In this document: positions 1 to 64,000 of the stretch, piece by piece | How the letters are laid out: each line of letters opens with the position of its first letter | Position numbering within the stretch: the stretch's first letter is position 1 | Origin: an uncultured Porphyromonadaceae bacterium | GTDB taxonomy: Bacteria > Bacteroidota > Bacteroidia > Bacteroidales > UBA11471 | Length of the DNA: 64,000 nt | Assembly: GCA_900542765.1 (NCBI GenBank) | Contig: UQOX01000004.1 | Span: 31,094-95,093 of the forward strand | Reading direction: 5' to 3' | Made by a program: the position numbers and the translations under genes | The notes under the pieces: generated by a model | The model's database searches: none | Seen by the model: only the letters and a program-made list of their open reading frames with translations | Told to the model about the DNA's origin: nothing

Positions 1-294
1 TGTGGTAGGACTCCGAAGTACCGGAAAAAAGGAAAGGCCGGTGCGGCGGCGGGTTGGAGGAGAAAAATCGGGTTGTGTCCCGGCGATGTGCTTGACAGGG
101 GGCGTCTGCGGTCGTGAGAGAGAACCCCGAAGGCTCGGAAAAAAGGAAAGGCCGGTGCGGTGGCGGGTTGGAGGCGAAAAATCGGGTGTGTCCCGGCAAT
201 GTGCTTGACAGGGAGCGTCTGCGGTTGTGTGGTAGGTCTCCGAAGTATCGGAAAAAAGGGAAGGCCGGTGCGGTGGCGGGTTGGAGGCGAAAAA
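1..294. repeat. Tandem repeat, about 114 bp unit, at least 2.6 copies
   Basis: Three consecutive copies of a 113-114 bp unit are visible. The same core, GGAAAGGCCGGTGCGG (GGGAAGGCCGGTGCGG in the last), starts at 31, 145 and 258, followed each time by the GGGTTGGAGG block and an A-run plus ATCGGG. Copies differ by a few substitutions. The array runs off the left edge, so total copy number is unknown. Each unit carries a small minus-strand hairpin (CGGG...CCCG followed by ATTTTT), which looks like a weaker version of the terminator at 290-323. No gene is supported here; the open frames simply follow the repeat. Confidence 0.85.
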
Positions 295-323
295 ATCGGG
301 CGCGCCGTTGTGACGCGCCCGAT
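290..323 (-). terminator. Rho-independent terminator of the SusCD/thioredoxin operon
   Basis: Perfect 10 bp stem: ATCGGGCGCG at 295-304 pairs with CGCGCCCGAT at 314-323, with a 9 nt loop. Read on the minus strand the stem is followed by a run of six T (290-295, the last overlapping the stem). It lies 27 nt past the stop codon of the thioredoxin gene. Confidence 0.85.
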
Positions 324-349
324 AGGGAAATGTGTGTATGAGGGAAAAA

Positions 350-1534
350 TTATTTCATGGGAGCACGGAGTTCCGTAGCCATCTGTATGAAGTTGTTGCT
401 TTGGGGACCCATGCGCATGGCCATGGTCATGCCGGTTTTGGCTTGTTGCTCTCTTCTTGCCTCTTCTTGTTCGAGAATGGAGGCGTATTTGTCGCACCAA
501 ATCGCGGCGTGATTACGCAGTTTCTGGTCGGCACACAACTTGTTGATGCGAAGTACCCAGTTGTAGACTTCGAGCATGTCGGCATTGTATTTCGAGATGA
601 GCTTGTCGCCATAGGAGATGTATTTTTTCCAGTCTTGCGTGCACTCGGCATAATACATGAGGGTGGAGATTTCGATTTTCTTGGCATCTTTCACCTTGTT
701 CTTTTTCATGTATTTCATGTAGTCGGCAAATCCTTCCTTGTCGAACGTGTAGGTGCCGTCATTGCCTTTTACCACATATTTGCGGCCATAAAGGCTCCAA
801 GTGTAGCGCTCTTTCATATTGACCTGCATGTTGCCGTATTGTGCGATAAACTTGTCTTTGTTTTCAAGGAAGAAGACATAGGGCTTGGAGTAGGGCGATT
901 CGATGTAACTCATGAAGAGGTTGAACAGGGTACGGTTGGTGAGCATCTCTTCGTACTTCTTTTCGAGGAATGGGGTTACGACTTCGGAGAGACGCTCTTT
1001 CTCGTTGGCTTCGGAGAGTATGCCGATATACTCTTCGATAAACTCGTCGCTGCGTTCTCCGGCATCATAGCGGGCATTCATGTTTTTGATGTTGTTTCCC
1101 GACAAGCCCGAGGTGGTGCTTTTGAGCAGCGACTGGGCGTTGTTGTATCCGACGATTTTGTGAATGATTTCTTCGGTTGTGGGGTCGATGAAGACCATGG
1201 TCGGGTAGGCATTCACACCGAGTTTGTCTTTTTGGGCGACACCGTCGGGGGTTTCCATGTCGAGTTTCAGGTTGACAAACGAGCCGTTGAAGAACTCGGC
1301 AACCTGGGCGTCTTTGAATGTGGTTCTTGATAATTGTTTGCAGGGACCGCACCATTGGGTGTAGCAGTCGATAAACAGGATTTTCCCGCTTTCTTTGGCT
1401 TTTTGCAGGGCTTCGGCATAGGTGCATTCGAGGAATGTGATGCCGGTCTCGGGCTGAGCCGGAGTCTGTTGCTCTTGGGCCATCGCTCCGCACAGGGGAA
1501 GAAATGCGGCGATGAATAGCATTAATCTTTTCAT
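350..1534 (-). CDS. Secreted thioredoxin-family protein
   Basis: 394 residues. A Sec signal peptide covers residues 1-19 (hydrophobic core LMLFIAAFLPLCGAMA, then Q). A thioredoxin fold follows with the redox motif W61-C-G-P-C65 and the downstream cis-Pro region (NAYPTMVFIDP). The remaining 250 or so residues are a C-terminal extension without a recognised domain, rich in Tyr and Lys and probably helical. It probably acts in the periplasm or outer envelope as a thiol-disulfide oxidoreductase. It is the last gene of the minus-strand SusC/SusD group, 18 nt after susD, and ends at a strong terminator. The substrate is unknown; its position with a SusCD pair and a second thioredoxin-like protein suggests the imported ligand or a partner protein carries thiols. 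Confidence 0.85.
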   Translation of the reverse strand: MKRLMLFIAAFLPLCGAMAQEQQTPAQPETGITFLECTYAEALQKAKESGKILFIDCYTQWCGPCKQLSRTTFKDAQVAEFFNGSFVNLKLDMETPDGVAQKDKLGVNAYPTMVFIDPTTEEIIHKIVGYNNAQSLLKSTTSGLSGNNIKNMNARYDAGERSDEFIEEYIGILSEANEKERLSEVVTPFLEKKYEEMLTNRTLFNLFMSYIESPYSKPYVFFLENKDKFIAQYGNMQVNMKERYTWSLYGRKYVVKGNDGTYTFDKEGFADYMKYMKKNKVKDAKKIEISTLMYYAECTQDWKKYISYGDKLISKYNADMLEVYNWVLRINKLCADQKLRNHAAIWCDKYASILEQEEARREQQAKTGMTMAMRMGPQSNNFIQMATELRAPMK

Positions 1535-1552
1535 ATAAAGTGGTTTTATAGG

Positions 1553-3070
1553 TTAGAATCCGGTGTTTTGCTTGATGACGCCGTCCGAAATCTGAACTTC
1601 ATATTCGGGTATCGGCAGTATCTTTTTGTTGTTGGGCAGACCTTTGGTTTTCAGGTCGCGGCCGGTGCGAATGAGGTCCCAGCGGTAGTGGCCTTCCATG
1701 GCCAGCTCGCGGTTGCGCTCTACGAGTATCGAGTCGACAAAGGCTTCGACCGAGGGGAAGTCGGCGGCCGTGAGTGCTGCCGGTTTCTGTCCGTCGGGGA
1801 AGGGCTTGCGGCGAATGTCGTTGAGGTGTTGCAAGGCTTCGTCGTCGATGCTGTTGGTCGTGTAGGCCAGGGCTTCGGCTCTTGTGAGTTTGATTTCGGA
1901 GAGGCGAATGTATTGCACGTCGCAGTAGCAGCCGCCGTTGTCATACTTCATCGAGGCTTTGAGGTTGGAGTTGCTGGTGGCGGAGCCTTGTTGAATGAGG
2001 TATTCGTTGGTTTCTCCATATCCGCGCAGGTCGCCCGGCAGATAGCTGTTGATGAGCGAGTCGGAGGTGGAGAAGCTGGTTTTGGCGTAGACCGACGTCC
2101 ACCCGCACGGGAATACGTTGGTGCTGATGCGGCTGGGTTGGAAGAATATCAACTCCGTGGCATAGTTGGTGGGGTCGGGGTAGGTAGAGTTCTCGTAGAC
2201 ATTGCTCGGGAAGATGTTGGTGCGGTGGTCGTTGTAGCTGTCGTTGAAGGTGATGTTCGGTGATTTGAGCACCTCCCCGGCATAGTAGGCGGCTTCATTG
2301 AGTTCGGCTTGGTTTTTCGTGTATGTGCCCTTGTAAAGGTAGACCCGGGAGAGGAGTGCCTTGGCGACGGTGGCCGTGGCCCGGTAGCGGAGAGAGGGCT
2401 CATAGTCGGTCTGCGGCAGGTCGGGAATCGCTTCGGTGAGGTCTTTTATGATCTGGGTGTAGACCGAATCTACCGTCTCGCGAGGCTGAATGTCTTCGGG
2501 TTTGTAGCCGTCGTAGGGGGTGAGCCGCATCACCAATCCCAATCCGTTGCCTTCGCCCACAAGAGCGCCGTCACCGTAGATGCAGAGAAGGGTGAAGTAC
2601 TCGTAGGCGCGCAGGAATTTGGCTTCGGCGATGTGTTGTCTCATCATTGTGGGGTCGTATTGGCCAAATTCGTTGATGCCTGAAATGATGTTGTTGGCAT
2701 AGTCGATGGCGTTGTAGCCATATTGGTATATGTCTTTGATGAATCCGTCCTGCTCGTCGGTGGTGTATTCGCATTTTTCCATGGCGAGGTACGACGACGC
2801 GCCGTTTTGTACCGTGATGTTTTCGGTACCGATGTCGGCCAGCTGGAAGGCAAAGGCGCTGTTGGTGTAGTTGTTTTGGTCGTTGGGGGCGCCTGAGAGC
2901 AGGACGCACAAGCGGGTGTAGGCGCCGACAAGGGCGGCTTGTGCGGTTTTTTCGTCTTTATAGACCGTCTCGTCGACCATCGTGTTTTGGGGGGCATAGT
3001 CGAGCTCGCAGGCGGTGAAGAGGGCCAGCGAGGTGAGTAGTGATATGGATAGCAGAATTGTTTTCTTCAT
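1553..3070 (-). CDS. SusD/RagB-family outer-membrane lipoprotein
   Basis: 505 residues. The SPII signal ends in LFTAC, with the lipidated Cys at residue 21. Family features are visible: the N-terminal block with QAALVGAYTRL, the TPR region AEAKFLRAYEYFTLL, and the C-terminal block LVERNRELAMEGHYRWDLIRTGR. It is the surface lid that captures ligand for the SusC porin encoded 17 nt upstream. Translation is probably coupled. No glycoside hydrolase, peptidase or sulfatase is nearby, so the ligand cannot be inferred. Confidence 0.95.
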   Translation of the reverse strand: MKKTILLSISLLTSLALFTACELDYAPQNTMVDETVYKDEKTAQAALVGAYTRLCVLLSGAPNDQNNYTNSAFAFQLADIGTENITVQNGASSYLAMEKCEYTTDEQDGFIKDIYQYGYNAIDYANNIISGINEFGQYDPTMMRQHIAEAKFLRAYEYFTLLCIYGDGALVGEGNGLGLVMRLTPYDGYKPEDIQPRETVDSVYTQIIKDLTEAIPDLPQTDYEPSLRYRATATVAKALLSRVYLYKGTYTKNQAELNEAAYYAGEVLKSPNITFNDSYNDHRTNIFPSNVYENSTYPDPTNYATELIFFQPSRISTNVFPCGWTSVYAKTSFSTSDSLINSYLPGDLRGYGETNEYLIQQGSATSNSNLKASMKYDNGGCYCDVQYIRLSEIKLTRAEALAYTTNSIDDEALQHLNDIRRKPFPDGQKPAALTAADFPSVEAFVDSILVERNRELAMEGHYRWDLIRTGRDLKTKGLPNNKKILPIPEYEVQISDGVIKQNTGF

Positions 3071-3087
3071 GTTGTTGTCCTCCTTGG

Positions 3088-6000
3088 TTAAAGTCCGAAT
3101 CTTATGCCGAATTGGTAGCTGCGCGATGAGGGCATGGTCAGGTTGTCATATCCGGCAGCTGTGGCCGACGAACCGAATGCGCTCACCTCGGGGTCGAGTC
3201 CGGAGTATGGGCTGATGGTGAATACGTTGGTGAGAACGACAAAGAGCTTGATTTGGTTGAATGTGCGCGTCCTTCTCAACACTTGTTTGGGTAACGAATA
3301 GGAGAATTCCAATGTCTTCAATCGCAGGTAGGAACTCTTTTCGAGGAACCGGGTGGTGGTAATCGACGAGGTATAGTCGTAGTTGTTGACAATGGAGCTG
3401 TTTTTCAGCTTGGGAATGTCGGTCGTTTGTCCCGGAATCTGCCAGAAGTCGAGTATGTCGCGCGACAGGTTGTTGGCCGTCTCGGTGGCGTAGGTGAGCA
3501 GTTGGGCCCGTGTGGAGTTGATCATGTGGCCGCCTACCGAGAAGGTAAACATGGTATTCAGTTCAAACCCTTTGAATGTGAGTATGTTGGTGAAACTGCC
3601 GTAGAATTTGGGCTCGGCCGTTCCGCACACTTTCTTGTTGTCCGTCGAGGTTTCGTAGTTCGAGGCCGGGGGAACGGTCGTTGTCGAGCCGTCGGCGAGG
3701 CGCCATATCGGGTCGCCGGTATTGGGGTCGACGCCCACCCATTCGTGCAGGTACCACTGTGCCATGGGATAGCCCACGGCGTAGTATTTAAACGAGCTGT
3801 TGGCTTGGTCGAGCTGGTTGCCTTCGAAGTTGAGTTTCAATATCTTGTTGCTATTGCGGGAGAGGTTCAGGATGGTCTGCCACAGGAAATTCTTGCGCAC
3901 GATATTGTCCGAGATGACTTGTATCTCGATACCTTGGTTTTGCATGTCGGCAATGTTCTGGTATTGGGTCGAATATCCGGTGTAAGCCGGCAGGTCCGAC
4001 GAGAAGAGCATGTCGGTCGTGCGTTTGTAGTAGTAGTCGACGGTGAGTTTCAGCCGCTCTTTGAAGGCCGAGAAGTCGAGACCCAGGTCATAGGTGATGG
4101 TGCGTTCCCAGTCGAGGTTCACGTTACTGGGTTGCGACATCGAGAGGAATTGTTCGTTGCCGTAGGAAGAGGCCGTGTTGAGCACATAGATGGCTTGTGC
4201 TCCGTAGTAACTGTTGTTGGCGTCCTGGCTGGTCCAGCCTATCGAACCGCGGATTTTCATTTCGTCGATCCACGGGGCGTTGTAGGCGATGAAGTCTTCT
4301 TCGGAGAGTCGCCAGGCGGCCGACACGGCGGGAATGTTGATGAAGCGGTGCAGGCGGTTGTAGCGCGACGAACCGTCGATGCGGTAGGATACACCGAAGA
4401 GGTACCGGCGCATGAGCTGGTAGTTGACGCGGGCGAAGGCCGAGAGCAGGGCCCAGGTGTCTTCGCTGGCAGCGCCTACGCGGGTGGTCTGTGCCGAACC
4501 GATGCCTTTGATGGCCGAGCTGAAAAAGTTCGAACCGTAAATCTGCGAGTTGTATTCGTGCCCGATTTCATAGCTTTCGCCCAGCACGGCTTGCAGGTAG
4601 TGGCGTTCGTTGAATACTTTGTTCACCGTGATGGTGTTGTTGGTGACGATGCGGTATTTCAAGGCGTCGTTTTCCGATGCCTGGTTGTTGGGGGTGAGGT
4701 CGGCCACTTCTTCGGGCAATTCGGGCTTGTAGACGTAGGAACGGCCGTTGGAGATGTTGATACCGAGTTCGGTTTTGAGTTGCAGCCAATTTGTGACGTC
4801 GTATTGCAGGTAGGTGTTGCCTATCGTGGTGATGTTTTTGCTTTGCGAGGTGACGTCATTGGCGTAGGCTACGGGGTTGTAGTTGTCGTTGTTGCCTTTG
4901 GTGTTGAGGTCGTGGCCGTAGTAGTAGGAGCCGTCTTCGTTGTATATCGGCAGGTTGGGGGCGCGCAGTATGGCGTCTTTATATACGGTGGGGGCCGTGA
5001 GGGCGTTGTTGTCGATGAATGAGAGGGTCACGTTGGCACCGAGGGTGAATTTGTCGTTGAGTTGGGTATCGAGATTCAGACGGGCCGAGTAACGTTGCAG
5101 GTCGTTGTTGATGATATATGACTCGTTGTTGGCGTAGGAGAGGCTGAAAAAGTAGCGGGTGCGAGTGTTTCCGCCCGAAATCGATGCGCTCAGGTTGTGG
5201 CTGAGGGCGTTGCGGGTCACGGCGTCTTGCCAGTCGGTATTGTAGCCGGCACGGTAAACGTCGGAGGGATAGTATTGCGAGTAGATTTGTGCGTATTCAT
5301 CGCCGGTGAGCAGGTCGAGTTTGCCGATGGGCTGGTCGATGCTCATGGTGTAGGAGACGTTGATGGCTGTGCGGTCGCGGGAGCCGCTTTTGGTGGTGAT
5401 GAGGATTACACCGGCCGAGCCGCGTGAACCGTAGATGGAGGTGGCGAAGGCATCTTTGAGAATTTCGATCGACTCAATGTCTTCGGGGTTGATGGAGAGT
5501 AGCGGGTTTTGCTCGAAAGAGTAGTTGAGGTCCATGTTGTTGGTCAGCGTTCCGCCTCCCGTCGAGGTTCCACCCATGCTGATGGCGCTCACCGAGCCGC
5601 CGCTGGTGCCGACCGAGTTGGCCGAGCGGTCGGTGCCGTAGATGGGTACGCCGTCGACGACGTAGAGGGGGTTGTTTTCGCCTATGATGGAGCTCACGCC
5701 GCGAATGGTGAGGAGGTTGGCTCCGCCGAGTGCTCCTGAGGAGTTGGATACGAACACGCCCGGGGCACGGCCTTGCAGCAACTGGTCTACCGACAGGAAT
5801 GATTTTTGTTCATCGAGTTTTACCGATGATACCGAGCCGGTAATATCACGCCGTTCTTGTTTGCCATAGCCTACGACGGTAATTTCGCGCATGGCATTTT
5901 CGGCCGGAATGAGTCTTATGGCTTCGACGGTTTTGGGGTGATTTACGGTTACGGTTTCGGTCTCATAGCCAATGAACGAAAACGAGATGGTCGCACCTGT

Positions 6001-6201
6001 CGGTACATTGGTGAGGGTGAAAGAGCCGTCCGATGTGGACAGGGTGGCGCCTTTTCCGTTGACCGAAACGGTTACGCCCGCCAGGGGGGCGTTGTTTTCA
6101 TCGAGAACGGTACCGGATATCTTGGTGAGATTTTGCGCCGAGGCTATTTCGCAACAGAATATACAACACAGTACCGTATATATTGTCCAAAATTTTTTCA
6201 T
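3088..6201 (-). CDS. SusC/RagA-family TonB-dependent transporter
   Basis: 1037 residues. Signal peptide 1-22 (to IASA). A carboxypeptidase-D-like regulatory domain (ISGTVLDENNAPLAGVTVSV...) is followed by the plug (VDQLLQGRAPGVFV, NPLYVVDGVPIYG), then a beta-barrel ending in aromatic-rich RSYQFGIRFGL, the usual outer-membrane C-terminal signature. It is the TonB-energised channel partner of the SusD protein downstream. A terminator hairpin lies 25 nt before its start codon, so it may be expressed at a different level from the two genes upstream. Confidence 0.95.
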   Translation of the reverse strand: MKKFWTIYTVLCCIFCCEIASAQNLTKISGTVLDENNAPLAGVTVSVNGKGATLSTSDGSFTLTNVPTGATISFSFIGYETETVTVNHPKTVEAIRLIPAENAMREITVVGYGKQERRDITGSVSSVKLDEQKSFLSVDQLLQGRAPGVFVSNSSGALGGANLLTIRGVSSIIGENNPLYVVDGVPIYGTDRSANSVGTSGGSVSAISMGGTSTGGGTLTNNMDLNYSFEQNPLLSINPEDIESIEILKDAFATSIYGSRGSAGVILITTKSGSRDRTAINVSYTMSIDQPIGKLDLLTGDEYAQIYSQYYPSDVYRAGYNTDWQDAVTRNALSHNLSASISGGNTRTRYFFSLSYANNESYIINNDLQRYSARLNLDTQLNDKFTLGANVTLSFIDNNALTAPTVYKDAILRAPNLPIYNEDGSYYYGHDLNTKGNNDNYNPVAYANDVTSQSKNITTIGNTYLQYDVTNWLQLKTELGINISNGRSYVYKPELPEEVADLTPNNQASENDALKYRIVTNNTITVNKVFNERHYLQAVLGESYEIGHEYNSQIYGSNFFSSAIKGIGSAQTTRVGAASEDTWALLSAFARVNYQLMRRYLFGVSYRIDGSSRYNRLHRFINIPAVSAAWRLSEEDFIAYNAPWIDEMKIRGSIGWTSQDANNSYYGAQAIYVLNTASSYGNEQFLSMSQPSNVNLDWERTITYDLGLDFSAFKERLKLTVDYYYKRTTDMLFSSDLPAYTGYSTQYQNIADMQNQGIEIQVISDNIVRKNFLWQTILNLSRNSNKILKLNFEGNQLDQANSSFKYYAVGYPMAQWYLHEWVGVDPNTGDPIWRLADGSTTTVPPASNYETSTDNKKVCGTAEPKFYGSFTNILTFKGFELNTMFTFSVGGHMINSTRAQLLTYATETANNLSRDILDFWQIPGQTTDIPKLKNSSIVNNYDYTSSITTTRFLEKSSYLRLKTLEFSYSLPKQVLRRTRTFNQIKLFVVLTNVFTISPYSGLDPEVSAFGSSATAAGYDNLTMPSSRSYQFGIRFGL

Positions 6202-6225
6202 AATATTAAAGTCCCGGTGTTTAGT

Positions 6226-6267
6226 TGGAAAAAGTACTCTGTGCAGGGATTATGCACAGAGTACTTT
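6226..6267 (-). terminator. Intrinsic terminator or attenuator just upstream of susC
   Basis: Perfect 15 bp stem: AAAGTACTCTGTGCA at 6231-6245 pairs with TGCACAGAGTACTTT at 6253-6267, with a 7 nt loop. On the minus strand it is followed by TTTTTCC. It lies between the DUF6242-like gene and susC, only 25 nt before the susC start codon. No TAnnTTTG element was found between it and susC, so susC would depend on read-through or on an unrecognised promoter. Confidence 0.8.
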
Positions 6268-6289
6268 GATGATTTAAAAAATGGAATTA

Positions 6290-7756
6290 TCAATTCAGAG
6301 CGAATGCCCATGCGGCAAACGAGGGATCCATGTCGTCGACCGTGGTCGAGTAGGGAGTGTAGCTACCCGAGAAGCTGTTGAAGCCGCCGAATACCCAAGC
6401 GATGTCGTTTTCATCGACAACGACACAAGGATTGAAGGTTCCGGTGTAGGCTTCATTGATACCTTCGACAGCCGTCCAGGTAACACCGTCGGTCGATTTG
6501 TAGATGGTGTTGTTCATTACGCGGGCACCGGCCTCATCGTAATAGAGACCACCGAAGAGGTAAGCCGTGTTGCCGGCATTGTTGGTAACGACAGTGGCAC
6601 CGCAGATGGGACCAACGGCCGTCGAGTCGGCAACAGTGGCGAAGTTCTCACCGTCGGTAGAGCTCGAAACGGCGGTTTGCAGGTTCGATGCGCTGACAAA
6701 GCCTCTGGAACCACCCAGGAGGAAGATTTCGTTGTTCAGCACAAAGGTCGAGCAGTGGGCTCTCAGGAGGCTCGATGCGCCTGCTACCATGTTGTAGGTA
6801 GTATCAGCTTTCACCCACATTTGAGAGTTGGCTCCTTGGAGCTGACCAAAAGCCATCATTACACCGCTTTCCATGTAGAATTTGTCGTTGAAGGTGAACG
6901 GGGTGGGGCATACATGTCCGAATGAACCCAGACCTACAAGCCTCTTGAACATGTCGTCGGCCAAGGTCGAGTTACCTTCGATCGATTCATCGTTCCAGGT
7001 GCTACCGTTGCTGGTCGATGCGATGCGGAAGCTTTTCAGCGTGAGGCTCGTAGACCAGCTGTTTCCTTGAAGCTCGGGGGCATTTCCGCCTTGGTCGGTT
7101 CCAAAAGCGCGGATACCACCGATGACATAGAGCTTGTCATTGATAACGATGGGGCGTGCACCCATACCGCCGATGATGTCCTCGGTCGATACTTCGGTCC
7201 AGCGGATACCGTTGGTCGAGGTGAATACCTTGTAGAATCCGAGCGTATCGGCTGCATCGTAACCCGAGGTGAAGGCATAGAATTTACCGTCGAAGAGGGC
7301 TACGGAGTAGTCGTAAACGTTGCTGGGGATACCTCCGCCACGAATGTCGGCGCTGATTTGTTTACCGGCAGCGAGGTCGTCTTCGGTATCGGAGATGACT
7401 ACGGTGAGGGTGTAGTCCTTGCTGCTACCTTCGTGGGTGGCGGTGAGGACGATGGGGTTGTTGAGGTCAAACGTTGCACCGGCAACAGCGGCACCGTTTA
7501 CGGTAACCGTCGTGTTCATCGTAGCCGTCACGGTGAGTGTGCAGGCTTCGAGCTCAGAGGCTTGGGTTGTCATGGGGACGGTGCATTGAATCGTCATACC
7601 CGAGTAGTTGATGACACCGTTGTAAGAAGCACCTTCGGCGGTGGTAACCGTCACGCCGGTAATACCGAATCCCGAATCATTGCTGTCGTCGTTACACGAT
7701 GTGAAGCTGAATACGGCGCAGAGGGCCATAAGCAGCAGAGCATTCAGTTTTTTCAT
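6290..7756 (-). CDS. Beta-propeller lipoprotein, DUF6242-like
   Basis: 488 residues. The SPII signal ends FSFTSC (Cys21) and is followed by an Asp/Asn/Ser-rich linker. Residues of about 30-120 resemble an Ig-like/cadherin-like domain (SKDYTLTVVISD). From about 140 onward there are kelch-like repeats: the motifs YVIGG, FLLGGSRG, YLFGGLYYD and WVFGGFNS recur about every 50-60 residues, each near an STDG/STNG turn. It matches what is known of DUF6242 surface lipoproteins of Bacteroidales, whose role is unknown. The context suggests a surface-exposed binding protein made together with the SusCD system. Family name is from memory and less certain than the propeller fold. Confidence 0.75.
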   Translation of the reverse strand: MKKLNALLLMALCAVFSFTSCNDDSNDSGFGITGVTVTTAEGASYNGVINYSGMTIQCTVPMTTQASELEACTLTVTATMNTTVTVNGAAVAGATFDLNNPIVLTATHEGSSKDYTLTVVISDTEDDLAAGKQISADIRGGGIPSNVYDYSVALFDGKFYAFTSGYDAADTLGFYKVFTSTNGIRWTEVSTEDIIGGMGARPIVINDKLYVIGGIRAFGTDQGGNAPELQGNSWSTSLTLKSFRIASTSNGSTWNDESIEGNSTLADDMFKRLVGLGSFGHVCPTPFTFNDKFYMESGVMMAFGQLQGANSQMWVKADTTYNMVAGASSLLRAHCSTFVLNNEIFLLGGSRGFVSASNLQTAVSSSTDGENFATVADSTAVGPICGATVVTNNAGNTAYLFGGLYYDEAGARVMNNTIYKSTDGVTWTAVEGINEAYTGTFNPCVVVDENDIAWVFGGFNSFSGSYTPYSTTVDDMDPSFAAWAFALN

Positions 7757-7810
7757 ACGAAAGATTAAATTTTGGGTTATGGTTTGTGATTAAAAATAGA
7801 TGTTGTCATT

Positions 7811-9082
7811 TTACATCGACATGGCACCCATCGAAATCGATTTGCGCGGAGCCGGTTTCTCGGGAGCTACGCCGTTGAGGGCATTCTGTATGGCTTTGCG
7901 AATGGCTTCACCACGGAGACCTTTGGCATAGAGGTTGCCGTCGGCATCGACCAGCACGATGAAAGGAATGCCTCCGAATTGATAGTCTTGCATGAGTTTC
8001 TTGCCGCCGTCGGTGGCGTGTATCTGCAACCAAGGCATGTTTTCTTCGCCTGCGGCTTTGAGCCAAGCGTCTTTGTCGGCGTCGATGGATACGCTGAGGA
8101 ATTCTACGCCTTTGTCTTTGAACTCTTCATAATATTTTTTGAGATTGACAATTTCTTGGCGGCAGGGACCGCACCACGATGCCCAAAAGTCGACCAGGAC
8201 GATTTTGCCTTTGAGGTCGGAGAGCGAGAGCTCTTTACCGTCGATTTGGGGGTAAGTAAAGTCGGGAGCCGGCTTGCCGTTGTTCAGACGTTCGCGTTGA
8301 GCCTTGGCTTTGGCCACGCCGTCTTTGTAGTTCTGTATGGGGGCATAACCGGGGTGGGCGGCTTCGAGTTGCGACAAAATATTGTCGATGAGTTCCTTGT
8401 CGGCATCTTCTCTCAATGAGGGGAGGACGGCAAGTACGCTGGTGACCGTTGCGTTGTGCTCGGCAATATGGCGCATGCGGGCCGTCATGTCTTCGGCATT
8501 GTTGGCATAGAGGGCGTCGCTGAGCATTTTGCGCATCTCGGCATCGGGCTTGGCGTTGTAGAGGGCCTTGGAGATGGCTATCATGTTCTGATAGCTGCGG
8601 TAATTGCAGAAGTTGACTTGGTTCATCACCTCATTCTTGGGGCCGCCTTGGATATATACATAGGGAGGATTCTTGATTTTTACACGGGCGGTGTCGAAGC
8701 CGCGGAAATTGATGGTGAGGTCTTCGTCTTCACCCCAGATGCGTACCGATTGCCATTTCCCGCAATCGACCGTGTAGACGCCCGGAGTCTCGATGGGCAG
8801 CGTCAACGTGTATTCGTTGTTTTCGTCGATGTCGGCTTCGGCATAGATTTTCTTTTGTGTGCCTTCATATTGATACACCGTCATTTTGAATTCGGGCGCG
8901 GGCTGATCGTAATTCCAATACCCTTTGTAGGTGAATTGCACTTTTCCCTTGATGGTGATTTGGGAAGGAGCAGCTTGTTGCTCGGTGGTTTCTTTGTTTT
9001 CTTTCTTCGTCTTTTTTACTTTGGCCGATGCGTCAAAAATAATCAGCATGGCAGCCAGCATGGCGACAATACGAAATTTCAT
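7811..9082 (-). CDS. TlpA-like periplasmic thiol-disulfide oxidoreductase
   Basis: 423 residues with a signal peptide (to about residue 20) and a Lys/Glu-rich linker. An N-terminal beta domain of DUF4369 type spans about 41-145, a helical middle 150-265, and a TlpA/AhpC-TSA domain from about 270 with PAPDFTYPQIDGKELSLSDLKGK and the redox motif WASWC304-G-P-C307. The cis-Pro region is GGIPFIVLVDADG. It is the first gene of the minus-strand group and has its own promoter. It probably reduces disulfides of envelope proteins. It is paired in this locus with a second thioredoxin at the far end. Confidence 0.88.
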   Translation of the reverse strand: MKFRIVAMLAAMLIIFDASAKVKKTKKENKETTEQQAAPSQITIKGKVQFTYKGYWNYDQPAPEFKMTVYQYEGTQKKIYAEADIDENNEYTLTLPIETPGVYTVDCGKWQSVRIWGEDEDLTINFRGFDTARVKIKNPPYVYIQGGPKNEVMNQVNFCNYRSYQNMIAISKALYNAKPDAEMRKMLSDALYANNAEDMTARMRHIAEHNATVTSVLAVLPSLREDADKELIDNILSQLEAAHPGYAPIQNYKDGVAKAKAQRERLNNGKPAPDFTYPQIDGKELSLSDLKGKIVLVDFWASWCGPCRQEIVNLKKYYEEFKDKGVEFLSVSIDADKDAWLKAAGEENMPWLQIHATDGGKKLMQDYQFGGIPFIVLVDADGNLYAKGLRGEAIRKAIQNALNGVAPEKPAPRKSISMGAMSM

Positions 9083-9109
9083 AGCGGTTGAGTTTTTAAG
9101 CGTTTGTTA

Positions 9110-9140
9110 TTTGTTTCTCTTGGCGTAAGTAGTATCTTTG
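9110..9140 (+). promoter_or_regulatory. Plus-strand promoter, full consensus
   Basis: TTTG at 9110-9113, a 19 nt spacer, then TATCTTTG at 9133-9140. This is a complete Bacteroidota promoter pointing right, with a predicted start near 9147. It sits inside the leader of the divergent TlpA gene, 320 nt before the helicase start. Confidence 0.5.
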
Positions 9141-9178
9141 ACTTCTTGTTTGGCGACCTTGTATATATTACTATGCCG

Positions 9179-9214
9179 CAAAGATAGGTATTTGTTTTAT
9201 GAAATCTGCCCAAA
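9179..9214 (-). promoter_or_regulatory. Candidate promoter of the TlpA-SusCD operon
   Basis: The minus strand reads TATCTTTG at 9186-9179, an exact match to the Bacteroidota -7 element TAnnTTTG. A TTTG lies upstream at 9214-9211, but the 24 nt spacer is longer than the usual 19-21. Predicted start about 9172, giving a 90 nt leader. Confidence 0.5.
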
Positions 9215-9363
9215 AACATGTTTTTTTTATTTTTAGCCTCGAATTATATCTCTATTTGCAAGCGTATGCAATTTTTTTGTAATAAATTGTTGTATGCGCC
9301 TGTCTTTTTTGCTTTGATTTTGCGGGCTGCCAAAATCGAAACACGCATCGCCCTGTAAACTGA

Positions 9364-9400
9364 GCCTCCCAGGGAGATATAAAAGGGGGGCGGTTTTTTT
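9364..9400 (+). terminator. Terminator-like hairpin before the helicase gene
   Basis: GCCTCCC at 9364-9370 pairs with GGGGGGC at 9385-9391 (7 bp including one T-G pair, 14 nt loop), followed by GG and seven T at 9394-9400. Confidence 0.5.
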
Positions 9401-9419
9401 ATATTGCCTTCGATTTTCT

Positions 9420-9427
9420 TATTTTTG
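9420..9427 (+). promoter_or_regulatory. -7 element of the helicase gene
   Basis: TATTTTTG at 9420-9427 matches TAnnTTTG. The -33 region is only a T-run (9394-9400). Predicted start near 9434, 29 nt before the ATG at 9463, which supports that ATG over a GTG at 9427 inside the promoter. Confidence 0.45.
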
Positions 9428-9462
9428 TGTCTTGTTATCGACCGTTATTTCTTGTTCAATCC

Positions 9463-10890
9463 ATGCTCAGTGATTATTTCATACAGCGCCTTTCCGAAAA
9501 CCTGCCCTATGTCCCTACCGAAGAGCAGGCCGGGCTGGTGGCCCGCTTGGCGGAGTTCCTGTGGGACGACAATGTCCCCTCGGTGTTTGTCATCAAAGGC
9601 TACGCCGGTACGGGAAAGACTTCGCTCGTGGGAGCGCTGGTCAAGACGCTGGAAGCATTCGAGCGCGCGTGTGTATTGCTGGCTCCCACCGGACGTGCGG
9701 CCAAAGTCTTTGCTTCGTATGCGGCCCACCCGGCCTACACGATACACAAGAAAATCTATCGGCAACGAGCCTTTACGGGCGATTTCACGGGCTTCCAGTT
9801 GGCCCATAATGCCCACAAGAATACCTTTTTTATTGTCGATGAGGCGTCGATGATTGCCAATGAAGCTGCCGAGGGAGCACACTACGGCTCGGGACTGTTG
9901 CTCGATGACCTCTTCGATTTTGTCTATTCCGGTGCCGGCTGCCGTCTCATTCTGCTGGGCGACACGGCGCAGCTGCCGCCTGTGGGGCAGGTGCGCAGTC
10001 CGGCTCTCGATGAGGACTATTTGCGACGCTACGGTTACCCGGTCTTTTCGTGCGAATTGACCCATGTCGTGCGGCAGGTCGAGGAGTCGGGCGTGTTGTT
10101 CAATGCCACGCGGTTGCGCAACGCCATGCAGGAAAATCCGCTTCCTGTGCCATCGATTGCCTGGCGGCGTTTCCCCGATGTGAGCCTCGTGGGGGGAGAC
10201 GAACTCATAGAGGTACTCTCGTCGGCCTATCGTCGTGATGGCATGGACGAGACCATTATTGTCACCCGCTCGAACAAGCGGGCCAACATCTTCAACCAGG
10301 GCATTCGCAACCGCATTCTCTATCGGGAGGAAGAACTTACCTCGGGCGACCTGTTGCTGGTGGCCCGCAACAACTATTTTTGGAGCGAGAAGTATGAGAA
10401 GCTCGACTTCATCGCCAACGGCGATGTGGCTCGTGTCGTGCGGGTGCGTCGCGTGTGTGAGATGTACGGTTTCAGGTTTGCCGATGTGGTGCTCTATTTC
10501 CCCGACTATGAAGAGGAGATGGAGGCCAAGGTCATTCTCGACACGTTGCATTCGGAGTCGCCTTCACTCACGGCCGAGGAGAACACCCGCCTGTTCAATG
10601 CCGTGATGGAAGATTATGCCGACGTGCCCTCCAAGCGCGAGCGTCTCAAACGGCTCAAAAACGACCCCTGGTTCAATGCCTTGCAGGTGAAGTATGCCTA
10701 TGCCGTGACCTGCCACAAGGCGCAGGGCGGACAGTGGACCAATGTCTTTATCGATATGGGATATATCCGTCCCGACATGCTCGGCCTCGATTTCTACCGG
10801 TGGCTCTACACGGCCTTCACGCGCACGACGGGTCGGCTTTTGCTCATCAATGTGTCGCCCGATTACATCGAGGAGAAGCCGTCCGACTGA
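9463..10890 (+). CDS. RecD-like ATP-dependent DNA helicase
   Basis: 475 residues from the ATG at 9463. Superfamily 1B helicase features: Walker A GYAGTGKT (46-53), Walker B FIVDEAS (about 128), motif III LLGDTAQLPPVG, a UvrD/RecD-type C-terminal motif YAVTCHKAQGGQW, and a final YTAFTRTTGRLLLI. It is a stand-alone single-chain helicase of the RecD/Dda type common in Bacteroidota, not part of a recBCD set, and probably works in recombination or fork repair. The next gene starts 119 nt downstream on the same strand. Confidence 0.9.
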   Translation: MLSDYFIQRLSENLPYVPTEEQAGLVARLAEFLWDDNVPSVFVIKGYAGTGKTSLVGALVKTLEAFERACVLLAPTGRAAKVFASYAAHPAYTIHKKIYRQRAFTGDFTGFQLAHNAHKNTFFIVDEASMIANEAAEGAHYGSGLLLDDLFDFVYSGAGCRLILLGDTAQLPPVGQVRSPALDEDYLRRYGYPVFSCELTHVVRQVEESGVLFNATRLRNAMQENPLPVPSIAWRRFPDVSLVGGDELIEVLSSAYRRDGMDETIIVTRSNKRANIFNQGIRNRILYREEELTSGDLLLVARNNYFWSEKYEKLDFIANGDVARVVRVRRVCEMYGFRFADVVLYFPDYEEEMEAKVILDTLHSESPSLTAEENTRLFNAVMEDYADVPSKRERLKRLKNDPWFNALQVKYAYAVTCHKAQGGQWTNVFIDMGYIRPDMLGLDFYRWLYTAFTRTTGRLLLINVSPDYIEEKPSD

Positions 10891-11009
10891 AAACGCCTCC
10901 CACCCTTTCCCTCATTTGCAACGAGAGGGAGACCGCTTGGCGCATCGGCCGATGGTTTTTGTGGGGGGATAATGATGCCGAAAAAGTGAAAATAGAAAAT
11001 CCAGTATAT

Positions 11010-11798
11010 ATGAAAACTTTTGTAATCATGGGCTGCGGCCGTTTGGCCGGCATTGTGTCCGATGCTGTTGTCAAGGGCTTGCTGCCCGAGTATGAATTGG
11101 TGGGAGTCTATTCCCGCACGACCGCCAAGTCGGAGCGGATAGCGGCTCAAATGCAACGTGCCGGCAAGGCTTGCGCGGTGTGCCTCTCGACCGGGGAATT
11201 GCTGGCCTTGAAGCCCGACGTTTTGGTCGAGACGGCTTCGCCGGCTGCCCTTCGGGAAGTGGCTCTTCCGGCACTGGAAGCCGGCATTTCGGTGGTGACT
11301 CTTTCTATCGGGGCGCTGGCCGACGAGGGGTTTTACCGGGCTGTTTCGGCTGCTGCCCGTGAAAGCGGCGCACGCATCTATTTGGCATCGGGGGCTACCG
11401 GCGGATTTGATGTCTTGCGCACGGTCTCGTTGATGGGTGGTGCATCGGCTCGCTTTTTCAATGAAAAGGGTCCCGACGCCTTGAAGGGTACGCCGGTGTA
11501 TGACGACTCTTTACAAGCCGAGCAGCGGGTCGTTTTCTCGGGGAATGCCGCCGAGGCCATCTCCCTGTTCCCGACCAAGGTGAATGTCACCGTGGCGGCA
11601 TCTCGCGCGTCGGTCGGTCCCGAGGCGATGCAGGTGACCATACGCTCTACTCCCGGATTCAAGGGCGATACGCAGCGGGTGGAGATTGAAAATGAGCAGG
11701 TGCGGGCTGTCGTCGACGTGTATAGCGCGACGGCCGAGATTGCCGGCTGGTCGGTTGTGAACACGCTGCTCAATATCGTTTCACCCGTGGTATTTTGA
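11010..11798 (+). CDS. Aspartate dehydrogenase-like NAD(P)-binding protein
   Basis: 262 residues from the ATG at 11010. Rossmann motif GCGRLAG at 9-15 near the N-terminus, then a central VETASPAALREVALPALEAG block and LASGATGGFDVLRT. The C-terminal region has KVNVTVAASRASVGPEAMQVTIRSTPG, as in the NadX/DUF108 family that oxidises L-aspartate to iminoaspartate for NAD synthesis. No nadA or nadC is adjacent, so the NAD role is by homology only. Its 3' end overlaps the convergent dehydrogenase gene by 18 bp. An earlier in-frame start at 10734 would overlap the helicase gene and is rejected. Confidence 0.8.
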   Translation: MKTFVIMGCGRLAGIVSDAVVKGLLPEYELVGVYSRTTAKSERIAAQMQRAGKACAVCLSTGELLALKPDVLVETASPAALREVALPALEAGISVVTLSIGALADEGFYRAVSAAARESGARIYLASGATGGFDVLRTVSLMGGASARFFNEKGPDALKGTPVYDDSLQAEQRVVFSGNAAEAISLFPTKVNVTVAASRASVGPEAMQVTIRSTPGFKGDTQRVEIENEQVRAVVDVYSATAEIAGWSVVNTLLNIVSPVVF

Positions 11799-12665
11799 GA
11801 GGTTGGCCAGGACTTTCTCGCTCAGGCGCACAAATGCCTGACGGGTGCGGCCGGTCGATACCTGCATGCAGTGAATGTGCGGGTGTGCCAGCAGATGCGC
11901 TCCGCCGAGGGCTCCTACGGTGTCGCAGAAGCAGCGGTTGTCGCCTGCAATCCACTCCATGAACGGCTTTTCGTCCCAGGCGGGCGATAGCCCGGTGTTG
12001 AATAGAATCTTGTGGTGGCCGAGCTGTTCAAATTCGGCCTCGTGCAGCAGTACGGTGTTTTTGTTCAGGCAGCAGAAGACCGCTTCGCTCCCGGCCAGCA
12101 GCTTGTGCAGGGGGGCGAACGCGTAACCTTTTTTCCCGGCCTCGTTTTTTTCGCTGCGGGCAAAGTAGGTGATGTCGGCGCCGAAGAATTTCAGGGCGTC
12201 GGCTATCATGCCGCCCGATTTGCCCAGGCCGATGATGCCCACTTTGAGTCCCGTGATTTCCTGCGGCTCTCCGTTCCACGCAGGTTGGCCGAAGCCATGC
12301 AGGCAGCGCACCAGTTCGCTTATGACATATTCCACGACCCCTTCGTCGCCGTAATCACGAATGCCTTTCACCGTGATGCCCCGTTCCTCGGCATAGCGTA
12401 TGTCGACGTTGGCGCTTTCGGGTGAATAGAGCGAGCAGCACATGCCGATGTATTTGATGTTGGGGCATTGTTGCATGACGCTTCGACCGAGAGTCGAGGT
12501 GTAGCTGAGCAGTACCGCGTCGGCATCTCCGATGCGGCGCACGATTTCTTCGTCGCTTTGTGGAATGTCGGAGTGGAGCGTCACTTCTCTGGCGTAATTG
12601 TGCAGGGCCTCTTCGGCCGAGGGAATAAGGCTTATGGGCTCTATGGCTACGAGTTTGTTGAACAT
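11781..12665 (-). CDS. D-2-hydroxyacid dehydrogenase family protein
   Basis: About 294 residues from the ATG at 12665 (MFNKLVAIEPISL). Other in-frame ATGs lie at 12695 and 12716. The catalytic N-terminal part has DADAVLLSYTSTLGRSVMQQCPNIKYIGMCC. The NAD-binding domain has GLKVGIIGLGKSGGMIADALKFFGAD (GxGxxG type), followed by AVFCCLNKN and LFNTGLSPAWDE. This is the formate/glycerate dehydrogenase fold. The substrate is not predictable. The usual catalytic Arg/Glu/His pattern is not all obvious, so it could be a divergent member. It starts 62 nt after the cls stop on the same strand, so the two genes are probably cotranscribed. Confidence 0.8.
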   Translation of the reverse strand: MFNKLVAIEPISLIPSAEEALHNYAREVTLHSDIPQSDEEIVRRIGDADAVLLSYTSTLGRSVMQQCPNIKYIGMCCSLYSPESANVDIRYAEERGITVKGIRDYGDEGVVEYVISELVRCLHGFGQPAWNGEPQEITGLKVGIIGLGKSGGMIADALKFFGADITYFARSEKNEAGKKGYAFAPLHKLLAGSEAVFCCLNKNTVLLHEAEFEQLGHHKILFNTGLSPAWDEKPFMEWIAGDNRCFCDTVGALGGAHLLAHPHIHCMQVSTGRTRQAFVRLSEKVLANLSKYHG

Positions 12666-12726
12666 GTGTGTATATATTATGGGGTCTGACATTGAAATTA
12701 GCCGCCGCAGTGTCACACGCGCGCGT

Positions 12727-14178
12727 CTATAATATGGGGCTCATGAGGCGCACAAACGACTCGACGACTTTGGTGTAAATCGGGCGGCGTTTCCATCGGC
12801 TGAGGGTTATACGCTTGCATTGTTTCATGTCGTTGAGGAAGATTTTCTTCATGCGGGCATTGGTCTCGGGGCTATACATGAATGCGTTGATTTCGAAGTT
12901 GTGGTCGAAACTGCGAAAATCGAAGTTGGTCGAGCCGATGGTCGAAAATTCGTTGTCGATGACCAGGCTCTTGGCATGAAGGAATCCTCCTTCGTAGAAA
13001 TAGACCTTGATGCCGGCGCGCAAGACGTCTTTGAGGTAAGACTGCGAGGCATATTGCAAGAGCCGGGAGTCGCTGTGCCGGGGAACCATGAGGCGCACGT
13101 CGACCTTGGCGAGTGCGGCGGCTTGCAGGGCTTTGAGCAAACCGTCGGTGGGGAGGAAGTAGGGGGTCTGTATGTAGATGCACTCCCGGGCATTGGCGAT
13201 GGCTTTCAGGAAAGACATCGCAATTTCTTTCCATTCGCCCAGCGGGCCGCTGGTGAGTATCTGTATGTCGGTGTCGCCCGACGCTTCGACGGGCGGGTAG
13301 TAGCGTGCCTCGGAGAGGAATTCCCGGGTGGTAAAACTCCAATCGATGGAGAAGGCCGTTTGCAGTCCGTACACGGCGGGTCCTTGTATGCGGGCGTGCG
13401 TGTCGCGCCAGATGCCCCATGAGAGACCGTCGCAGTAGCGGTCGGCAATGTTCATGCCGCCGATGTATCCGATTTTCCCGTCGATGACGGCGACTTTGCG
13501 GTGGTTGCGGTAATTGAGTTTGTTGGCCAGTTGCGGGAAGGAGACTTTGAAAAAGGGTTTTATCTCGATGCCGGCTTTGCGCATCTCTCTGAAAAATTTG
13601 GCTTTGACCCGCCAAGACCCCACATCGTCGTAGAGCACACGCACTCTCACGCCCTGTCGGGCTTTTTCGGAGAGGACGGCCTTGATGGTGCGTCCCAGTG
13701 TGTCGTTGTTGAAGATATAGTATTGCAGGTGTATGAAGTCGGTCGCTTTTTCGAGGTCTTCGATGAGCGCGTTGAATTTGCTTTCTCCGTCGGTGAATAT
13801 CTCCACCCGGTTATGGACGGTGAGGCGGGTACCGCCCAACTGGTATCCCAGGGAGATCTGTTGCTGGCTTTCGGGCGACAGTTTGTTGCCTGTCTCCGTT
13901 TCGTCGCTTTGTGTCGTGCTGCTCGACATGCGTTGCAAGATGCGCCGCTTGCGTTTTGAAATCATGCGGGTGTGGCGGTACTGCTGCCCGAAGAACAGGT
14001 AGAGGATAAATCCGCCTATGGGGATAAAAATCAGGACGACAATCCAGGCGAGGCTTTTTACGGGATTGCGGTTTTCGAGAACGACAACGATGACCGTGAA
14101 GATAATCGTGAGGATAAAACCCGTGTAAATCCCAAAATACAACCAGTCGCTCCAAGGGTAGGTGTATGCTCCGAACAT
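12727..14178 (-). CDS. cls: Cardiolipin synthase
   Basis: 483 residues. Two N-terminal membrane helices (about 13-33 and 44-64), then two phospholipase D domains with HxK(x)4D motifs: H226-R-K228...D233 followed by GGMN, and H401-A-K403...D408 followed by GSTNFDFRS. It makes cardiolipin from two phosphatidylglycerols at the inner membrane. The length and domain order are standard for bacterial Cls. The dehydrogenase gene follows on the same strand. Confidence 0.95.
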   Translation of the reverse strand: MFGAYTYPWSDWLYFGIYTGFILTIIFTVIVVVLENRNPVKSLAWIVVLIFIPIGGFILYLFFGQQYRHTRMISKRKRRILQRMSSSTTQSDETETGNKLSPESQQQISLGYQLGGTRLTVHNRVEIFTDGESKFNALIEDLEKATDFIHLQYYIFNNDTLGRTIKAVLSEKARQGVRVRVLYDDVGSWRVKAKFFREMRKAGIEIKPFFKVSFPQLANKLNYRNHRKVAVIDGKIGYIGGMNIADRYCDGLSWGIWRDTHARIQGPAVYGLQTAFSIDWSFTTREFLSEARYYPPVEASGDTDIQILTSGPLGEWKEIAMSFLKAIANARECIYIQTPYFLPTDGLLKALQAAALAKVDVRLMVPRHSDSRLLQYASQSYLKDVLRAGIKVYFYEGGFLHAKSLVIDNEFSTIGSTNFDFRSFDHNFEINAFMYSPETNARMKKIFLNDMKQCKRITLSRWKRRPIYTKVVESFVRLMSPIL

Positions 14179-14364
14179 GGTTTTCTCTTATACTGGTGTG
14201 CAATATGTGCTAAGGTATATATTTTTTTGCGAAACGGGTGCCGAAATATCGACTTTTTTGCAATTCGTTTTTCGAATCCTTGGGTTGTGTGCGCGCACGG
14301 CGTTTGGGTGACGTTCCGATGGTTTGGCTGCTATTGGCTGTGTATCAAGGCGATAATATAAAAC

Positions 14365-14399
14365 AAAAAGGAACTTTTTCGCAAAAGCTCCTTTTTTAT
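14365..14399 (-). terminator. Bidirectional terminator-like hairpin between cls and glgB
   Basis: AAAAAGGAACTTTT at 14365-14378 pairs with AAAAGCTCCTTTTT at 14383-14396 (13 of 14 pairs, loop TCGC). T-runs are present in both directions. It probably ends glgB transcription on the minus strand, although 280 nt past the stop. The rest of 14179-14674 is very A/T-rich, with no gene seen; weak small hairpins occur at 14460-14478 and near 14515. Confidence 0.6.
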
Positions 14400-14605
14400 T
14401 AGGTTTTCAATAGGTATTAATTTTTTAAGGTAAAAAAGATTGTTATAGGTTACGGCAACAAAGGTGAGCCTTTTTTTTAGAATCCCAAAACTTTATTATA
14501 TGTTTTATAGCACTTTTTAAGTGTTGAAAATACAATCATAAAGAGTTTTGTTGCTGTAAACCAATCGGTTAATCTGTTTTTGTAAATAGATATATTTTTT
14601 AATTC

Positions 14606-14651
14606 CGTGTGCGGACACGATGCGGTTTCATGCGGTTCGTGTCCGCACACG
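14606..14651. repeat. Long perfect inverted repeat after glgB
   Basis: CGTGTGCGGACACGA at 14606-14620 pairs perfectly with TCGTGTCCGCACACG at 14637-14651. The 16 nt loop itself holds two TGCGGTT-like direct repeats. It starts 24 nt after the glgB stop. No T-run follows on either strand, so it is not a classic terminator; it could be an mRNA 3' stabiliser or a protein site. Confidence 0.7.
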
Positions 14652-14674
14652 ATGGGTCGGGCGGCAGATATGGG

Positions 14675-16687
14675 TTATTTTTTCTTTTGGAGTTGCAGTA
14701 CCATGGCCGTACGGGCCGGCAGGTAGAGCATGAGCCACTCTTTTTTCTCTTTTTTATACAACGGGTCGGGCTGCGTGAAGTGCTCGATATTCTGGTTGAT
14801 GCGGGCGTAGCCGCCAAATTGGGGCTGGTCGCTGTCGAGAATGCATTTGTAGCTGCCTTTGGGGGCCAGTATGCCATATCCTTCGTAGGAGCGGGTGGGG
14901 CTGAAATTGAAGACGAATACCAGGTCTTTGCGCATGAAGGCCAATACTTGGTCTTCGCCGCTGTCCCACAGTTTTACGATGGGGCGTTGCTCAAAATGCC
15001 GTGTGCTGTTGACGAGATGGATCATGGCTTTGTCGAAGGCCCCGAGATAGCAATATTTCAGGTCTTTGCGGTCGACGAGGCTCCATTGCCGGCGGGCATA
15101 TTTGTAGGACCAGTTGTTGCCTTCTCGCGGGAAGTCGATCCACTCGGGGTGTCCAAACTCGTTCCCCATGAAGTTGAGGTAGCCGCCGTTGATGGTGGCG
15201 AGAGTAACCAGTCTTATCATCTTATGCAGGGCCATGCCGCGGTCTACGGCCATACTATTGGTGTCGTCTTTCATCATGTGCCAGTACATCTCGGCGTCGA
15301 TGAGGCGGAAGATGATGGTCTTGTCGCCTACCAGGGCTTGGTCGTGGCTCTCGGCGTAGTTGATGGTTTTTTCGTCGGCACGGCGGTTGGTGAGTTCCCA
15401 GAAGATGCCGGTCGGGTGCCAGTCTTCGTCTTTTTTCTCCTTGATGGTTTTTATCCAGAAGTCGGGGATACCCATGGCCATGCGGTAGTCAAATCCGATG
15501 CCGCCGTCTTCGATTTTGGCGGCGAGGCCGGGCATGCCGCTCATTTCTTCGGCGATGGTGATGGCGTGCGGGTTGACTTCGTGTATCAGCCGGTTGGCCA
15601 GGGTGAGGTAGGTGATGGCGTTCTCGTCTTGTCCGCCATCGTAGTAGTCGCCATAGCCGCCAAATGCCTTGCCCAGTCCGTGGTCGTAGTAGAGCATCGA
15701 GGTTACGCCGTCGAAGCGGAATCCGTCGAAACGGAACTCTTCGAGCCAGTATTTGCAGTTGGAGAGCAGGAAGTGTATGACCGAGTTTTTGCCGTAATCG
15801 AAGCAGAGCGAGTCCCAGGCCGGGTGTTCGCGGCGATGGTCGCCGTAGAAGAACTGGTCGGGGGTACCGTCGAAACGGCCGAGACCTTCGTTTTCGTTCT
15901 TTACGGCATGGGAGTGCACGATGTCCATGATGACGGCGATGCCGTTGCGGTGGGCTTCGTCGATGAGGTGTTTCAGCTCGTCGGGGGTGCCGAAGCGCGA
16001 TGAGGGGGCGAAGAAACTCGATACATGGTAGCCGAACGACCCGTAGTAGGGGTGTTCCTGAATGGCCATGATTTGAATGGCGTTGTAGCCGTCGGCGATG
16101 ATGCGGGGCAGTACTTTTTCTCTGAACTCGTCGTAGCTGCCTATGCGTTCGTCTTCCTGTGCCATGCCTATGTGGCACTCGTAGATGAGCAGGGGGGCGG
16201 TGTTGGGCGTGAAGTTTTTCTTCTTGAATTTGTAGGGTTTGTCGGGTGCCCACACTTGTGCCGAGAAGATGTAGGTGGTGTCGTCTTGCACGACGCGGGT
16301 GGCCCATGCCGGTACGCGTTCGCCCTGTCCGCCCTTCCAATGCATCGAGAGTTTATAGAGGTCGAGGTGGTGTAACTGGTTGGGGGCGAGCTTGATTTCC
16401 CACACGCCGTTGGGAAGTGATTTGAAGCGGTAGGCCTGAGACTCTTTCCAGTCCGAGAAATCGCCGATGAGGTATATCTCGGTGGCGTTGGGGGCCCATT
16501 CTCGTATGATCCACTCTTTCTTGTCGTTGCGGTGCAGGCCGAAGTAGAGGTATCCGTCGGCGAAATCGGAGAGGGTTCCCTTTTTGCCGCAAAGCTCTTT
16601 TTCTTTTTCGAGTGCGAGGTGATGACGATATTCGATGGTCGGTGAGAACGGTTCGAGCCACGGATCGTTTTTTATCAGGTTGAGCAT
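14675..16687 (-). CDS. glgB: 1,4-alpha-glucan (glycogen) branching enzyme
   Basis: 670 residues. N-terminal CBM48-like domain (WAPNATEIYLIGDFSDW), then a GH13 barrel with IMDIVHSHAVKN, the nucleophile region FRFDGFRFDGVTSM, the acid/base region ITIAEEMSGMPG and the third carboxylate region YAESHDQALVG. A C-terminal all-beta domain ends in LPARTAMVLQL. The barrel motifs are of the eukaryote-like GH13_8 type seen in many Bacteroidota, rather than the E. coli GlgB type. It introduces alpha-1,6 branches into glycogen. No other glycogen genes are adjacent. There is no signal peptide, so it is cytosolic. Confidence 0.93.
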   Translation of the reverse strand: MLNLIKNDPWLEPFSPTIEYRHHLALEKEKELCGKKGTLSDFADGYLYFGLHRNDKKEWIIREWAPNATEIYLIGDFSDWKESQAYRFKSLPNGVWEIKLAPNQLHHLDLYKLSMHWKGGQGERVPAWATRVVQDDTTYIFSAQVWAPDKPYKFKKKNFTPNTAPLLIYECHIGMAQEDERIGSYDEFREKVLPRIIADGYNAIQIMAIQEHPYYGSFGYHVSSFFAPSSRFGTPDELKHLIDEAHRNGIAVIMDIVHSHAVKNENEGLGRFDGTPDQFFYGDHRREHPAWDSLCFDYGKNSVIHFLLSNCKYWLEEFRFDGFRFDGVTSMLYYDHGLGKAFGGYGDYYDGGQDENAITYLTLANRLIHEVNPHAITIAEEMSGMPGLAAKIEDGGIGFDYRMAMGIPDFWIKTIKEKKDEDWHPTGIFWELTNRRADEKTINYAESHDQALVGDKTIIFRLIDAEMYWHMMKDDTNSMAVDRGMALHKMIRLVTLATINGGYLNFMGNEFGHPEWIDFPREGNNWSYKYARRQWSLVDRKDLKYCYLGAFDKAMIHLVNSTRHFEQRPIVKLWDSGEDQVLAFMRKDLVFVFNFSPTRSYEGYGILAPKGSYKCILDSDQPQFGGYARINQNIEHFTQPDPLYKKEKKEWLMLYLPARTAMVLQLQKKK

Positions 16688-16724
16688 ACCGGTAGATTTA
16701 AGGGGTTAGGGGGTGAGAAAAGTT

Positions 16725-16755
16725 TCGGACGGCACACGGGGGTGGTGCCGTCCGA
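16725..16755 (-). terminator. Terminator after yhcH
   Basis: Perfect 11 bp stem: TCGGACGGCAC at 16725-16735 and GTGCCGTCCGA at 16745-16755, 9 nt loop. On the minus strand it is followed by AACTTTTC. It separates the YhcH gene from glgB. Confidence 0.65.
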
Positions 16756-16767
16756 GGGTGAATAATG

Positions 16768-17214
16768 TTAGATTTTTACTTTGACGATGACCTTGCGGAA
16801 GTTGCCTTCGGCGATACCGGGGGCGTGGCCGTCTTCGGGGAAGAAGATGGCAAATTCGCCCGGTTGCACGTCGACGTAGGTCGTGGGTTTGTCGGCAAAG
16901 AAGGTGATGTCTTTCTCGGGGTTGTAGGGTGCGGTGGGCTCTTTCAGTTCGTTGGTGGCTTTCCAGCCCATGGTCTCGACGGCGGTCAGCGGCATCTGTA
17001 TGTCGATGTATTTGTCATGGGTTTCCATGCGGGCCGTTTCTTTGGTCTTGCCGGTGGGCTCGGCTACCGAGATGTAGAGTTTGTCGCCGTCGAGGACGAT
17101 TTTGCCGGCGGGTACGGTGCTGAAATCGGTGGCTTTGATATAGTCAAAGGCTTTTTTGAAAAGCGGGTGCAGCGACTCTATCGAGGCGGAGTCTTTCAAT
17201 GAATTTAAAATCAT
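16768..17214 (-). CDS. YhcH/YjgK/YiaL-family protein
   Basis: 148 residues, the usual family length. Recognisable blocks: ETHDKYIDIQMPLTAVETMGW and FAIFFPEDGHAPGIAEG, which hold the conserved His and acidic residues of this cupin-like fold (DUF386). Members are linked to catabolism of sialic acid and other sugars, possibly as anomerases, but no such pathway is next to it here. No signal peptide. The -7-like element TATATTTG (minus strand, 17295-17288) lies 74 nt upstream. Confidence 0.88.
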   Translation of the reverse strand: MILNSLKDSASIESLHPLFKKAFDYIKATDFSTVPAGKIVLDGDKLYISVAEPTGKTKETARMETHDKYIDIQMPLTAVETMGWKATNELKEPTAPYNPEKDITFFADKPTTYVDVQPGEFAIFFPEDGHAPGIAEGNFRKVIVKVKI

Positions 17215-17287
17215 GATGCTGGTTTTTTATGGGTTTGAAAAAGCGTGTTTGTTTCTCGGTCGGGAAAAACCGTTCCCCGACTTCTTG

Positions 17288-17295
17288 CAAATATA
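17288..17295 (-). promoter_or_regulatory. -7 element upstream of yhcH
   Basis: Minus strand TATATTTG at 17295-17288 matches TAnnTTTG; no good -33 TTTG was seen. A 6 bp hairpin (GTCGGG 17259-17264 / CCCGAC 17276-17281) lies just after the predicted start. Confidence 0.4.
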
Positions 17296-17409
17296 ATCAA
17301 ATAATTAAGATAATTGTCGTTTATCTCCTTAAATTTTTATGCCCTGGGTCGGGCTTCGGGCGGTCGGGTGAGGAGGAGAGGGCCGCCCGGTTGTCTCGGC
17401 AGGCGGTTT

Positions 17410-18822
17410 TTACCAGGTGGGTAGGTGGAGGTCGTCGGGAAGATAGCCGCTGCGTATGCGCCACTCCGTGGGGTAGAGGTTGTTGATGCGGTTGCCGAGA
17501 TGGTTGCACCACCCCAGCGGGGTGCCTTCGTAGACGACGAGCCGGGTGCCGCGGTGATGGGGGTCGGACGCGACGGCCGGCGCTTCGCGACGCAGGTAGG
17601 TGATGGCATCGGCGAGGGAGAGCGGGAGCGGCTCGAAGGCGTCGGGTGCGAGTCCGGTCGAGAGGGCGAGGGCGTGGTGGGGCTGCCATTCACGTCCTTT
17701 GAGGGTGGCCACCGGTATGCCGCGATGTACGACTTCGAAGTGGGTGGCGAAGAAGGCGTGGTCGGTGGCATAGGCCGAAGGCAGTGCGGTGACCGTGGTG
17801 TCGCCGATGTCGAAAGTGTAGTCGTCGGGTGCGGCGAGCCATGTGCGCCATGGGGCCGGATTGCCTTTGCCGGGCTGGCGCGGATTCTTGCTTTTGCCCC
17901 CTTTGCGGGAGGCGCGCTGCAACCATTCGTCGCGTTGGCACTCCTCTTCGTACCCCGGTTTGCGCAGCACGGCCATGAAAAGCCCTTCGCCGCGGGTGTA
18001 GTGGGGCATGAACCGGTAGGCGGGCAGGTCGGTGTCGAGCGAGGGGCGAATGTGCCATGCCTCGGAGGGCGACGCGTCGAGCGGGGTGGCTCCGAACCGC
18101 TCGCACAAGAAGTGTACGATGTCTTCGTTTTCCTCGCGGTTGTAGGTGCAGGTGCTGTATATGAGCAGTCCGCCGGGGCGCAGGGCGTCCCACACATCGG
18201 TGAGGATTTCGCGCTGGCGGTCGGCACAGAGTCCCACTTGCGCGGGCGACCATTCGGCTATGGCCTGCGGGTCTTTGCGGAACATGCCTTCGCCCGAGCA
18301 GGGCGCGTCGACCAGTATGACGTCGAAATAGTGGGTCAGTTTTCCGAAGTCGGCCGCCGAGTTGCGGGTTACGATGGTATTGTCATATCCCCACTTGATA
18401 AGGTTCTCGGCCAATATATGGGTGCGGGGGCGCACCACTTCGTTGCATACCGCCAGACTGCCGGCCGGCAGGGCTGCAAGGGCGAGCGTGCTTTTCCCTC
18501 CGGGAGCCGCACACAGGTCGAGATAGCGCACGGGACGGTCGACAAAGCGGCGCAGCACATGGTCGAGGAACATCGAGGAGGCCTCCTGCACATAGTAGAG
18601 GCCGCCATGCAACCGGGGGTCGAAGGTAAAGGCCGGTCGGGTATCGAGGTAATAGGCGTTGCGGCACCACGGCACAGGGCGATAGTCGGGCTGCCGGTCG
18701 CATTTGGCCGGGTTGAGGCGCAAGCTGGTCTGCGGTTCGGTGGAGAGGGCGGCTTCAAAATCGATATATTCGTCACCCAACAGGCGGCGCATACGGGTAG
18801 AAAACTCGGCAGGTAAATCCAT
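17410..18822 (-). CDS. RsmF-like rRNA cytosine-C5 methyltransferase
   Basis: 470 residues. RsmB/NOP methyltransferase core: SAM motif YLDLCAAPGGKSTLALAAL, motif IV DVILVDAPCSGEGMFRKDP with the releasing Cys, and motif VI IYSTCTYNREENEDIV with the catalytic Cys. A C-terminal domain from about 300 resembles the RsmF/YebU PUA-like tail, with a basic KGGKSKNPR linker. It probably methylates a 16S rRNA cytosine. It is divergent from the RsmI-like gene; the 144 nt between them holds promoters for both. Confidence 0.9.
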   Translation of the reverse strand: MDLPAEFSTRMRRLLGDEYIDFEAALSTEPQTSLRLNPAKCDRQPDYRPVPWCRNAYYLDTRPAFTFDPRLHGGLYYVQEASSMFLDHVLRRFVDRPVRYLDLCAAPGGKSTLALAALPAGSLAVCNEVVRPRTHILAENLIKWGYDNTIVTRNSAADFGKLTHYFDVILVDAPCSGEGMFRKDPQAIAEWSPAQVGLCADRQREILTDVWDALRPGGLLIYSTCTYNREENEDIVHFLCERFGATPLDASPSEAWHIRPSLDTDLPAYRFMPHYTRGEGLFMAVLRKPGYEEECQRDEWLQRASRKGGKSKNPRQPGKGNPAPWRTWLAAPDDYTFDIGDTTVTALPSAYATDHAFFATHFEVVHRGIPVATLKGREWQPHHALALSTGLAPDAFEPLPLSLADAITYLRREAPAVASDPHHRGTRLVVYEGTPLGWCNHLGNRINNLYPTEWRIRSGYLPDDLHLPTW

Positions 18823-18851
18823 ATTCTTGTGGGAATGATTCTATGTTTGGG

Positions 18852-18869
18852 CAAAATTAACTATTTTTG
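18852..18869. promoter_or_regulatory. Divergent -7 elements between rsmF-like and rsmI-like genes
   Basis: Minus strand TAATTTTG at 18859-18852 lies 30 nt before the RsmF-like ATG. Plus strand TATTTTTG at 18862-18869 lies 98 nt before the RsmI-like ATG. Both fit TAnnTTTG; -33 elements are not clear. Confidence 0.4.
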
Positions 18870-18966
18870 CCGAGAAATTTTGAAAAGAGGTGCTCTATTC
18901 GGCAGAATCGGTTCTGCATCTCCGTCTCTTTCAAGTCCGATTTCTGCAAAAACACAACCGTAAGCT

Positions 18967-19674
18967 ATGCTCGAAGCAGCTCTATATCTCATACCCGTCA
19001 CTTTGGGAGACACCCCGCATGACCGCGTCTTGCCGGCCTATAATCGCGAAGTGACGTCGGGAATACGCCATTTTGTGGTGGAGAACGTGCGTTCGGCGCG
19101 GCGTTTCTTGAAACGTTGCGACCCGGCGACCGACATCGACGCCATAACCTTTTACACCCTCGACCGCCACACGCCGCCCGAGGCGGTGGCCGGTTTTCTC
19201 GCCCCTTTGGCCCAAGGGTTGCCCGTGGGGGTGATTTCCGAGGCCGGCTGTCCTGCGGTGGCCGACCCCGGTGCCGACGTGGTGGCCGTTGCACAACGCA
19301 AAGGCTATAAGGTGGTGCCGCTGGTGGGACCCTCGTCGATACTCTTGTCGCTCATGGCGTCGGGATTCAACGGGCAGAGTTTTGCCTTCCACGGTTATCT
19401 GCCCATCGACGGTGGAGAGCGGGCCAAGGCCATGAAGCGTCTCGAACAGCGCATCTACAACGAGAACGAGACACAGATTTTCATCGAGACCCCCTATCGC
19501 AACGACAAGATGGTCGACGACTGCCTGCGCTATTGCCGTCCGCAGACGCGCCTGTGCATAGCCTTGGGCATCACCACGGCCGAGGAGTCGATACGCACCC
19601 TCACACTCGCCGAGTGGGCCCGTCACAAACCCGTATTACCTAAAACGCCTTGTATATTTTTATTGTATAAGTGA
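18967..19674 (+). CDS. RsmI-like SAM-dependent methyltransferase
   Basis: 235 residues. Tetrapyrrole-methylase fold: N-terminal LYLIPVTLGDTP, then GLPVGVISEAGCPAVADPGADVV, VVPLVGPSSILLSLMASGFNGQSFAFHGYLP and FIETPYRNDKMVDD, all typical of the RsmI group that 2'-O-methylates C1402 of 16S rRNA. It lacks the extra C-terminal domain of long RsmI proteins and the N-terminal block is altered (IPVTLGD rather than VATPIGN), so it is a short Bacteroidota variant whose target is not certain. Confidence 0.85.
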   Translation: MLEAALYLIPVTLGDTPHDRVLPAYNREVTSGIRHFVVENVRSARRFLKRCDPATDIDAITFYTLDRHTPPEAVAGFLAPLAQGLPVGVISEAGCPAVADPGADVVAVAQRKGYKVVPLVGPSSILLSLMASGFNGQSFAFHGYLPIDGGERAKAMKRLEQRIYNENETQIFIETPYRNDKMVDDCLRYCRPQTRLCIALGITTAEESIRTLTLAEWARHKPVLPKTPCIFLLYK

Positions 19675-19808
19675 CGCTCTTGCTTGAAAGATTCCCGAGT
19701 GCGGTTCGCTCCGGAGGTATGAAGTAAACACCTCAGGTAAGAATTGCCTGTCGGAAAAAGAAGGGTGCCATTTTCAAGGCGTACAAGATTTGCTTTTGGA
19801 GAAGAAAC

Positions 19809-20654
19809 ATGACGATACGATTTTTGAGCCTGTCGAGCGGTAGCAGCGGAAACTGTTATTATCTGGGAACCGACACTTACGGCATTCTCATCGATGCGGG
19901 CATTTCGGCGCGGCAGATAAAGAAGTCGCTGGCGGCCAACGGTATCGCCTTCGAGTCGATTGTCGCGGTGTGCATCACCCACGACCATGCCGACCACATC
20001 AGGGGAGCGGGTTATGTGGGCGAGAAGTGCGGCATTCCCGTCTATACGACGCAGACTATTCTCAACGGCATGAACCGCTGCTATGCCATGACGCAGAAAA
20101 TCTATTCCGTGGGTCGTCCCATTCTCAAAGAGACCCCGTTCATGATACGCGACTTCATCGTTACCGCCTTCGAGGTGCCTCACGACGGTACCGACAATGT
20201 CGGCTATCGCGTCGAGGTCGGCGGCCGTTGTTTTGTCTTTGCCACCGACCTGGGGTACATTCCCGACAGTGTGGCGGCCTATTTGCAACAGGCTCACTGC
20301 CTTGTGCTCGAAGCCAATTACGACAGGGAGATGTTGCAGCAGGGGCCTTATCCCTATTATTTGAAGAAGCGCATCGTGTCTCGCTCGGGACACTTGTGCA
20401 ACAACGATACGGCCGAGTTTCTCGCCACCCATTACCACCCCGGGCTCGAATATGTTTTCTTGTGCCACCTCAGCCGCGAGAACAATACGCCCGAACTGGC
20501 CTGCCGCACCATCGAGGCACGCCTCCTGCAAAGCAACATCGCCGTGGGCCGTGACGTGCAGTTGGCGCCTCTGCCGCGCAACACGGCGAGTGAACTCTAT
20601 CTCTTCCCGCTTGGAAACGAGGAGCCGTGTTACAGGCAGATGTGCTTGTTCTGA
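19809..20654 (+). CDS. MBL-fold metallo-hydrolase, YycJ/WalJ-like
   Basis: 281 residues. N-terminal SLSSGSSGNCYYLG and the metal motif THDHADH (around 60), with EVPHDGTDNVGYRV and FATDLGYIPD further on. This is the pattern of the YycJ/WalJ beta-lactamase-fold family, implicated elsewhere in DNA repair and cell-wall/division coordination. Cytosolic, with no signal peptide. The 134 nt before it hold no obvious signals. Confidence 0.88.
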   Translation: MTIRFLSLSSGSSGNCYYLGTDTYGILIDAGISARQIKKSLAANGIAFESIVAVCITHDHADHIRGAGYVGEKCGIPVYTTQTILNGMNRCYAMTQKIYSVGRPILKETPFMIRDFIVTAFEVPHDGTDNVGYRVEVGGRCFVFATDLGYIPDSVAAYLQQAHCLVLEANYDREMLQQGPYPYYLKKRIVSRSGHLCNNDTAEFLATHYHPGLEYVFLCHLSRENNTPELACRTIEARLLQSNIAVGRDVQLAPLPRNTASELYLFPLGNEEPCYRQMCLF

Positions 20655-20737
20655 ACCGGTCGCATTATGGCGCTGGTGTTGTAATGTTCTTGTTTATAAA
20701 TGGTTGCCGGTTGTCTGCTACTTTCCTTATTCTCTTT

Positions 20738-20817
20738 TTGTAATTGTTTCTTAACATAATTGTTACGGTTCTATAACAGGCTTGTTATTCCCTTGTAATA
20801 AGGACCCGGTACTTTTG
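20738..20817 (+). promoter_or_regulatory. Promoter with phased Pho-box-like repeats
   Basis: TTGTAA at 20738, TTGTTA at 20760, TTGTTA at 20782 and TTGTAA at 20793: starts are 22, 22 and 11 nt apart, all in one 11 bp phase, as for OmpR/PhoB-type dimer sites. The -7 element TACTTTTG is at 20810-20817, and the last repeat starts 17 nt before it, replacing a proper -33 TTTG. The same repeat spacing and 17 nt offset occur at 53883-53918. Predicted start about 20824, 26 nt before the TonB receptor ATG. An inverted repeat ATAACA/TGTTAT (20773-20788) overlaps the third repeat. Confidence 0.6.
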
Positions 20818-20849
20818 CGCTGTCAAAATAATTATACAGGAACGACAGT

Positions 20850-23582
20850 ATGTTCAAGGCAAAAGTTATCTTATCAATTCTCATGGTTTTTGTGGCTTCC
20901 TCACACATGGCATCGGCCTATACGTTGAGCGGAGTCGTGATAGACAAACACACGGGCGACGTGCTTATCGGTGCGACAGTTGTCGTGAAAGAGAGACCTT
21001 CGGTGGGTACGGCCGCCGGTCTCGATGGGACTTTCGAGTTGAAAGACCTTCCCCAGAATATGAAAATGACCCTTGTGGCCCGCTATTTGGGATACAACGA
21101 GGGCGAGTATGTGGTTTCTCCCGCGACAGAGAATATAAGAATCGAACTCGAACCCCAAAGCCACAGCCTCAACGAGGTGGTGGTCGAGGCCAAGTATGAC
21201 CGGGCGACCGACATGGGTGCCCGTTACATTGAGCGGAGCGCGCCTACGGTGATGAACGTGATGAGCGCCCGCAGCATCGAGATTTCACCCGATGTGACGG
21301 TGGCCAATGTGTTGCAACGCATCTCGGGGGTGACGATGGAGCGCGAGAGCTCGGGCGAAGGCCAGTATGCCGTGTTGCGCGGTATGGACAAACGCTACAA
21401 CTACACGCTGGTCAACGGCGTGAAGATACCCAGCCCCGAGAACAAGGACCGTTACATCGCCCTTGATATTTTCCCCAGCGAGATGCTCGACCGTCTCGAA
21501 GTGACCAAGTCGCTCACGCCCGACATGGAAGGCGATGCCACCGGCGGCGTGGTAAACCTCATCATGAAAGAGGCTCCCTCGTCGCGACTCTTCAACATCA
21601 ATGCCTCGGTGGGTTACAACTCGCTGTTTTTCAACAATCGGTTTATGACCTTCGACCGCGGCGGGGTGATGATGGCTTCGCCGCGCGAGACCTTCGGCAA
21701 GGAGTATCACGCCACACCCGCCGACTTTGAGCCAGGAACGGTGAGTTACAAGCAGCGTGCCGCGCTGCCCGATGTGACGTTTGGCCTCTCGTGGGGCGAC
21801 CGTTACTTCGACGACCGGCTGGGTATCGTGCTCTCGGGCAGTTTCCAGAATTTCAACCGCGGCACCGAGTCGCTCTTCTTCGAAGACAACATGCCGCAGA
21901 GCGAGTCGACGGTGCGTCTCTCGTCGATGCGGGAGCGCTTCTACTCCGAGATGAAGATGCAGTATGCCCTGCACCTGAAAAGCGATTTCCGCCTCAACAA
22001 ATACAATACCTTCTCGCTCTATGGCGTGTATGTGGGCAACAATTCGATGGGCGTGCGCGACAGCAAGATTACCGACCTCTCGCTCAACTATGCTCCCGAG
22101 AAGGGCAATTCGCTCGAAGAGTGGGAGACCCGTTCGGTTTTTGAACGGCAGAACATCGTCTCGTTCACCCTGCAAGGCGACCACCGGCTGGGTCGTGGTG
22201 TCGAGGCCGACTGGTCGCTCGTGTGGGCCAACGCCACCAACGATGCCCCCGACCGCACCTATGTCGTGCTCGAAAACGACCGCAACAACTACGTCGACAA
22301 GGTGCGTGCCGACCACATGGAGCGCCGCTGGGAGAGCAACAGCGACCGTGACCTCTCGGCAGCTGCCAACTTCGAATGGAAGCACGATGAGGCTTTCGCC
22401 CCGATGTCGTTGAAGTGGGGCGGACTCTACCGAGACAAACGCCGCACCAACGACTATGTGTCGTACCTCTTTACCCCCGACGGCCAGCAGTATCAGGGAA
22501 GTGACTTCTCTGCCGTCACCGACATCGTGTGGAAGTTGCAGGCTTCGCAAGGTAGCGTAGGCCCGCTCGATTACGATGCCCATGAGCGCATCGGCGCGGC
22601 CTATCTCATGTATCGTCTCGGCAACGATGTGTGGAACGTCATTGCCGGCCTCCGCGCCGAGCACACCGACCAGGGCTACCACATGTATTACCCCAACTAC
22701 AAGGACGACCCCGACGGCGGTCAGGTGTACTGGGATTTCCTGCCGTCGCTCCACCTCAAATATTCGCCCGTCGAGGCGATGAACCTGCGCCTCTCCTATT
22801 TCCGTTCGGTAAACCGTCCCGGTTTCTTCGAAGTCGTTCCCTATTCGATTATCAACGAAGACTATACCGAGTTCGGAAACAAAGACCTGAAACGGGCCCG
22901 CATCGACAATGTCGACCTGCGTTGGGAGTGGTTCCCCTCGGTTACCGACCAGGTGATGGTGGGCGTTTTCTACAAGAACATACAGGACCCTATCGAGTAT
23001 GCCTATTACTCGGTCAACAACCGGCAGTTCGGTTACGGCCCGGCCAACCTGGGTAACGCCCGCAACGTGGGTGTCGAGGTCGATGTCATCAAATATTTCC
23101 GCTACATCGGCATCAAGGCCAACTACACCTACACCCATTCGCAGATTACCACCCCCAAGACGCTTTATTCCCGCGAGAGCGGTTCGCTCCAACGCCTCTC
23201 GGTCGACCAGACCCGCCCGCTCGTAGGCCAGGCTCCGCATGTGGCCAACCTCTCGCTCCTCTATAAGAATGCCGAGAAAGGCTGGGACGCCCAATTCTCT
23301 TTCTCCTACACCGGTGAGAAGATGGCCGTCGTGTCGCACTATTACGAGGCCGACTACTGGGACAGTCCCGTCTTCTCACTCGATGCTTCGGTCGAGAAAA
23401 AGCTGGGTAAGTTCTCGCTTTACGCCAAGGCGACCAATCTGCTCAACACCCATTACAAACGCTACATCAAGACCACCAATGCCTATAACTACGACTTCCC
23501 GTCGCAGGGCCAGGACCGAACCCTTATTCGGGATAACTACTCCGGCATAGGATTCATGGTGGGCGTGCGCTATAAACTGTGA
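20850..23582 (+). CDS. TonB-dependent outer-membrane receptor
   Basis: 910 residues. Signal peptide to about residue 23 (MASA). A CarboxypepD-reg-like domain follows (LSGVVIDKHTGDVLIGATVVV), then a plug with VANVLQRISGVTMERESSGEGQYAVLRGMDKRYNYTLVNGVKIP and a barrel ending in FMVGVRYKL. It is not SusC-type and has no SusD partner. It is followed by a beta-helix lipoprotein and an acid-phosphatase-like enzyme on the same strand (54 and 26 nt gaps), so the three probably form an operon. The promoter has phased Pho-box-like repeats. Inferred role: uptake of a phosphate-bearing compound or phosphate complex. Confidence 0.9.
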   Translation: MFKAKVILSILMVFVASSHMASAYTLSGVVIDKHTGDVLIGATVVVKERPSVGTAAGLDGTFELKDLPQNMKMTLVARYLGYNEGEYVVSPATENIRIELEPQSHSLNEVVVEAKYDRATDMGARYIERSAPTVMNVMSARSIEISPDVTVANVLQRISGVTMERESSGEGQYAVLRGMDKRYNYTLVNGVKIPSPENKDRYIALDIFPSEMLDRLEVTKSLTPDMEGDATGGVVNLIMKEAPSSRLFNINASVGYNSLFFNNRFMTFDRGGVMMASPRETFGKEYHATPADFEPGTVSYKQRAALPDVTFGLSWGDRYFDDRLGIVLSGSFQNFNRGTESLFFEDNMPQSESTVRLSSMRERFYSEMKMQYALHLKSDFRLNKYNTFSLYGVYVGNNSMGVRDSKITDLSLNYAPEKGNSLEEWETRSVFERQNIVSFTLQGDHRLGRGVEADWSLVWANATNDAPDRTYVVLENDRNNYVDKVRADHMERRWESNSDRDLSAAANFEWKHDEAFAPMSLKWGGLYRDKRRTNDYVSYLFTPDGQQYQGSDFSAVTDIVWKLQASQGSVGPLDYDAHERIGAAYLMYRLGNDVWNVIAGLRAEHTDQGYHMYYPNYKDDPDGGQVYWDFLPSLHLKYSPVEAMNLRLSYFRSVNRPGFFEVVPYSIINEDYTEFGNKDLKRARIDNVDLRWEWFPSVTDQVMVGVFYKNIQDPIEYAYYSVNNRQFGYGPANLGNARNVGVEVDVIKYFRYIGIKANYTYTHSQITTPKTLYSRESGSLQRLSVDQTRPLVGQAPHVANLSLLYKNAEKGWDAQFSFSYTGEKMAVVSHYYEADYWDSPVFSLDASVEKKLGKFSLYAKATNLLNTHYKRYIKTTNAYNYDFPSQGQDRTLIRDNYSGIGFMVGVRYKL

Positions 23583-23636
23583 TGACAAATCCATTTTCAA
23601 AATAGAAATTTTTCCAAAACCAATTTTTTTAAAGAC

Positions 23637-24947
23637 ATGAAACTGACAAAAATCATGGCAATGTTTTTTGCCGCAACCACTATCTTTGCAACCGCGTGCT
23701 CCGAGGAGGACAAGAACAACGACGGTATCGATTCCGGTTCCAACAACCTGCCGGGCAATGTCACTGTTTGGCCCAAGGACACCACGGTAACACTTACCGA
23801 CCATTACCTCGTCGATGAGGGACAGGTGCTTGTCGTCGAAGATGGGGTTACCGTGATAGCGGCCAATACCGAGGTGAAACCCGAAATCGTCGTCCTCGGC
23901 AGCATGTACTGCCTGGGTACCGAAGAGAATCCCGTTACCTTCACCGTTGAAGCCTCGTCGAAGGGGAACCGCTTCTCCCGCAACTGGGGCGGCATCATCT
24001 GCGGATATGATTGTCCCGAACTGGTATTGCTCCACACTGTTGTCGAGTATGGAGGGGCATTGACGACCGAAAACTCGCTCTCGTTCCGCAACCAGCTCTT
24101 CAAGACCGAGACCGGCGAAGGCGTCCCTGCCGTACACTTCTGTAATCGTAATGGTAAAATGCTGATTCAGAACTGCGTGTTCCGCAACAACGCCGAGGAC
24201 CAGATTTACATCACCGGCGGCGAGTCGATTGTGGCCAACAACTACTTCATCTGCAACGGTGAAGAGGGTGGCGAAGCCATCAACTACAAGTCCGACTGCA
24301 AGGCCGACATCGCCTACAACCTCATCTATGATGCCAACACCAACGGCTTCAAACTCTCCAACTCGGGATTTACCGATGTGCAGTCGCATCTCTACTGTTA
24401 CAACAACACGATTGTGAACAGCGGTTGGCGTCGTCCCAAGAAAAAAGGCGGTTCGATATGGCTCGAAGAGGGTATCTATGCCGAGATGTACAACAACATG
24501 GTATATGATTGCCGCTGGGGCCTGAAACACGATACCGAGGCTTTCGAGGACGAGAAGTGCGTGATTACGCCCAACTACTATTTTGCCTCGACCGCCGAAG
24601 GCGTGGAGCAGATGCAAGCCGATGAGAGTGAAGGCATTCTCAATGGTGCCAATGACATCATGAGCGCCACGGCCGGCGACAAAGACCCGCTCTTTGTGAA
24701 CTTTACCCGCCAAAGCGACATTAACATCAATGTCGGTGCCAATGAGGCCGGCGCACCCCAAGCGTGGAACGATGCCTGGGATTTCCACCTCGCAGCAGGT
24801 TCACCGGCTCTCACGGGCGGCAACACCTCGTTTGCCCGCCATTATGCCAGTGGCCTGACCTTCGAGGGGCTCGAAGGAATCTATTCGCAGACGACCTTTG
24901 TTTCGCCCGCCCCCTCGGCCTTCTTCGGCGCTTTCGGAAGTAAATAA
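23637..24947 (+). CDS. Right-handed beta-helix lipoprotein, function unknown
   Basis: 436 residues. The SPII signal ends IFATAC (Cys21), followed by an acidic SEEDKNNDGIDSG linker, so it is probably surface- or periplasm-anchored. The body has repeated short beta strands with Asn ladders (VLQNC-like LIQNCVFRNNAEDQIYITGGESIVANNYFICNG, VYDCRWGLKHDT), typical of a right-handed parallel beta-helix. No catalytic signature of a polysaccharide lyase was recognised. It lies between the TonB receptor and the phosphatase-like gene and is probably a binding or processing partner of the receptor. Similar receptor plus lipoprotein pairs are common in Bacteroidota, but the ligand is not known. Confidence 0.75.
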   Translation: MKLTKIMAMFFAATTIFATACSEEDKNNDGIDSGSNNLPGNVTVWPKDTTVTLTDHYLVDEGQVLVVEDGVTVIAANTEVKPEIVVLGSMYCLGTEENPVTFTVEASSKGNRFSRNWGGIICGYDCPELVLLHTVVEYGGALTTENSLSFRNQLFKTETGEGVPAVHFCNRNGKMLIQNCVFRNNAEDQIYITGGESIVANNYFICNGEEGGEAINYKSDCKADIAYNLIYDANTNGFKLSNSGFTDVQSHLYCYNNTIVNSGWRRPKKKGGSIWLEEGIYAEMYNNMVYDCRWGLKHDTEAFEDEKCVITPNYYFASTAEGVEQMQADESEGILNGANDIMSATAGDKDPLFVNFTRQSDININVGANEAGAPQAWNDAWDFHLAAGSPALTGGNTSFARHYASGLTFEGLEGIYSQTTFVSPAPSAFFGAFGSK

Positions 24948-24973
24948 CCATCATTCACTTGAAATACCGTCTT

Positions 24974-25921
24974 ATGAAAATCAAACATCTGTTTTATGCC
25001 CTTTTGCTGTCGGGCTGCTTTGCCGGCGCTGCTGTGGCTCAGACCTCGGTCGAAGTACCTGCCATAAGCGAAGAGGCCCACTCGTTCATCGTCGCCAATG
25101 ACCTCGGCCGCAACGGCTATTACGAGCAGAAACCCATTGCCGAGCTCATGGGGCAGTTGGCCGAAAATGTCGACATCGAGTTTGTCGCCGCTTTGGGCGA
25201 CGTGCATCACTTTGAGGGCGTGGCTTCGGTCGACGACCCGTTGTGGCTCACCAACTACGAACTCATCTATGCACACCCCGAATTGATGATCGATTGGTAT
25301 GCCATACTCGGCAACCACGAATATCGTGGTAATACCCAGGCTGTTCTCGATTACACCAAGGTGAGCCGTCGCTGGTCGACCGAGGGCCGTTACTACGCCA
25401 TCGAGCAGGAAGCCGGCGACAACGAAAAGATGCTCCTTGTCTTTATCGATACCACCCCCCTCATCGACAAGTATCGCGAAGACAGTGAGAAGTATGCCGA
25501 TGCCGGGAAGCAAAACCTGAAAAAGCAGCTCTCCTGGATAGAGAAAACGCTGAAAAACAGCACGGCCAAATGGAAAATCGTGATGGGTCATCACCCGGTC
25601 TTTGCCGATACCTACAAAGGCGAGTCGGAGCGTCTCGATATGCAGGAGCGCATCAAACCGCTGCTCGATGCTTACGGCGTGGACCTCTACCTGTGTGGCC
25701 ATATACACAATTTCCAGCACATACGTCCTGCCGGCAGTGAGGTGCAGTATGTGGTCAATTCGTCGGGTTCGCTGGCGCGTGATGTCAAGCCCACCGAGGG
25801 GACGCTCTTTTGCAGTTCCGATGCCGGATTTTCGGTTGTCTCGGCCGACGATGATACGTTGACGATGTATATGATAAACGCCGAAGGAAAGATTATATAT
25901 AGTTTCTCGATCAAGAAATAA
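24974..25921 (+). CDS. Secreted purple-acid-phosphatase-like metallophosphoesterase
   Basis: 315 residues from the ATG at 24974. Signal peptide to about residue 22 (AVAQ). Calcineurin-like motifs in order: NDLG (D43), GDVHHF (G75-D76), GNHE (N114-H115), GHHP and GHIHNFQH. The spacing and the NGYYEQ and IDTTPLIDKY blocks fit the tartrate-resistant (type 5) acid phosphatase group. In that group motif II is GDxxY with a metal-binding Tyr; here the aligned residue is His79, and motif I has Asn in place of the first Gly. It would release phosphate from phosphomonoesters in the envelope. Third gene of the TonB receptor operon, ending before hairpins at 25944-25998. Confidence 0.88.
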   Translation: MKIKHLFYALLLSGCFAGAAVAQTSVEVPAISEEAHSFIVANDLGRNGYYEQKPIAELMGQLAENVDIEFVAALGDVHHFEGVASVDDPLWLTNYELIYAHPELMIDWYAILGNHEYRGNTQAVLDYTKVSRRWSTEGRYYAIEQEAGDNEKMLLVFIDTTPLIDKYREDSEKYADAGKQNLKKQLSWIEKTLKNSTAKWKIVMGHHPVFADTYKGESERLDMQERIKPLLDAYGVDLYLCGHIHNFQHIRPAGSEVQYVVNSSGSLARDVKPTEGTLFCSSDAGFSVVSADDDTLTMYMINAEGKIIYSFSIKK

Positions 25922-25943
25922 CTACCATACTGTCGTGATAAGC

Positions 25944-25998
25944 GGAAAGGAATCCCCCTTTCCAAAGGGAGAGGCGGCCTTGTGAAAGGTCGCCTCTC
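25944..25998 (+). terminator. Hairpin pair after the phosphatase gene
   Basis: GGAAAG/CTTTCC (25944-25963) and GAGAGGCGGCC at 25969-25979 with GGTCGCCTCTC at 25988-25998 (10 of 11 pairs, 8 nt loop), followed by TTGGTTTC. Likely terminator of the TonB receptor operon; the T-tract is weak. Confidence 0.5.
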
Positions 25999-26040
25999 TT
26001 GGTTTCTAACGGGAACGTTGTTCCTTGTCGTTTCATGCGG

Positions 26041-26415
26041 CTATCTCATGCCCAAAATGATGCCGAGGACATAAGGTATGAGCCAAAAGGCCCACACGAA
26101 GACACTGAATTTGCTGAAATTGCGTTTTGCCTTCACGCTTCCTTTCCAGTAGGTGAGAATGGCCCACAAGGCGTGTACCGCCATGAGAAAGAGTGCGGCG
26201 GCTCCGGTAATGCCGTGTAATACATCTTTGTTTACCGGGTCGTTCATCTCGGTCATCAGGGCTGTGCCGAAGGAGTCGGCACATAGTCCCAGCAAGAAGA
26301 AAACGATGTGCCACAGGCGTAAACGTTTCTCGATGCGTTCACCCCATGTGCCGATGGAATAAAAGACAAGGGCCAGTGTCATGCTTACAATGGCCGATCC
26401 TAAAAGTGCGTTCAT
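26041..26415 (-). CDS. HsmA-like small membrane protein
   Basis: 124 residues with four predicted transmembrane helices (about 4-20, 33-52, 66-86, 100-122). Matches the short HsmA/TIGR03987 membrane family by the HIVFFLLGLCADSFGT and HGITGAAALFLMAVHALWA blocks. In E. coli-type heme-export systems HsmA partners HsmB, but no such partner is here, so function is not assigned. Confidence 0.7.
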   Translation of the reverse strand: MNALLGSAIVSMTLALVFYSIGTWGERIEKRLRLWHIVFFLLGLCADSFGTALMTEMNDPVNKDVLHGITGAAALFLMAVHALWAILTYWKGSVKAKRNFSKFSVFVWAFWLIPYVLGIILGMR

Positions 26416-26424
26416 AATGTGAGG

Positions 26425-26460
26425 TAAAAGAATCGCCCGACCTTAATCTCGGGCGATTCT
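26425..26460 (-). terminator. Terminator of the lpxK-punA-thiL-TlpA operon
   Basis: Perfect 12 bp stem: AGAATCGCCCGA at 26429-26440 and TCGGGCGATTCT at 26449-26460, 8 nt loop. The minus strand continues TTTTACC. It lies 46 nt past the stop of the last TlpA gene. Confidence 0.8.
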
Positions 26461-26505
26461 CATGGTTAATAATGAGTGTGTATGGAAATTTTGTAAGAGC
26501 GGGAG

Positions 26506-27582
26506 TTATTTGCCCAATGCGTTTTCTACGGCTTCGTCGATGGCTTTTCCGTGCAGGTCGCGGGCGATGATGTAGCCTTCGGGCGAGAAGAGGATTACTT
26601 GCGGAATGCCGGTGAATCCGTAGATGTTGGCCGGAATGTCTTGTGCGTCGATGATTTGCGGCCATGGCATCTGTTCTTCTTCCAGTGCTTTGAGGGTGGC
26701 ATCGCGTTTATCCCATACGGCAACGCTGACTACCTCAAAGTTCTCTCCTCCATATTCTTTGTAGAGCTCTTTGATGCCGGGTATGCCGCCACGGCAGGGA
26801 GCGCACCACGATGCCCAGAAATCGACCAGGACATATTTGCCTTTGCCCACATAGTCGGAGAGCGAAACGGGGGTACCGTCGATATTGCCGTTCTCGATGG
26901 TGAAGTCGACGAAGCGGCTGCCGGGACGGTTGGCTTTCATGCCGTTGTTTACGGTTACCGATTTTTGTATGACGGCACTTTCCTTGATGCTGGCGGGAAC
27001 ATGGCTCAGAGCCTCGTCAAACTCGTCGGTGCCTATGGCGTAACTCAGCCATTCTGAGACGCAATAATCTCCCACGGAGGTGCCGGCATATTCCAGGGCG
27101 GCTTCTTTGTAAATCATGCGCAAGGTGTCGTTGCAAGCTGCGCTGATGCCGTCGCGTGTTTTTTCGAAGTCGGGTTTTTTGGCGTCGAGGGCAAGGATTT
27201 GGAATGTGGTCGAAAATTGCAACGAGATGTCGCGGGCCTTTATGTTGATGAGGGAATCGTTTTGCTCGGTGCCGCTGGTCTCATAAATGATGTTGAATAC
27301 CGGGTTGATCGAGAGTCTTATCTCTCCCGGTTCGATGATGAGAATGGCCGATTTGCCGTCGCCATAGTTGGCCTGGGCGACGTAGCTTTTACTGATTTCA
27401 CCCTCGAACAGGGCTTTCCCGTCGGTAAAGACAGTGCTGTCGACGACTTCATTGGTGAAGTAGTTGAGCAGGACGATGGGGGTGTTGTCCGCGACGTTTT
27501 CGTAGTCGACAGCGACCCGATAAGGTTTGCTGCATGCTGTGAGCAGTAGTGCCGAGGCAAAGATAAATAGAGCTTTTTTCAT
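26506..27582 (-). CDS. TlpA/DUF4369 thioredoxin-like lipoprotein (paralog 1)
   Basis: 358 residues. SPII signal LLLTAC (Cys17). An N-terminal DUF4369-like beta domain (about 25-100), a helical middle, and a TlpA domain from about 222 with SLSDYVGKGKYVLVDFWASWC260-A-P-C263 and TGIPQVILFSPEG. The active site is WCAPC rather than WCGPC. It is a close paralog of the gene just upstream (same order of domains, near-identical VSVAVWDKRD.TLKA.EEEQ.PWPQIIDA block), arising by tandem duplication. Anchored in the envelope, it is probably a thiol-disulfide reductase. Last gene of the operon. Confidence 0.88.
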   Translation of the reverse strand: MKKALFIFASALLLTACSKPYRVAVDYENVADNTPIVLLNYFTNEVVDSTVFTDGKALFEGEISKSYVAQANYGDGKSAILIIEPGEIRLSINPVFNIIYETSGTEQNDSLINIKARDISLQFSTTFQILALDAKKPDFEKTRDGISAACNDTLRMIYKEAALEYAGTSVGDYCVSEWLSYAIGTDEFDEALSHVPASIKESAVIQKSVTVNNGMKANRPGSRFVDFTIENGNIDGTPVSLSDYVGKGKYVLVDFWASWCAPCRGGIPGIKELYKEYGGENFEVVSVAVWDKRDATLKALEEEQMPWPQIIDAQDIPANIYGFTGIPQVILFSPEGYIIARDLHGKAIDEAVENALGK

Positions 27583-27657
27583 GATGTGATGATGTTTTTT
27601 TTGAGGAGAGGGCGGCTCTGTTTAGGGATCCACACCCTCTCGGTGTTATTCATTGGG

Positions 27658-28755
27658 TTACTTTTCCATGGTGGAGGCGATGAATTGTTTCATGCTATCG
27701 CCGCGCAGGTCGCGGGCAAGAATGGTGCCGTCGGGCCCGAAGAGCATGATTTGGGGTATGCCGCTGATGCCGTAGAGGTTGGTCGGTATCTGTCCCGCGT
27801 CGATGATTTGCGGCCACGGCAACTGTTCCTCTTCGATGGCTTTGAGCGTGTCGTCGCGTTTATCCCATACGGCGACACTCACGATTTCGAAGTTTTCACC
27901 GGCAAATTGCTTGTAAATCGCTTTCAGGTTGGGTGTCTCGGCACGGCACGGGCCGCACCACGATGCCCAGAAATCGACCAGCACATATTTGCCTTTGCCC
28001 ACATAGTCGGAGAGGGAGACCGACGTCCCGTCGATGTTGCCGTTGATGATGGTGAAGTCTGTAAACATCGAGCCGACTTTGGTCGCATTCAATTTTTTGT
28101 TCTCATCGATGCAGCGTGCTATCATCGGGTATTTGAGGTCGTCGCTGGTGACGAGAGCCGCGGTTTTGTCAAATTCGTCGCCGCCGACCAGCATGTTGAG
28201 CCAGTTGGCCAATGCGTAGGTGGCTACGCGACTGCCCGGCATGGCTTCGACGTAATGGGCCGAGATGTAGCCGAAAGCCTCCATCATCTCTTTTTGCAGG
28301 GCAATGTCTTGTTCTTCTGTGCCGGTGCCGCTTTCGGCCAGGGCCTGATGGCGGGCAAAGAATTTTTCTTGTATTTCCTTGACGTCGGAGTAGAAACTTT
28401 GCAGGGAGTCATTTTGCGGGGTTCCCGCAACGGTCCGGTTTGGAGGGTCGATGGTGATATTTCCCCCTTCGAGAATGAAGACGGCGCTTTCGCCATATGG
28501 GGAGTCGACAAAGAGCTGGCAGAGCTTGGCGTCGTTGCATCTCCCTTTGAAGATGGCTTTGTCATTGCTTACGACGACGCTGTCCAGGGGCTTTTCGGTC
28601 GTGAGGTCGATGATAAATGCCTGTTTGCCGTTGCTGGTGGCATCGCATTTGACGGTGACGGTGTACTGCGGGGTGCAGGCCGAGAAGAGCAGCAGGGCGA
28701 GTCCCCCGATAAAACCTTTGGCCGCTTGTGTCCGTAGGGAAAGAATGGGCTTCAT
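27658..28755 (-). CDS. TlpA/DUF4369 thioredoxin-like lipoprotein (paralog 2)
   Basis: 365 residues. SPII signal LLLFSAC with Cys27, preceded by a longer N-terminus (MKPILSLRTQAAKG). N-terminal DUF4369-like domain, then TlpA fold with DFWASWC267-G-P-C270 and SGIPQIMLFGPDG. The shared block NGNIDGT.VSLSDYVGKGKYVLVDFWASWC shows duplication with the 26506-27582 gene. The N-terminal halves have diverged far more than the thioredoxin halves. It is 11 nt downstream of thiL, so clearly in the same transcript. Confidence 0.88.
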   Translation of the reverse strand: MKPILSLRTQAAKGFIGGLALLLFSACTPQYTVTVKCDATSNGKQAFIIDLTTEKPLDSVVVSNDKAIFKGRCNDAKLCQLFVDSPYGESAVFILEGGNITIDPPNRTVAGTPQNDSLQSFYSDVKEIQEKFFARHQALAESGTGTEEQDIALQKEMMEAFGYISAHYVEAMPGSRVATYALANWLNMLVGGDEFDKTAALVTSDDLKYPMIARCIDENKKLNATKVGSMFTDFTIINGNIDGTSVSLSDYVGKGKYVLVDFWASWCGPCRAETPNLKAIYKQFAGENFEIVSVAVWDKRDDTLKAIEEEQLPWPQIIDAGQIPTNLYGISGIPQIMLFGPDGTILARDLRGDSMKQFIASTMEK

Positions 28756-28766
28756 GGGTATGGGAA

Positions 28767-29843
28767 TTAGTTTTCGGTTTCGATGTTCTTGTTTGAGTCG
28801 GTGTTTTCGTCGGAGAGGGAGTTCCAGCCTTGTGCGCGGAGCTCTATTTCGTTGCCGTCGCGGGTAATCATGTAGAGCCCCAGCGACGGAGCGGTGATGT
28901 GTCCGATGATGTGCACGCCGGGAATGGCGGCTACGTCGTCGTGGCAGCCGAGCGGGACGGTGAAGAGGAGCTCATAGTCTTCCCCTCCGTTGAGGGCGGC
29001 GGTGACGAGGCTCATGTTGAACTCTTCGGCCATGACGGCTGTCTGGTAGTCGATGGGTATGCGCTCTTCGTAGATGCGGCAACCCGTGTTGCTCTGCCGG
29101 CAGATGTGGAGCAGCTCCGAGGAGAGCCCGTCGGAGATGTCCATCATGGCCGTGGGCACGATGTTGCGTTTGGCCAGTTCGGCGATGATGTCTTTTCGGG
29201 CTTCGGGTTTGAGTTGGCGTTCGAGAATGTACTCTTTGCCTTCGAATGCGGGGGTGAAGTCTTGTTCTCCTGCAAAGATTTTTTTTTCGCGTTCGAGCAG
29301 TTGCAGCCCCATGTAGGCGGCGCCGAGGTCTCCGCTCACGCAGATGAGGTCGTTTTCCCTGGCTCCGTTGCGGTACACGATTTTGCCCTCATCACCTTCT
29401 CCGATGCAGGTGATGCTGATGGTGAGGCCGGTCATCGAGGCCGAGGTGTCGCCGCCGACGAGGTCGACGCCGTAGATGTCGCAGGCCAGGCGGATTCCGG
29501 CATACAACTCTTCCAGGTCTTCGACCGAGAATCGCTTGGAGATGCCCAGCGACACGGTAATCTGTCGGGGCTGGCCGTTCATGGCGTAGATGTCGGAGAA
29601 GTTGACCACGGCCGATTTGTATCCGAGGTGTTTGAGGGGGACGTAGGTGAGGTCGAAGTGTATGCCTTCGAGCAGGAGGTCGGTGGTGACCAATACGCGT
29701 TTCTTGTCGTAGTCGAGCACGGCGGCGTCGTCGCCCACGCCTTTGAGCGAGGAGCTGTTGCGCAAGGGGGCCTCTTTTGTCAGGTGGTGTATGAGACCGA
29801 ACTCACCGAGTGTGGCGATGTCGGTCTGTGGCTTATGTTCCAT
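28767..29843 (-). CDS. thiL: Thiamine-monophosphate kinase
   Basis: 358 residues. N-terminal GEFGLIHHLT, ATP/Mg motifs GVGDDAAVLDY and VTTDLLLEGIHFDLTYVPLKHLGYKSAVVNFSDIYAMNG, then VDLVGGDTSAS and MMDISDGLSSELLHIC, all typical of ThiL (PurM-like fold). It phosphorylates thiamine phosphate to thiamine diphosphate in the cytosol. It is 28 nt after punA. Confidence 0.95.
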   Translation of the reverse strand: MEHKPQTDIATLGEFGLIHHLTKEAPLRNSSSLKGVGDDAAVLDYDKKRVLVTTDLLLEGIHFDLTYVPLKHLGYKSAVVNFSDIYAMNGQPRQITVSLGISKRFSVEDLEELYAGIRLACDIYGVDLVGGDTSASMTGLTISITCIGEGDEGKIVYRNGARENDLICVSGDLGAAYMGLQLLEREKKIFAGEQDFTPAFEGKEYILERQLKPEARKDIIAELAKRNIVPTAMMDISDGLSSELLHICRQSNTGCRIYEERIPIDYQTAVMAEEFNMSLVTAALNGGEDYELLFTVPLGCHDDVAAIPGVHIIGHITAPSLGLYMITRDGNEIELRAQGWNSLSDENTDSNKNIETEN

Positions 29844-29871
29844 GAGGATTCGGGTTAGGTAGTAGGATTGT

Positions 29872-30687
29872 TTATGCGATTTCTTCGATGAGTTGGCGCA
29901 TGATGAGGGTCATGCGGGGTTGGGCTTCGGCGGCGGCTTTTTGCACCTCTTCGTGAGAGCATTTTACGATGTCGCCGAAGCCGCCGAGGTCGGTGATGAC
30001 CGATATGGCGAAGACCTCCATGCCGCCGTGATGGGCGACGATGACTTCGGGCACGGTCGACATGCCCACGGCGTCGCCGCCGATGATGCGGTAGTAGCGG
30101 TATTCGGCCGGAGTCTCGAACGAGGGCCCTTGCGTGCCCACATACACGCCCTCTTGCACTTCGATGCCGTTGCGGCGGGCTATTTCCTTGGCTTTTGCGA
30201 TGAGACGGGGGGTGTAGGCTTCGCTCATGTCGGGGAAGCGCGGACCTCTCTGTTCATCGTTCTTCCCGCGCAGGGGGTTGTCGGGAAACGTGTTGATGTG
30301 GTCGGTGATAATCATGAGGTCGCCCACTTTGAAGCGGGGATTCATGCCTCCGGCTGCGTTTGACACAAAGAGCGTTTTTACGCCTAATTCCTGCATGACC
30401 CGCACCGGAAAAGTGACCTGTTGCATGGTGTACCCTTCGTAGTAGTGAAAGCGTCCCTGCATGGCAAGAATCCTGCGGTGCCCGAGGTTGCCGACGATGA
30501 GTTTGCCGCTGTGACCTTCGACGGTCGAGAGGGGGAAGTTGGGAATTTCGGCGTAGGGGAGTTCTTGTTTACAGTCGATGTGTCCGGCCAGTTCGCCCAG
30601 TCCGGTACCCAAAATGATGGCGGTGGAGGGAATTTCTCCGAATTTGGCGGCAATGTAGGCCGCCGTTTCTTTGATGGGGTCGAGCAT
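29872..30687 (-). CDS. punA: Purine-nucleoside phosphorylase
   Basis: 271 residues. Type I PNP blocks: ILGTGLGELAGHI, GHSGKLIVGNLGHRRILAMQGRFHYYEGYT, FVSNAAGGMNPRFKVGDLMIITDHIN, GTQGPSFETPAEYR and GGDAVGMSTVPEVIVAHH. Cytosolic purine salvage (inosine/guanosine to base plus ribose-1-phosphate). It is 10 nt after lpxK; the lpxK-punA-thiL order recurs in Bacteroidales. Confidence 0.95.
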   Translation of the reverse strand: MLDPIKETAAYIAAKFGEIPSTAIILGTGLGELAGHIDCKQELPYAEIPNFPLSTVEGHSGKLIVGNLGHRRILAMQGRFHYYEGYTMQQVTFPVRVMQELGVKTLFVSNAAGGMNPRFKVGDLMIITDHINTFPDNPLRGKNDEQRGPRFPDMSEAYTPRLIAKAKEIARRNGIEVQEGVYVGTQGPSFETPAEYRYYRIIGGDAVGMSTVPEVIVAHHGGMEVFAISVITDLGGFGDIVKCSHEEVQKAAAEAQPRMTLIMRQLIEEIA

Positions 30688-30697
30688 GGTTGTGCGG

Positions 30698-31834
30698 TTA
30701 TAGGTTATTTTTCTTTTGAATTACATGGCGACGGAAACGGACGACAGACTCTTTGATTTGATTGTTGAATGCCGTTTCCTGTTCGAGCATGAAGTGTATG
30801 CGCAGGGGCAGGTAATAGAGGTGGCTTTTGATCAGAGAGGGTACGCGCGGACAGTCGAGCAGCCGGGCGGCGTCTTTCTCGGTGACGATGACATGCCCGC
30901 GCCCCCCGCTTTCGACCGAGGTGGCAATCCATTTCTCGATTTTGCGTAATTCTCGGGAGGTGAACTCGTGGTGGTCGCCAAAGCTCCACAACCGGGTATG
31001 CGGCGTGAACCGGCTGATGTATTCGGCAAAGAGACCGGGCGAGGCGATGCCGGCGACAAGAAGTGTTTCGCCCGGTGTGTCGCGTAATTGTTCGACGGTG
31101 ACGCGGGTGGGATTTTCGGTCGGGAACACGGCTTTGAGCTCGTCATAATGCAATCCCGTGAAATAGAGGCTTTGGTAAGGGTAGAGGTTGAGGTGCTTGG
31201 CCAGCAGCCGGTAGTCGATGGGTTTGAGGGCCTCGGGGCATTTGGTGACGATGACGATGTTGGCGCGCGATTTTTCCACGACCGGCTCTCTGAGTCGACC
31301 CACGGGGAGGAGCTTGTCTTCATATATCATACGCTCGTAGCTGGTGAGGAGTATCGACGTCGAAGGGGTCACAAACCGGTGTTGGTAGGCGTCGTCGAGC
31401 AGCACGATGTCGATGCCGTGGGTTTGCTCGGTGAGTTTGCGAATGCCCCGTCGGCGATTGGCGTCGACCGCCACGGTGACGGTGGGAAATTTATGTTTGA
31501 TTTGGAGCGGTTCGTCACCTACTTCGGCGGCCGTCGACGTCATGGTGACCAACTTGAAACCGCGCGTGTGCCGTTTGTATCCACGGCTGAGGACGGCTAC
31601 TCGGTAGGAGGCATCGGAGAAGGTGCGTATGAGATGTTCGATGTGAGGGGTTTTCCCGGTACCGCCTACCGTGATGTTGCCCACGCTGATGACGGGGACA
31701 TCGAAACTCTCCGAAGAGAGAATGTTCCAGTCGAAGAGCCGGTTGCGGAACCATACGATTACCCCGTAGAGCCATGCCAGGGGGGCGAGTAGCGGATAAT
31801 ATTTTATGCCGGAAGATTCCTGTCGATTGTTCAT
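30698..31834 (-). CDS. lpxK: Tetraacyldisaccharide 4'-kinase
   Basis: 378 residues. An N-terminal hydrophobic segment (LLAPLAWLYGVIVWF) precedes the P-loop region ISVGNITVGGTGKTPHIEHLI, then LSRGYKRHTRGF, GDEPLQIKHKFPTVTVAVDANRR and LLDDAYQHRFV. It adds the 4'-phosphate of lipid A at the inner-membrane face. First gene of a five-gene minus-strand operon. Confidence 0.95.
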   Translation of the reverse strand: MNNRQESSGIKYYPLLAPLAWLYGVIVWFRNRLFDWNILSSESFDVPVISVGNITVGGTGKTPHIEHLIRTFSDASYRVAVLSRGYKRHTRGFKLVTMTSTAAEVGDEPLQIKHKFPTVTVAVDANRRRGIRKLTEQTHGIDIVLLDDAYQHRFVTPSTSILLTSYERMIYEDKLLPVGRLREPVVEKSRANIVIVTKCPEALKPIDYRLLAKHLNLYPYQSLYFTGLHYDELKAVFPTENPTRVTVEQLRDTPGETLLVAGIASPGLFAEYISRFTPHTRLWSFGDHHEFTSRELRKIEKWIATSVESGGRGHVIVTEKDAARLLDCPRVPSLIKSHLYYLPLRIHFMLEQETAFNNQIKESVVRFRRHVIQKKNNL

Positions 31835-31894
31835 GCCGTTCTGCTTTTAGAAATACAACACGCAATGGCACGCTTTTGTGCCCGTAACTCTTAG

Positions 31895-31902
31895 CAAAGA
31901 TA
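31895..31902 (-). promoter_or_regulatory. -7 element of the lpxK operon
   Basis: Minus strand TATCTTTG at 31902-31895 with a GTTG 20 nt upstream (31926-31923). Predicted start about 31888, 54 nt before lpxK. Confidence 0.5.
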
Positions 31903-32112
31903 GAACATTTTTGTCAAAATGCCAACCTGTTGCGAGGGATATTCATATAAGAAGAAAAAGTCGGGCCCGAAGTGTGAATAAATCTTTTGAAAGTACAAAA
32001 AAATCAGTCTTTCCAGTCGGTTTTTGGAGAAATAATTTGTGTGGCTGCATTTTATTCTGTTACTTTGAAGCACTTTTGAGGAAAGAGGTTTTTGCCTCCC
32101 TTTTTTCGAAGC

Positions 32113-32145
32113 CTTGACAAAGAGGTTTCGATGTTCTTATTTTTG
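32113..32145 (+). promoter_or_regulatory. Promoter of the nuo-atp cluster
   Basis: CTTG at 32113-32116, a 21 nt spacer, then TATTTTTG at 32138-32145. Predicted start about 32152, 42 nt before nuoA. This is the only good promoter found for the whole 32194-42650 run. Confidence 0.55.
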
Positions 32146-32193
32146 ATTGCGAAACATTGAATAACAAAGAATTAGCTTGATATTATAGGTGAA

Positions 32194-32544
32194 ATGAATT
32201 TATCCTTGTTAGTAGTCGTTTTCCTTACCGGCATTGTGCTGGTGACCGCAGCCCTGCTCATCGCATGGCTCATCTCACCCCGCTCGTATAACAGGCAGAA
32301 AGGAGAAGCCTATGAGTGCGGTATTCCCACACACGGAACGTCGTGGATGCAATTTAAGGTGGGATATTATCTGTTTGCCATTCTGTTTTTGATGTTCGAC
32401 GTCGAGACGGTGCTTCTGTTTCCGTGGGCAGTCATTGTCCGTGACTTGGGAGTCGCCGGCTTGGTGAACATTTTGTTTTTCTTGATAATCCTTGTCTTGG
32501 GTCTTGCCTATGCTTGGAAGAAAGGAGCGTTGGAATGGAAATGA
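32194..32544 (+). CDS. nuoA: NADH:quinone oxidoreductase subunit A
   Basis: 116 residues with three membrane helices (about 4-24, 56-76, 86-108). Family blocks: [40 protein letters not shown]. Membrane-arm subunit of complex I near the quinone site. First gene of the cluster; it overlaps nuoB by 10 bp. Confidence 0.95.
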
Positions 32545-33131
32545 AAAAACCGAAAATAAAATCGATGCAATACGAGGACTTCAAAGACAACGAGTCTCTC
32601 GAAAAAATGGTGGAGGAGCTCCGTGCCAACGGTACCAACGTGGTAGTGGGAGTCCTCGACGATGTCATCAATTGGGGCCGGTCCAATTCTCTCTGGCCGC
32701 TTACGTTCGCTACCAGCTGCTGCGGTATCGAATTCATGTCGGTGGGAGCTGCGCGCTATGACATGGCGCGGTTCGGGTTCGAGGTGGCCCGTGCCAGTCC
32801 GCGTCAGGCCGACTTTATCATGGTCGCCGGCACGATAGTACATAAAATGGCCCCCGTACTCAAACGTCTCTACGACCAGATGGCCGAACCCAAATATGTG
32901 ATTGCCGTCGGCGGTTGCGCCGTATCGGGCGGTCCTTTCAAAAACTCTTACCATGTGCTCAACGGGGTGGGAGAGATACTCCCCGTCGATGTGTACATAC
33001 CCGGTTGCCCGCCCCGTCCCGAGGCCATGCTCTATGGTATGATGCAGTTGCAGCGCAAAGTAAAACTCGAAAAGTTCTTCGGCGGCGTGAACCGTCAGGA
33101 ACAAAAACCGATAGAAGAATCCGAAGATTAA
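32535..33131 (+). CDS. nuoB: NADH:quinone oxidoreductase subunit B
   Basis: 198 residues from the ATG at 32535. An AGGAG at 32523-32527 lies 7 nt before it, favouring this start over the ATG at 32541 that overlaps the nuoA stop. N2 cluster ligands are in [19 protein letters not shown] and PGCPPRPEA. It carries the terminal 4Fe-4S cluster that passes electrons to quinone. Confidence 0.95.
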
Positions 33132-33153
33132 CCTCCTGATAAGATTACCTTTG

Positions 33154-34782
33154 ATGGCAAATATACAAGAAAAGATAACCGCCTTCCTTCCGGAAGTTGT
33201 TTTTGAAGAAGGCCAATATCCGACCTTTACCGTCCCGACCGGAAAAATGCCGGCTTTGGCTCGTTACCTGCATGATGACGAGGAGCTGCAATTCGACAAT
33301 CTCGCCGCTCTTGTCGGCATGGATTGGGGCGAGACCCTCGGCGTGGTCTATTATCTCAACTCGGTGAAGTATAACCACTGGGTGATTCTCAAAGCCGTGG
33401 CGGCCGACCGCAAAGACCCCCTGCTCTACACGGTGAGCGATGTGTGGGCAAACGCCAATTTCGAAGAACGCGAAGTCTACGATTTCTATGGCATACGTTT
33501 TATCGGTCACCCCGACATGCGCCGTATCTTCCTGCGTGAAGACTGGAATGGTTTCCCCATGCGCAAGGATTATGACACCAGCCGCGAAAACAACCCCATA
33601 CCCGAAACCAACGAAGAGTGCTCCGATACGACCGTGGCACTGGCTCTTGGTGCCGACGGGAAGGTCGAAAAAAAAGTCGTGGACATTTTTGACAAAAACG
33701 ACTACATCGTCAATATCGGCCCGCAGCACCCCGCCACGCACGGCGTATTGCGTTTCCGCACTTCGCTCGAAGGAGAGATCATCAAGAAAATCGACGTGCA
33801 TTGCGGCTACATACACCGCGGTATCGAGAAATTGTGGGAAGGAATGACCTACCCGCAAACGCTCCACATGACCGACCGTCTCGATTACCTCTCGGCACAT
33901 CAAAACCGCCATGCCCTGTGCATGTGCATCGAAGACGCCCTGCAACTCGAAGTTCCCCAGCGCGCACAATATATCCGCACGATGATGGACGAGTTGATGC
34001 GTATCTCGTCGCACTTGCTCTTCTTCTCGACCCTCTGCATGGATCTCGGTGCCCTCACGGCCTTCTTCTATGGCTTCCGTGAACGAGAGCTTGTACTCGA
34101 CATCTTCGAGGAGACCTGCGGTGCCCGCATGTCGATGAACTACAATACCATAGGCGGTGTCATGGCCGACATTCACCCCGACTTCCAACGCAAGGTCAAG
34201 GAGTTCATCAAAATCATGCCGGCCCGTCTGAAAGAGTATAATCAGGTATTTACCGGCAACGTCATAGCCCGCAACCGTATGATCGGCGTAGGACATCTCT
34301 CGCTCGAAGATGCCATACGTTACAACGCCACCGGACCCACCGGCCGTGCCTCGGGCTGGGCTTGCGACGTGCGCAAACGCACCCCTTATGCCGCATACGA
34401 CAAGGTGCAATTCGACGAAGTGCTGTCGCACGAGGGCGATTCCTATGCCCGCTACAATGTGCGTCTTGCCGAAATCGAGCAGTCGCTGCACATTCTCGAA
34501 CAACTCGTCGATAATATCCCCGAAGGCGATTATGCCGTGAAGACCAAACCCATCATCAAAGTACCCGAAGGCCGCTACTTCAAGCAAGTCGAAGCCTCCC
34601 GCGGTGCATTCGGCATCTATCTCGAAAGCCGGGGCGACAAGACACCCTATCGCCTCAAAGTGGTATCGCCGGGCTTTGCCCTCGTGGGGGTTGTCGACCA
34701 CCTCGTGCGGGGTGCGAAAATCGCCGACCTCATCACCATCGGTGGCTCGCTCGACTATGTGGTGCCCGACATCGACCGTTGA
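33154..34782 (+). CDS. nuoCD: NADH:quinone oxidoreductase subunit C/D fusion
   Basis: 542 residues from the ATG at 33154. Residues of about 1-140 are NuoC (ANFEEREVYDFYGIRFIGHPDMRRIFL); the rest is NuoD (IGPQHPATHGVLRF, GYIHRGIEKLWEGMTY, RMSMNYNTIGGV, GPTGRASGWACDVRK, IGSLD-like GGSLDYVVPDIDR). The fusion is seen in several bacterial groups including Bacteroidota and E. coli. It forms the quinone-binding peripheral arm. Confidence 0.95.
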   Translation: MANIQEKITAFLPEVVFEEGQYPTFTVPTGKMPALARYLHDDEELQFDNLAALVGMDWGETLGVVYYLNSVKYNHWVILKAVAADRKDPLLYTVSDVWANANFEEREVYDFYGIRFIGHPDMRRIFLREDWNGFPMRKDYDTSRENNPIPETNEECSDTTVALALGADGKVEKKVVDIFDKNDYIVNIGPQHPATHGVLRFRTSLEGEIIKKIDVHCGYIHRGIEKLWEGMTYPQTLHMTDRLDYLSAHQNRHALCMCIEDALQLEVPQRAQYIRTMMDELMRISSHLLFFSTLCMDLGALTAFFYGFRERELVLDIFEETCGARMSMNYNTIGGVMADIHPDFQRKVKEFIKIMPARLKEYNQVFTGNVIARNRMIGVGHLSLEDAIRYNATGPTGRASGWACDVRKRTPYAAYDKVQFDEVLSHEGDSYARYNVRLAEIEQSLHILEQLVDNIPEGDYAVKTKPIIKVPEGRYFKQVEASRGAFGIYLESRGDKTPYRLKVVSPGFALVGVVDHLVRGAKIADLITIGGSLDYVVPDIDR

Positions 34783-34832
34783 AACATACACACAGAAACC
34801 TTATTAAGTAGAACAAAATAACCTGCAACAAT

Positions 34833-35909
34833 ATGTTCGATTTCTCGATAGTAACACAATGGATTGACTCTTTCCTGAGAGAGTATATGCCCGAGTGGGG
34901 CGCCCTCTTGATTGAATTTGTCTTGATTGGAGTCGCCCTCCTGTTGCTATATGCACTTATCGCTTTGGCATTGATTTACGGCGAACGTAAAATCTGTGCC
35001 TTCTTCCAATGCCGTCTCGGCCCCAACCGTGTAGGCCCTTATGGAATATTCCAAAGTGTCGCCGATATGGTCAAAATCCTCATCAAGGAGCTTATTACTA
35101 TCAAACGTAGTGACCAGTTCCTTTTCAATCTGGCCCCCTATTTGGTGATACTTGCTTCGATGCTCACTTTCGGTTGCATGCCTTTCGGTCGTGGATTGCA
35201 AGTGCTCGACTTCAATATCGGCGTATTCTTCATCATGGCCGTCTCTTCGATAGGTGTGTTGGGAATCCTGTTGGCCGGCTGGTCGAGTAACAACAAGTTC
35301 ACCCTCATCGGGGCCATGCGAAGCGGCGCCCAGATGGTAAGTTATGAGCTTTCCATCGGCCTCTCGATGCTTTCGGTCGTGGTGTTTGCCGGTACGATGC
35401 AGACCTCGCAACTCATCGAGTTGCAAAGCCGTGGCTGGTTTATCTTCACCGGTCACATACCCATGCTCATAGCCTTCATCATCTACCTCATCGCCGGAAC
35501 GGCCGAGACCAATCGCGGCCCGTTTGACCTTCCCGAGGCAGAGTCGGAGCTCACCGCCGGTTATCACACCGAGTATTCGGGAATCCACTTCGGATTCTAC
35601 TATTTGGCCGAGTACCTCAATATGTTTATCGTCTCGGGTATTGCCAGCCTGCTCTTCCTGGGCGGTTGGATGCCCTTGCACATCGGAGGCTGGGACGCAT
35701 TCAACCAGGTAATGGATTATATCCCCTCGATTATCTGGTTCTTTGGCAAGACCGCCGTGGTGATGTTTATCATCATGTGGTTCAAGTGGACGTTCCCCCG
35801 TCTGCGTATCGACCAGTTGTTGAGCCTCGAATGGAAATATCTGGTACCCATAGGATTTGTCAACCTCCTGCTCGTGGTGCTGATAACCATCTTTGGCATA
35901 CACTTCTAA
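34833..35909 (+). CDS. nuoH: NADH:quinone oxidoreductase subunit H
   Basis: 358 residues, about eight or nine membrane helices. Blocks: [55 protein letters not shown] and [25 protein letters not shown], the NuoH quinone-channel signatures. atpD begins 31 nt after the stop with no terminator or promoter visible between, so the ATP synthase genes probably continue this transcript. Confidence 0.95.
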
Positions 35910-35931
35910 GAAAAAATACATAATGCAATAA

Positions 35932-37449
<1,518 letters not shown>

Positions 37450-37469
37450 TTTGTTAAAACGTCTGCACC

Positions 37470-37703
37470 ATGACACTCGAGATTATTTCCCCCACCGGAA
37501 TCCTTTTCCAAGGCGAAGCAACTCGCGTTACCTTGCCGGGGACTGTCGGTTCTTTCACCGTGTTGCAAGACCATGCTTCTCTGCTCTCGACCCTCAAAGC
37601 CGGAGAGTTGGAGTATGAAAGCGACGGTGAAGTAAAAACCTTGACGGTTGAAGGCGGATTTGTAGACGTAAACAACAACCGTGTTGTTGTGTGCCTCAAA
37701 TAA
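37470..37703 (+). CDS. atpC: ATP synthase F1 subunit epsilon, short form
   Basis: 77 residues, against 130-140 in E. coli. Only the N-terminal beta-sandwich is present (MTLEIISPTGILFQGEA, LPGTVGSFTVLQDHASLLSTL, VEGGFVDVNNNRVVV). The inhibitory C-terminal helices are absent, as in other Bacteroidota. It joins gamma to the c-ring; without the C-terminal helices it cannot use the usual epsilon-type inhibition. Confidence 0.9.
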   Translation: MTLEIISPTGILFQGEATRVTLPGTVGSFTVLQDHASLLSTLKAGELEYESDGEVKTLTVEGGFVDVNNNRVVVCLK

Positions 37704-37734
37704 GCCGAAGCTTACGATAAAAAACCAACCAGAG

Positions 37735-38814
37735 ATGAAAAAATATATGTTCCATCGTATCGCCTTGCTCCTTGCCTTGGCTTTTGCCATCGCCCCCGTG
37801 GCCAACGCGGCCGAGGAAGGGGAAGAGCAGGCTTTCGACGCCAAAGAGATCATATTCGAGCATGTGCTCGATAATTACGGTTGGGAAGTGCCATTCTCTC
37901 ACAGCACTCGCATACCGTTGCCCGTCATCGTGCGCGACAAGGACGGAAATTGGAGCGTGTTCGGCTCTCACCGCGTCATGCACGGGGAGACTTATGAGGG
38001 CTATTACGTTGCCTCCGACGGCGATTTCAAGGGAAAGGTCGTGACTCGCGATGAGGCGGGAAACGAATATCGCCCGTTCGACATCTCGATTACCAAGAAC
38101 GTGGCGGCACTTTTTATCACGGCCTTGCTGTTGTGTGTCTGCTTCATACCCATGGCGCGCTGGTACCGTCGTCACCCCAACGGGGCACCCCGCAAGTGGT
38201 TCGGGTTTATGGAACTGGTTTTTGACATGCTCTACAACGACCTCATAAAGCCGGTGCTTGGAGCCGATTCCCGTCGGTATGCTCCCTATCTGCTGACGGT
38301 ATTCTTCTTCATCTTCTTCATGAACATTCTCGGCCTGATGGTGATTTTCCCGGCCGGAGCCAACCTCACGGGCAATATTTCCATCACGATGGTTTTGGCC
38401 TTGTGCACATTCTTGGTTGTGAACCTGACCGGGACCAAGCATTATTGGAAAGACCTTTTCTGGCCCGAGGTACCCATGTGGATGAAGTGTCCCGTACCGT
38501 TGATGCCCATCATCGAAATCTTCGGAGCCTTCACCAAACCGGTGGCTCTCATGATACGTCTCTTTGCCAATATGCTGGGCGGTCACCTCATCGTGTTGGT
38601 CCTCATCTCGCTGATATTCATCTTCGGCTCCATGGGCGCGGCTGTGCTCACGGGAACGACAGTTATCTCGGTCTTCTTCTCGCTGTTCATGATGCTGCTC
38701 GATGTGCTTATCAGTTTCATTCAAGCCTATGTGTTCACCATACTCTCCACCATATTCATCAGCTTGGCCCGCGTGAAGGGAGAGTCGTCACACGAATCAC
38801 CCGTGAAAGAATAA
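37735..38814 (+). CDS. atpB: ATP synthase F0 subunit a
   Basis: 359 residues from the ATG at 37735. A signal-peptide-like N-terminus (MKKYMFHRIALLLALAFAIAPVANA) and a long periplasmic segment (about 25-120) precede the five-helix a-subunit core, with the conserved Arg in VALMIRLFANMLGGHL and PIIEIFGAFTKP. The extra N-terminal segment is typical of Bacteroidota a subunits. An earlier in-frame TTG or GTG start would overlap atpC and is rejected. Confidence 0.95.
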   Translation: MKKYMFHRIALLLALAFAIAPVANAAEEGEEQAFDAKEIIFEHVLDNYGWEVPFSHSTRIPLPVIVRDKDGNWSVFGSHRVMHGETYEGYYVASDGDFKGKVVTRDEAGNEYRPFDISITKNVAALFITALLLCVCFIPMARWYRRHPNGAPRKWFGFMELVFDMLYNDLIKPVLGADSRRYAPYLLTVFFFIFFMNILGLMVIFPAGANLTGNISITMVLALCTFLVVNLTGTKHYWKDLFWPEVPMWMKCPVPLMPIIEIFGAFTKPVALMIRLFANMLGGHLIVLVLISLIFIFGSMGAAVLTGTTVISVFFSLFMMLLDVLISFIQAYVFTILSTIFISLARVKGESSHESPVKE

Positions 38815-38826
38815 AGAAAAAAATAG

Positions 38827-39108
<282 letters not shown>

Positions 39109-39126
39109 TACAAAAAAATAGACACC

Positions 39127-39624
39127 ATGGAACTGTTTACTCCCGAATTCGGATTGGTATTCTGGATGTTCCTTGTGTTTGTCATTCTCTTTGTGATATT
39201 GGCAAAATATGCATGGCCTGCCATCATGAACAGTGTCGACGCCCGAGCCGACCTCATCGATAAAGGCGTAGCCTATGCACAGGAAGCCAAAAGCCAGCTC
39301 GAACATGCGACCGAAAATGCCCAGGTTCTTATCGGGGAAGCCCAGCAGAAACAACTCGAAATCTTGCGGGAAGCTGCCCAGATGAAGAGCCAAATCATCG
39401 AGGAAGCCCGCCAGGCAGCGACCGTCGAAGCCAAGAAAATCATCGATGCCGCCAATGTGTCGATAGAATTGGCCCGCAAGGAGTCGGAACGGCAATTCCG
39501 TCAGCAAGTCAGTGACTTCGCTTTGCAGATAGCCGAGAAGCTGATGCGGAAAGAACTGGCCGGAGACAAACAACAAGCTGAGTTGGTCGACAAACTATTA
39601 AGTGATATCGAGAATAAAAACTAA
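39127..39624 (+). CDS. atpF: ATP synthase F0 subunit b
   Basis: 165 residues. One N-terminal membrane helix (FGLVFWMFLVFVILFVILAKYAWPAI), then a long Ala/Glu/Gln-rich coiled coil that forms the stator. Single b gene, no b' homolog. 18 nt after atpE. Confidence 0.95.
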   Translation: MELFTPEFGLVFWMFLVFVILFVILAKYAWPAIMNSVDARADLIDKGVAYAQEAKSQLEHATENAQVLIGEAQQKQLEILREAAQMKSQIIEEARQAATVEAKKIIDAANVSIELARKESERQFRQQVSDFALQIAEKLMRKELAGDKQQAELVDKLLSDIENKN

Positions 39625-39630
39625 TACAAT

Positions 39631-40191
39631 ATGAACGAAGGACTTATTGCCCGCCGATATGCCAAGGCTTTGCTCAAATATGCGCAAGAGAAGGACAAGA
39701 CCCTTCCCGTATATGAAGCCGCTCGGCAAGTAGAAGCGAGTTTCATCGCCCGTCCCGATTTGCAGGAAGCGCTGCTCAACCCGGTGCTCAGTGCAGGCGA
39801 GAAAGAGGCGTTAATGCTCTCTGCTGCAGGTGTCGATGCCGCTTCTTCGGAAGAATACCTTCGTTTTGCACGTCTGCTTCTGCATGAGCGTCGCGAAGAC
39901 CATCTGCGCCAAATCATGCTCATGTACCAAAAGATTTATCGCGACGTGAACCATATTGTCAGAGCCCAAATCATAACGGCTGCCCCTCTCGACAAGAAGA
40001 TTCTTTCTCGCATCGAAGCCATCATCGAGCAACACTGCCCCGGTGCCCGCTTGGAGTTTGAACACATGGTCGACCCCGGAATCATCGGCGGTTTTGTGTT
40101 GAACGTCGGCGGTGAGCAGCTCGACGCTTCCCTCGAAAAAGAACTGAAACAATTGCGGTTAAAATTAATAAACAGCAAAACACGATTATGA
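39631..40191 (+). CDS. atpH: ATP synthase F1 subunit delta
   Basis: 186 residues. Starts [22 protein letters not shown]-terminal [52 protein letters not shown] matches the delta/OSCP family that links b to the top of F1. Its stop overlaps the atpA start by 4 bp (ATGA), indicating translational coupling. Confidence 0.95.
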
Positions 40192-41768
40192 TTAAACCAA
40201 GTGAGATTTCAGATATATTGAAACAGCAACTCGAAGAGGTCGACTCGAAGGTCTCTTTCGAAGAAGTCGGTACCGTGCTTGACGTCGGCGACGGTGTTGC
40301 CCACGTTTTCGGTCTCGACAACGTCAGTTCGAGTGAGCTCGTCGAGTTTGAAAACGGTGTGCGCGGTGTGGCCATGAACCTCGAAGAGAGCAACGTCGGT
40401 GTCATCTTGATGGGTGCCGACAGCAATACCGTAAAAGAGAACATGACCGTGCGTCGCACCGGCAAGATAGCCTCTATTCCCGTAGGCGATGGCTTGATAG
40501 GTCGTGTTATCAATACCCTGGGTGACCCTATCGACGGTGCCGGCCCCATTACCGGTGAGACCCTCACGTTGCCCCTCGACCGGAAAGCTCCCGGTGTGAT
40601 TTTCCGTCAGCCCGTGAACCAGCCGTTGCAGACCGGTATCAAGGCTGTCGACGCCATGGTGCCCATCGGACGCGGACAGCGCGAGTTGATTATCGGTGAC
40701 CGCCAGATCGGTAAGACATCGATTGCCATCGATACCATTATCAACCAACGTAAAAATTTCCTCGCCGGAGACCCGGTATACTGCATCTATGTCGCCATCG
40801 GACAGAAAGCCTCTTCGGTAGCCACCTTGGTCAACACCCTGCGTGAGCACGGTGCCATGGACTATACCATCGTGCTGGCTGCCAATGCCTCCGACTCGGC
40901 GTCGATGCGCTACTATGCTCCATTTGCCGGAGCCACCATCGGTGAGTATTTCCGCGACAGCGGCCGTCATGCCCTTGTCGTGTATGACGACCTCTCGAAA
41001 CAGGCCGTGGCCTACCGTGAGATTTCGCTTATCTTGCGCCGTCCCTCAGGACGTGAGGCTTACCCCGGAGATATTTTCTACCTTCACTCGCGTCTATTGG
41101 AGAGAGCCGCCAAGATTATTGCCAATGATGCGGTTGCCGCTACGATGAACGACCTGCCCGAAGCGCTGAAACCTATTGTCAAAGGTGGCGGTTCGCTCAC
41201 GGCACTTCCCATCATCGAAACCCAGGCCGGTGACGTTTCGGCCTATATCCCGACCAACGTCATCTCCATTACCGACGGTCAGATATTCCTCGAAACGGGC
41301 CTCTTCAACCAAGGTATGCGTCCCGCCATCAACGTCGGTATCTCGGTATCGCGTGTCGGTGGCAACGCCCAAGTCAAAGCCATGAAGAAGGTGGCCGGTA
41401 CCTTGAAAATCGACCAGGCCCAATATCGTGAGCTCGAAGCCTTCACCAAGTTCGGCGGTGACCTCGACCCCGTAACCGCCATGGTTATCGACAAAGGCCG
41501 CAAGAACAGCATGTTGCTGGTGCAACCCCAGTACACGCCCATGCCCGTCGAGGAAGAAATCGCCGTTGTCTATTGCGGTACCCGCGGCCTGTTGGCCGAT
41601 GTGCCCGTAGAAAATGTGGCTGAGTTTGAGAAATATTTCCTCGAAATATTACGCGGTCGTCACGAGCAAGACGTTCTTACCCCGTTGCGTGAAGGAAAAC
41701 TTACCCCCGAGGTCGAGACCATCTTGAAAGAAACGGCCCAAGAAGTAGTAAAACGCTTTAAGAAATAA
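40188..41768 (+). CDS. atpA: ATP synthase F1 subunit alpha
   Basis: 526 residues. P-loop [18 protein letters not shown] (Ile in the variable position where Thr is common; GK[ST] is kept). Then [62 protein letters not shown] and [18 protein letters not shown]. Non-catalytic nucleotide-binding F1 subunit. Confidence 0.97.
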
Positions 41769-41774
41769 TCTGCT

Positions 41775-42650
41775 ATGTCGACAATGCGCGAGTTGAAGGG
41801 AAGAATCGGCTCGGTAGAGTCTTCCCAGAAAATCACCGGTGCCATGAAGATGATTTCATCGGCAAAGTTGCGTAAAGCCGAGCAGGCTTTGCGTGGCATG
41901 GCACCCTACCGGGAACAGTTGCAGTTGACCATCAACAATCTTCTCGAAGCCGACCGCGACTATGAGTCGCCCCTGACACAACAACGTCCTGTGCACCGGG
42001 TGGCCATCGTCCTGCTGGCTTCCGACGAGGGATTGTGCGGCGCTTACAACTCCAATCTCTACAAAGCCCTGCTTGCCCGCATCACCGAGTTGCATGCCGA
42101 GTTTCCCGGACAACTTGCCATCGACGTCTATCCCGCCGGGAAAAAAGTCGTTTCGGCCGTGAACCGCACGGTCGGGATAACCTCTTGCCGGCGAGATGGC
42201 TTCCACGCCAAAAGCACGCCCGATGAGTTGAAACAGTTCATCGGCGAGATGACCCGAGCGTTTCTCGATGGGACCTATGACCGCGTAGAGTGCATCTATA
42301 CCCACTATAAGAGCATGGCCTCTCAAATCGTCAAGACGCGTACCCTGTTGCCTGTCAGTATCGAGGCCACGTCTGTTGCCAAAGCTCCCGCCCGGATTAC
42401 CCCCTATATCTATGAGCCGGGCAGTGCCGCCATTTTCGAGACGGTGTTGCCCCTCTTTGTCAATGCTTCGTTTATCGAAGCCTGCCTGCAAAGCCGCACG
42501 TCGGAGCAGGGCGCCCGCATCATTGCCATGCAGACCGCCAGTGACAATGCCGGCAAGTTGCTCGATGAGTTACGCATCGAATACAACAAGTTGCGCCAGC
42601 AAGGCATTACAAACGAACTGCTCGACATTGTCGGCGGTTCGGTCAGATAA
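41775..42650 (+). CDS. atpG: ATP synthase F1 subunit gamma
   Basis: 291 residues. N-terminal MSTMRELKGRIGSVESSQKITGAMKMISSAKLRKAE and C-terminal MQTASDNAGKLLDELRIEYNKLRQQGITNELLDIVGG, the two helices of the rotating shaft. Last atp gene; a terminator hairpin follows 17 nt later, before nuoI. Confidence 0.95.
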   Translation: MSTMRELKGRIGSVESSQKITGAMKMISSAKLRKAEQALRGMAPYREQLQLTINNLLEADRDYESPLTQQRPVHRVAIVLLASDEGLCGAYNSNLYKALLARITELHAEFPGQLAIDVYPAGKKVVSAVNRTVGITSCRRDGFHAKSTPDELKQFIGEMTRAFLDGTYDRVECIYTHYKSMASQIVKTRTLLPVSIEATSVAKAPARITPYIYEPGSAAIFETVLPLFVNASFIEACLQSRTSEQGARIIAMQTASDNAGKLLDELRIEYNKLRQQGITNELLDIVGGSVR

Positions 42651-42667
42651 AACCAGACAACCAAACA

Positions 42668-42697
42668 AAAAGTACCGGGTTCCGGCCTGGTACTTTT
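42668..42697 (+). terminator. Intrinsic terminator between atpG and nuoI
   Basis: AAAAGTACC at 42668-42676 pairs with GGTACTTTT at 42689-42697. Inner pairs (G-T, G-C, G-C) extend the stem to about 12 bp with a TTCCGG loop. The T-run is short (42694-42697, then ATAT). No TAnnTTTG element was found between it and nuoI, so nuoI-N may rely on read-through or on an unrecognised promoter. Confidence 0.7.
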
Positions 42698-42738
42698 ATA
42701 TGTAAAAACGAAAAAAAGAAAGAGCTACATTACCATTT

Positions 42739-43200
42739 ATGGAAAGTTTAAAAAATTACTTTGTCAATTTCTGGAAAGGACTGTGGAGTCTTCTCGTGGG
42801 AATGAAAGTAACAGGCACCGAGTTTGTTACGCCGAAAGTGACCGAGCAATATCCCGAGAATCGTGAGACGTTGCATATTGCCGACCGTTTCAGAGCCACT
42901 CTTACGCTCAAATTCGACGCCGAAGGTCAACACAAATGTATCGCGTGCGGTATTTGTCAGATGAACTGCCCCAACCACACCATACAGGTCATCTCCAAGA
43001 AAGTCGAGACCGAAGACGGGAAATCCAAACGGGTGCTCGACGACTATATCTATGACCTGGGCAGTTGCGTCTTCTGCCAGCTGTGCGTAAATACCTGTCC
43101 GCATGACGCGCTCGAATTTACCAACGAGTTCGAACAAGCCGTCTTCGACCGCACCAAACTGGTAAAGCATCTCAACCGTAAACCTGAAAATTCAAAATAA
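42739..43200 (+). CDS. nuoI: NADH:quinone oxidoreductase subunit I
   Basis: 153 residues. Two 4Fe-4S motifs: C67-x2-C70-x2-C73-x3-C77 and C110-x2-C113-x2-C116-x3-C120. It carries clusters N6a/N6b of complex I and lies against NuoB. First gene after the inserted atp block. Confidence 0.95.
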   Translation: MESLKNYFVNFWKGLWSLLVGMKVTGTEFVTPKVTEQYPENRETLHIADRFRATLTLKFDAEGQHKCIACGICQMNCPNHTIQVISKKVETEDGKSKRVLDDYIYDLGSCVFCQLCVNTCPHDALEFTNEFEQAVFDRTKLVKHLNRKPENSK

Positions 43201-43209
43201 CATTTCGAT

Positions 43210-43722
43210 ATGGAACAAGTAGCCAATCAAGTCATATTCTTCCTGCTCTCGGCAGTCATTGTCGTGTGCTCGATTATGGCCGTGACCAGCCGTCGCATCT
43301 TGCGTGCAGCCACCTATCTGCTCTTTGTGCTCTTTGCAACGGCCGGGTATTATTTTCAACTCGATTACCATTTCTTGGGAGCCGTGCAGGTGACCATCTA
43401 CGCCGGAGGTATCTTGGTGCTCTTCGTCTTTGCCATCTTGCTCACCAGCAAGTTGGGGGAGAAAAGCGACCGCATCTCTTCCCGCAAGCGCGGCTGGGGG
43501 CTTTTTGCCGCCATTCTCGGTGCCTGCATCTGCGGATACACCCTCCTCACTCACGATTTCTTCCCCTCTCAGTTTGCCGCCGGTGGTGAGCTCGATATGA
43601 AGACGGTGGGACATGCGCTCATGGGTATGGATAAATATCAATATCTTTTGCCCTTTGAAGCCATCAGTGTGCTGTTACTCGCTTGTATAATCGGAGGCAT
43701 CATGATTGCCCGTAAAAGATAA
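43210..43722 (+). CDS. nuoJ: NADH:quinone oxidoreductase subunit J
   Basis: 170 residues, about five helices. Conserved block YYFQLDYHFLGAVQVTIYAGGILVLFVFAILLTS. Membrane-arm subunit, in a tight nuoI-J-K-L series. Confidence 0.95.
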   Translation: MEQVANQVIFFLLSAVIVVCSIMAVTSRRILRAATYLLFVLFATAGYYFQLDYHFLGAVQVTIYAGGILVLFVFAILLTSKLGEKSDRISSRKRGWGLFAAILGACICGYTLLTHDFFPSQFAAGGELDMKTVGHALMGMDKYQYLLPFEAISVLLLACIIGGIMIARKR

Positions 43723-43730
43723 GAAAGACT

Positions 43731-44042
43731 ATGGAAATACCCATGATTTACTATGTTGTGGTGAGTACCATCATGTTCTTTGCCGGAGTCTACGGCTTTG
43801 TGACCCGTCATAACCTGTTGGCTATTCTCATATCGCTCGAACTGATGCTCAACGCGGTCGACATCAACTTTGTCGTCTTCAACCGCTATCTCTTCCCCGG
43901 TCAGCTCGAAGGTTTCTTCTTCACCCTCTTTGCCGTGGCCATAGCCGCTGCCGAGACCGCGATTGCCATTGCCATCATCATCAACATCTATCGGAATATC
44001 CGTAACATCAATGTCGATAACGTCGACAAAATGAAATATTGA
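43731..44042 (+). CDS. nuoK: NADH:quinone oxidoreductase subunit K
   Basis: 103 residues, three helices. Blocks FFAGVYGFVTRHNLLAILISLELMLNAVDINFV and FAVAIAAAETAIAIAIIINIYR with the membrane Glu residues used in proton transfer. 8 nt after nuoJ. Confidence 0.95.
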   Translation: MEIPMIYYVVVSTIMFFAGVYGFVTRHNLLAILISLELMLNAVDINFVVFNRYLFPGQLEGFFFTLFAVAIAAAETAIAIAIIINIYRNIRNINVDNVDKMKY

Positions 44043-44068
44043 GAAACTATCGCTACTGAACAACGATT

Positions 44069-45973
44069 ATGGAATACGCTTATATCATACTGTTGTTGCC
44101 GATGCTGATGTTTATCACGCTCGGTCTTTGCGGCCATAAAATGTCGCACCGCACGGCCGGGTTGTTAGGCACGTCGGCTCTTTTTGTCATTACCATTCTG
44201 TCATACATCGTCGCTGCTCAATATTTCATGCAGCCGCGTGTCGATGGCATTTATCCCACTCTCACGCCCTGTCACTTCGAGTGGTTGCGTTTCACCGAGT
44301 GGCTGCACATCGACTTGGGTATCATGCTCGACCCCATTTCGGTCATGATGTTGGTGGTCATTACCACCGTATCGTCGATGGTGCACCTTTACAGCCTTGG
44401 CTATATGCACGGTGAAGTAGGGTTCCAGCGTTACTATGCTTTCCTTTCGCTCTTCACCTTCTCCATGCTCGGACTGGTGGTCGCCACCAACATTTTCCAG
44501 ATGTATATCTTCTGGGAGCTTGTGGGTGTGTCGTCATACCTGCTCATCGGCTTCTATTACACCCGCCAGTCGGCCGTTGCCGCCTCGAAAAAGGCGTTCA
44601 TCGTCACCCGTTTTGCCGACCTGGGTTTCCTGCTCGGTATCTTGTTGCTCTCCTATTATACCAAGACGTTCGACTTTGCCACCCTCACCAGCGGTGAAGT
44701 TTCGCTCGTAGGCACGACGGCCGGAAAGACATTCCTCGGTGTGTCGGTTGCTTCTTGGGCCATGATGTTGGTGTTTATGGGAGGTGCCGGTAAGTCGGCC
44801 ATGTTCCCGTTGCACATTTGGTTGCCCGATGCCATGGAAGGTCCTACCCCTGTCTCGGCCCTTATCCATGCCGCAACGATGGTGGTGGCCGGTGTGTTCC
44901 TGGTGGCACGTCTCTTCCCCATCTATGTCACCACCCCCGAGGTACTCACCGTTATTACGGTCATCGGCGCCGTTACCGCTCTCTATGCGGCCGTCGTGGC
45001 TTGTGTGCAGACCGACATTAAGCGTGTGCTGGCATTCTCTACCATTTCGCAGATTGCCTTTATGATTGTCGCTCTCGGCGTGACCACCGAGATGAACGGA
45101 CACGGAGCCCTCGGTTATATGGCTTCCATGTTCCACCTCTTTACCCACGCCATGTTCAAGGCCCTTCTCTTCCTCGGTGCCGGTGCCATCATTCATGCTG
45201 TGCACTCCAACGAGATGTCGGAGATGGGCGGCTTGCGCAAATATATGCCGATAACCCACATTACTTTCCTCATCGCCTGCTTGGCCATTGCCGGTATTCC
45301 TCCCTTCTCGGGCTTTTTCAGCAAAGACGAGATTTTGGCTGCCGCTTTTGAAAAGAGCACGTTCTGGGGCGTGTGGATGTCGCTTGTTGCCGGTCTCACG
45401 GCTTTCTACATGTTCCGTCTTTACTACAACATTTTCTGGGGCAAGGAGGCTCACCACGAGCACACGCCGCATGAGGCACCCAAGACGATGTCGATACCTC
45501 TCATTTTCTTGGCCTTGGTTACCTGCTTTGCCGGGTTCATACCCTTCGGCCACTTTGTGACGGCCAGCGGTCTTTCCTATACCATTCACCTCAACTGGGC
45601 TGTGGCCGGTACCAGCATCGGTATTGCCATCGTGGGAATCGCCTTGGCCACCTGGCTCTATATGAAGCCCAATGACAAGCCGGCTCGCATGGCTCAGTCG
45701 ATGAGTGCTCTCCATCGCTGGGCTTATCACCGCTTCTACATCGATGAGGTATATATGTATATTACCCACAAAATCATCTTCCGCCATATCTCGACGCCCA
45801 TTGCCTGGTTTGACCGCCATGTCGTCGACGGGACGATGAATCTCATGGCGACCCTCACCCAGTCGGCCTCTTACCACATCAGAGGCTTGCAGTCGGGACG
45901 CTTGCAGTCTTACGCCGTTGTCTTCCTGCTCGGCGCCATGATTGTCGCATTCGTTGTGTTGTGTTGCTTCTAA
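44069..45973 (+). CDS. nuoL: NADH:quinone oxidoreductase subunit L
   Basis: 634 residues. Antiporter-like core with FWELVGVSSYLLIGFYYTR, AGKSAMFPLHIWLPDAMEGPTPVSALIHAATMVVAGVFL, AFSTISQIAFMIVALG and FLIACLAIAGIPPFSGFFSKDEIL. The C-terminal lateral helix region is present. Distal proton-pumping subunit. Confidence 0.95.
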   Translation: MEYAYIILLLPMLMFITLGLCGHKMSHRTAGLLGTSALFVITILSYIVAAQYFMQPRVDGIYPTLTPCHFEWLRFTEWLHIDLGIMLDPISVMMLVVITTVSSMVHLYSLGYMHGEVGFQRYYAFLSLFTFSMLGLVVATNIFQMYIFWELVGVSSYLLIGFYYTRQSAVAASKKAFIVTRFADLGFLLGILLLSYYTKTFDFATLTSGEVSLVGTTAGKTFLGVSVASWAMMLVFMGGAGKSAMFPLHIWLPDAMEGPTPVSALIHAATMVVAGVFLVARLFPIYVTTPEVLTVITVIGAVTALYAAVVACVQTDIKRVLAFSTISQIAFMIVALGVTTEMNGHGALGYMASMFHLFTHAMFKALLFLGAGAIIHAVHSNEMSEMGGLRKYMPITHITFLIACLAIAGIPPFSGFFSKDEILAAAFEKSTFWGVWMSLVAGLTAFYMFRLYYNIFWGKEAHHEHTPHEAPKTMSIPLIFLALVTCFAGFIPFGHFVTASGLSYTIHLNWAVAGTSIGIAIVGIALATWLYMKPNDKPARMAQSMSALHRWAYHRFYIDEVYMYITHKIIFRHISTPIAWFDRHVVDGTMNLMATLTQSASYHIRGLQSGRLQSYAVVFLLGAMIVAFVVLCCF

Positions 45974-46013
45974 TGAACTCTATCGGAAACAGAAAAAACG
46001 AGTTGAATATATT

Positions 46014-47513
46014 ATGAACTTTTTATCTTTATTCGTGCTTATCCCTCTTTTGATGATGGCCGGCCTGGCCCTCTCGAAAGAGATGAAACAAATACGCGCC
46101 GTTGCCGTCATCGGCTCGTCGTTGCAGCTGGTTCTGTCCTTCGTCTTGTTGTTTATGTTCTTGGGCGAACGTGCTGCCGGTAACACGGCCGAGATGCTTT
46201 TTGTCGCCGATACCGTGTGGTATGCGCCGCTGGGCATTCATTATACGGTGGGTGTCGACGGGGTGTCGGTTGCCATGCTGGTGCTCTCGGCCATCATCGT
46301 TTTTGCCGGGGTTTTCGCTTCGTGGAAAATCGAACCGCTGCCCAAGGAATTTTTCTTGTGGCTGATACTCCTCTCGATTGGCGTGTTCGGGTTCTTCATC
46401 TCCATCAACCTCTTCACGATGTTCATGTTCTATGAGATAGCCCTTATCCCCATGTACCTGCTCATCGGTGTGTGGGGGAGCGGCAACAAGACCTACTCGG
46501 CCATGAAGCTGACCTTGATGCTCATGGGCGGTTCGGCTCTTCTGCTGGTGGGTATCCTGGGCATCTACTTCAACTCTTCGGCCGATGGGAATCTGACCAT
46601 GAATATCCTCGAAATAGCCCGTAACAATGCCATACCCCACGAGATGCAATATTATCTCTTCCCGCTCACATTTGTGGGATTCGGCGTGCTGGGAGCCATG
46701 TTCCCCTTCCACACATGGTCGCCCGACGGTCACGCCTCGGCGCCTACGGCCGTGTCGATGTTGCACGCCGGTGTGCTCATGAAACTGGGAGGGTACGGCT
46801 GCTTCCGCGTGGCCATGTACCTCATGCCTTGGGCTACTACCGAACTGTCGTGGATATTCCTGATTCTTACCGGTATCAGTGTTGTCTATGGGGCATTCAG
46901 CGCCTGCGTGCAGACCGACCTCAAATACATCAACGCCTACTCTTCGGTGAGCCACTGCGGTCTTGTGCTCTTCGCCTTGCTCATGTGGAACACCACCGCC
47001 ATGACCGGTGCCGTGTTGCAGATGCTCTCGCACGGATTGATGACGGCTCTCTTCTTTGCCCTCATCGGTATGATTTACGGTCGTACCCACACCCGTGACA
47101 TTCGCGAGATGGGCGGGCTTATGAAAATCATGCCTTTCCTCTCGGCCTGCTATGTGATTGCCGGTCTTGCTTCACTGGGCCTTCCCGGACTGAGCGGCTT
47201 CGTGGCCGAGATGACCGTCTTTGTCGGTTCGTTCCAGTGGGACGATACTTTCCGTCGCGTCTTTACCATCGTAGCCTGCACCTCTATTGTGATTACCGCC
47301 GTCTATATTTTGCGGGTGGTCGGCAAGTTGCTCTATGGTAAAGTGCAGAACGAGCACCATCGTGAGTTGACCGATGCCGCTTGGTTTGAACGCCTTTCGG
47401 CTATCACCCTCATCGTGGGTGTAGCCGCCATCGGTATGGCTCCGGGTTGGATTGCCAATCTTATCAGCGACAGCATGAGTGTGATCAGTGAACGTATTTT
47501 GCAATATATCTAA
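46014..47513 (+). CDS. nuoM: NADH:quinone oxidoreductase subunit M
   Basis: 499 residues from the ATG at 46014. Antiporter-like core: FMFYEIALIPMYLLIGVWG, FPFHTWSPDGHASAPTAVSMLHAGVLMKLGGYG and YSSVSHCGLVLFALL. An upstream in-frame start at 45942 lies inside nuoL and is rejected. Confidence 0.95.
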   Translation: MNFLSLFVLIPLLMMAGLALSKEMKQIRAVAVIGSSLQLVLSFVLLFMFLGERAAGNTAEMLFVADTVWYAPLGIHYTVGVDGVSVAMLVLSAIIVFAGVFASWKIEPLPKEFFLWLILLSIGVFGFFISINLFTMFMFYEIALIPMYLLIGVWGSGNKTYSAMKLTLMLMGGSALLLVGILGIYFNSSADGNLTMNILEIARNNAIPHEMQYYLFPLTFVGFGVLGAMFPFHTWSPDGHASAPTAVSMLHAGVLMKLGGYGCFRVAMYLMPWATTELSWIFLILTGISVVYGAFSACVQTDLKYINAYSSVSHCGLVLFALLMWNTTAMTGAVLQMLSHGLMTALFFALIGMIYGRTHTRDIREMGGLMKIMPFLSACYVIAGLASLGLPGLSGFVAEMTVFVGSFQWDDTFRRVFTIVACTSIVITAVYILRVVGKLLYGKVQNEHHRELTDAAWFERLSAITLIVGVAAIGMAPGWIANLISDSMSVISERILQYI

Positions 47514-47528
47514 TCAGAAACTAAGTAT

Positions 47529-48950
47529 ATGGATTTTTCAAACTTTCTGTGGATGCGCGATGAGTTGTCGCTCTTGACAATTATTCTTGTCCTCTTCCTT
47601 TACGACACATTCGGCACGGAGAAGAGCCGCCGCGCTTTCTCGTGGGTGGCCTGCCTGTTGCTGGCAGCCCAGACGGCTTTCCTCTTTTTCAATCCCGTGA
47701 CGGGGGAGGCCTTCGGCGGTATGTACCAGACATCGCCCGTCATCAACGTCGTGAAAATCGTACTCAATATAGGAACCTTGCTGGTACTCATTCAGGCCAA
47801 TGCCTGGGCCAAGTCGCCCGACATGGCGGTGCGCCGGGGTGAGTTCTACGTCCTCACGCTCATGACCCTGCTGGGTATGTACCTGATGATTTCCTCGGGC
47901 AACTTCCTGCTCTTCTTCATCGGGCTCGAAATGGCATCGCTGCCCCTCACGGCCTTGGTGGCCATTGAGAAGTACCACCGGCTCTCCTACGAGGCGGCTG
48001 CCAAATATGTCTTTGTGGCGCTCTTTTCCTCGTCGCTCATGCTGTTGGGCATCTCCTTCATCTACGGCGCCGTGGGTACGCTCTATTTTACCGACATGGC
48101 GGCTCAACTCCTGGGTACCCCGCTGCTCTATGTGGGTCTCGTGCTTTTCCTGGCTGGCATGGGCTTCAAAATCTCCATCGTGCCCTTCCACCTCTGGACG
48201 GCCGATGTTTACCAGGGCGCTCCGACCTCTATCACCGCCTATCTCTCGGTCATCTCAAAAGGGGCTGCGGCCTTTGCCTTGATGGTGGTTCTCTTCAAGG
48301 TCTTCTCTTCGGTGGCCGTCGTGTGGCAACCGGTTCTGTGGGGGCTTATCGTGATTACGATTACCATCGGTAACCTCTTTGCCGTGCGTCAGAAAAACCT
48401 CAAACGCTTCATGGCCTTCTCGTCGATTTCGCAAGCCGGATACATTCTGTTGGGTGTCATTGCCGGTTCGGCTGTGGGCATGACCTCGCTCATCTATTAT
48501 GTGCTGGTGTATGTCTTCTCCAACTTGGCCGTCTTCGGTGTGATTTCGGTTATCGAGAATGCGACGGGTAAGGTCGGCATGGACGATTACAACGGTCTCT
48601 ACCGCACCAACCCCAAGTTGAGCGTGGCCATGATGTTGGCTCTCTTCTCGCTGGCCGGTATTCCTCCCTTCGCGGGATTTTTCAGCAAGTTCTTCATCTT
48701 CTATGCCGCCGTCGAAGAGGGCTTCTATGTATTGGTGTTCATTGCCTTGCTCAACACCATCATCTCGCTCTACTACTATCTGTTGGTGGTGAAGGCGATG
48801 TTTATCCGTCAGGACGATTGCGTGATACCCACTATCCAGAGCGACGGCGCCTCGAAACTCAGCATTTCGCTCTGCGTGCTTGGCGTGCTGTTGGTGGGAT
48901 TGATCAGCGGTATCTATTCGTCGATTACCCCCTTATCATTCGGAATGTAA
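47529..48950 (+). CDS. nuoN: NADH:quinone oxidoreductase subunit N
   Basis: 473 residues. FFIGLEMASLPLTALVAIEKYHRLSYEAAAKYV, FKISIVPFHLWTADVYQGAPTSITAYLSVISKGAA and LFSLAGIPPFAGFFSKFFIF are NuoN signatures. Last gene of the cluster, followed by its own terminator. No nuoE, F or G is present, the usual state in Bacteroidota. Confidence 0.95.
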   Translation: MDFSNFLWMRDELSLLTIILVLFLYDTFGTEKSRRAFSWVACLLLAAQTAFLFFNPVTGEAFGGMYQTSPVINVVKIVLNIGTLLVLIQANAWAKSPDMAVRRGEFYVLTLMTLLGMYLMISSGNFLLFFIGLEMASLPLTALVAIEKYHRLSYEAAAKYVFVALFSSSLMLLGISFIYGAVGTLYFTDMAAQLLGTPLLYVGLVLFLAGMGFKISIVPFHLWTADVYQGAPTSITAYLSVISKGAAAFALMVVLFKVFSSVAVVWQPVLWGLIVITITIGNLFAVRQKNLKRFMAFSSISQAGYILLGVIAGSAVGMTSLIYYVLVYVFSNLAVFGVISVIENATGKVGMDDYNGLYRTNPKLSVAMMLALFSLAGIPPFAGFFSKFFIFYAAVEEGFYVLVFIALLNTIISLYYYLLVVKAMFIRQDDCVIPTIQSDGASKLSISLCVLGVLLVGLISGIYSSITPLSFGM

Positions 48951-48979
48951 TTTTGTAATTGATTATAACGACGACAGGT

Positions 48980-49021
48980 GCAGGTGGCAGAACGTCGGTT
49001 TTGCCGCCTGCCGTTTTTTTC
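48980..49021 (+). terminator. Terminator after nuoN
   Basis: GCAGGTGGCA at 48980-48989 pairs with TGCCGCCTGC at 49002-49011 (10 bp with one T-G pair), followed by CG and seven T at 49014-49020. Confidence 0.75.
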
Positions 49022-49142
49022 TCCCGCCGGCAATGCGTGGTGGATTGGAAATGAGACCAGTATGATGAATTTCCACTTTCGGTGTCGGGGGCTTTGTGCC
49101 GCTCCGCAGCCGAGGCCGTGGGGCATTGGGAGACGGCTGTAC

Positions 49143-49174
49143 AAAAAAGCGACGTTCGATGAAGAACGTCGCTT
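49143..49174 (-). terminator. Terminator after fabD
   Basis: Perfect 11 bp stem: AAGCGACGTTC at 49147-49157 and GAACGTCGCTT at 49164-49174, 6 nt loop. On the minus strand it runs into TTTTTTGT. Ends the fabD transcript 64 nt past its stop. Confidence 0.8.
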
Positions 49175-49237
49175 GTCGAATAAAGGTTTACAAAGATAAC
49201 GGGTCGTTTTTTCCGAATCGCCCGTGGAGCGTGCCAG

Positions 49238-50119
49238 TTACTGAACACCTGTCGTTTCGACCTCTTTGTTGATTTTCTTGATGAGGCCTTGCAGTACGCT
49301 GCCGGGACCTACTTCGGTAAACGAGGTGGCACCGTCGGCAATCATGTTGAGTACAGATTGTGTCCAGCGAACGGGAGCCGTAAGTTGGGCTATCAGGTTG
49401 GCTTTGATGGCGGCGGGATCGGTGACAGCCTGTGCGCTCACGTTTTGGTAAACGGGGCATTTCGGCTCGAAGAATTGGGTGTGGGCGATGGCTTCGGCCA
49501 GTTCGGCACGGGCCGGTTCCATGATGGGCGAGTGGAAGGCGCCGCCCACTTTCAGTTTCAGGGCACGTTTGGCACCGGCGGCGAGCATCTTTTCGCAAGC
49601 AGCGTCGATACCTTTTTCGTCGCCCGAGATAACGACTTGTCCCGGGCAGTTATAGTTGGCGGGAACGACAACGCCTTCGGTGACCGAAGCGCAAATCTCT
49701 TCGATTTTCTCATCGGGGAGAGCCAAGACGGCGGCCATCGTCGAGGGCGTGGCTTCGCAGGCTTTCTGCATGGCGCGGGCACGGGCGGCAACCAGGCGCA
49801 CACCGTCTTCGAACGAGAGGGCACCGGCAGCTACAAGTGCCGAAAATTCACCGAGCGAGTGGCCGGCTACCATTTCGGGGCAGAAGGCGTCGCCCATGGT
49901 TTTGGCAAGAATCACCGAGTGCAGGAAGATGGCGGGTTGCGTCACTTTGGTTTGGCGCAGATCCTCGTCGCTACCGGCAAACATCAGGTCGGTGATGCGG
50001 AAGCCTAATATCTCGTTGGCTTTCTCAAACATGGCTTTGGCTTCGCTGTTGTTGTCATACAGCTCTTTGCCCATACCTACGAATTGGGCGCCTTGTCCCG
50101 GAAATACAAATGCTTTCAT
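49238..50119 (-). CDS. fabD: Malonyl-CoA:ACP transacylase
   Basis: 293 residues. Acyltransferase motifs FPGQGAQFVGMG and the nucleophile elbow GHS88LG, followed by VAARARAMQKACE, with AFHSPIM carrying the catalytic His near residue 200. Cytosolic; loads malonyl onto ACP for fatty-acid synthesis. Monocistronic, with a -7 element at 50163-50156. Confidence 0.95.
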   Translation of the reverse strand: MKAFVFPGQGAQFVGMGKELYDNNSEAKAMFEKANEILGFRITDLMFAGSDEDLRQTKVTQPAIFLHSVILAKTMGDAFCPEMVAGHSLGEFSALVAAGALSFEDGVRLVAARARAMQKACEATPSTMAAVLALPDEKIEEICASVTEGVVVPANYNCPGQVVISGDEKGIDAACEKMLAAGAKRALKLKVGGAFHSPIMEPARAELAEAIAHTQFFEPKCPVYQNVSAQAVTDPAAIKANLIAQLTAPVRWTQSVLNMIADGATSFTEVGPGSVLQGLIKKINKEVETTGVQ

Positions 50120-50155
50120 AATTGTCAGGTTAAAATGTTTTTGTTAAAAACTGCA

Positions 50156-50163
50156 CAAAGGTA
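50156..50163 (-). promoter_or_regulatory. -7 element of fabD
   Basis: Minus strand TACCTTTG at 50163-50156, 37 nt before the fabD ATG. No clear -33 TTTG. Confidence 0.45.
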
Positions 50164-50356
50164 GTTATTTTTTATCGAAAAGTACATTTTTGGCCGAGAA
50201 TCGCGCCCGGAATCTTTTTTTGAGACCTGCTTCCCGACACCAAAAGGGCGCTTTCGGGGCGTGTCGGGACTTCTTGCCGGGGCAAGAGAAGAACAATGGA
50301 AAAGTTTCTGAGAAAACTTTGGGAATATCTGCGCGTTTCTATTGGGGTATTTTCGT

Positions 50357-50364
50357 TATCTTTG
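50357..50364 (+). promoter_or_regulatory. -7 element of the PCMD-like gene
   Basis: TATCTTTG at 50357-50364, predicted start near 50371, 15 nt before the ATG at 50386. It places the start downstream of any in-frame codon at 50296. Confidence 0.5.
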
Positions 50365-50385
50365 CGGCAAATTCAATCGGAATAT

Positions 50386-51357
50386 ATGATAAAAAAGAGT
50401 TTGTTGATAGGTGCATTTTGTTTTCCCCTCGTTTTGTGGGCACAGGCACCCGCTGAGATGACCGAGCGGGTCGAGTTGATTCCTTACGGTGATATGGAGC
50501 GCTGGACGACGCGCGTCATCAAGGAGTCGGCCCTGCTGGGCGGTGCCACCAAGGAGGTATATCACTTAGGCCCTGAGCAGACCATCAACGGCGCCGAACC
50601 GTGGGTGCGGGAGTCGAGCGACTCGCCGTGGGGCGGGTCGAGCGTGTGGGCCAGTCCCGTGGGTATCGACAAGGTGAGCGTTACCGTCTTTCCCGAGGAG
50701 CGCGAGCCGGGTAACCGGTGTGCGCGGCTCGAAGTGCGCAAGGAGACCTGCAAGGCTCTCGGCATGGTGAACATTACGGTGGTGGCCACCGGTTCGGTCT
50801 TTCTGGGTGCGGTAAAGGAGCCCGTGAAGAACGCCAAGAATCCGCAAGGGAAACTCGACCAGGGAATCCCTTTCACCCAACGTCCCAAAGCGTTGCAACT
50901 CGACTATAAATTGCAGTTGGCCGACCAGCTGGTGAAGGCCACCGGCCTCCGTTCGTCGGAGATTGAAGGCAAGGACAATGCCGAGATAAGCCTCTATCTC
51001 ATACAACGCTGGGAAGACGAAGAGGGCAATGTCTATGCCCGTCGGGTGGGAACGGCCTACCACAAGTTTGCCGAGTCTGTTGCCGAGTGGCAGAACGGCT
51101 ATCGCATACCCATCTATTACGGCGACATCAGCCAGGAATCTTGTTACACCCCCGAGATGGCACTTGTCTTGCCCGACGGCCCCCGCTACACGACCAACAG
51201 CCGGGGCGAGAATGTGCCCATACAGGTGGTGGGTTGGGCCGACGCCGATGCACAGCCCACGCATCTGATGCTGCGCATCTCTTCGGGCGACAAGGGTGCC
51301 TTTATAGGAGCTGTGGGTACCTGCTTCTGGATTGACAATGTTTCGCTCGTGTATTGA
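50386..51357 (+). CDS. Secreted protein, PCMD-like (putative carbohydrate metabolism domain)
   Basis: 323 residues from the ATG at 50386. Signal peptide 1-18 (to WAQA). After it comes a beta-rich body with NGAEPWVRESSDSPWGGSSVWAS, ALGMVNITVVATGSVFLG, KALQLDYKLQLAD and a terminal SSGDKGAFIGAVGTCFWIDNVSLVY, which fits the PCMD family of Bacteroidota. Family match is by pattern memory. The role of PCMD proteins is not established. It is alone on the plus strand, converging on the next gene across a shared terminator. Confidence 0.65.
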   Translation: MIKKSLLIGAFCFPLVLWAQAPAEMTERVELIPYGDMERWTTRVIKESALLGGATKEVYHLGPEQTINGAEPWVRESSDSPWGGSSVWASPVGIDKVSVTVFPEEREPGNRCARLEVRKETCKALGMVNITVVATGSVFLGAVKEPVKNAKNPQGKLDQGIPFTQRPKALQLDYKLQLADQLVKATGLRSSEIEGKDNAEISLYLIQRWEDEEGNVYARRVGTAYHKFAESVAEWQNGYRIPIYYGDISQESCYTPEMALVLPDGPRYTTNSRGENVPIQVVGWADADAQPTHLMLRISSGDKGAFIGAVGTCFWIDNVSLVY

Positions 51358-51412
51358 CGGGCTGGGCGCAAAACACAAATTGTGCCCCCTGCCATGGACA
51401 GGAGAAATATAT

Positions 51413-51448
51413 AAATAACGGGCTGCACAAAATGCAGCCCGTTATTTT
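51413..51448. terminator. Bidirectional terminator between convergent genes
   Basis: Perfect 13 bp stem: ATAACGGGCTGCA at 51415-51427 and TGCAGCCCGTTAT at 51433-51445, loop CACAAA-like (5 nt), followed by TTT on the plus strand and A/T pairs on the minus strand. It overlaps the stop codon end of the convergent minus-strand gene. Confidence 0.75.
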
Positions 51449-52145
51449 ATCGCTTATGCTGTTTTTCTATTTCTTTGAGCGTAATCCCCATGACATAATA
51501 GTGCGGGAGTCTATCGAAAATCTCTTCTGTCATTTCCGCGGTAATGTTTCCGTAGCATGAGCGGGACATGTTGCTTTTCTCATCGAAGAAGTAAGAGTTG
51601 TAGATAATGAGCGGGATTTCTTGCGTTTTTCCCGTTACCGGAGCAATTTCGAATGTGCGAAAATCGTATATGGGTTTTTTGTTTTGAGGGAGGGCCTCAA
51701 TTTTTACTTGTTTGTTAATTGACCCAAGAGGACAGTTCATGGTGATGGTCACGGTAGAATCGTTTTCCGGTGTGACGTATATGCTCATCTGATTTAGTGT
51801 CCAATATTTCGCCTTTTTTGAGATGTCGAGGTTAAGGGATTTTATGAATGCAGCACGTTCATCGGCCTTTTCAGGCAGGTCTTGCCGGTTTCTCCCTATT
51901 TTGAAATTGGCGATACGGTTGGTTTTTTCCCCGAGTCTGTATTCATCGATATAGAAGTTGATATTGTATTCTTTTTTGTCGAGTTCGCTCAAATCGAAAT
52001 GGGCCATGTGTATGTCCATTTCTTCGAGGACATTTATGATATCTGTGTGGGTAATCTTGTCAGCTTTTATGCGAGGCACTTTCTCTTTGGCATTGATGGG
52101 TAATAATAAGCTTGCGAATAATAATGTCAGGAATAAGTGCTTCAT
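51447..52145 (-). CDS. Secreted protein of unknown function
   Basis: 232 residues. Signal peptide 1-19 (LFLTLLFASLLLPINA). No confident family match. The mature part is about 210 residues, mixed alpha/beta, with two Cys (CPLG and CYGN) that could form a disulfide. Notable motifs: MAHFDLSELDKKEYNINFYIDEY and YDFRTFEIAPVTGKTQEIPLIIYNS. It looks like the small exported proteins common in Bacteroidales, and might belong to a DUF5041-like group, but this is a weak impression. -7 element at 52216-52209 on the minus strand. Confidence 0.6.
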   Translation of the reverse strand: MKHLFLTLLFASLLLPINAKEKVPRIKADKITHTDIINVLEEMDIHMAHFDLSELDKKEYNINFYIDEYRLGEKTNRIANFKIGRNRQDLPEKADERAAFIKSLNLDISKKAKYWTLNQMSIYVTPENDSTVTITMNCPLGSINKQVKIEALPQNKKPIYDFRTFEIAPVTGKTQEIPLIIYNSYFFDEKSNMSRSCYGNITAEMTEEIFDRLPHYYVMGITLKEIEKQHKR

Positions 52146-52208
52146 GATTTTAGTGTATTGGATTTTTTATGTTAGACGCACTATAAACAGAAAGGTTACA
52201 CCCTGCTG

Positions 52209-52216
52209 CAAAATTA
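52209..52216 (-). promoter_or_regulatory. -7 element of the 51447-52145 gene
   Basis: Minus strand TAATTTTG at 52216-52209, predicted start near 52203, a leader of about 57 nt. Confidence 0.4.
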
Positions 52217-52419
52217 GTTTATACATTTTTTTCAACCTACTATAATGTAATTTTTTTTTCGACAGAATATTATCCGGCACAAATGGCCATTTCCCAAGGT
52301 AAGCTATAAAAAGATGAATTATTCCAAGGAAGCAGGAGATGAGATAGTAGAAACGTCGGCAAACTGTAATTCACCTGGCACGAGTGAACTGTCTCGGATT
52401 CTTTGTCGAACCCAAAAGA

Positions 52420-52463
52420 AAGGAGAAACCCCGTTGTGATTTTTTTTGACGGGGTTTCTCCTT
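52420..52463 (-). terminator. Long hairpin downstream of the YeiH-type gene
   Basis: Perfect 15 bp stem: AAGGAGAAACCCCGT at 52420-52434 and ACGGGGTTTCTCCTT at 52449-52463, loop of 14 nt with a T-run. The minus strand continues TCTTTTGG, so it may end the transporter transcript. The rest of 52217-52684 shows nothing convincing; two short overlapping frames there span the hairpin and lack family features. Confidence 0.5.
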
Positions 52464-52684
52464 CGTTGTAACCTTTTTCAATCTTGGGAAAGAGACCTTG
52501 GCCTTTTTCCTCGAACTTATACGGAAAAAACACAAAAACTGCTTGGTCGGGGCGGTGGGGCTACCGGTGTGCGGGGTGCGTTTCCCAAGCCCTTTGACCA
52601 TAAGACCCGCAAAGGGGCCGAAGGTTACATCGGCCGGTCGATATTTAACAGTTTTTACCGAAAGTGTCCCTTCCCGTTATCGGT

Positions 52685-53761
52685 TTATGACAAAGCCGGC
52701 ACGAGGTATTTGCACAAGGCATATCCGCCGAAGATGAGCCACAGGTAGATGATGCCGGCCAGATAGAAGGGCTTGGCACCGGCCTGTTTGAACTTGTCGA
52801 TGCTGGTCTCGGCACCGAGGGCGGTCATGGCCATGGTGAGCAGGAAGTTGTCGAAGCTGTTGATGGCGCTGATGCCGGTGCTCATCACCTCCGCGGGTAT
52901 GAAGGTGAACGATTGCAGCAGCGAGTTGAGGGCAATGACCAGCAGGAATCCGAAGGCGAACCAGGGAACCGATATCTTGCTCTTTCCGTCGGCGGCAACG
53001 TCGGTGTGGCGGGCGCGGCGCACACGGGCTATGATGTAGCTCATGATGAGCAGCACGGGAGCCAGCATCATGACGCGAATCATCTTGGTGATGGTGGCTT
53101 GGTCGGCCAGGTGCAGGGCGCCGTCGGGGTCCATGGCGTTGCCGGCGCCTACCACATGGGCAACCTCATGCAGGGTCGAACCGGCATAGATGGCCATCTC
53201 CTGCGGCGAGAGGTCGAAGACGCCGGTGCGGTAGAGTATGGGATAGAGAAACATCGAGAGCGTACCGAAGATGACCACCGTCGACACGGCAATGGCGGTC
53301 TTGTGCGGGGCGCATTTCACAACGGGCTCGGCACCCAGCACGGCGGCTGCTCCGCAAATGGCGCTTCCGGTCGAAACCATGAGCGAAGTCTTCTCGTCCA
53401 TCTTCATCAACCGGCCGGCCACCACGCCCAAAAGCAGGGTTATGACGATGACGATGACGTCGATGATGATGGCGGGCAGTCCGATGGCAAGTACCTGTTG
53501 GAAGGTGAGGCGGAAACCGTAGAGAACGATACCCGTGCGCAGAATCTGTTTGGTGCAGAATTTGATGCCGGGAACCCAGGTTTCGGGAATGTAGTTGCGC
53601 AGGCTGTTGGCATATATCATACCCAAGATGATACCCACGATGAGCGGGCTGAGCGACAGGTCTTTGACCCATTGGAACTCGCTGATGTAAAAGGCCGAGA
53701 AAGAAAACAGGGCCATGAGGAGTATGCCGTGCGAGACGGCGGCTTTCTGTTCCGAAATCAT
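52685..53761 (-). CDS. YeiH-family (UPF0324) membrane protein, putative sulfate exporter
   Basis: 358 residues from the ATG at 53761 (MISEQKAAVSHGILL). About ten transmembrane helices. Family blocks: LIVGIILGMIYANSLRNYIPETWVPGIKFCTKQILRTGIVLYGFRLTF, STGSAICGAAAVLGAEPVV and YAGSTLHEVAHVVGAGNAM. Function is known only by weak association with sulfur metabolism. A longer upstream start at 53803 is rejected because it overlaps the -7 element TATTTTTG at 53800-53793. Confidence 0.88.
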   Translation of the reverse strand: MISEQKAAVSHGILLMALFSFSAFYISEFQWVKDLSLSPLIVGIILGMIYANSLRNYIPETWVPGIKFCTKQILRTGIVLYGFRLTFQQVLAIGLPAIIIDVIVIVITLLLGVVAGRLMKMDEKTSLMVSTGSAICGAAAVLGAEPVVKCAPHKTAIAVSTVVIFGTLSMFLYPILYRTGVFDLSPQEMAIYAGSTLHEVAHVVGAGNAMDPDGALHLADQATITKMIRVMMLAPVLLIMSYIIARVRRARHTDVAADGKSKISVPWFAFGFLLVIALNSLLQSFTFIPAEVMSTGISAINSFDNFLLTMAMTALGAETSIDKFKQAGAKPFYLAGIIYLWLIFGGYALCKYLVPALS

Positions 53762-53792
53762 AGATGATGGGATTAAGATTTTTTTGAGACGG

Positions 53793-53800
53793 CAAAAATA
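53793..53800 (-). promoter_or_regulatory. -7 element of the YeiH-type gene
   Basis: Minus strand TATTTTTG at 53800-53793, 32 nt before the ATG at 53761. Confidence 0.4.
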
Positions 53801-53882
53801 CAAAATAAACAGGAATCTACCTTTTCATTGACGGCGGGGAGATGGACGGAAACCGTATTTTTTTCATGGAAAAGAGATTGTT

Positions 53883-53918
53883 TTGTCATCATATTGTCAC
53901 AACTGGAATCTATTTTTG
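53883..53918 (+). promoter_or_regulatory. Promoter with strong Pho-box-like repeat
   Basis: TTGTCA at 53883-53888 and TTGTCA at 53894-53899, starts 11 nt apart, in the context TTGTCATCATA-TTGTCACA, close to the E. coli Pho box (CTGTCAT...CTGTCACA). A -7 element TATTTTTG is at 53911-53918, and the second repeat starts 17 nt before it, exactly as in the TonB receptor promoter. Predicted start near 53925, 270 nt before the Ca2+ ATPase. Confidence 0.6.
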
Positions 53919-53924
53919 CCCTCG

Positions 53925-54064
53925 AAAAAGGAGGCAGAAAGGTTTGTGAGATTCTGTCGTAGGTTTCGTAGGAGTCATAGCCTCCTGTGACAAGGTAAAA
54001 GATTGTTATTGTTTTTTCGTTATAGTGTGTTGAAGGAGCTTCTCTGTCGAAGAGCGGCTCTTTT
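53925..54064 (+). ncRNA. Possible leader or small RNA from the Pho-like promoter
   Basis: The region from the predicted start to the ATPase has a 5' hairpin (AGGAGGC 53929-53935 / GCCTCCT 53980-53986) and a second hairpin at 54033-54063 (GAGC TT CTCT / AGAG CG GCTC) followed by TTTTGTTGT, which could act as a weak terminator. It may be a short RNA of about 140 nt or an mRNA leader; the data do not separate these. Confidence 0.2.
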
Positions 54065-54086
54065 GTTGTATGGTCGTGTATGTGCC

Positions 54087-54161
54087 ATGTTACAATCTTG
54101 TTACATTTTGCGGTTTGCGCATCTGCCTGCAAACAGTTTCGCACGGAATCGCGTATATTTG
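54087..54161 (+). promoter_or_regulatory. Proximal promoter region of the Ca2+ ATPase
   Basis: -7 element TATATTTG at 54154-54161, predicted start about 54168, 27 nt before the ATG at 54195. Upstream, TGTTACA at 54088 and 54099 forms a second 11 bp direct repeat, but its distance to the -7 element is about 55 nt. Confidence 0.4.
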
Positions 54162-54194
54162 CGAGACGTAATTCTAAAAACAACTTGCGTAGAA

Positions 54195-56939
54195 ATGGAA
54201 CAGAAGCATACCTACACGGGTCTGACCGATGAACAGGTCGCCGAGAGCCGTCGTTTGCACGGGGAAAATGTGTTGACTCCGCCCAAGAAAAAATCGGTGT
54301 GGATACTTTTCTTGGAAAAATTCAATGACCCCATCATCAAGATATTGTTGATAGCCCTGTTGCTTTCGGTGGGTGTGGCCGTGTATGAGTTTGTGAGTCT
54401 CGGACATGGAGCCGAAGTCTTTTTCGAGCCGGCGGGCATTTTCGTGGCGGTGATACTGGCCACGGCCGTAGGCTTCTTCTTTGAATTGAGCGCCAACAAG
54501 AAATTCGACATACTCAATCAGGTCAATGACGATGTACCGGTGAAGGTGATTCGCAACGGCAATATCTGTGAAATATCCAAGAAAGAGGTCGTTGTCGACG
54601 ATATTGTCGTACTCGAACTGGGCGAGGAGGTGCCGGCCGATGCCGTGTTGCTCGAAAGCGTCTCGCTGCAAATCAACGAGTCGACCCTCACCGGTGAGCC
54701 GGTGGTCTCCAAAACCACCAATGAAGACGACTTCGATGCCGATGCCACCTATCCGTCGAACGAGGTGTTGCGAGGAACCACCGTGGTCGACGGGCACGGC
54801 GTGTGCCGCATCACCGCTGTGGGCGACGCCACCGAGTATGGCAAGGTGTATGAGGGCTCGCAGATACAGAACGATACCAAGACGCCTCTCAACCGCCAGC
54901 TCGACGGGCTGGGACGTCTCATCTCTTATGCCAGCTACACGATAGCCGGCCTGATTATTGTGGCGCGGCTCGTCTTGTTCTTCACGCAGAACACTTCGCC
55001 CGACTGGACCGAGACGCTTACCTACATCTTCCAGACCCTCATGATTGCCATCACGCTCGTCGTGGTTTCGGTGCCCGAGGGATTGCCCATGAGTATCGTG
55101 CTGAGCCTGGCGTTGAGCATGAAACGCATGCTGGCCACCAACAACCTGGTGCGCAAGATGCACGCCTGCGAGACGATGGGGGCGGTGTCGGTCATCTGCA
55201 CCGACAAGACCGGTACCCTCACCAAGAACCAGATGCAGGTGGCTCAGGCCGATTTCTGGGCGCTGGGTGACCGCTCGCTCTCCGACAACGAACTGGGCAA
55301 CCTCATACGCGAAGGCATTGCCGTCAACTCGACCGCCTTCCTCGATGAGTCTGGTGAGAAACCCCGTGTCATCGGCAACCCCACCGAAGGGGCGTTGCTC
55401 TTGTGGTTGAAGGCACAAGGCGAGAATTACCTCACGCTGCGCGAAGAGGCTGCGGTGTCCGACCAGTTGACGTTCTCGACCGAACGCAAATATATGGCCA
55501 CCATCGTCGAGTCGCCTCTCTTGGGCAAGAAGGTGCTGTATGTCAAGGGGGCTCCCGAGATTGTCCTGGGAGAGAGCCGCCGCGCCCTCACCGCGAAGGG
55601 CTTGATGCCGGCGGCCGATTACAAGACGACGGTCGATGAGCAGCTTCTCGCTTACCAGTCGCAGGCCATGCGCACCTTGGGATTTGCCTATCAGATTCTC
55701 GACGATGACCGGCCCCGTTTTGCCGATGGCCGGTTGTGCAATGTCGACCTCACCTTTATCGGCATCGTCGCCATTTCCGACCCTGTGCGCGACGATGTCC
55801 CCGCCGCCATCAAGTCGTGCCTCGACGCCGGTGTGGCGGTGAAGATTGTTACCGGCGACACGCCGGGAACCGCCCGGGAGATAGGCCGCCAGATAGGCTT
55901 GTGGCTTCCGTCCGACAGTGACGCCAACCTGATGACCGGCGTGCAGTTTGCCGCTACGTCCGATGAGGAACTCTTGCGTCGCCTGCCCGACATAAAGATT
56001 ATCTCCCGTGCCCGTCCCATGGACAAGGAGCGGCTCGTGCGCCTCTTGCAGAAACTCGGCTATGTCGTGGCGGTGACCGGTGACGGTACCAACGATGCTC
56101 CGGCCCTCAATGCCGCACAGGTGGGCCTTTCGATGGGCGACGGCACGACAGTGGCCAAGGAGGCGAGCAGCATCACGATTCTCGACAATTCGTTCCGCAG
56201 CATCACGCGGGCGGTGATGTGGGGGCGTTCGCTTTACCAGAACATACAACGCTTCCTCCTTTTCCAGATGACCGTCAACGTGGTGGCCTGTCTCATCGTG
56301 CTCATCGGCGCGTTCCTCGGCACGCAATCGCCGCTCACCGTCACGCAGATGTTGTGGGTGAACCTCATCATGGATACCTTTGCCGCCATGGCGCTGGCTT
56401 CCCTGCCGCCGAGCGAACGGGTGATGAAAGACAAGCCCCGCCGCCAGACCGATTTCATCATCACCCGACCGATGGCCATCGACATTATCGGCATAGGCGT
56501 GTTCTTTGTCTTGATACTTTTCGGACTGTTGCAGTATTTCAAATACGAGGAGGTGACCTCTCTTGCCCAGTTTGACGTGCGGGCGTTTTTTGCCGACTAT
56601 TTCCGTTTCGAGAATGTCGCTCATGCGCTTTCGCCCTATGAGCTGACCGTCTTCTTTACCGTGTTTGTCATGTTCCAGTTCTGGAATATGTTCAATGCCA
56701 AGGCTTTTGCCACCAACGCGTCGGCGTTGTGCGGGCTTTCCCATAGCCAGACGTTTGTGGGAGTGGCCGCCATCATCTTGGTGGGGCAGATAATCATCGT
56801 TTCCGTGGGCGGACAGATGTTTGGCGTTACGCCGCTGCCGGTGATGGACTGGATTTATATCATCGTGTCTACCTCGTTTATCTTGTGGCTCGGTGAGTTG
56901 TACCGGTTGGTGAAGAAACTTTTCAAAGTGAAATTCTGA
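54195..56939 (+). CDS. Calcium-translocating P-type ATPase, PMCA type
   Basis: 914 residues from the ATG at 54195. Motifs in order: N-terminal cation-ATPase domain, LTGEPV (actuator), PEGLPMS in helix 4 (about 294), phosphorylation motif D337KTGTLTKNQ, the KYMA/KGAPEIVL nucleotide domain, TGDTPGTA, TGDGTNDAPALNAAQVG, and C-terminal membrane helices with LWVNLIMDTFAAMALA. It pumps Ca2+ (possibly other divalent cations) out across the inner membrane. A frame continues upstream to 54003, but it overlaps the promoter and is not taken. Gene stands alone on the plus strand. Confidence 0.92.
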   Translation: MEQKHTYTGLTDEQVAESRRLHGENVLTPPKKKSVWILFLEKFNDPIIKILLIALLLSVGVAVYEFVSLGHGAEVFFEPAGIFVAVILATAVGFFFELSANKKFDILNQVNDDVPVKVIRNGNICEISKKEVVVDDIVVLELGEEVPADAVLLESVSLQINESTLTGEPVVSKTTNEDDFDADATYPSNEVLRGTTVVDGHGVCRITAVGDATEYGKVYEGSQIQNDTKTPLNRQLDGLGRLISYASYTIAGLIIVARLVLFFTQNTSPDWTETLTYIFQTLMIAITLVVVSVPEGLPMSIVLSLALSMKRMLATNNLVRKMHACETMGAVSVICTDKTGTLTKNQMQVAQADFWALGDRSLSDNELGNLIREGIAVNSTAFLDESGEKPRVIGNPTEGALLLWLKAQGENYLTLREEAAVSDQLTFSTERKYMATIVESPLLGKKVLYVKGAPEIVLGESRRALTAKGLMPAADYKTTVDEQLLAYQSQAMRTLGFAYQILDDDRPRFADGRLCNVDLTFIGIVAISDPVRDDVPAAIKSCLDAGVAVKIVTGDTPGTAREIGRQIGLWLPSDSDANLMTGVQFAATSDEELLRRLPDIKIISRARPMDKERLVRLLQKLGYVVAVTGDGTNDAPALNAAQVGLSMGDGTTVAKEASSITILDNSFRSITRAVMWGRSLYQNIQRFLLFQMTVNVVACLIVLIGAFLGTQSPLTVTQMLWVNLIMDTFAAMALASLPPSERVMKDKPRRQTDFIITRPMAIDIIGIGVFFVLILFGLLQYFKYEEVTSLAQFDVRAFFADYFRFENVAHALSPYELTVFFTVFVMFQFWNMFNAKAFATNASALCGLSHSQTFVGVAAIILVGQIIIVSVGGQMFGVTPLPVMDWIYIIVSTSFILWLGELYRLVKKLFKVKF

Positions 56940-56944
56940 TACAT

Positions 56945-57001
56945 CGCCGGTATGGCTCCGGCGAAATGCAGAAGGCGGGAACCTACGGGTTCCCGCCTTC
57001 T
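56945..57001. terminator. Two hairpins between the ATPase and the GNAT gene
   Basis: CGCCGG/CCGGCG (56945-56963), then a perfect 14 bp stem AGAAGGCGGGAACC at 56970-56983 with GGTTCCCGCCTTCT at 56988-57001, loop TACG. Placed between convergent genes it probably serves both strands, although T-tracts are weak. Confidence 0.6.
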
Positions 57002-57029
57002 CTGTGTTGTTATAGGGGCGATGACCGGC

Positions 57030-57434
57030 CTATGTGGTGAGCGTGGTGACAAACATGGGATACTTTCCGTGTCCGGTCTTGAAGCCCAGCGATTCGTAGA
57101 AGGCTACGCCGTCTTCATAGGAGACGAGCAGTATGCGCAGGTAGTCTTTGTATCGGTCGAGCACCCGGCGGGTCAGTTCCCGGCCTATGCCGTGACCTTG
57201 GTACTCGGGGTCGACGAGCAGATAGTGGATGTAAGCGGTCATGATGCTGTCGTCGAGTACGTTGATGAGGCCGACGAGCCGCTGGCCGTCCCAGGCCGAA
57301 AGTACGGTGTCGGAGTTGCGCAGGGCGACGACCAACCGGTCGGGGTAGGCTCCCGACGACCATTTGACCGAGAGGAACAGCCGTTCCAGCTCTTCGGCGG
57401 TGAACTCTTTCGTGTCTTTGTATTCGATAGTCAT
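57030..57434 (-). CDS. GNAT-family N-acetyltransferase
   Basis: 134 residues from the ATG at 57434 (MTIEYKDTKEF). GNAT features: LVDPEYQGHGIGRELTRRVLDRYK (acetyl-CoA loop Q/RxxGxG/A) and VAFYESLGFKTG. Acceptor unknown. It follows the PiT gene by 48 nt on the same strand, so it may be cotranscribed with it. Confidence 0.85.
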   Translation of the reverse strand: MTIEYKDTKEFTAEELERLFLSVKWSSGAYPDRLVVALRNSDTVLSAWDGQRLVGLINVLDDSIMTAYIHYLLVDPEYQGHGIGRELTRRVLDRYKDYLRILLVSYEDGVAFYESLGFKTGHGKYPMFVTTLTT

Positions 57435-57482
57435 GATGGTGTAGTTTTGTGCAGGACTCAACGGGGATTTTTGTCTGCCGGG

Positions 57483-59717
57483 TTATTCGTCTTTGTTTTT
57501 GAGGAAGTAGCTTTGCGATTTAAGCAGGTTGCGGGCTTGGAGCACCATCGACTTGGTTTCGTTGAGTATCGAGAGGTAGAGCATGCAGGCTTTTGTGCTG
57601 CTCTTCTCGTCCATGCGGCGCAGTTGGCTCTTGATGGCGGCTACGATGGTGTCGAACAGGCGGTCGCGCATGTCGAGGACCTTGTCGAGGTCGGTGAAGT
57701 CTTTGCTGCGCATCATTTCATTGATGTGTGTAAAAATTTCGTCGACGCCGTCGTTTACATGCATGAGGTCGGCCACTTGTTCTTTGGTGAAGCCGGTGTG
57801 GTTGTTGTCGATGTGCTCAAAAGCCGGTCGGGTGATGTGTATCAGCGCTTTGGTCACCTCGGAGAGGTAATCGACCACTTGCACATAGAAGTGACCCGAA
57901 TTGATGTGGTTCTTTTCGAGTTTCCGCAGGGTGTTGATGACTTCATATTTGCGGGTATGTGCCTCTTTGTAGAGGGCGTTCGACTCGGTTACCATCTCGC
58001 GCAGCACTTTGCGGTTTTCTTTGAAAACGGCCACCAGGGTGCGGTTGTAGATGCGGGAGATTTCTTCCATTGTGCGGCAAACCTCTTCGATGCAGTTGTA
58101 GAGAATGTCTTCGGTGGTGTCGGTCTGCGATATGGTGAGTTTCCGATCTTGGCGCGCTTTGGTTTTTTTCGATTGTTGTTTGCGGAAGGTGAAACTGCGG
58201 ATTACCGAGTAGATGCCGACTCCCGAGGCCAACACGACGGCCACCCAGCCACCGACAAGGAGAATGAGTGTGAATACCGATGAGATGAGCAGGGCGGCAA
58301 AGGCCGTGATAAACCAGCCCGATATGACGGTCATCACCCCGGTGATGCGGTACACGGCACTTTCGCGCCCCCAGGCACGGTCGGCCAAGGAGGAGCCCAT
58401 CGACACCATGAAGACGACATAGGTCGTCGAGAGGGGAAGTTTGAGTGAGGTGGCAATGGAGATGAGCACGGCCGACGAGGTGAGGTTGACGATGGCGCGT
58501 ATCAGGTCGAACGATGCTTCGGTGTTACGCTCCTCGGGCGGCAGCGGTTCAAATCGCTTGTCGATGGCCTGTTGCACGCGGTGTGGCACATAGTGGGTGT
58601 ACCACTTGTTTATGATGAGTGCCATGCGCACAAGACCTCTCGATATGAGGGTGGAATTGAACCGTTCCTGTTCTTCGTTCTGTGAGGAGAGCGACAACTC
58701 GGTTTGAGCCACATGGCGCGCCTCCTTGGAGAGGAAGAGGGTGATGACCATGATGATACCCGCGATGATGAGCAGGGTGAAGTTGGCGGTTGCCGGTTGG
58801 GTCAGGGCGGCCATATAGATGTTTTCATCGCCGGCGGCGCGGGCTATCTGGTAGGAGTCGTATCCGGCAATGGGTACGCCGATGAAGTTGACGAGGTCGT
58901 TGCCCGCGAATGCCAGGGCCAGGGCGAACGTGCCCGACAAGATGGTCACCTTCATGATGTTGACCCGCAGGAGTTGCAGTATCCACAGCACCAGTGACAC
59001 GGCCAGCCACAGGAGGAAGAGGAAGAGAAACGTGTGGTCGTGAACAAACGCATTGAAGTTGTCGGGTATGAGTCCCGAATTGTTGAGCCCTTTGAACAGG
59101 GCAAAGTAGATAATGCCTGTCACCGAAATGCCGCACCACAGGGCGCCCAGTCGTTTTATCATCTTTGCATAGCGGAATGAGAAGATGATGCGGGATATGT
59201 ACATGAGCGTGATGCCGGTGGTAAAGGCAATGACAACCGAGGAGAGGATACCCGAGATGATGACCAGGGCTTTTCCCGAGTTGACGTAGTGGGAAAGGCT
59301 GTTGATGCCGACGTCGGGCGAGATGTAGATGTTGTATCCGGCTACGGCAAGCGCTGCTCCCAGGAGCCCGAAAACCATGGAGACGGTGGTGGAGGTGGGC
59401 AGGCCGAGCGTGTTGAAGACATTGAAGAGAATGACGTTGCCCAGCATCATGCCCAAGAAGAGGGTCATAACTTCGGGAAAGGTGAAGTTCTCGGGGTAGA
59501 ATACACCGCTGCGGGCGACTTCCATCATGCCGTTTGAGGTGAGTGTACCGATGAGAATACCGGTCGATGCGACAATGAGTATGGTGCGGTAGCGGGCTAC
59601 GCGTGACCCCCATGCGGCATTCAGGAAGTTGATGGCGTCGTTGGCCACTCCCACGATGATGTTGGCAATGGCGAGTAACCCCAGGACGATGACGATGAAA
59701 GTAAATATAGGACTCAT
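57483..59717 (-). CDS. PiT-type inorganic phosphate transporter with PhoU-like tail
   Basis: 744 residues. Two copies of the PiT signature: residues of about 25-130 (GVANDAINFLNAAWGSRVARYRT..., NTLGLPTSTTVSMVFGLLGA) and about 290-470 (GNDLVNFIGVPIAG, TSLKLPLSTTYVVFMVSMGSSLADRAWG). About 11-12 membrane helices. A C-terminal cytosolic region from about 555 is helical and resembles PhoU (CIEEVCRTMEEISRIYNRTLVAVFKENRKVLREMVTESNALYKEAHTRKYE). Imports phosphate driven by H+ or Na+. It lies just after the response-regulator/kinase pair on the same strand. Confidence 0.93.
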   Translation of the reverse strand: MSPIFTFIVIVLGLLAIANIIVGVANDAINFLNAAWGSRVARYRTILIVASTGILIGTLTSNGMMEVARSGVFYPENFTFPEVMTLFLGMMLGNVILFNVFNTLGLPTSTTVSMVFGLLGAALAVAGYNIYISPDVGINSLSHYVNSGKALVIISGILSSVVIAFTTGITLMYISRIIFSFRYAKMIKRLGALWCGISVTGIIYFALFKGLNNSGLIPDNFNAFVHDHTFLFLFLLWLAVSLVLWILQLLRVNIMKVTILSGTFALALAFAGNDLVNFIGVPIAGYDSYQIARAAGDENIYMAALTQPATANFTLLIIAGIIMVITLFLSKEARHVAQTELSLSSQNEEQERFNSTLISRGLVRMALIINKWYTHYVPHRVQQAIDKRFEPLPPEERNTEASFDLIRAIVNLTSSAVLISIATSLKLPLSTTYVVFMVSMGSSLADRAWGRESAVYRITGVMTVISGWFITAFAALLISSVFTLILLVGGWVAVVLASGVGIYSVIRSFTFRKQQSKKTKARQDRKLTISQTDTTEDILYNCIEEVCRTMEEISRIYNRTLVAVFKENRKVLREMVTESNALYKEAHTRKYEVINTLRKLEKNHINSGHFYVQVVDYLSEVTKALIHITRPAFEHIDNNHTGFTKEQVADLMHVNDGVDEIFTHINEMMRSKDFTDLDKVLDMRDRLFDTIVAAIKSQLRRMDEKSSTKACMLYLSILNETKSMVLQARNLLKSQSYFLKNKDE

Positions 59718-59778
59718 TCAAAAGAGGTTTTAGATCGTATTTTCGGCGTGATAGTGTGTCTGGTGATGTTCCCGGAGG

Positions 59779-61239
59779 TCAGGCCGGCGGCGTGTCGGCC
59801 TTTTTGAGGGTGAATGTGAATTCGAGACCTCCCTCGTAGCGGTTGTGGGCTTCTATGGCCCCTCCGTGGAAGAGCACGGCATTTTTTACGATGGAGAGCC
59901 CCAGACCCGTGCCGCCCAGTTTGCGGGAGCGGCCTTTGTCGACGCGGTAGAAGCGTTCGAAGATATGCGGCAGGTGCAGGTCGTCGATGCCGATGCCGTT
60001 GTCGGCAAACGAGAAGGTATATTCTTCGGACGTCTCTTTGACGAGGTTTATGAAGATGTCGCGCCCGCCCGAATAGGCAATGGCATTTTCGGTGAGATTC
60101 CGGAATACGGAGGTCAGCAGGGAGGCGTTTCCCGTGATGGGGAGTTCGCGGTTGAAGTTGCAGGTAATCCGCATGCGCTTGTCGGCGGGGCGCAAAGCTA
60201 CTTCGGCAATGATGTCCTGCACGATGGCGTTGAGGTCGACCATCTCTTTTTCGATGAGTTGGCTGCCCTCGTCCATGCGGGTGATGGTCGAGATGTCTTG
60301 CAGCAGTTGTCCCAGACGTTCGCTTTGCTTGTAGCTCTTTTCGATGAAGAGGCGGCGGGTCTCTTCATTCATGTCGGGATTGTTGATGATGGTTTCGAGG
60401 TATCCTTGTATCGAGCTGACCGGGGTTTTCAATTCGTGGTTGATGTTGTTGGTCAGTTGGCGTTTGAGCCGTATCTTTTCCTGTTCTTCATGGAGCACCA
60501 TGGCGTGTTCCCGGTCACGGTCGGCGATGGTCTGTTGCAGTTGGGAGTAGAGTTGCACGATGTGTTGGGAGATTTCCCCCAGTTCGTCGTTGGGGAAGGG
60601 CTCGATGTTTTCGATGCGTTCTTTCCGGCTGGCCAAGTTGGCAAATTCTTGCAGCCGCTTGATGCTTTGCCCGATGTGCCTGATGGCAAAATACCCGAAG
60701 AGGCACATCATGACGGTAAACCCTATCATGATCCATAAAAAGGAAAAGTCGGCTGAGAGCAGTCGGGTAAGCGAGACGTTGTAGGGTAGTGCCGAGCGCA
60801 CCAACGTGTCGCCGATGCGTGTGGCGGAGTAGAAGTAGTCTCCTTCCTCGTTTTCGGAACGGCGGCGTATGGTGTAACCTTCGCCCTGTTCAATGGCCTG
60901 GCTTACTTCATTCCGCTGGCGATGGTTGGGGATTACCTCGTTTTTCCAGGCGAAGGGGGCGTCGTTGAGTACGACGCCGGCGGTGTCGATGAGGGTGAGG
61001 CGCAAGTCGGGATAGCGGTTCTGGAAATGTCGGGCGATTTCTTCGAAGGTTTTGCCGCTTTCGAGCTCGTCGATGACTTGTGCGTTGAGTAATTGCAGTT
61101 GTATGTTGAGATTTTCTACTTTGAATTGTTTCTCTCGTTCATATTGGAAAAGGACAAAACCGCTCATGAGTATGCCGGCAAAGAGTACCAGCATGAAAAA
61201 GAGACGTTGTGAGTAAGAGATTCTATTCTTCAAAGCCAT
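59779..61239 (-). CDS. Sensor histidine kinase, PhoR-like
   Basis: 486 residues. Membrane helices at about 12-32 and 166-186 flank a periplasmic domain of about 130 residues. A HAMP-like linker is followed by HisKA with H268 (NNINH268ELKTPVSSIQGYLETI), then N box NLTENAIAYSGG, DNGIGIDDLHLPHIFERFYRVDKGRSRKLGGTGLGLSIVKN. Overlaps the response regulator stop by 17 bp. Adjacent PiT transporter suggests a phosphate signal. Confidence 0.92.
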   Translation of the reverse strand: MALKNRISYSQRLFFMLVLFAGILMSGFVLFQYEREKQFKVENLNIQLQLLNAQVIDELESGKTFEEIARHFQNRYPDLRLTLIDTAGVVLNDAPFAWKNEVIPNHRQRNEVSQAIEQGEGYTIRRRSENEEGDYFYSATRIGDTLVRSALPYNVSLTRLLSADFSFLWIMIGFTVMMCLFGYFAIRHIGQSIKRLQEFANLASRKERIENIEPFPNDELGEISQHIVQLYSQLQQTIADRDREHAMVLHEEQEKIRLKRQLTNNINHELKTPVSSIQGYLETIINNPDMNEETRRLFIEKSYKQSERLGQLLQDISTITRMDEGSQLIEKEMVDLNAIVQDIIAEVALRPADKRMRITCNFNRELPITGNASLLTSVFRNLTENAIAYSGGRDIFINLVKETSEEYTFSFADNGIGIDDLHLPHIFERFYRVDKGRSRKLGGTGLGLSIVKNAVLFHGGAIEAHNRYEGGLEFTFTLKKADTPPA

Positions 61240-61915
61240 ATCCGTAACCTTGTCTTGTAACGATGTGTTTGCCGTAGGGCTCTATTTTCTTCCTCAACCG
61301 GGTGATGTTGACGTCGATGGTGCGGTCGAGCACGATGACGTCGTCGCTCCATACCTGGCTCAGTATGTCGGCGCGGGAGAAGATGGTCTCCCGGTGGCGC
61401 AGGAAGAGCGACAGCATCTCAAATTCGGTTTTCGTGAGTTTCACCTCTTTCCCGTCGACATGGCATGTCTTGCGTTGCAGGTTCAGTTCGAGACCGTTGA
61501 ATGCGACTTTCTCGTCCTGTTTTTCTTTTCCCGGCTTGGCTCCCGCCGAGCGGCGCAATACCGTTTTTACCCGTGCAATGACCTCTCTGATGGAGAAGGG
61601 TTTTGTGATGTAATCGTCAGCGCCTATTTCAAGCCCGATGACCGTGTCGTCTTCGGTGTCTTTGGCGGTGCAGAAGATTATGGGTATGTCGGCCGTTTCG
61701 GGTTGGCGTTTGAGCTGCTGGGCCAACTTGAACCCGCTCGTCTCGCCCATCATGACGTCGAGCAGGATAAGGGAGTATTGGGTGATGTCTTTTTTCAGAG
61801 TTTCTTCGGCGTTGTATGCGACATCGACCGAGAAGCCTTCTACTTCGAGGTTGAATTGCAGAATCTCGCACAATGATTCTTCATCGTCTATTACCAATAT
61901 CCTTGTCTTTTCCAT
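61223..61915 (-). CDS. OmpR/PhoB-family response regulator
   Basis: 230 residues. Receiver with D10, D11, phosphoacceptor D53, T83 and K105; winged-helix output domain from about 135 with LTKTEFEMLSLFLRHRETIFSRADILSQVW and DRTIDVNITRLRKKIEPYGKHIVTRQGYGYGFE. This family binds direct repeats about 11 bp apart. Cotranscribed with the kinase. Regulates an unknown set; the Pho-like boxes of this window are plausible targets. Confidence 0.92.
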   Translation of the reverse strand: MEKTRILVIDDEESLCEILQFNLEVEGFSVDVAYNAEETLKKDITQYSLILLDVMMGETSGFKLAQQLKRQPETADIPIIFCTAKDTEDDTVIGLEIGADDYITKPFSIREVIARVKTVLRRSAGAKPGKEKQDEKVAFNGLELNLQRKTCHVDGKEVKLTKTEFEMLSLFLRHRETIFSRADILSQVWSDDVIVLDRTIDVNITRLRKKIEPYGKHIVTRQGYGYGFEE

Positions 61916-61938
61916 TCGGGTGAGATCTGTTTCGACGA

Positions 61939-61946
61939 CAAAGATA
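61939..61946 (-). promoter_or_regulatory. -7 element of the response-regulator operon
   Basis: Minus strand TATCTTTG at 61946-61939, predicted start about 61932, 17 nt before the ATG. No Pho-like repeat precedes it at the 17 nt offset. Confidence 0.45.
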
Positions 61947-62001
61947 AAAATATTTTAATGATGTTGAAGAAAAAACGAGTGTAAAAATATGCAGTCTGTA
62001 C

Positions 62002-62868
62002 CTATTTGCGGGCTGTTACATTGAGCGGCCGTATGATGCGAATGCCGGTGAATCGGCGGTTTTCCCGCAGTTGGAGGGTGAGCGCGCGTTTTTCGATGAC
62101 GACGGCTCTCTGGATCGATGAGGCGTGTATGAGACGCACGGTGCCGTTCTCGTTCAGGGCAATGCCCACATGGGCGATGTCGAGCCCGTCGATGTCGGTG
62201 GTGAAGGCGATGATGTCGCCGCTTTGTATGCCTGCGAGAGCGGCACTGTCGAGACGTTCGGCCGGCAGGACGCTGACCGTGCTGCCGCTGAGCCGTTTTT
62301 CTTGCGAGGCGATGGCCCCGATGAGCGTGGTGTCGCGTTGCAGGGCCGGGTAGCGATGGGCATGCCGGCTCATGAAGTGGAGTTGCAACGTGTCGTCGAC
62401 CCCTCCCAGGGCGGCGGTCATTTCTTTGACGTTTCCTCTCCGCTCGTTGTCGATAATCCAGTCGCTGAAATAGTGCAGCCGGGAGGGGTAACCGTCGATG
62501 CGCCCGTCGCGGTAGCGCAGGGCGGTGAGTTCGCGGCCGAAGGCTTCCCATGTGCGCTCCCTTTTTGCCGCCGTGCGGGCCAGGGCGAGCACGGTCTCCA
62601 CGAAGATGGTGCAATCGGTCTCTTGCAGGTGTGCTTGTAATTGCTCTACGCTGTCGCGGTCGAGGCTGCCGGCGGCGTAGGGGGTGCCTTCGAGCAGATG
62701 GGCGTATGCGACGACATAGTGGGCCACGTCGGGTTGTGGTACGACGACCGAGAGCAGGTACACGGCATAGAGGCTGTCGGCCGACTGGGCCGTTACCTGT
62801 GCCGCGGCAGGTGCCACGTTGCCGGTAAGGACGAGCCCGAAGAGCAGGAGTGGAAGCAATCGTTTCAT
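62002..62868 (-). CDS. DUF1460 protein, putative N-acetylmuramoyl-L-alanine amidase-like
   Basis: 288 residues with a signal peptide (to about residue 23, PAAA). DUF1460 features: LEGTPYAAGSLD, DCTIFVETVLALART (catalytic Cys), LRYRDGRIDGYPSRLHYFSDWIIDNERRG and GDIIAFTTDIDGLDIAHVGIAL (catalytic His). The fold is NlpC/P60-like, and characterised relatives cleave cell-wall peptides or amide bonds. Periplasmic. Confidence 0.85.
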   Translation of the reverse strand: MKRLLPLLLFGLVLTGNVAPAAAQVTAQSADSLYAVYLLSVVVPQPDVAHYVVAYAHLLEGTPYAAGSLDRDSVEQLQAHLQETDCTIFVETVLALARTAAKRERTWEAFGRELTALRYRDGRIDGYPSRLHYFSDWIIDNERRGNVKEMTAALGGVDDTLQLHFMSRHAHRYPALQRDTTLIGAIASQEKRLSGSTVSVLPAERLDSAALAGIQSGDIIAFTTDIDGLDIAHVGIALNENGTVRLIHASSIQRAVVIEKRALTLQLRENRRFTGIRIIRPLNVTARK

Positions 62869-62888
62869 AGGTGAGCCTGTTTCTGCTT

Positions 62889-62896
62889 CAAAGATA
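62889..62896 (-). promoter_or_regulatory. -7 element of the DUF1460 gene
   Basis: Minus strand TATCTTTG at 62896-62889, 20 nt before the ATG. Confidence 0.4.
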
Positions 62897-63029
62897 GTCT
62901 TTTTACTTCGAAAATTCCATTTTATCCGGCCTTTTTTAGATTCTTGCCGAAATTTTTATTCCTAAAATTTTTATCGTCAGGCTATTGTAAAAATACAGGT
63001 AAAATGTGTTGTAAATTTACCATAATAAA

Positions 63030-63062
63030 ATTGTAATATTACAATATTTCTTTCTATATTTG
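63030..63062 (+). promoter_or_regulatory. Promoter and palindromic operator upstream of the 63137 gene
   Basis: A perfect 16 bp palindrome ATTGTAATATTACAAT at 63030-63045 overlaps the -33 position (ATTG 63030-63033, 21 nt spacer) of -7 element TATATTTG at 63055-63062. TTGTAA also occurs at 62985 and 63009. Likely a repressor or activator site. Confidence 0.5.
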
Positions 63063-63136
63063 TTCCGTTCAAAGTCCGAGACACATTTGTTGCGAAGAGC
63101 GGCAGGTGGTTCTCCAACTCCCCAAAAATAATTGTT

Positions 63137-63541
63137 ATGAGTCATATAAATTTAAGAGAAGAAAAAGAGCGAGATTTTCTGCTCGCTTATGAAGAGGAGC
63201 TCAAAGAACTGGGCGAAGAGGCTCCTTATGTGCCGCGTGACGAAGTGATTTTCAGGGCGCTGCACAGCGGCCGTGGCCGATTCTACATCTCCTTCGAGGA
63301 GGCCGCGCGACAGATAAAACGCATCTTCAACCATCGCCCGTTGAAGTGCCGCAACGGACGCAAAGTGGCCATGTACCAGGAATTGGCGCGATTGGTGGCC
63401 GAGTATCGCACGCGCAAGCCGGGAGCCTCGTTCCGCGATGCATTGTTTACGGTACTGGCCGAGGCCAAGGCTTCGCGTTTCTTTTTCGGAGTGCAGACCG
63501 GACGTCTCATTCTTTATCGTCATCAACGATGTGCCGGGTGA
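63137..63541 (+). CDS. Protein of unknown function, possibly mobile-element-linked
   Basis: 134 residues, basic. N-terminal acidic-basic helix (REEKERDFLLAYEEELKELG), then FYISFEEAARQIKRIFNHRPLKCRNGRKVAMYQELARLVAEYRTRKPGASFRDALFTVLAEAKASRFF. No family recognised. No signal peptide. It lies upstream of, and overlaps, the small lipoprotein gene that is cut by an intron end. Confidence 0.55.
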   Translation: MSHINLREEKERDFLLAYEEELKELGEEAPYVPRDEVIFRALHSGRGRFYISFEEAARQIKRIFNHRPLKCRNGRKVAMYQELARLVAEYRTRKPGASFRDALFTVLAEAKASRFFFGVQTGRLILYRHQRCAG

Positions 63542-63946
63542 CGATGTGCCGTGTCGCGTGCATTCTCTTCCTTCCCGTTTTGTGGCAAGGCTGCTCGGCA
63601 CGCCGCCAAGTCACGGCGCGGCAGACGGAGAGCCGGCAGCAGGTGGTCGATGTCGCCTTGTGTGATACGCTCAGGCAGCAACAGGCCACGCGGGAGCACG
63701 AAGAGACGACGTGGCAGGTCGAGGTGGTGAGAGAGTGGGTCGACGGGCTCGACAGCCTTTCGGCCGCCACGGGTCACAAGCCGCAGGGCGTCGAGCGGTG
63801 GCACATTCGGGCCGTGACGACTCGCGACATGCACCGCAACGATACCCTTCATGCGGTTGAGTCCCTCGCGGCTGTCGCCGTCGATAGCGTCGAGACCGTT
63901 ACCCGTTTCGAGGAGACGAGCGAGCAACGGCGGGGAAGCGGTACGA
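63529..63946 (+). pseudogene. Small lipoprotein gene interrupted by group II intron
   Basis: From the ATG at 63529 (alternative 63544). SPII signal CILFLPVLWQGC, then a Gln/Arg/Thr-rich helical body. The frame runs into sequence that looks like the 3' end of a group II intron at about 63946; the stop at 63954 is inside that sequence. The original C-terminus would continue beyond the intron, outside the window. Overlaps the preceding gene by 13 bp. Confidence 0.6.
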
Positions 63947-64000
63947 TCGGGTAGGTCAAGGGCATTACTGCCCTCTTCCCCCCTCAGAACCGTACGTGAG
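63946..64000 (-). mobile_element. 3' end of a group II intron (domain V end and domain VI)
   Basis: Reading the minus strand from the right edge: CTCACGTACGGTTC is the 3' half of a domain V stem (the usual AGC...GAAA half would lie outside the window), followed by TGAGGGGGGAAGAGGGC-AGTAAT-GCCC, the domain VI hairpin, and CTACCCGAT at the end, a typical intron 3' terminus. The splice point is near 63946. The intron-encoded reverse transcriptase, if any, is off the window to the right. Confidence 0.75.

Follow-up and report, generated by a model that had tools for sequence, protein, structure and literature searches.

In the 64,000-nucleotide stretch of bacterial DNA analysed here (the window), a complete set of F-type ATP synthase genes lies inside a complex I locus, between nuoH and nuoI, just as the first-pass annotation had placed it. 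All 18 ORFs of the order nuoA-B-CD-H, atpD-C-B-E-F-H-A-G, nuoI-J-K-L-M-N were found on a single strand (Table 1), and for each the best NCBIfam match is the complex I or F-type ATP synthase subunit expected there; the match scores of NuoA, AtpC, NuoI and NuoJ lie under all curated cut-offs shown. Relatives share this order, which rules out chance. The arrangement is characteristic of one clade, comprising seven or more families (as family codes), and the window is another member of an arrangement already published for S24-7.

Table 1. Coordinates of genes, spacers and signals of the composite locus in the window
Feature	Position	Strand	Basis and remarks
Candidate sigma-ABfr-type promoter, TTTG - 20 nt - TTACTTTG	32036..32067	+	motif scan; prediction
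nuoA	32194..32544	+	ORF and NCBIfam match
nuoB	32514..33131	+	ORF and NCBIfam match; listed ORF overlaps nuoA
nuoCD (C and D fused)	33151..34782	+	ORF and NCBIfam match
nuoH	34833..35909	+	ORF and NCBIfam match
nuoH-atpD spacer (first junction), 31 nt	35910..35940	+	hairpin, terminator and promoter scans
atpD (beta)	35941..37449	+	ORF and NCBIfam match
atpC (epsilon), 77 aa	37470..37703	+	matches only the N-terminal part of full-length epsilon models
atpB (a)	37681..38814	+	ORF and NCBIfam match; putative GTG start as in the ORF list
atpE (c)	38851..39108	+	NCBIfam match, sequence, alignment
atpF (b)	39127..39624	+	ORF and NCBIfam match
atpH (delta)	39631..40191	+	ORF and NCBIfam match
atpA (alpha)	40188..41768	+	ORF and NCBIfam match
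atpG (gamma)	41775..42650	+	ORF and NCBIfam match
atpG-nuoI spacer (second junction), 88 nt	42651..42738	+	holds the hairpin
Terminator-like hairpin in the atpG-nuoI spacer, 13 bp	42668..42697	+	stem from centroid structure
nuoI	42739..43200	+	ORF and NCBIfam match
nuoJ	43210..43722	+	ORF and NCBIfam match
nuoK	43731..44042	+	ORF and NCBIfam match
nuoL	44069..45973	+	ORF and NCBIfam match
nuoM (longest ORF)	45942..47513	+	true start probably ~65-80 nt downstream, because family matches begin only at residues 23-28 or later
nuoN	47529..48950	+	ORF and NCBIfam match
Site resembling an intrinsic terminator downstream of nuoN; 14-pair stem followed by CGTTTTTTTC	48980..49011	+	terminator scan

Encoded enzymes

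The 11-subunit complex I set is complete (NuoA, B, C, D, H, I, J, K, L, M and N), and NuoEFG are absent from the 18 genes of the cluster. A NuoF model likewise gave only partial matches below its cut-off in the related genomes (0/7 over the cut-off, compared with 4/14 known genomes used as a control). Because of these two absences the electron donor of this complex I is probably a compound other than NADH.

The F1Fo ATP synthase set is complete as well, with alpha, beta, gamma, delta, epsilon, a, b and c subunits. In c subunits the Na+ ligand set includes Gln and Ser/Thr. Sequence and alignment of the c subunit display the Glu and lack both the Gln and the Ser/Thr of this motif, and with these Na+ ligands missing, both enzymes may use protons. 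We see no grounds for inferring a physical supercomplex of the two.

Distribution and apparent single origin of the insertion

When the order is sampled evenly, nuoH adjoins atpD in 32 of the 139 genomes having both genes; all 32 belong to seven families, and the adjacency is found in none of the 107 remaining genomes. The insertion is present in Muribaculaceae-type genomes, Barnesiella and the window's genus, and absent from the Bacteroides, Phocaeicola and Alistipes loci. All seven members of the window's genus have the adjacency, as do 126 of 127 genomes of the Muribaculaceae-type family, the exception (G446) having the genes split over two contigs. The first-pass annotation had regarded the arrangement as unusual and had proposed to judge this by searching Bacteroidales for nuoH next to atpD and atpG next to nuoI. 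Both are found, but restricted to one clade, so that the order is not unique to this genome and not order-wide either. Its statement that the two clusters are separate in Bacteroides proved right: Bacteroides-type nuo is uninterrupted and atpD lies elsewhere.

Among 32 inserted G-genome loci, drawn from the 34 inserted G genomes then known (G195 and G377 left out), 31 display both junctions and one stops before nuoI. The 80 named loci comprise 30 with both junctions and seven with nuoH-atpD before the stretch ends. At E <= 1e-100 the AtpD match is single in 137 of the 139 genomes; the other two, each having a second match, lack the insertion.

A quick LG+G4 tree of NuoB, NuoCD and NuoH, hence of Nuo proteins only, requires one change for the insertion (SH-aLRT 98; 62 inserted vs 58 uninterrupted rows). 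Its input was L010-L027, L033-L110 and L111-L147, minus L129 and L146. A locus was excluded if fewer than 300 of its NuoH residues aligned or if its junction could not be assessed, and the 127 labelled loci (68 inserted) came down to 120 once identical NuoH sequences were removed. The insertion thus seems to have arisen once, with common descent of the window's locus and that of S24-7 (Muribaculaceae). The window falls in family code f1, the first branch inside the inserted clade is f88, and from the tree we infer that f26 is the Muribaculaceae-type family code. The complete atp set would have moved between nuoH and nuoI in one ancestor of the clade, which comprises the window's genus, Barnesiella, Muribaculaceae and another four families (as family codes), and would then have stayed.

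An uninserted genome, G112 (f106), in which the atp and nuo clusters of a single contig point towards each other with their 3' ends ~11 kb apart, was considered as an intermediate. It was not accepted, because of the nuoH-atpD distances in other uninserted genomes having both genes on the same contig: ~74 kb in G384 (with a weak NuoH match), ~90 kb in G391, 0.2 Mb in G331, 0.4 Mb in G097, 1.7 Mb in G139 and 2.4 Mb in G262. A joint loss of NuoH and AtpD in G426 was likewise rejected; AtpA and part of NuoL share one contig there and the rest of NuoL is at the edge of another, which makes an assembly gap more likely.

Transcription signals and the junction hairpin

Both blocks of the candidate promoter before nuoA align across the seven genus members (L116 has CTTG instead of TTTG), and six of the seven pass the scan, which used the Bacteroides promoter motif quoted in the available text of PMC7366714. 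Within 300 nt before nuoA this motif occurs in 33 of 54 loci vs 7.1 expected from shuffles, before atpD in 9 of 56 vs 6.4, and before nuoI in 2 of 55 vs 1.4, a comparison confounded by the pre-nuoA region being intergenic and the other two mostly coding, and by the single-base shuffle serving as control. Clear enrichment is found only before nuoA. In uninserted genomes the motif precedes atpD in 9 of 24 cases vs 2.8 expected, and the scan can therefore pick up a signal of the atp genes when they are not joined to nuo. The f88 loci have the opposite of the common pattern, with a promoter-like site before atpD (2/2) and none before nuoA (0/2). A scan for E. coli-type sigma-70 sites (29 on both strands vs 14.2 expected) was disregarded because Bacteroides use a different promoter motif, as given in the same text (PMC7366714).

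In the 31 nt between nuoH and atpD the scans found no hairpin or terminator-like site, in agreement with the first-pass annotation; the Bacteroides promoter motif is not matched there either. In the atpG-nuoI spacer the first-pass annotation overlooked a strong hairpin. The spacer has a minimum free energy of -18.3 kcal/mol (z -3.36; 0/200 shuffles as good), and the hairpin carries a short T tail. The terminator scan returned 17 sites vs 16.5 expected, of which only the strongest, after nuoN, was used; the atpG-nuoI hairpin is not among the plus-strand sites listed.

The fold of this spacer was compared across 55 loci, with spacers <30 nt left out along with L031, L032, L033, L049, L061 and L066 (contigs already present) and L120 (ends before nuoI). 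Folds with z <= -3 occur in 6/7 loci of f1, 2/4 of f61 and 3/4 of f22, and in none of the 25 Muribaculaceae-type spacers tested; the f29 spacers are merely 6-17 nt (5/5). Hairpins of f22 in L131 and L132 lack a T tract. In f88, f29 and the tested Muribaculaceae-type loci there is no such hairpin, so that it must have been lost several times if it goes back to an ancestral terminator, and it may have been gained independently rather than inherited from an old atp terminator. Hairpins ending in a T-rich run (6 or more T in 10) follow atpG in 7 of 15 uninserted loci with atpG in the stretch and in 4 of 25 inserted loci listed, and the higher frequency in uninserted loci fits an origin of the junction hairpin as a terminator.

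We consider it probable that the cluster is a single transcription unit from nuoA to nuoN, into which the atp set was translocated once and in which the hairpin derives from the terminator that once ended atp. The promoter before nuoA would transcribe all 18 genes as far as the terminator after nuoN, and the F-type ATP synthase would be co-expressed with a NuoEFG-less complex I. The hairpin, as a leftover of the former atp terminator, may now permit read-through; it may instead be a site of mRNA processing or stability, letting the levels of atp and nuoI-N differ. The tied expression proposed in the first-pass annotation remains plausible, given that clear enrichment of a promoter signal is confined to the region before nuoA; but nuoI-N need not be expressed at the level of the other genes, because a terminator-like hairpin stands between atpG and nuoI, and in the window's genus it could stop most transcripts. 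More speculative, and in our judgement doubtful, is that the nuo promoter took over the ATP synthase at the root of the gut clade, making a complex I that is poorly expressed by B. fragilis in rich medium a constitutive partner of ATP synthesis, with the hairpin (retained in place in four family groups although its sequence changes, absent in three) setting the ratio of ATP synthase to membrane arm via partial termination or mRNA processing.

Alternative explanations and known loci

The two gene sets could also be neighbours under separate control, with one transcript for nuoABCDH and atp, a second for nuoIJKLMN from a promoter of its own before nuoI, and the hairpin as an efficient terminator between them. 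The strong hairpin of the window with its T tail and the stable folds in f1, f61 and f22 argue for it; promoter-like sites before nuoI do not exceed expectation, the T tract is missing from two f22 hairpins (L131, L132), and the short f29 spacers and the Muribaculaceae-type ones likewise speak against it, so that we hold separate transcripts to be rather unlikely. A neutral translocation retained by descent, the linkage of both enzymes bringing no advantage, is a serious possibility, though one we do not favour, and is compatible with shared transcription. One event covers the whole distribution, leaving no independent recurrence from which to argue selection, and in G240 the cluster is broken after nuoI, with nuoL ~1 Mb away from it, which shows that the 3' nuo block need not stay linked. 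Against neutrality, the nuoH-atpD junction is nearly always retained across the species sampled; the cost of breaking an essential operon could itself explain this, so retention is not decisive. Metagenome bins are frequent among the named relatives, yet an assembly or binning artefact is very unlikely, to the point of being negligible, given recurrence in independent assemblies: the order is the same in the single-contig genomes G264 and G296 (L118, L123) and in Barnesiella sp. An22 (L034), whose record is not flagged as a metagenome bin.

Ormerod et al. (2016) described the integration of F-type ATP synthase genes into the complex I locus in S24-7 or 'Ca. Homeothermaceae', now Muribaculaceae (PMC4936053), the only paper describing the integration found in the literature searched (supplements excluded), which yielded no report for Barnesiella or other families. 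The available text of that paper gives the integration for one family and does not mention insertion site, promoter, hairpin or origin. The S24-7 locus and the window alike have F-type atp genes within an 11-subunit complex I locus devoid of NuoEFG; Muribaculaceae-type genomes have the same insertion site, between nuoH and nuoI, and the Nuo tree traces both to the same single event, although the family codes differ (f26 and f1).

The nuo operon of Bacteroides fragilis (BF638R_0850-0841, PMC7002350) shares the 11-subunit make-up without nuoEFG, but the available text of that paper mentions no atp genes there, and the Bacteroides loci of our sample are uninterrupted. According to the same text, nuo is poorly expressed in rich medium in B. 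fragilis, and its deletion leaves colonisation unimpaired. The insertion is a clean gene-order marker of a large clade of gut Bacteroidales and also a natural experiment, in which an essential energy enzyme is tied to one dispensable for B. fragilis. If transcription is shared, nuo could not be switched off in Muribaculaceae and Barnesiella, unlike the apparent behaviour of B. fragilis, and different fermentation energetics would be predicted for them. The stand-alone Bacteroidales atp operon (for example in L146, L149 and L151), while not flanked by nuo, has the same order atpD-C-B-E-F-H-A-G as the window.

Gene order and its spread in Bacteroidales

The interleaved order nuoA-B-CD-H, atpD-C-B-E-F-H-A-G, nuoI-J-K-L-M-N on one strand, proposed by the first-pass annotation, is borne out by open reading frames and by NCBIfam naming, which agrees with the expected subunit for every gene of the cluster. 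The arrangement is real, marks a clade and has been reported before: Ormerod et al. 2016 (PMC4936053) describe atp genes in the complex I locus of Muribaculaceae. Added here are its occurrence in six further family groups, evidence for a single origin and the anatomy of the junctions, of which no published account was found in literature searches.

Features of the composite cluster and its flanks (window positions)
Feature	Position	Strand	Remark
LpxK-family gene	30701-31834	-	upstream, divergent from cluster, unrelated
nuoA	32194-32544	+	NCBIfam
nuoB, nuoCD, nuoH	nuoH end 35909	+	in this order; NCBIfam
atpD	35941-37449	+	NCBIfam
atpC, atpB, atpE, atpF, atpH, atpA, atpG	atpC 37470-37703; atpG end 42650	+	in this order; NCBIfam
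Terminator-like hairpin	42668-42697		13-bp stem
nuoI	42739-43200	+	NCBIfam
nuoJ, nuoK, nuoL, nuoM, nuoN	nuoN end 48950	+	in this order; NCBIfam
Terminator-like site	48980-49011	+	14-pair stem and T run, after nuoN
Acyl-transferase-domain gene	49241-50119	-	downstream, convergent with cluster, unrelated

The gene atpD lies directly 3' of nuoH in all seven genomes of the window's genus; the nearest genome (G001) has 74% of sampled words in common with the window, with a NuoH match given as 100% identical. An even order-wide sample of 393 genomes yielded 154 with NuoH (E <= 1e-60), and AtpD (E <= 1e-100) was detected in 72/77 and 67/77 of these. Comparison of coordinates found nuoH and atpD adjoining in 32 of 139 genomes with both, confined to seven families: f1 (that of the window), f61, f22, f29 and f26 with five each, f109 with four and f88 with three. 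Every genome of these families among the 154 has the adjacency. It occurs in 0 of the 107 remaining genomes with both genes, eight of which have NuoH positions from a separate search with several weak matches (42-46% identity) that may represent related complexes rather than Nuo. We infer from the NuoB+NuoCD+NuoH tree that f26 corresponds to Muribaculaceae and f109 to Barnesiella. Among 128 f26 genomes of at least 90% completeness, NuoH and AtpD were each found in 127, adjacent in 126 of 127 (in three of these a contig end truncates AtpD); the exception, G446, has them on different contigs, and the genes missing from G426 probably reflect an assembly gap.

Both junctions, atpG next to nuoI included, are present in 30 of 80 named loci; seven show nuoH-atpD before the stretch ends, one is unjudgeable, and in 42 nuoI follows nuoH within 2 kb without atp genes (gaps of 0.9 and 1.6 kb in L059 and L099). 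The uninterrupted loci include Bacteroides, for which the first-pass annotation had rightly given the clusters as separate, as well as Phocaeicola, Alistipes, Tannerella and Dysgonomonadaceae names, and the inserted ones Barnesiella, Muribaculum, Paramuribaculum, Ca. Limisoma and Muribaculaceae names. Three inserted metagenome bins named Bacteroides or Alloprevotella (L078, L094, L098) have a Muribaculaceae-type tree position and are probably misnamed. In the Muribaculaceae-type locus L142 (genome G240; 13473 onward) no nuoJ-N turned up within 6.5 kb 3' of nuoI, and nuoL lies ~1 Mb from nuoI on the same contig; the composite cluster therefore seems broken after nuoI.

Origin of the insertion

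The insertion is most simply explained by one translocation event in a single ancestor. In a quick LG+G4 tree of 120 rows (NuoB+NuoCD+NuoH), the 62 inserted rows form one side of a single branch (SH-aLRT 98), with one label change on the tree. When the tree is rooted on the distant L027, itself a long branch, the nearest uninserted group has 37 rows, and the 14 of them listed include Bacteroides, Alistipes and Odoribacteraceae names, f24 and f106. AtpD identities to the window (78-100% for full-length matches in the inserted clade, 80-81% in uninserted f106, 79% for a G254 fragment, 69-76% elsewhere) fit vertical descent of AtpD without proving it.

In the uninserted f106 genome G112 (L129, L130) a single contig holds the atp and nuo clusters in convergent orientation, with about 11 kb between them. 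The atpC-atpB gap is below 200 nt in f106 and the fetched inserted loci; in uninserted L148, L149 and L150 tblastn gives about 440-490 nt, room for an extra small gene.

Junctions and expression signals

The 31-nt nuoH-atpD spacer of the window has no predicted hairpin, consistent with the earlier claim that it lacks a terminator. The atpG-nuoI spacer (88 nt) carries a stem whose position, but not sequence, is shared by relatives such as L112, L116, L121, L122 and L132; the hairpin occurs in f1, f109, part of f61 and most of f22, and was not seen in the f29, f88 and Muribaculaceae-type loci tested. Counted over rows that are not independent, same-genus ones being near-copies (L111/L115; L112 to L114), fold energies of z <= -3 against shuffled spacers occur here in 6/7 f1, 2/4 f61, 3/4 f22, 0/6 f109 (median -2.6), 0/2 f88 and 0/25 tested of 27 Muribaculaceae-type loci, f29 spacers (6-17 nt, 5/5) being too short for the test. 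Other spacers of the same loci gave 0/46 (nuoCD-nuoH), 0/46 (nuoH-atpD), 1/41 (atpB-atpE), 1/22 (atpD-atpC) and 1/5 (nuoI-nuoJ).

A T-rich-ended hairpin lies 3' of atpG in 7 of 15 uninserted loci with atpG in the stretch (L146, L151, L152, L155, L156, L158, L160) and in 4 of 25 inserted loci; the stems of L131 and L132 (f22) have no T tract. The pattern is compatible with inheritance of a terminator that has since degraded, disappeared or turned into a processing site. Separate gains are also possible, because f88, which branches first within the clade, lacks the hairpin.

PMC7366714 gives the Bacteroides promoter consensus as TTTG at -33 and TAnnTTTG at -7, the -33 part not being found in Flavobacterium. 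With up to one mismatch tolerated, a sense-strand scan for this consensus gives only two matches in 17.25 kb of the window, both before nuoA, versus 4.9 expected in shuffles; the coding part therefore holds fewer than expected. Clade-wide, in the 300 nt before each gene (shuffle expectation in brackets), the motif precedes nuoA in 33/54 inserted loci (7.1), nuoCD in 0/56 (1.5), nuoH in 0/56 (1.7), atpD in 9/56 (6.4), atpE in 5/56 (4.5), nuoI in 2/55 (1.4) and nuoL in 4/54 (5.2), and in uninserted genomes it precedes atpD in 9/24 (2.8). In f88, however, it occurs before atpD in 2/2 and before nuoA in 0/2. Judged from such signals, a tie of nuo and atp expression is likely.

Functional setting

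No NuoEFG were found in the cluster, and NuoF exceeded the cut-off in 0/7 related genomes. The enzyme has the same 11-subunit make-up as Bacteroides fragilis complex I, for which PMC7002350 reports no NADH:quinone activity, poor nuo expression in rich medium and no colonisation cost of nuo loss in competition. For Desulfitobacterium, PMC11238625 proposes pyruvate:ferredoxin oxidoreductase and ferredoxin as donors. A ferredoxin- or flavodoxin-type donor would likely feed complex I, which would reduce menaquinone and pump protons, and the gradient could then drive ATP synthesis by the co-encoded ATP synthase.

AtpC of the window (77 aa) aligns to full-length epsilon models only in their N-terminal part, so that the inhibitory C-terminal helices are probably missing. 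The c subunit lacks the usual Na+ ligand set, and its ion-binding Glu is present.
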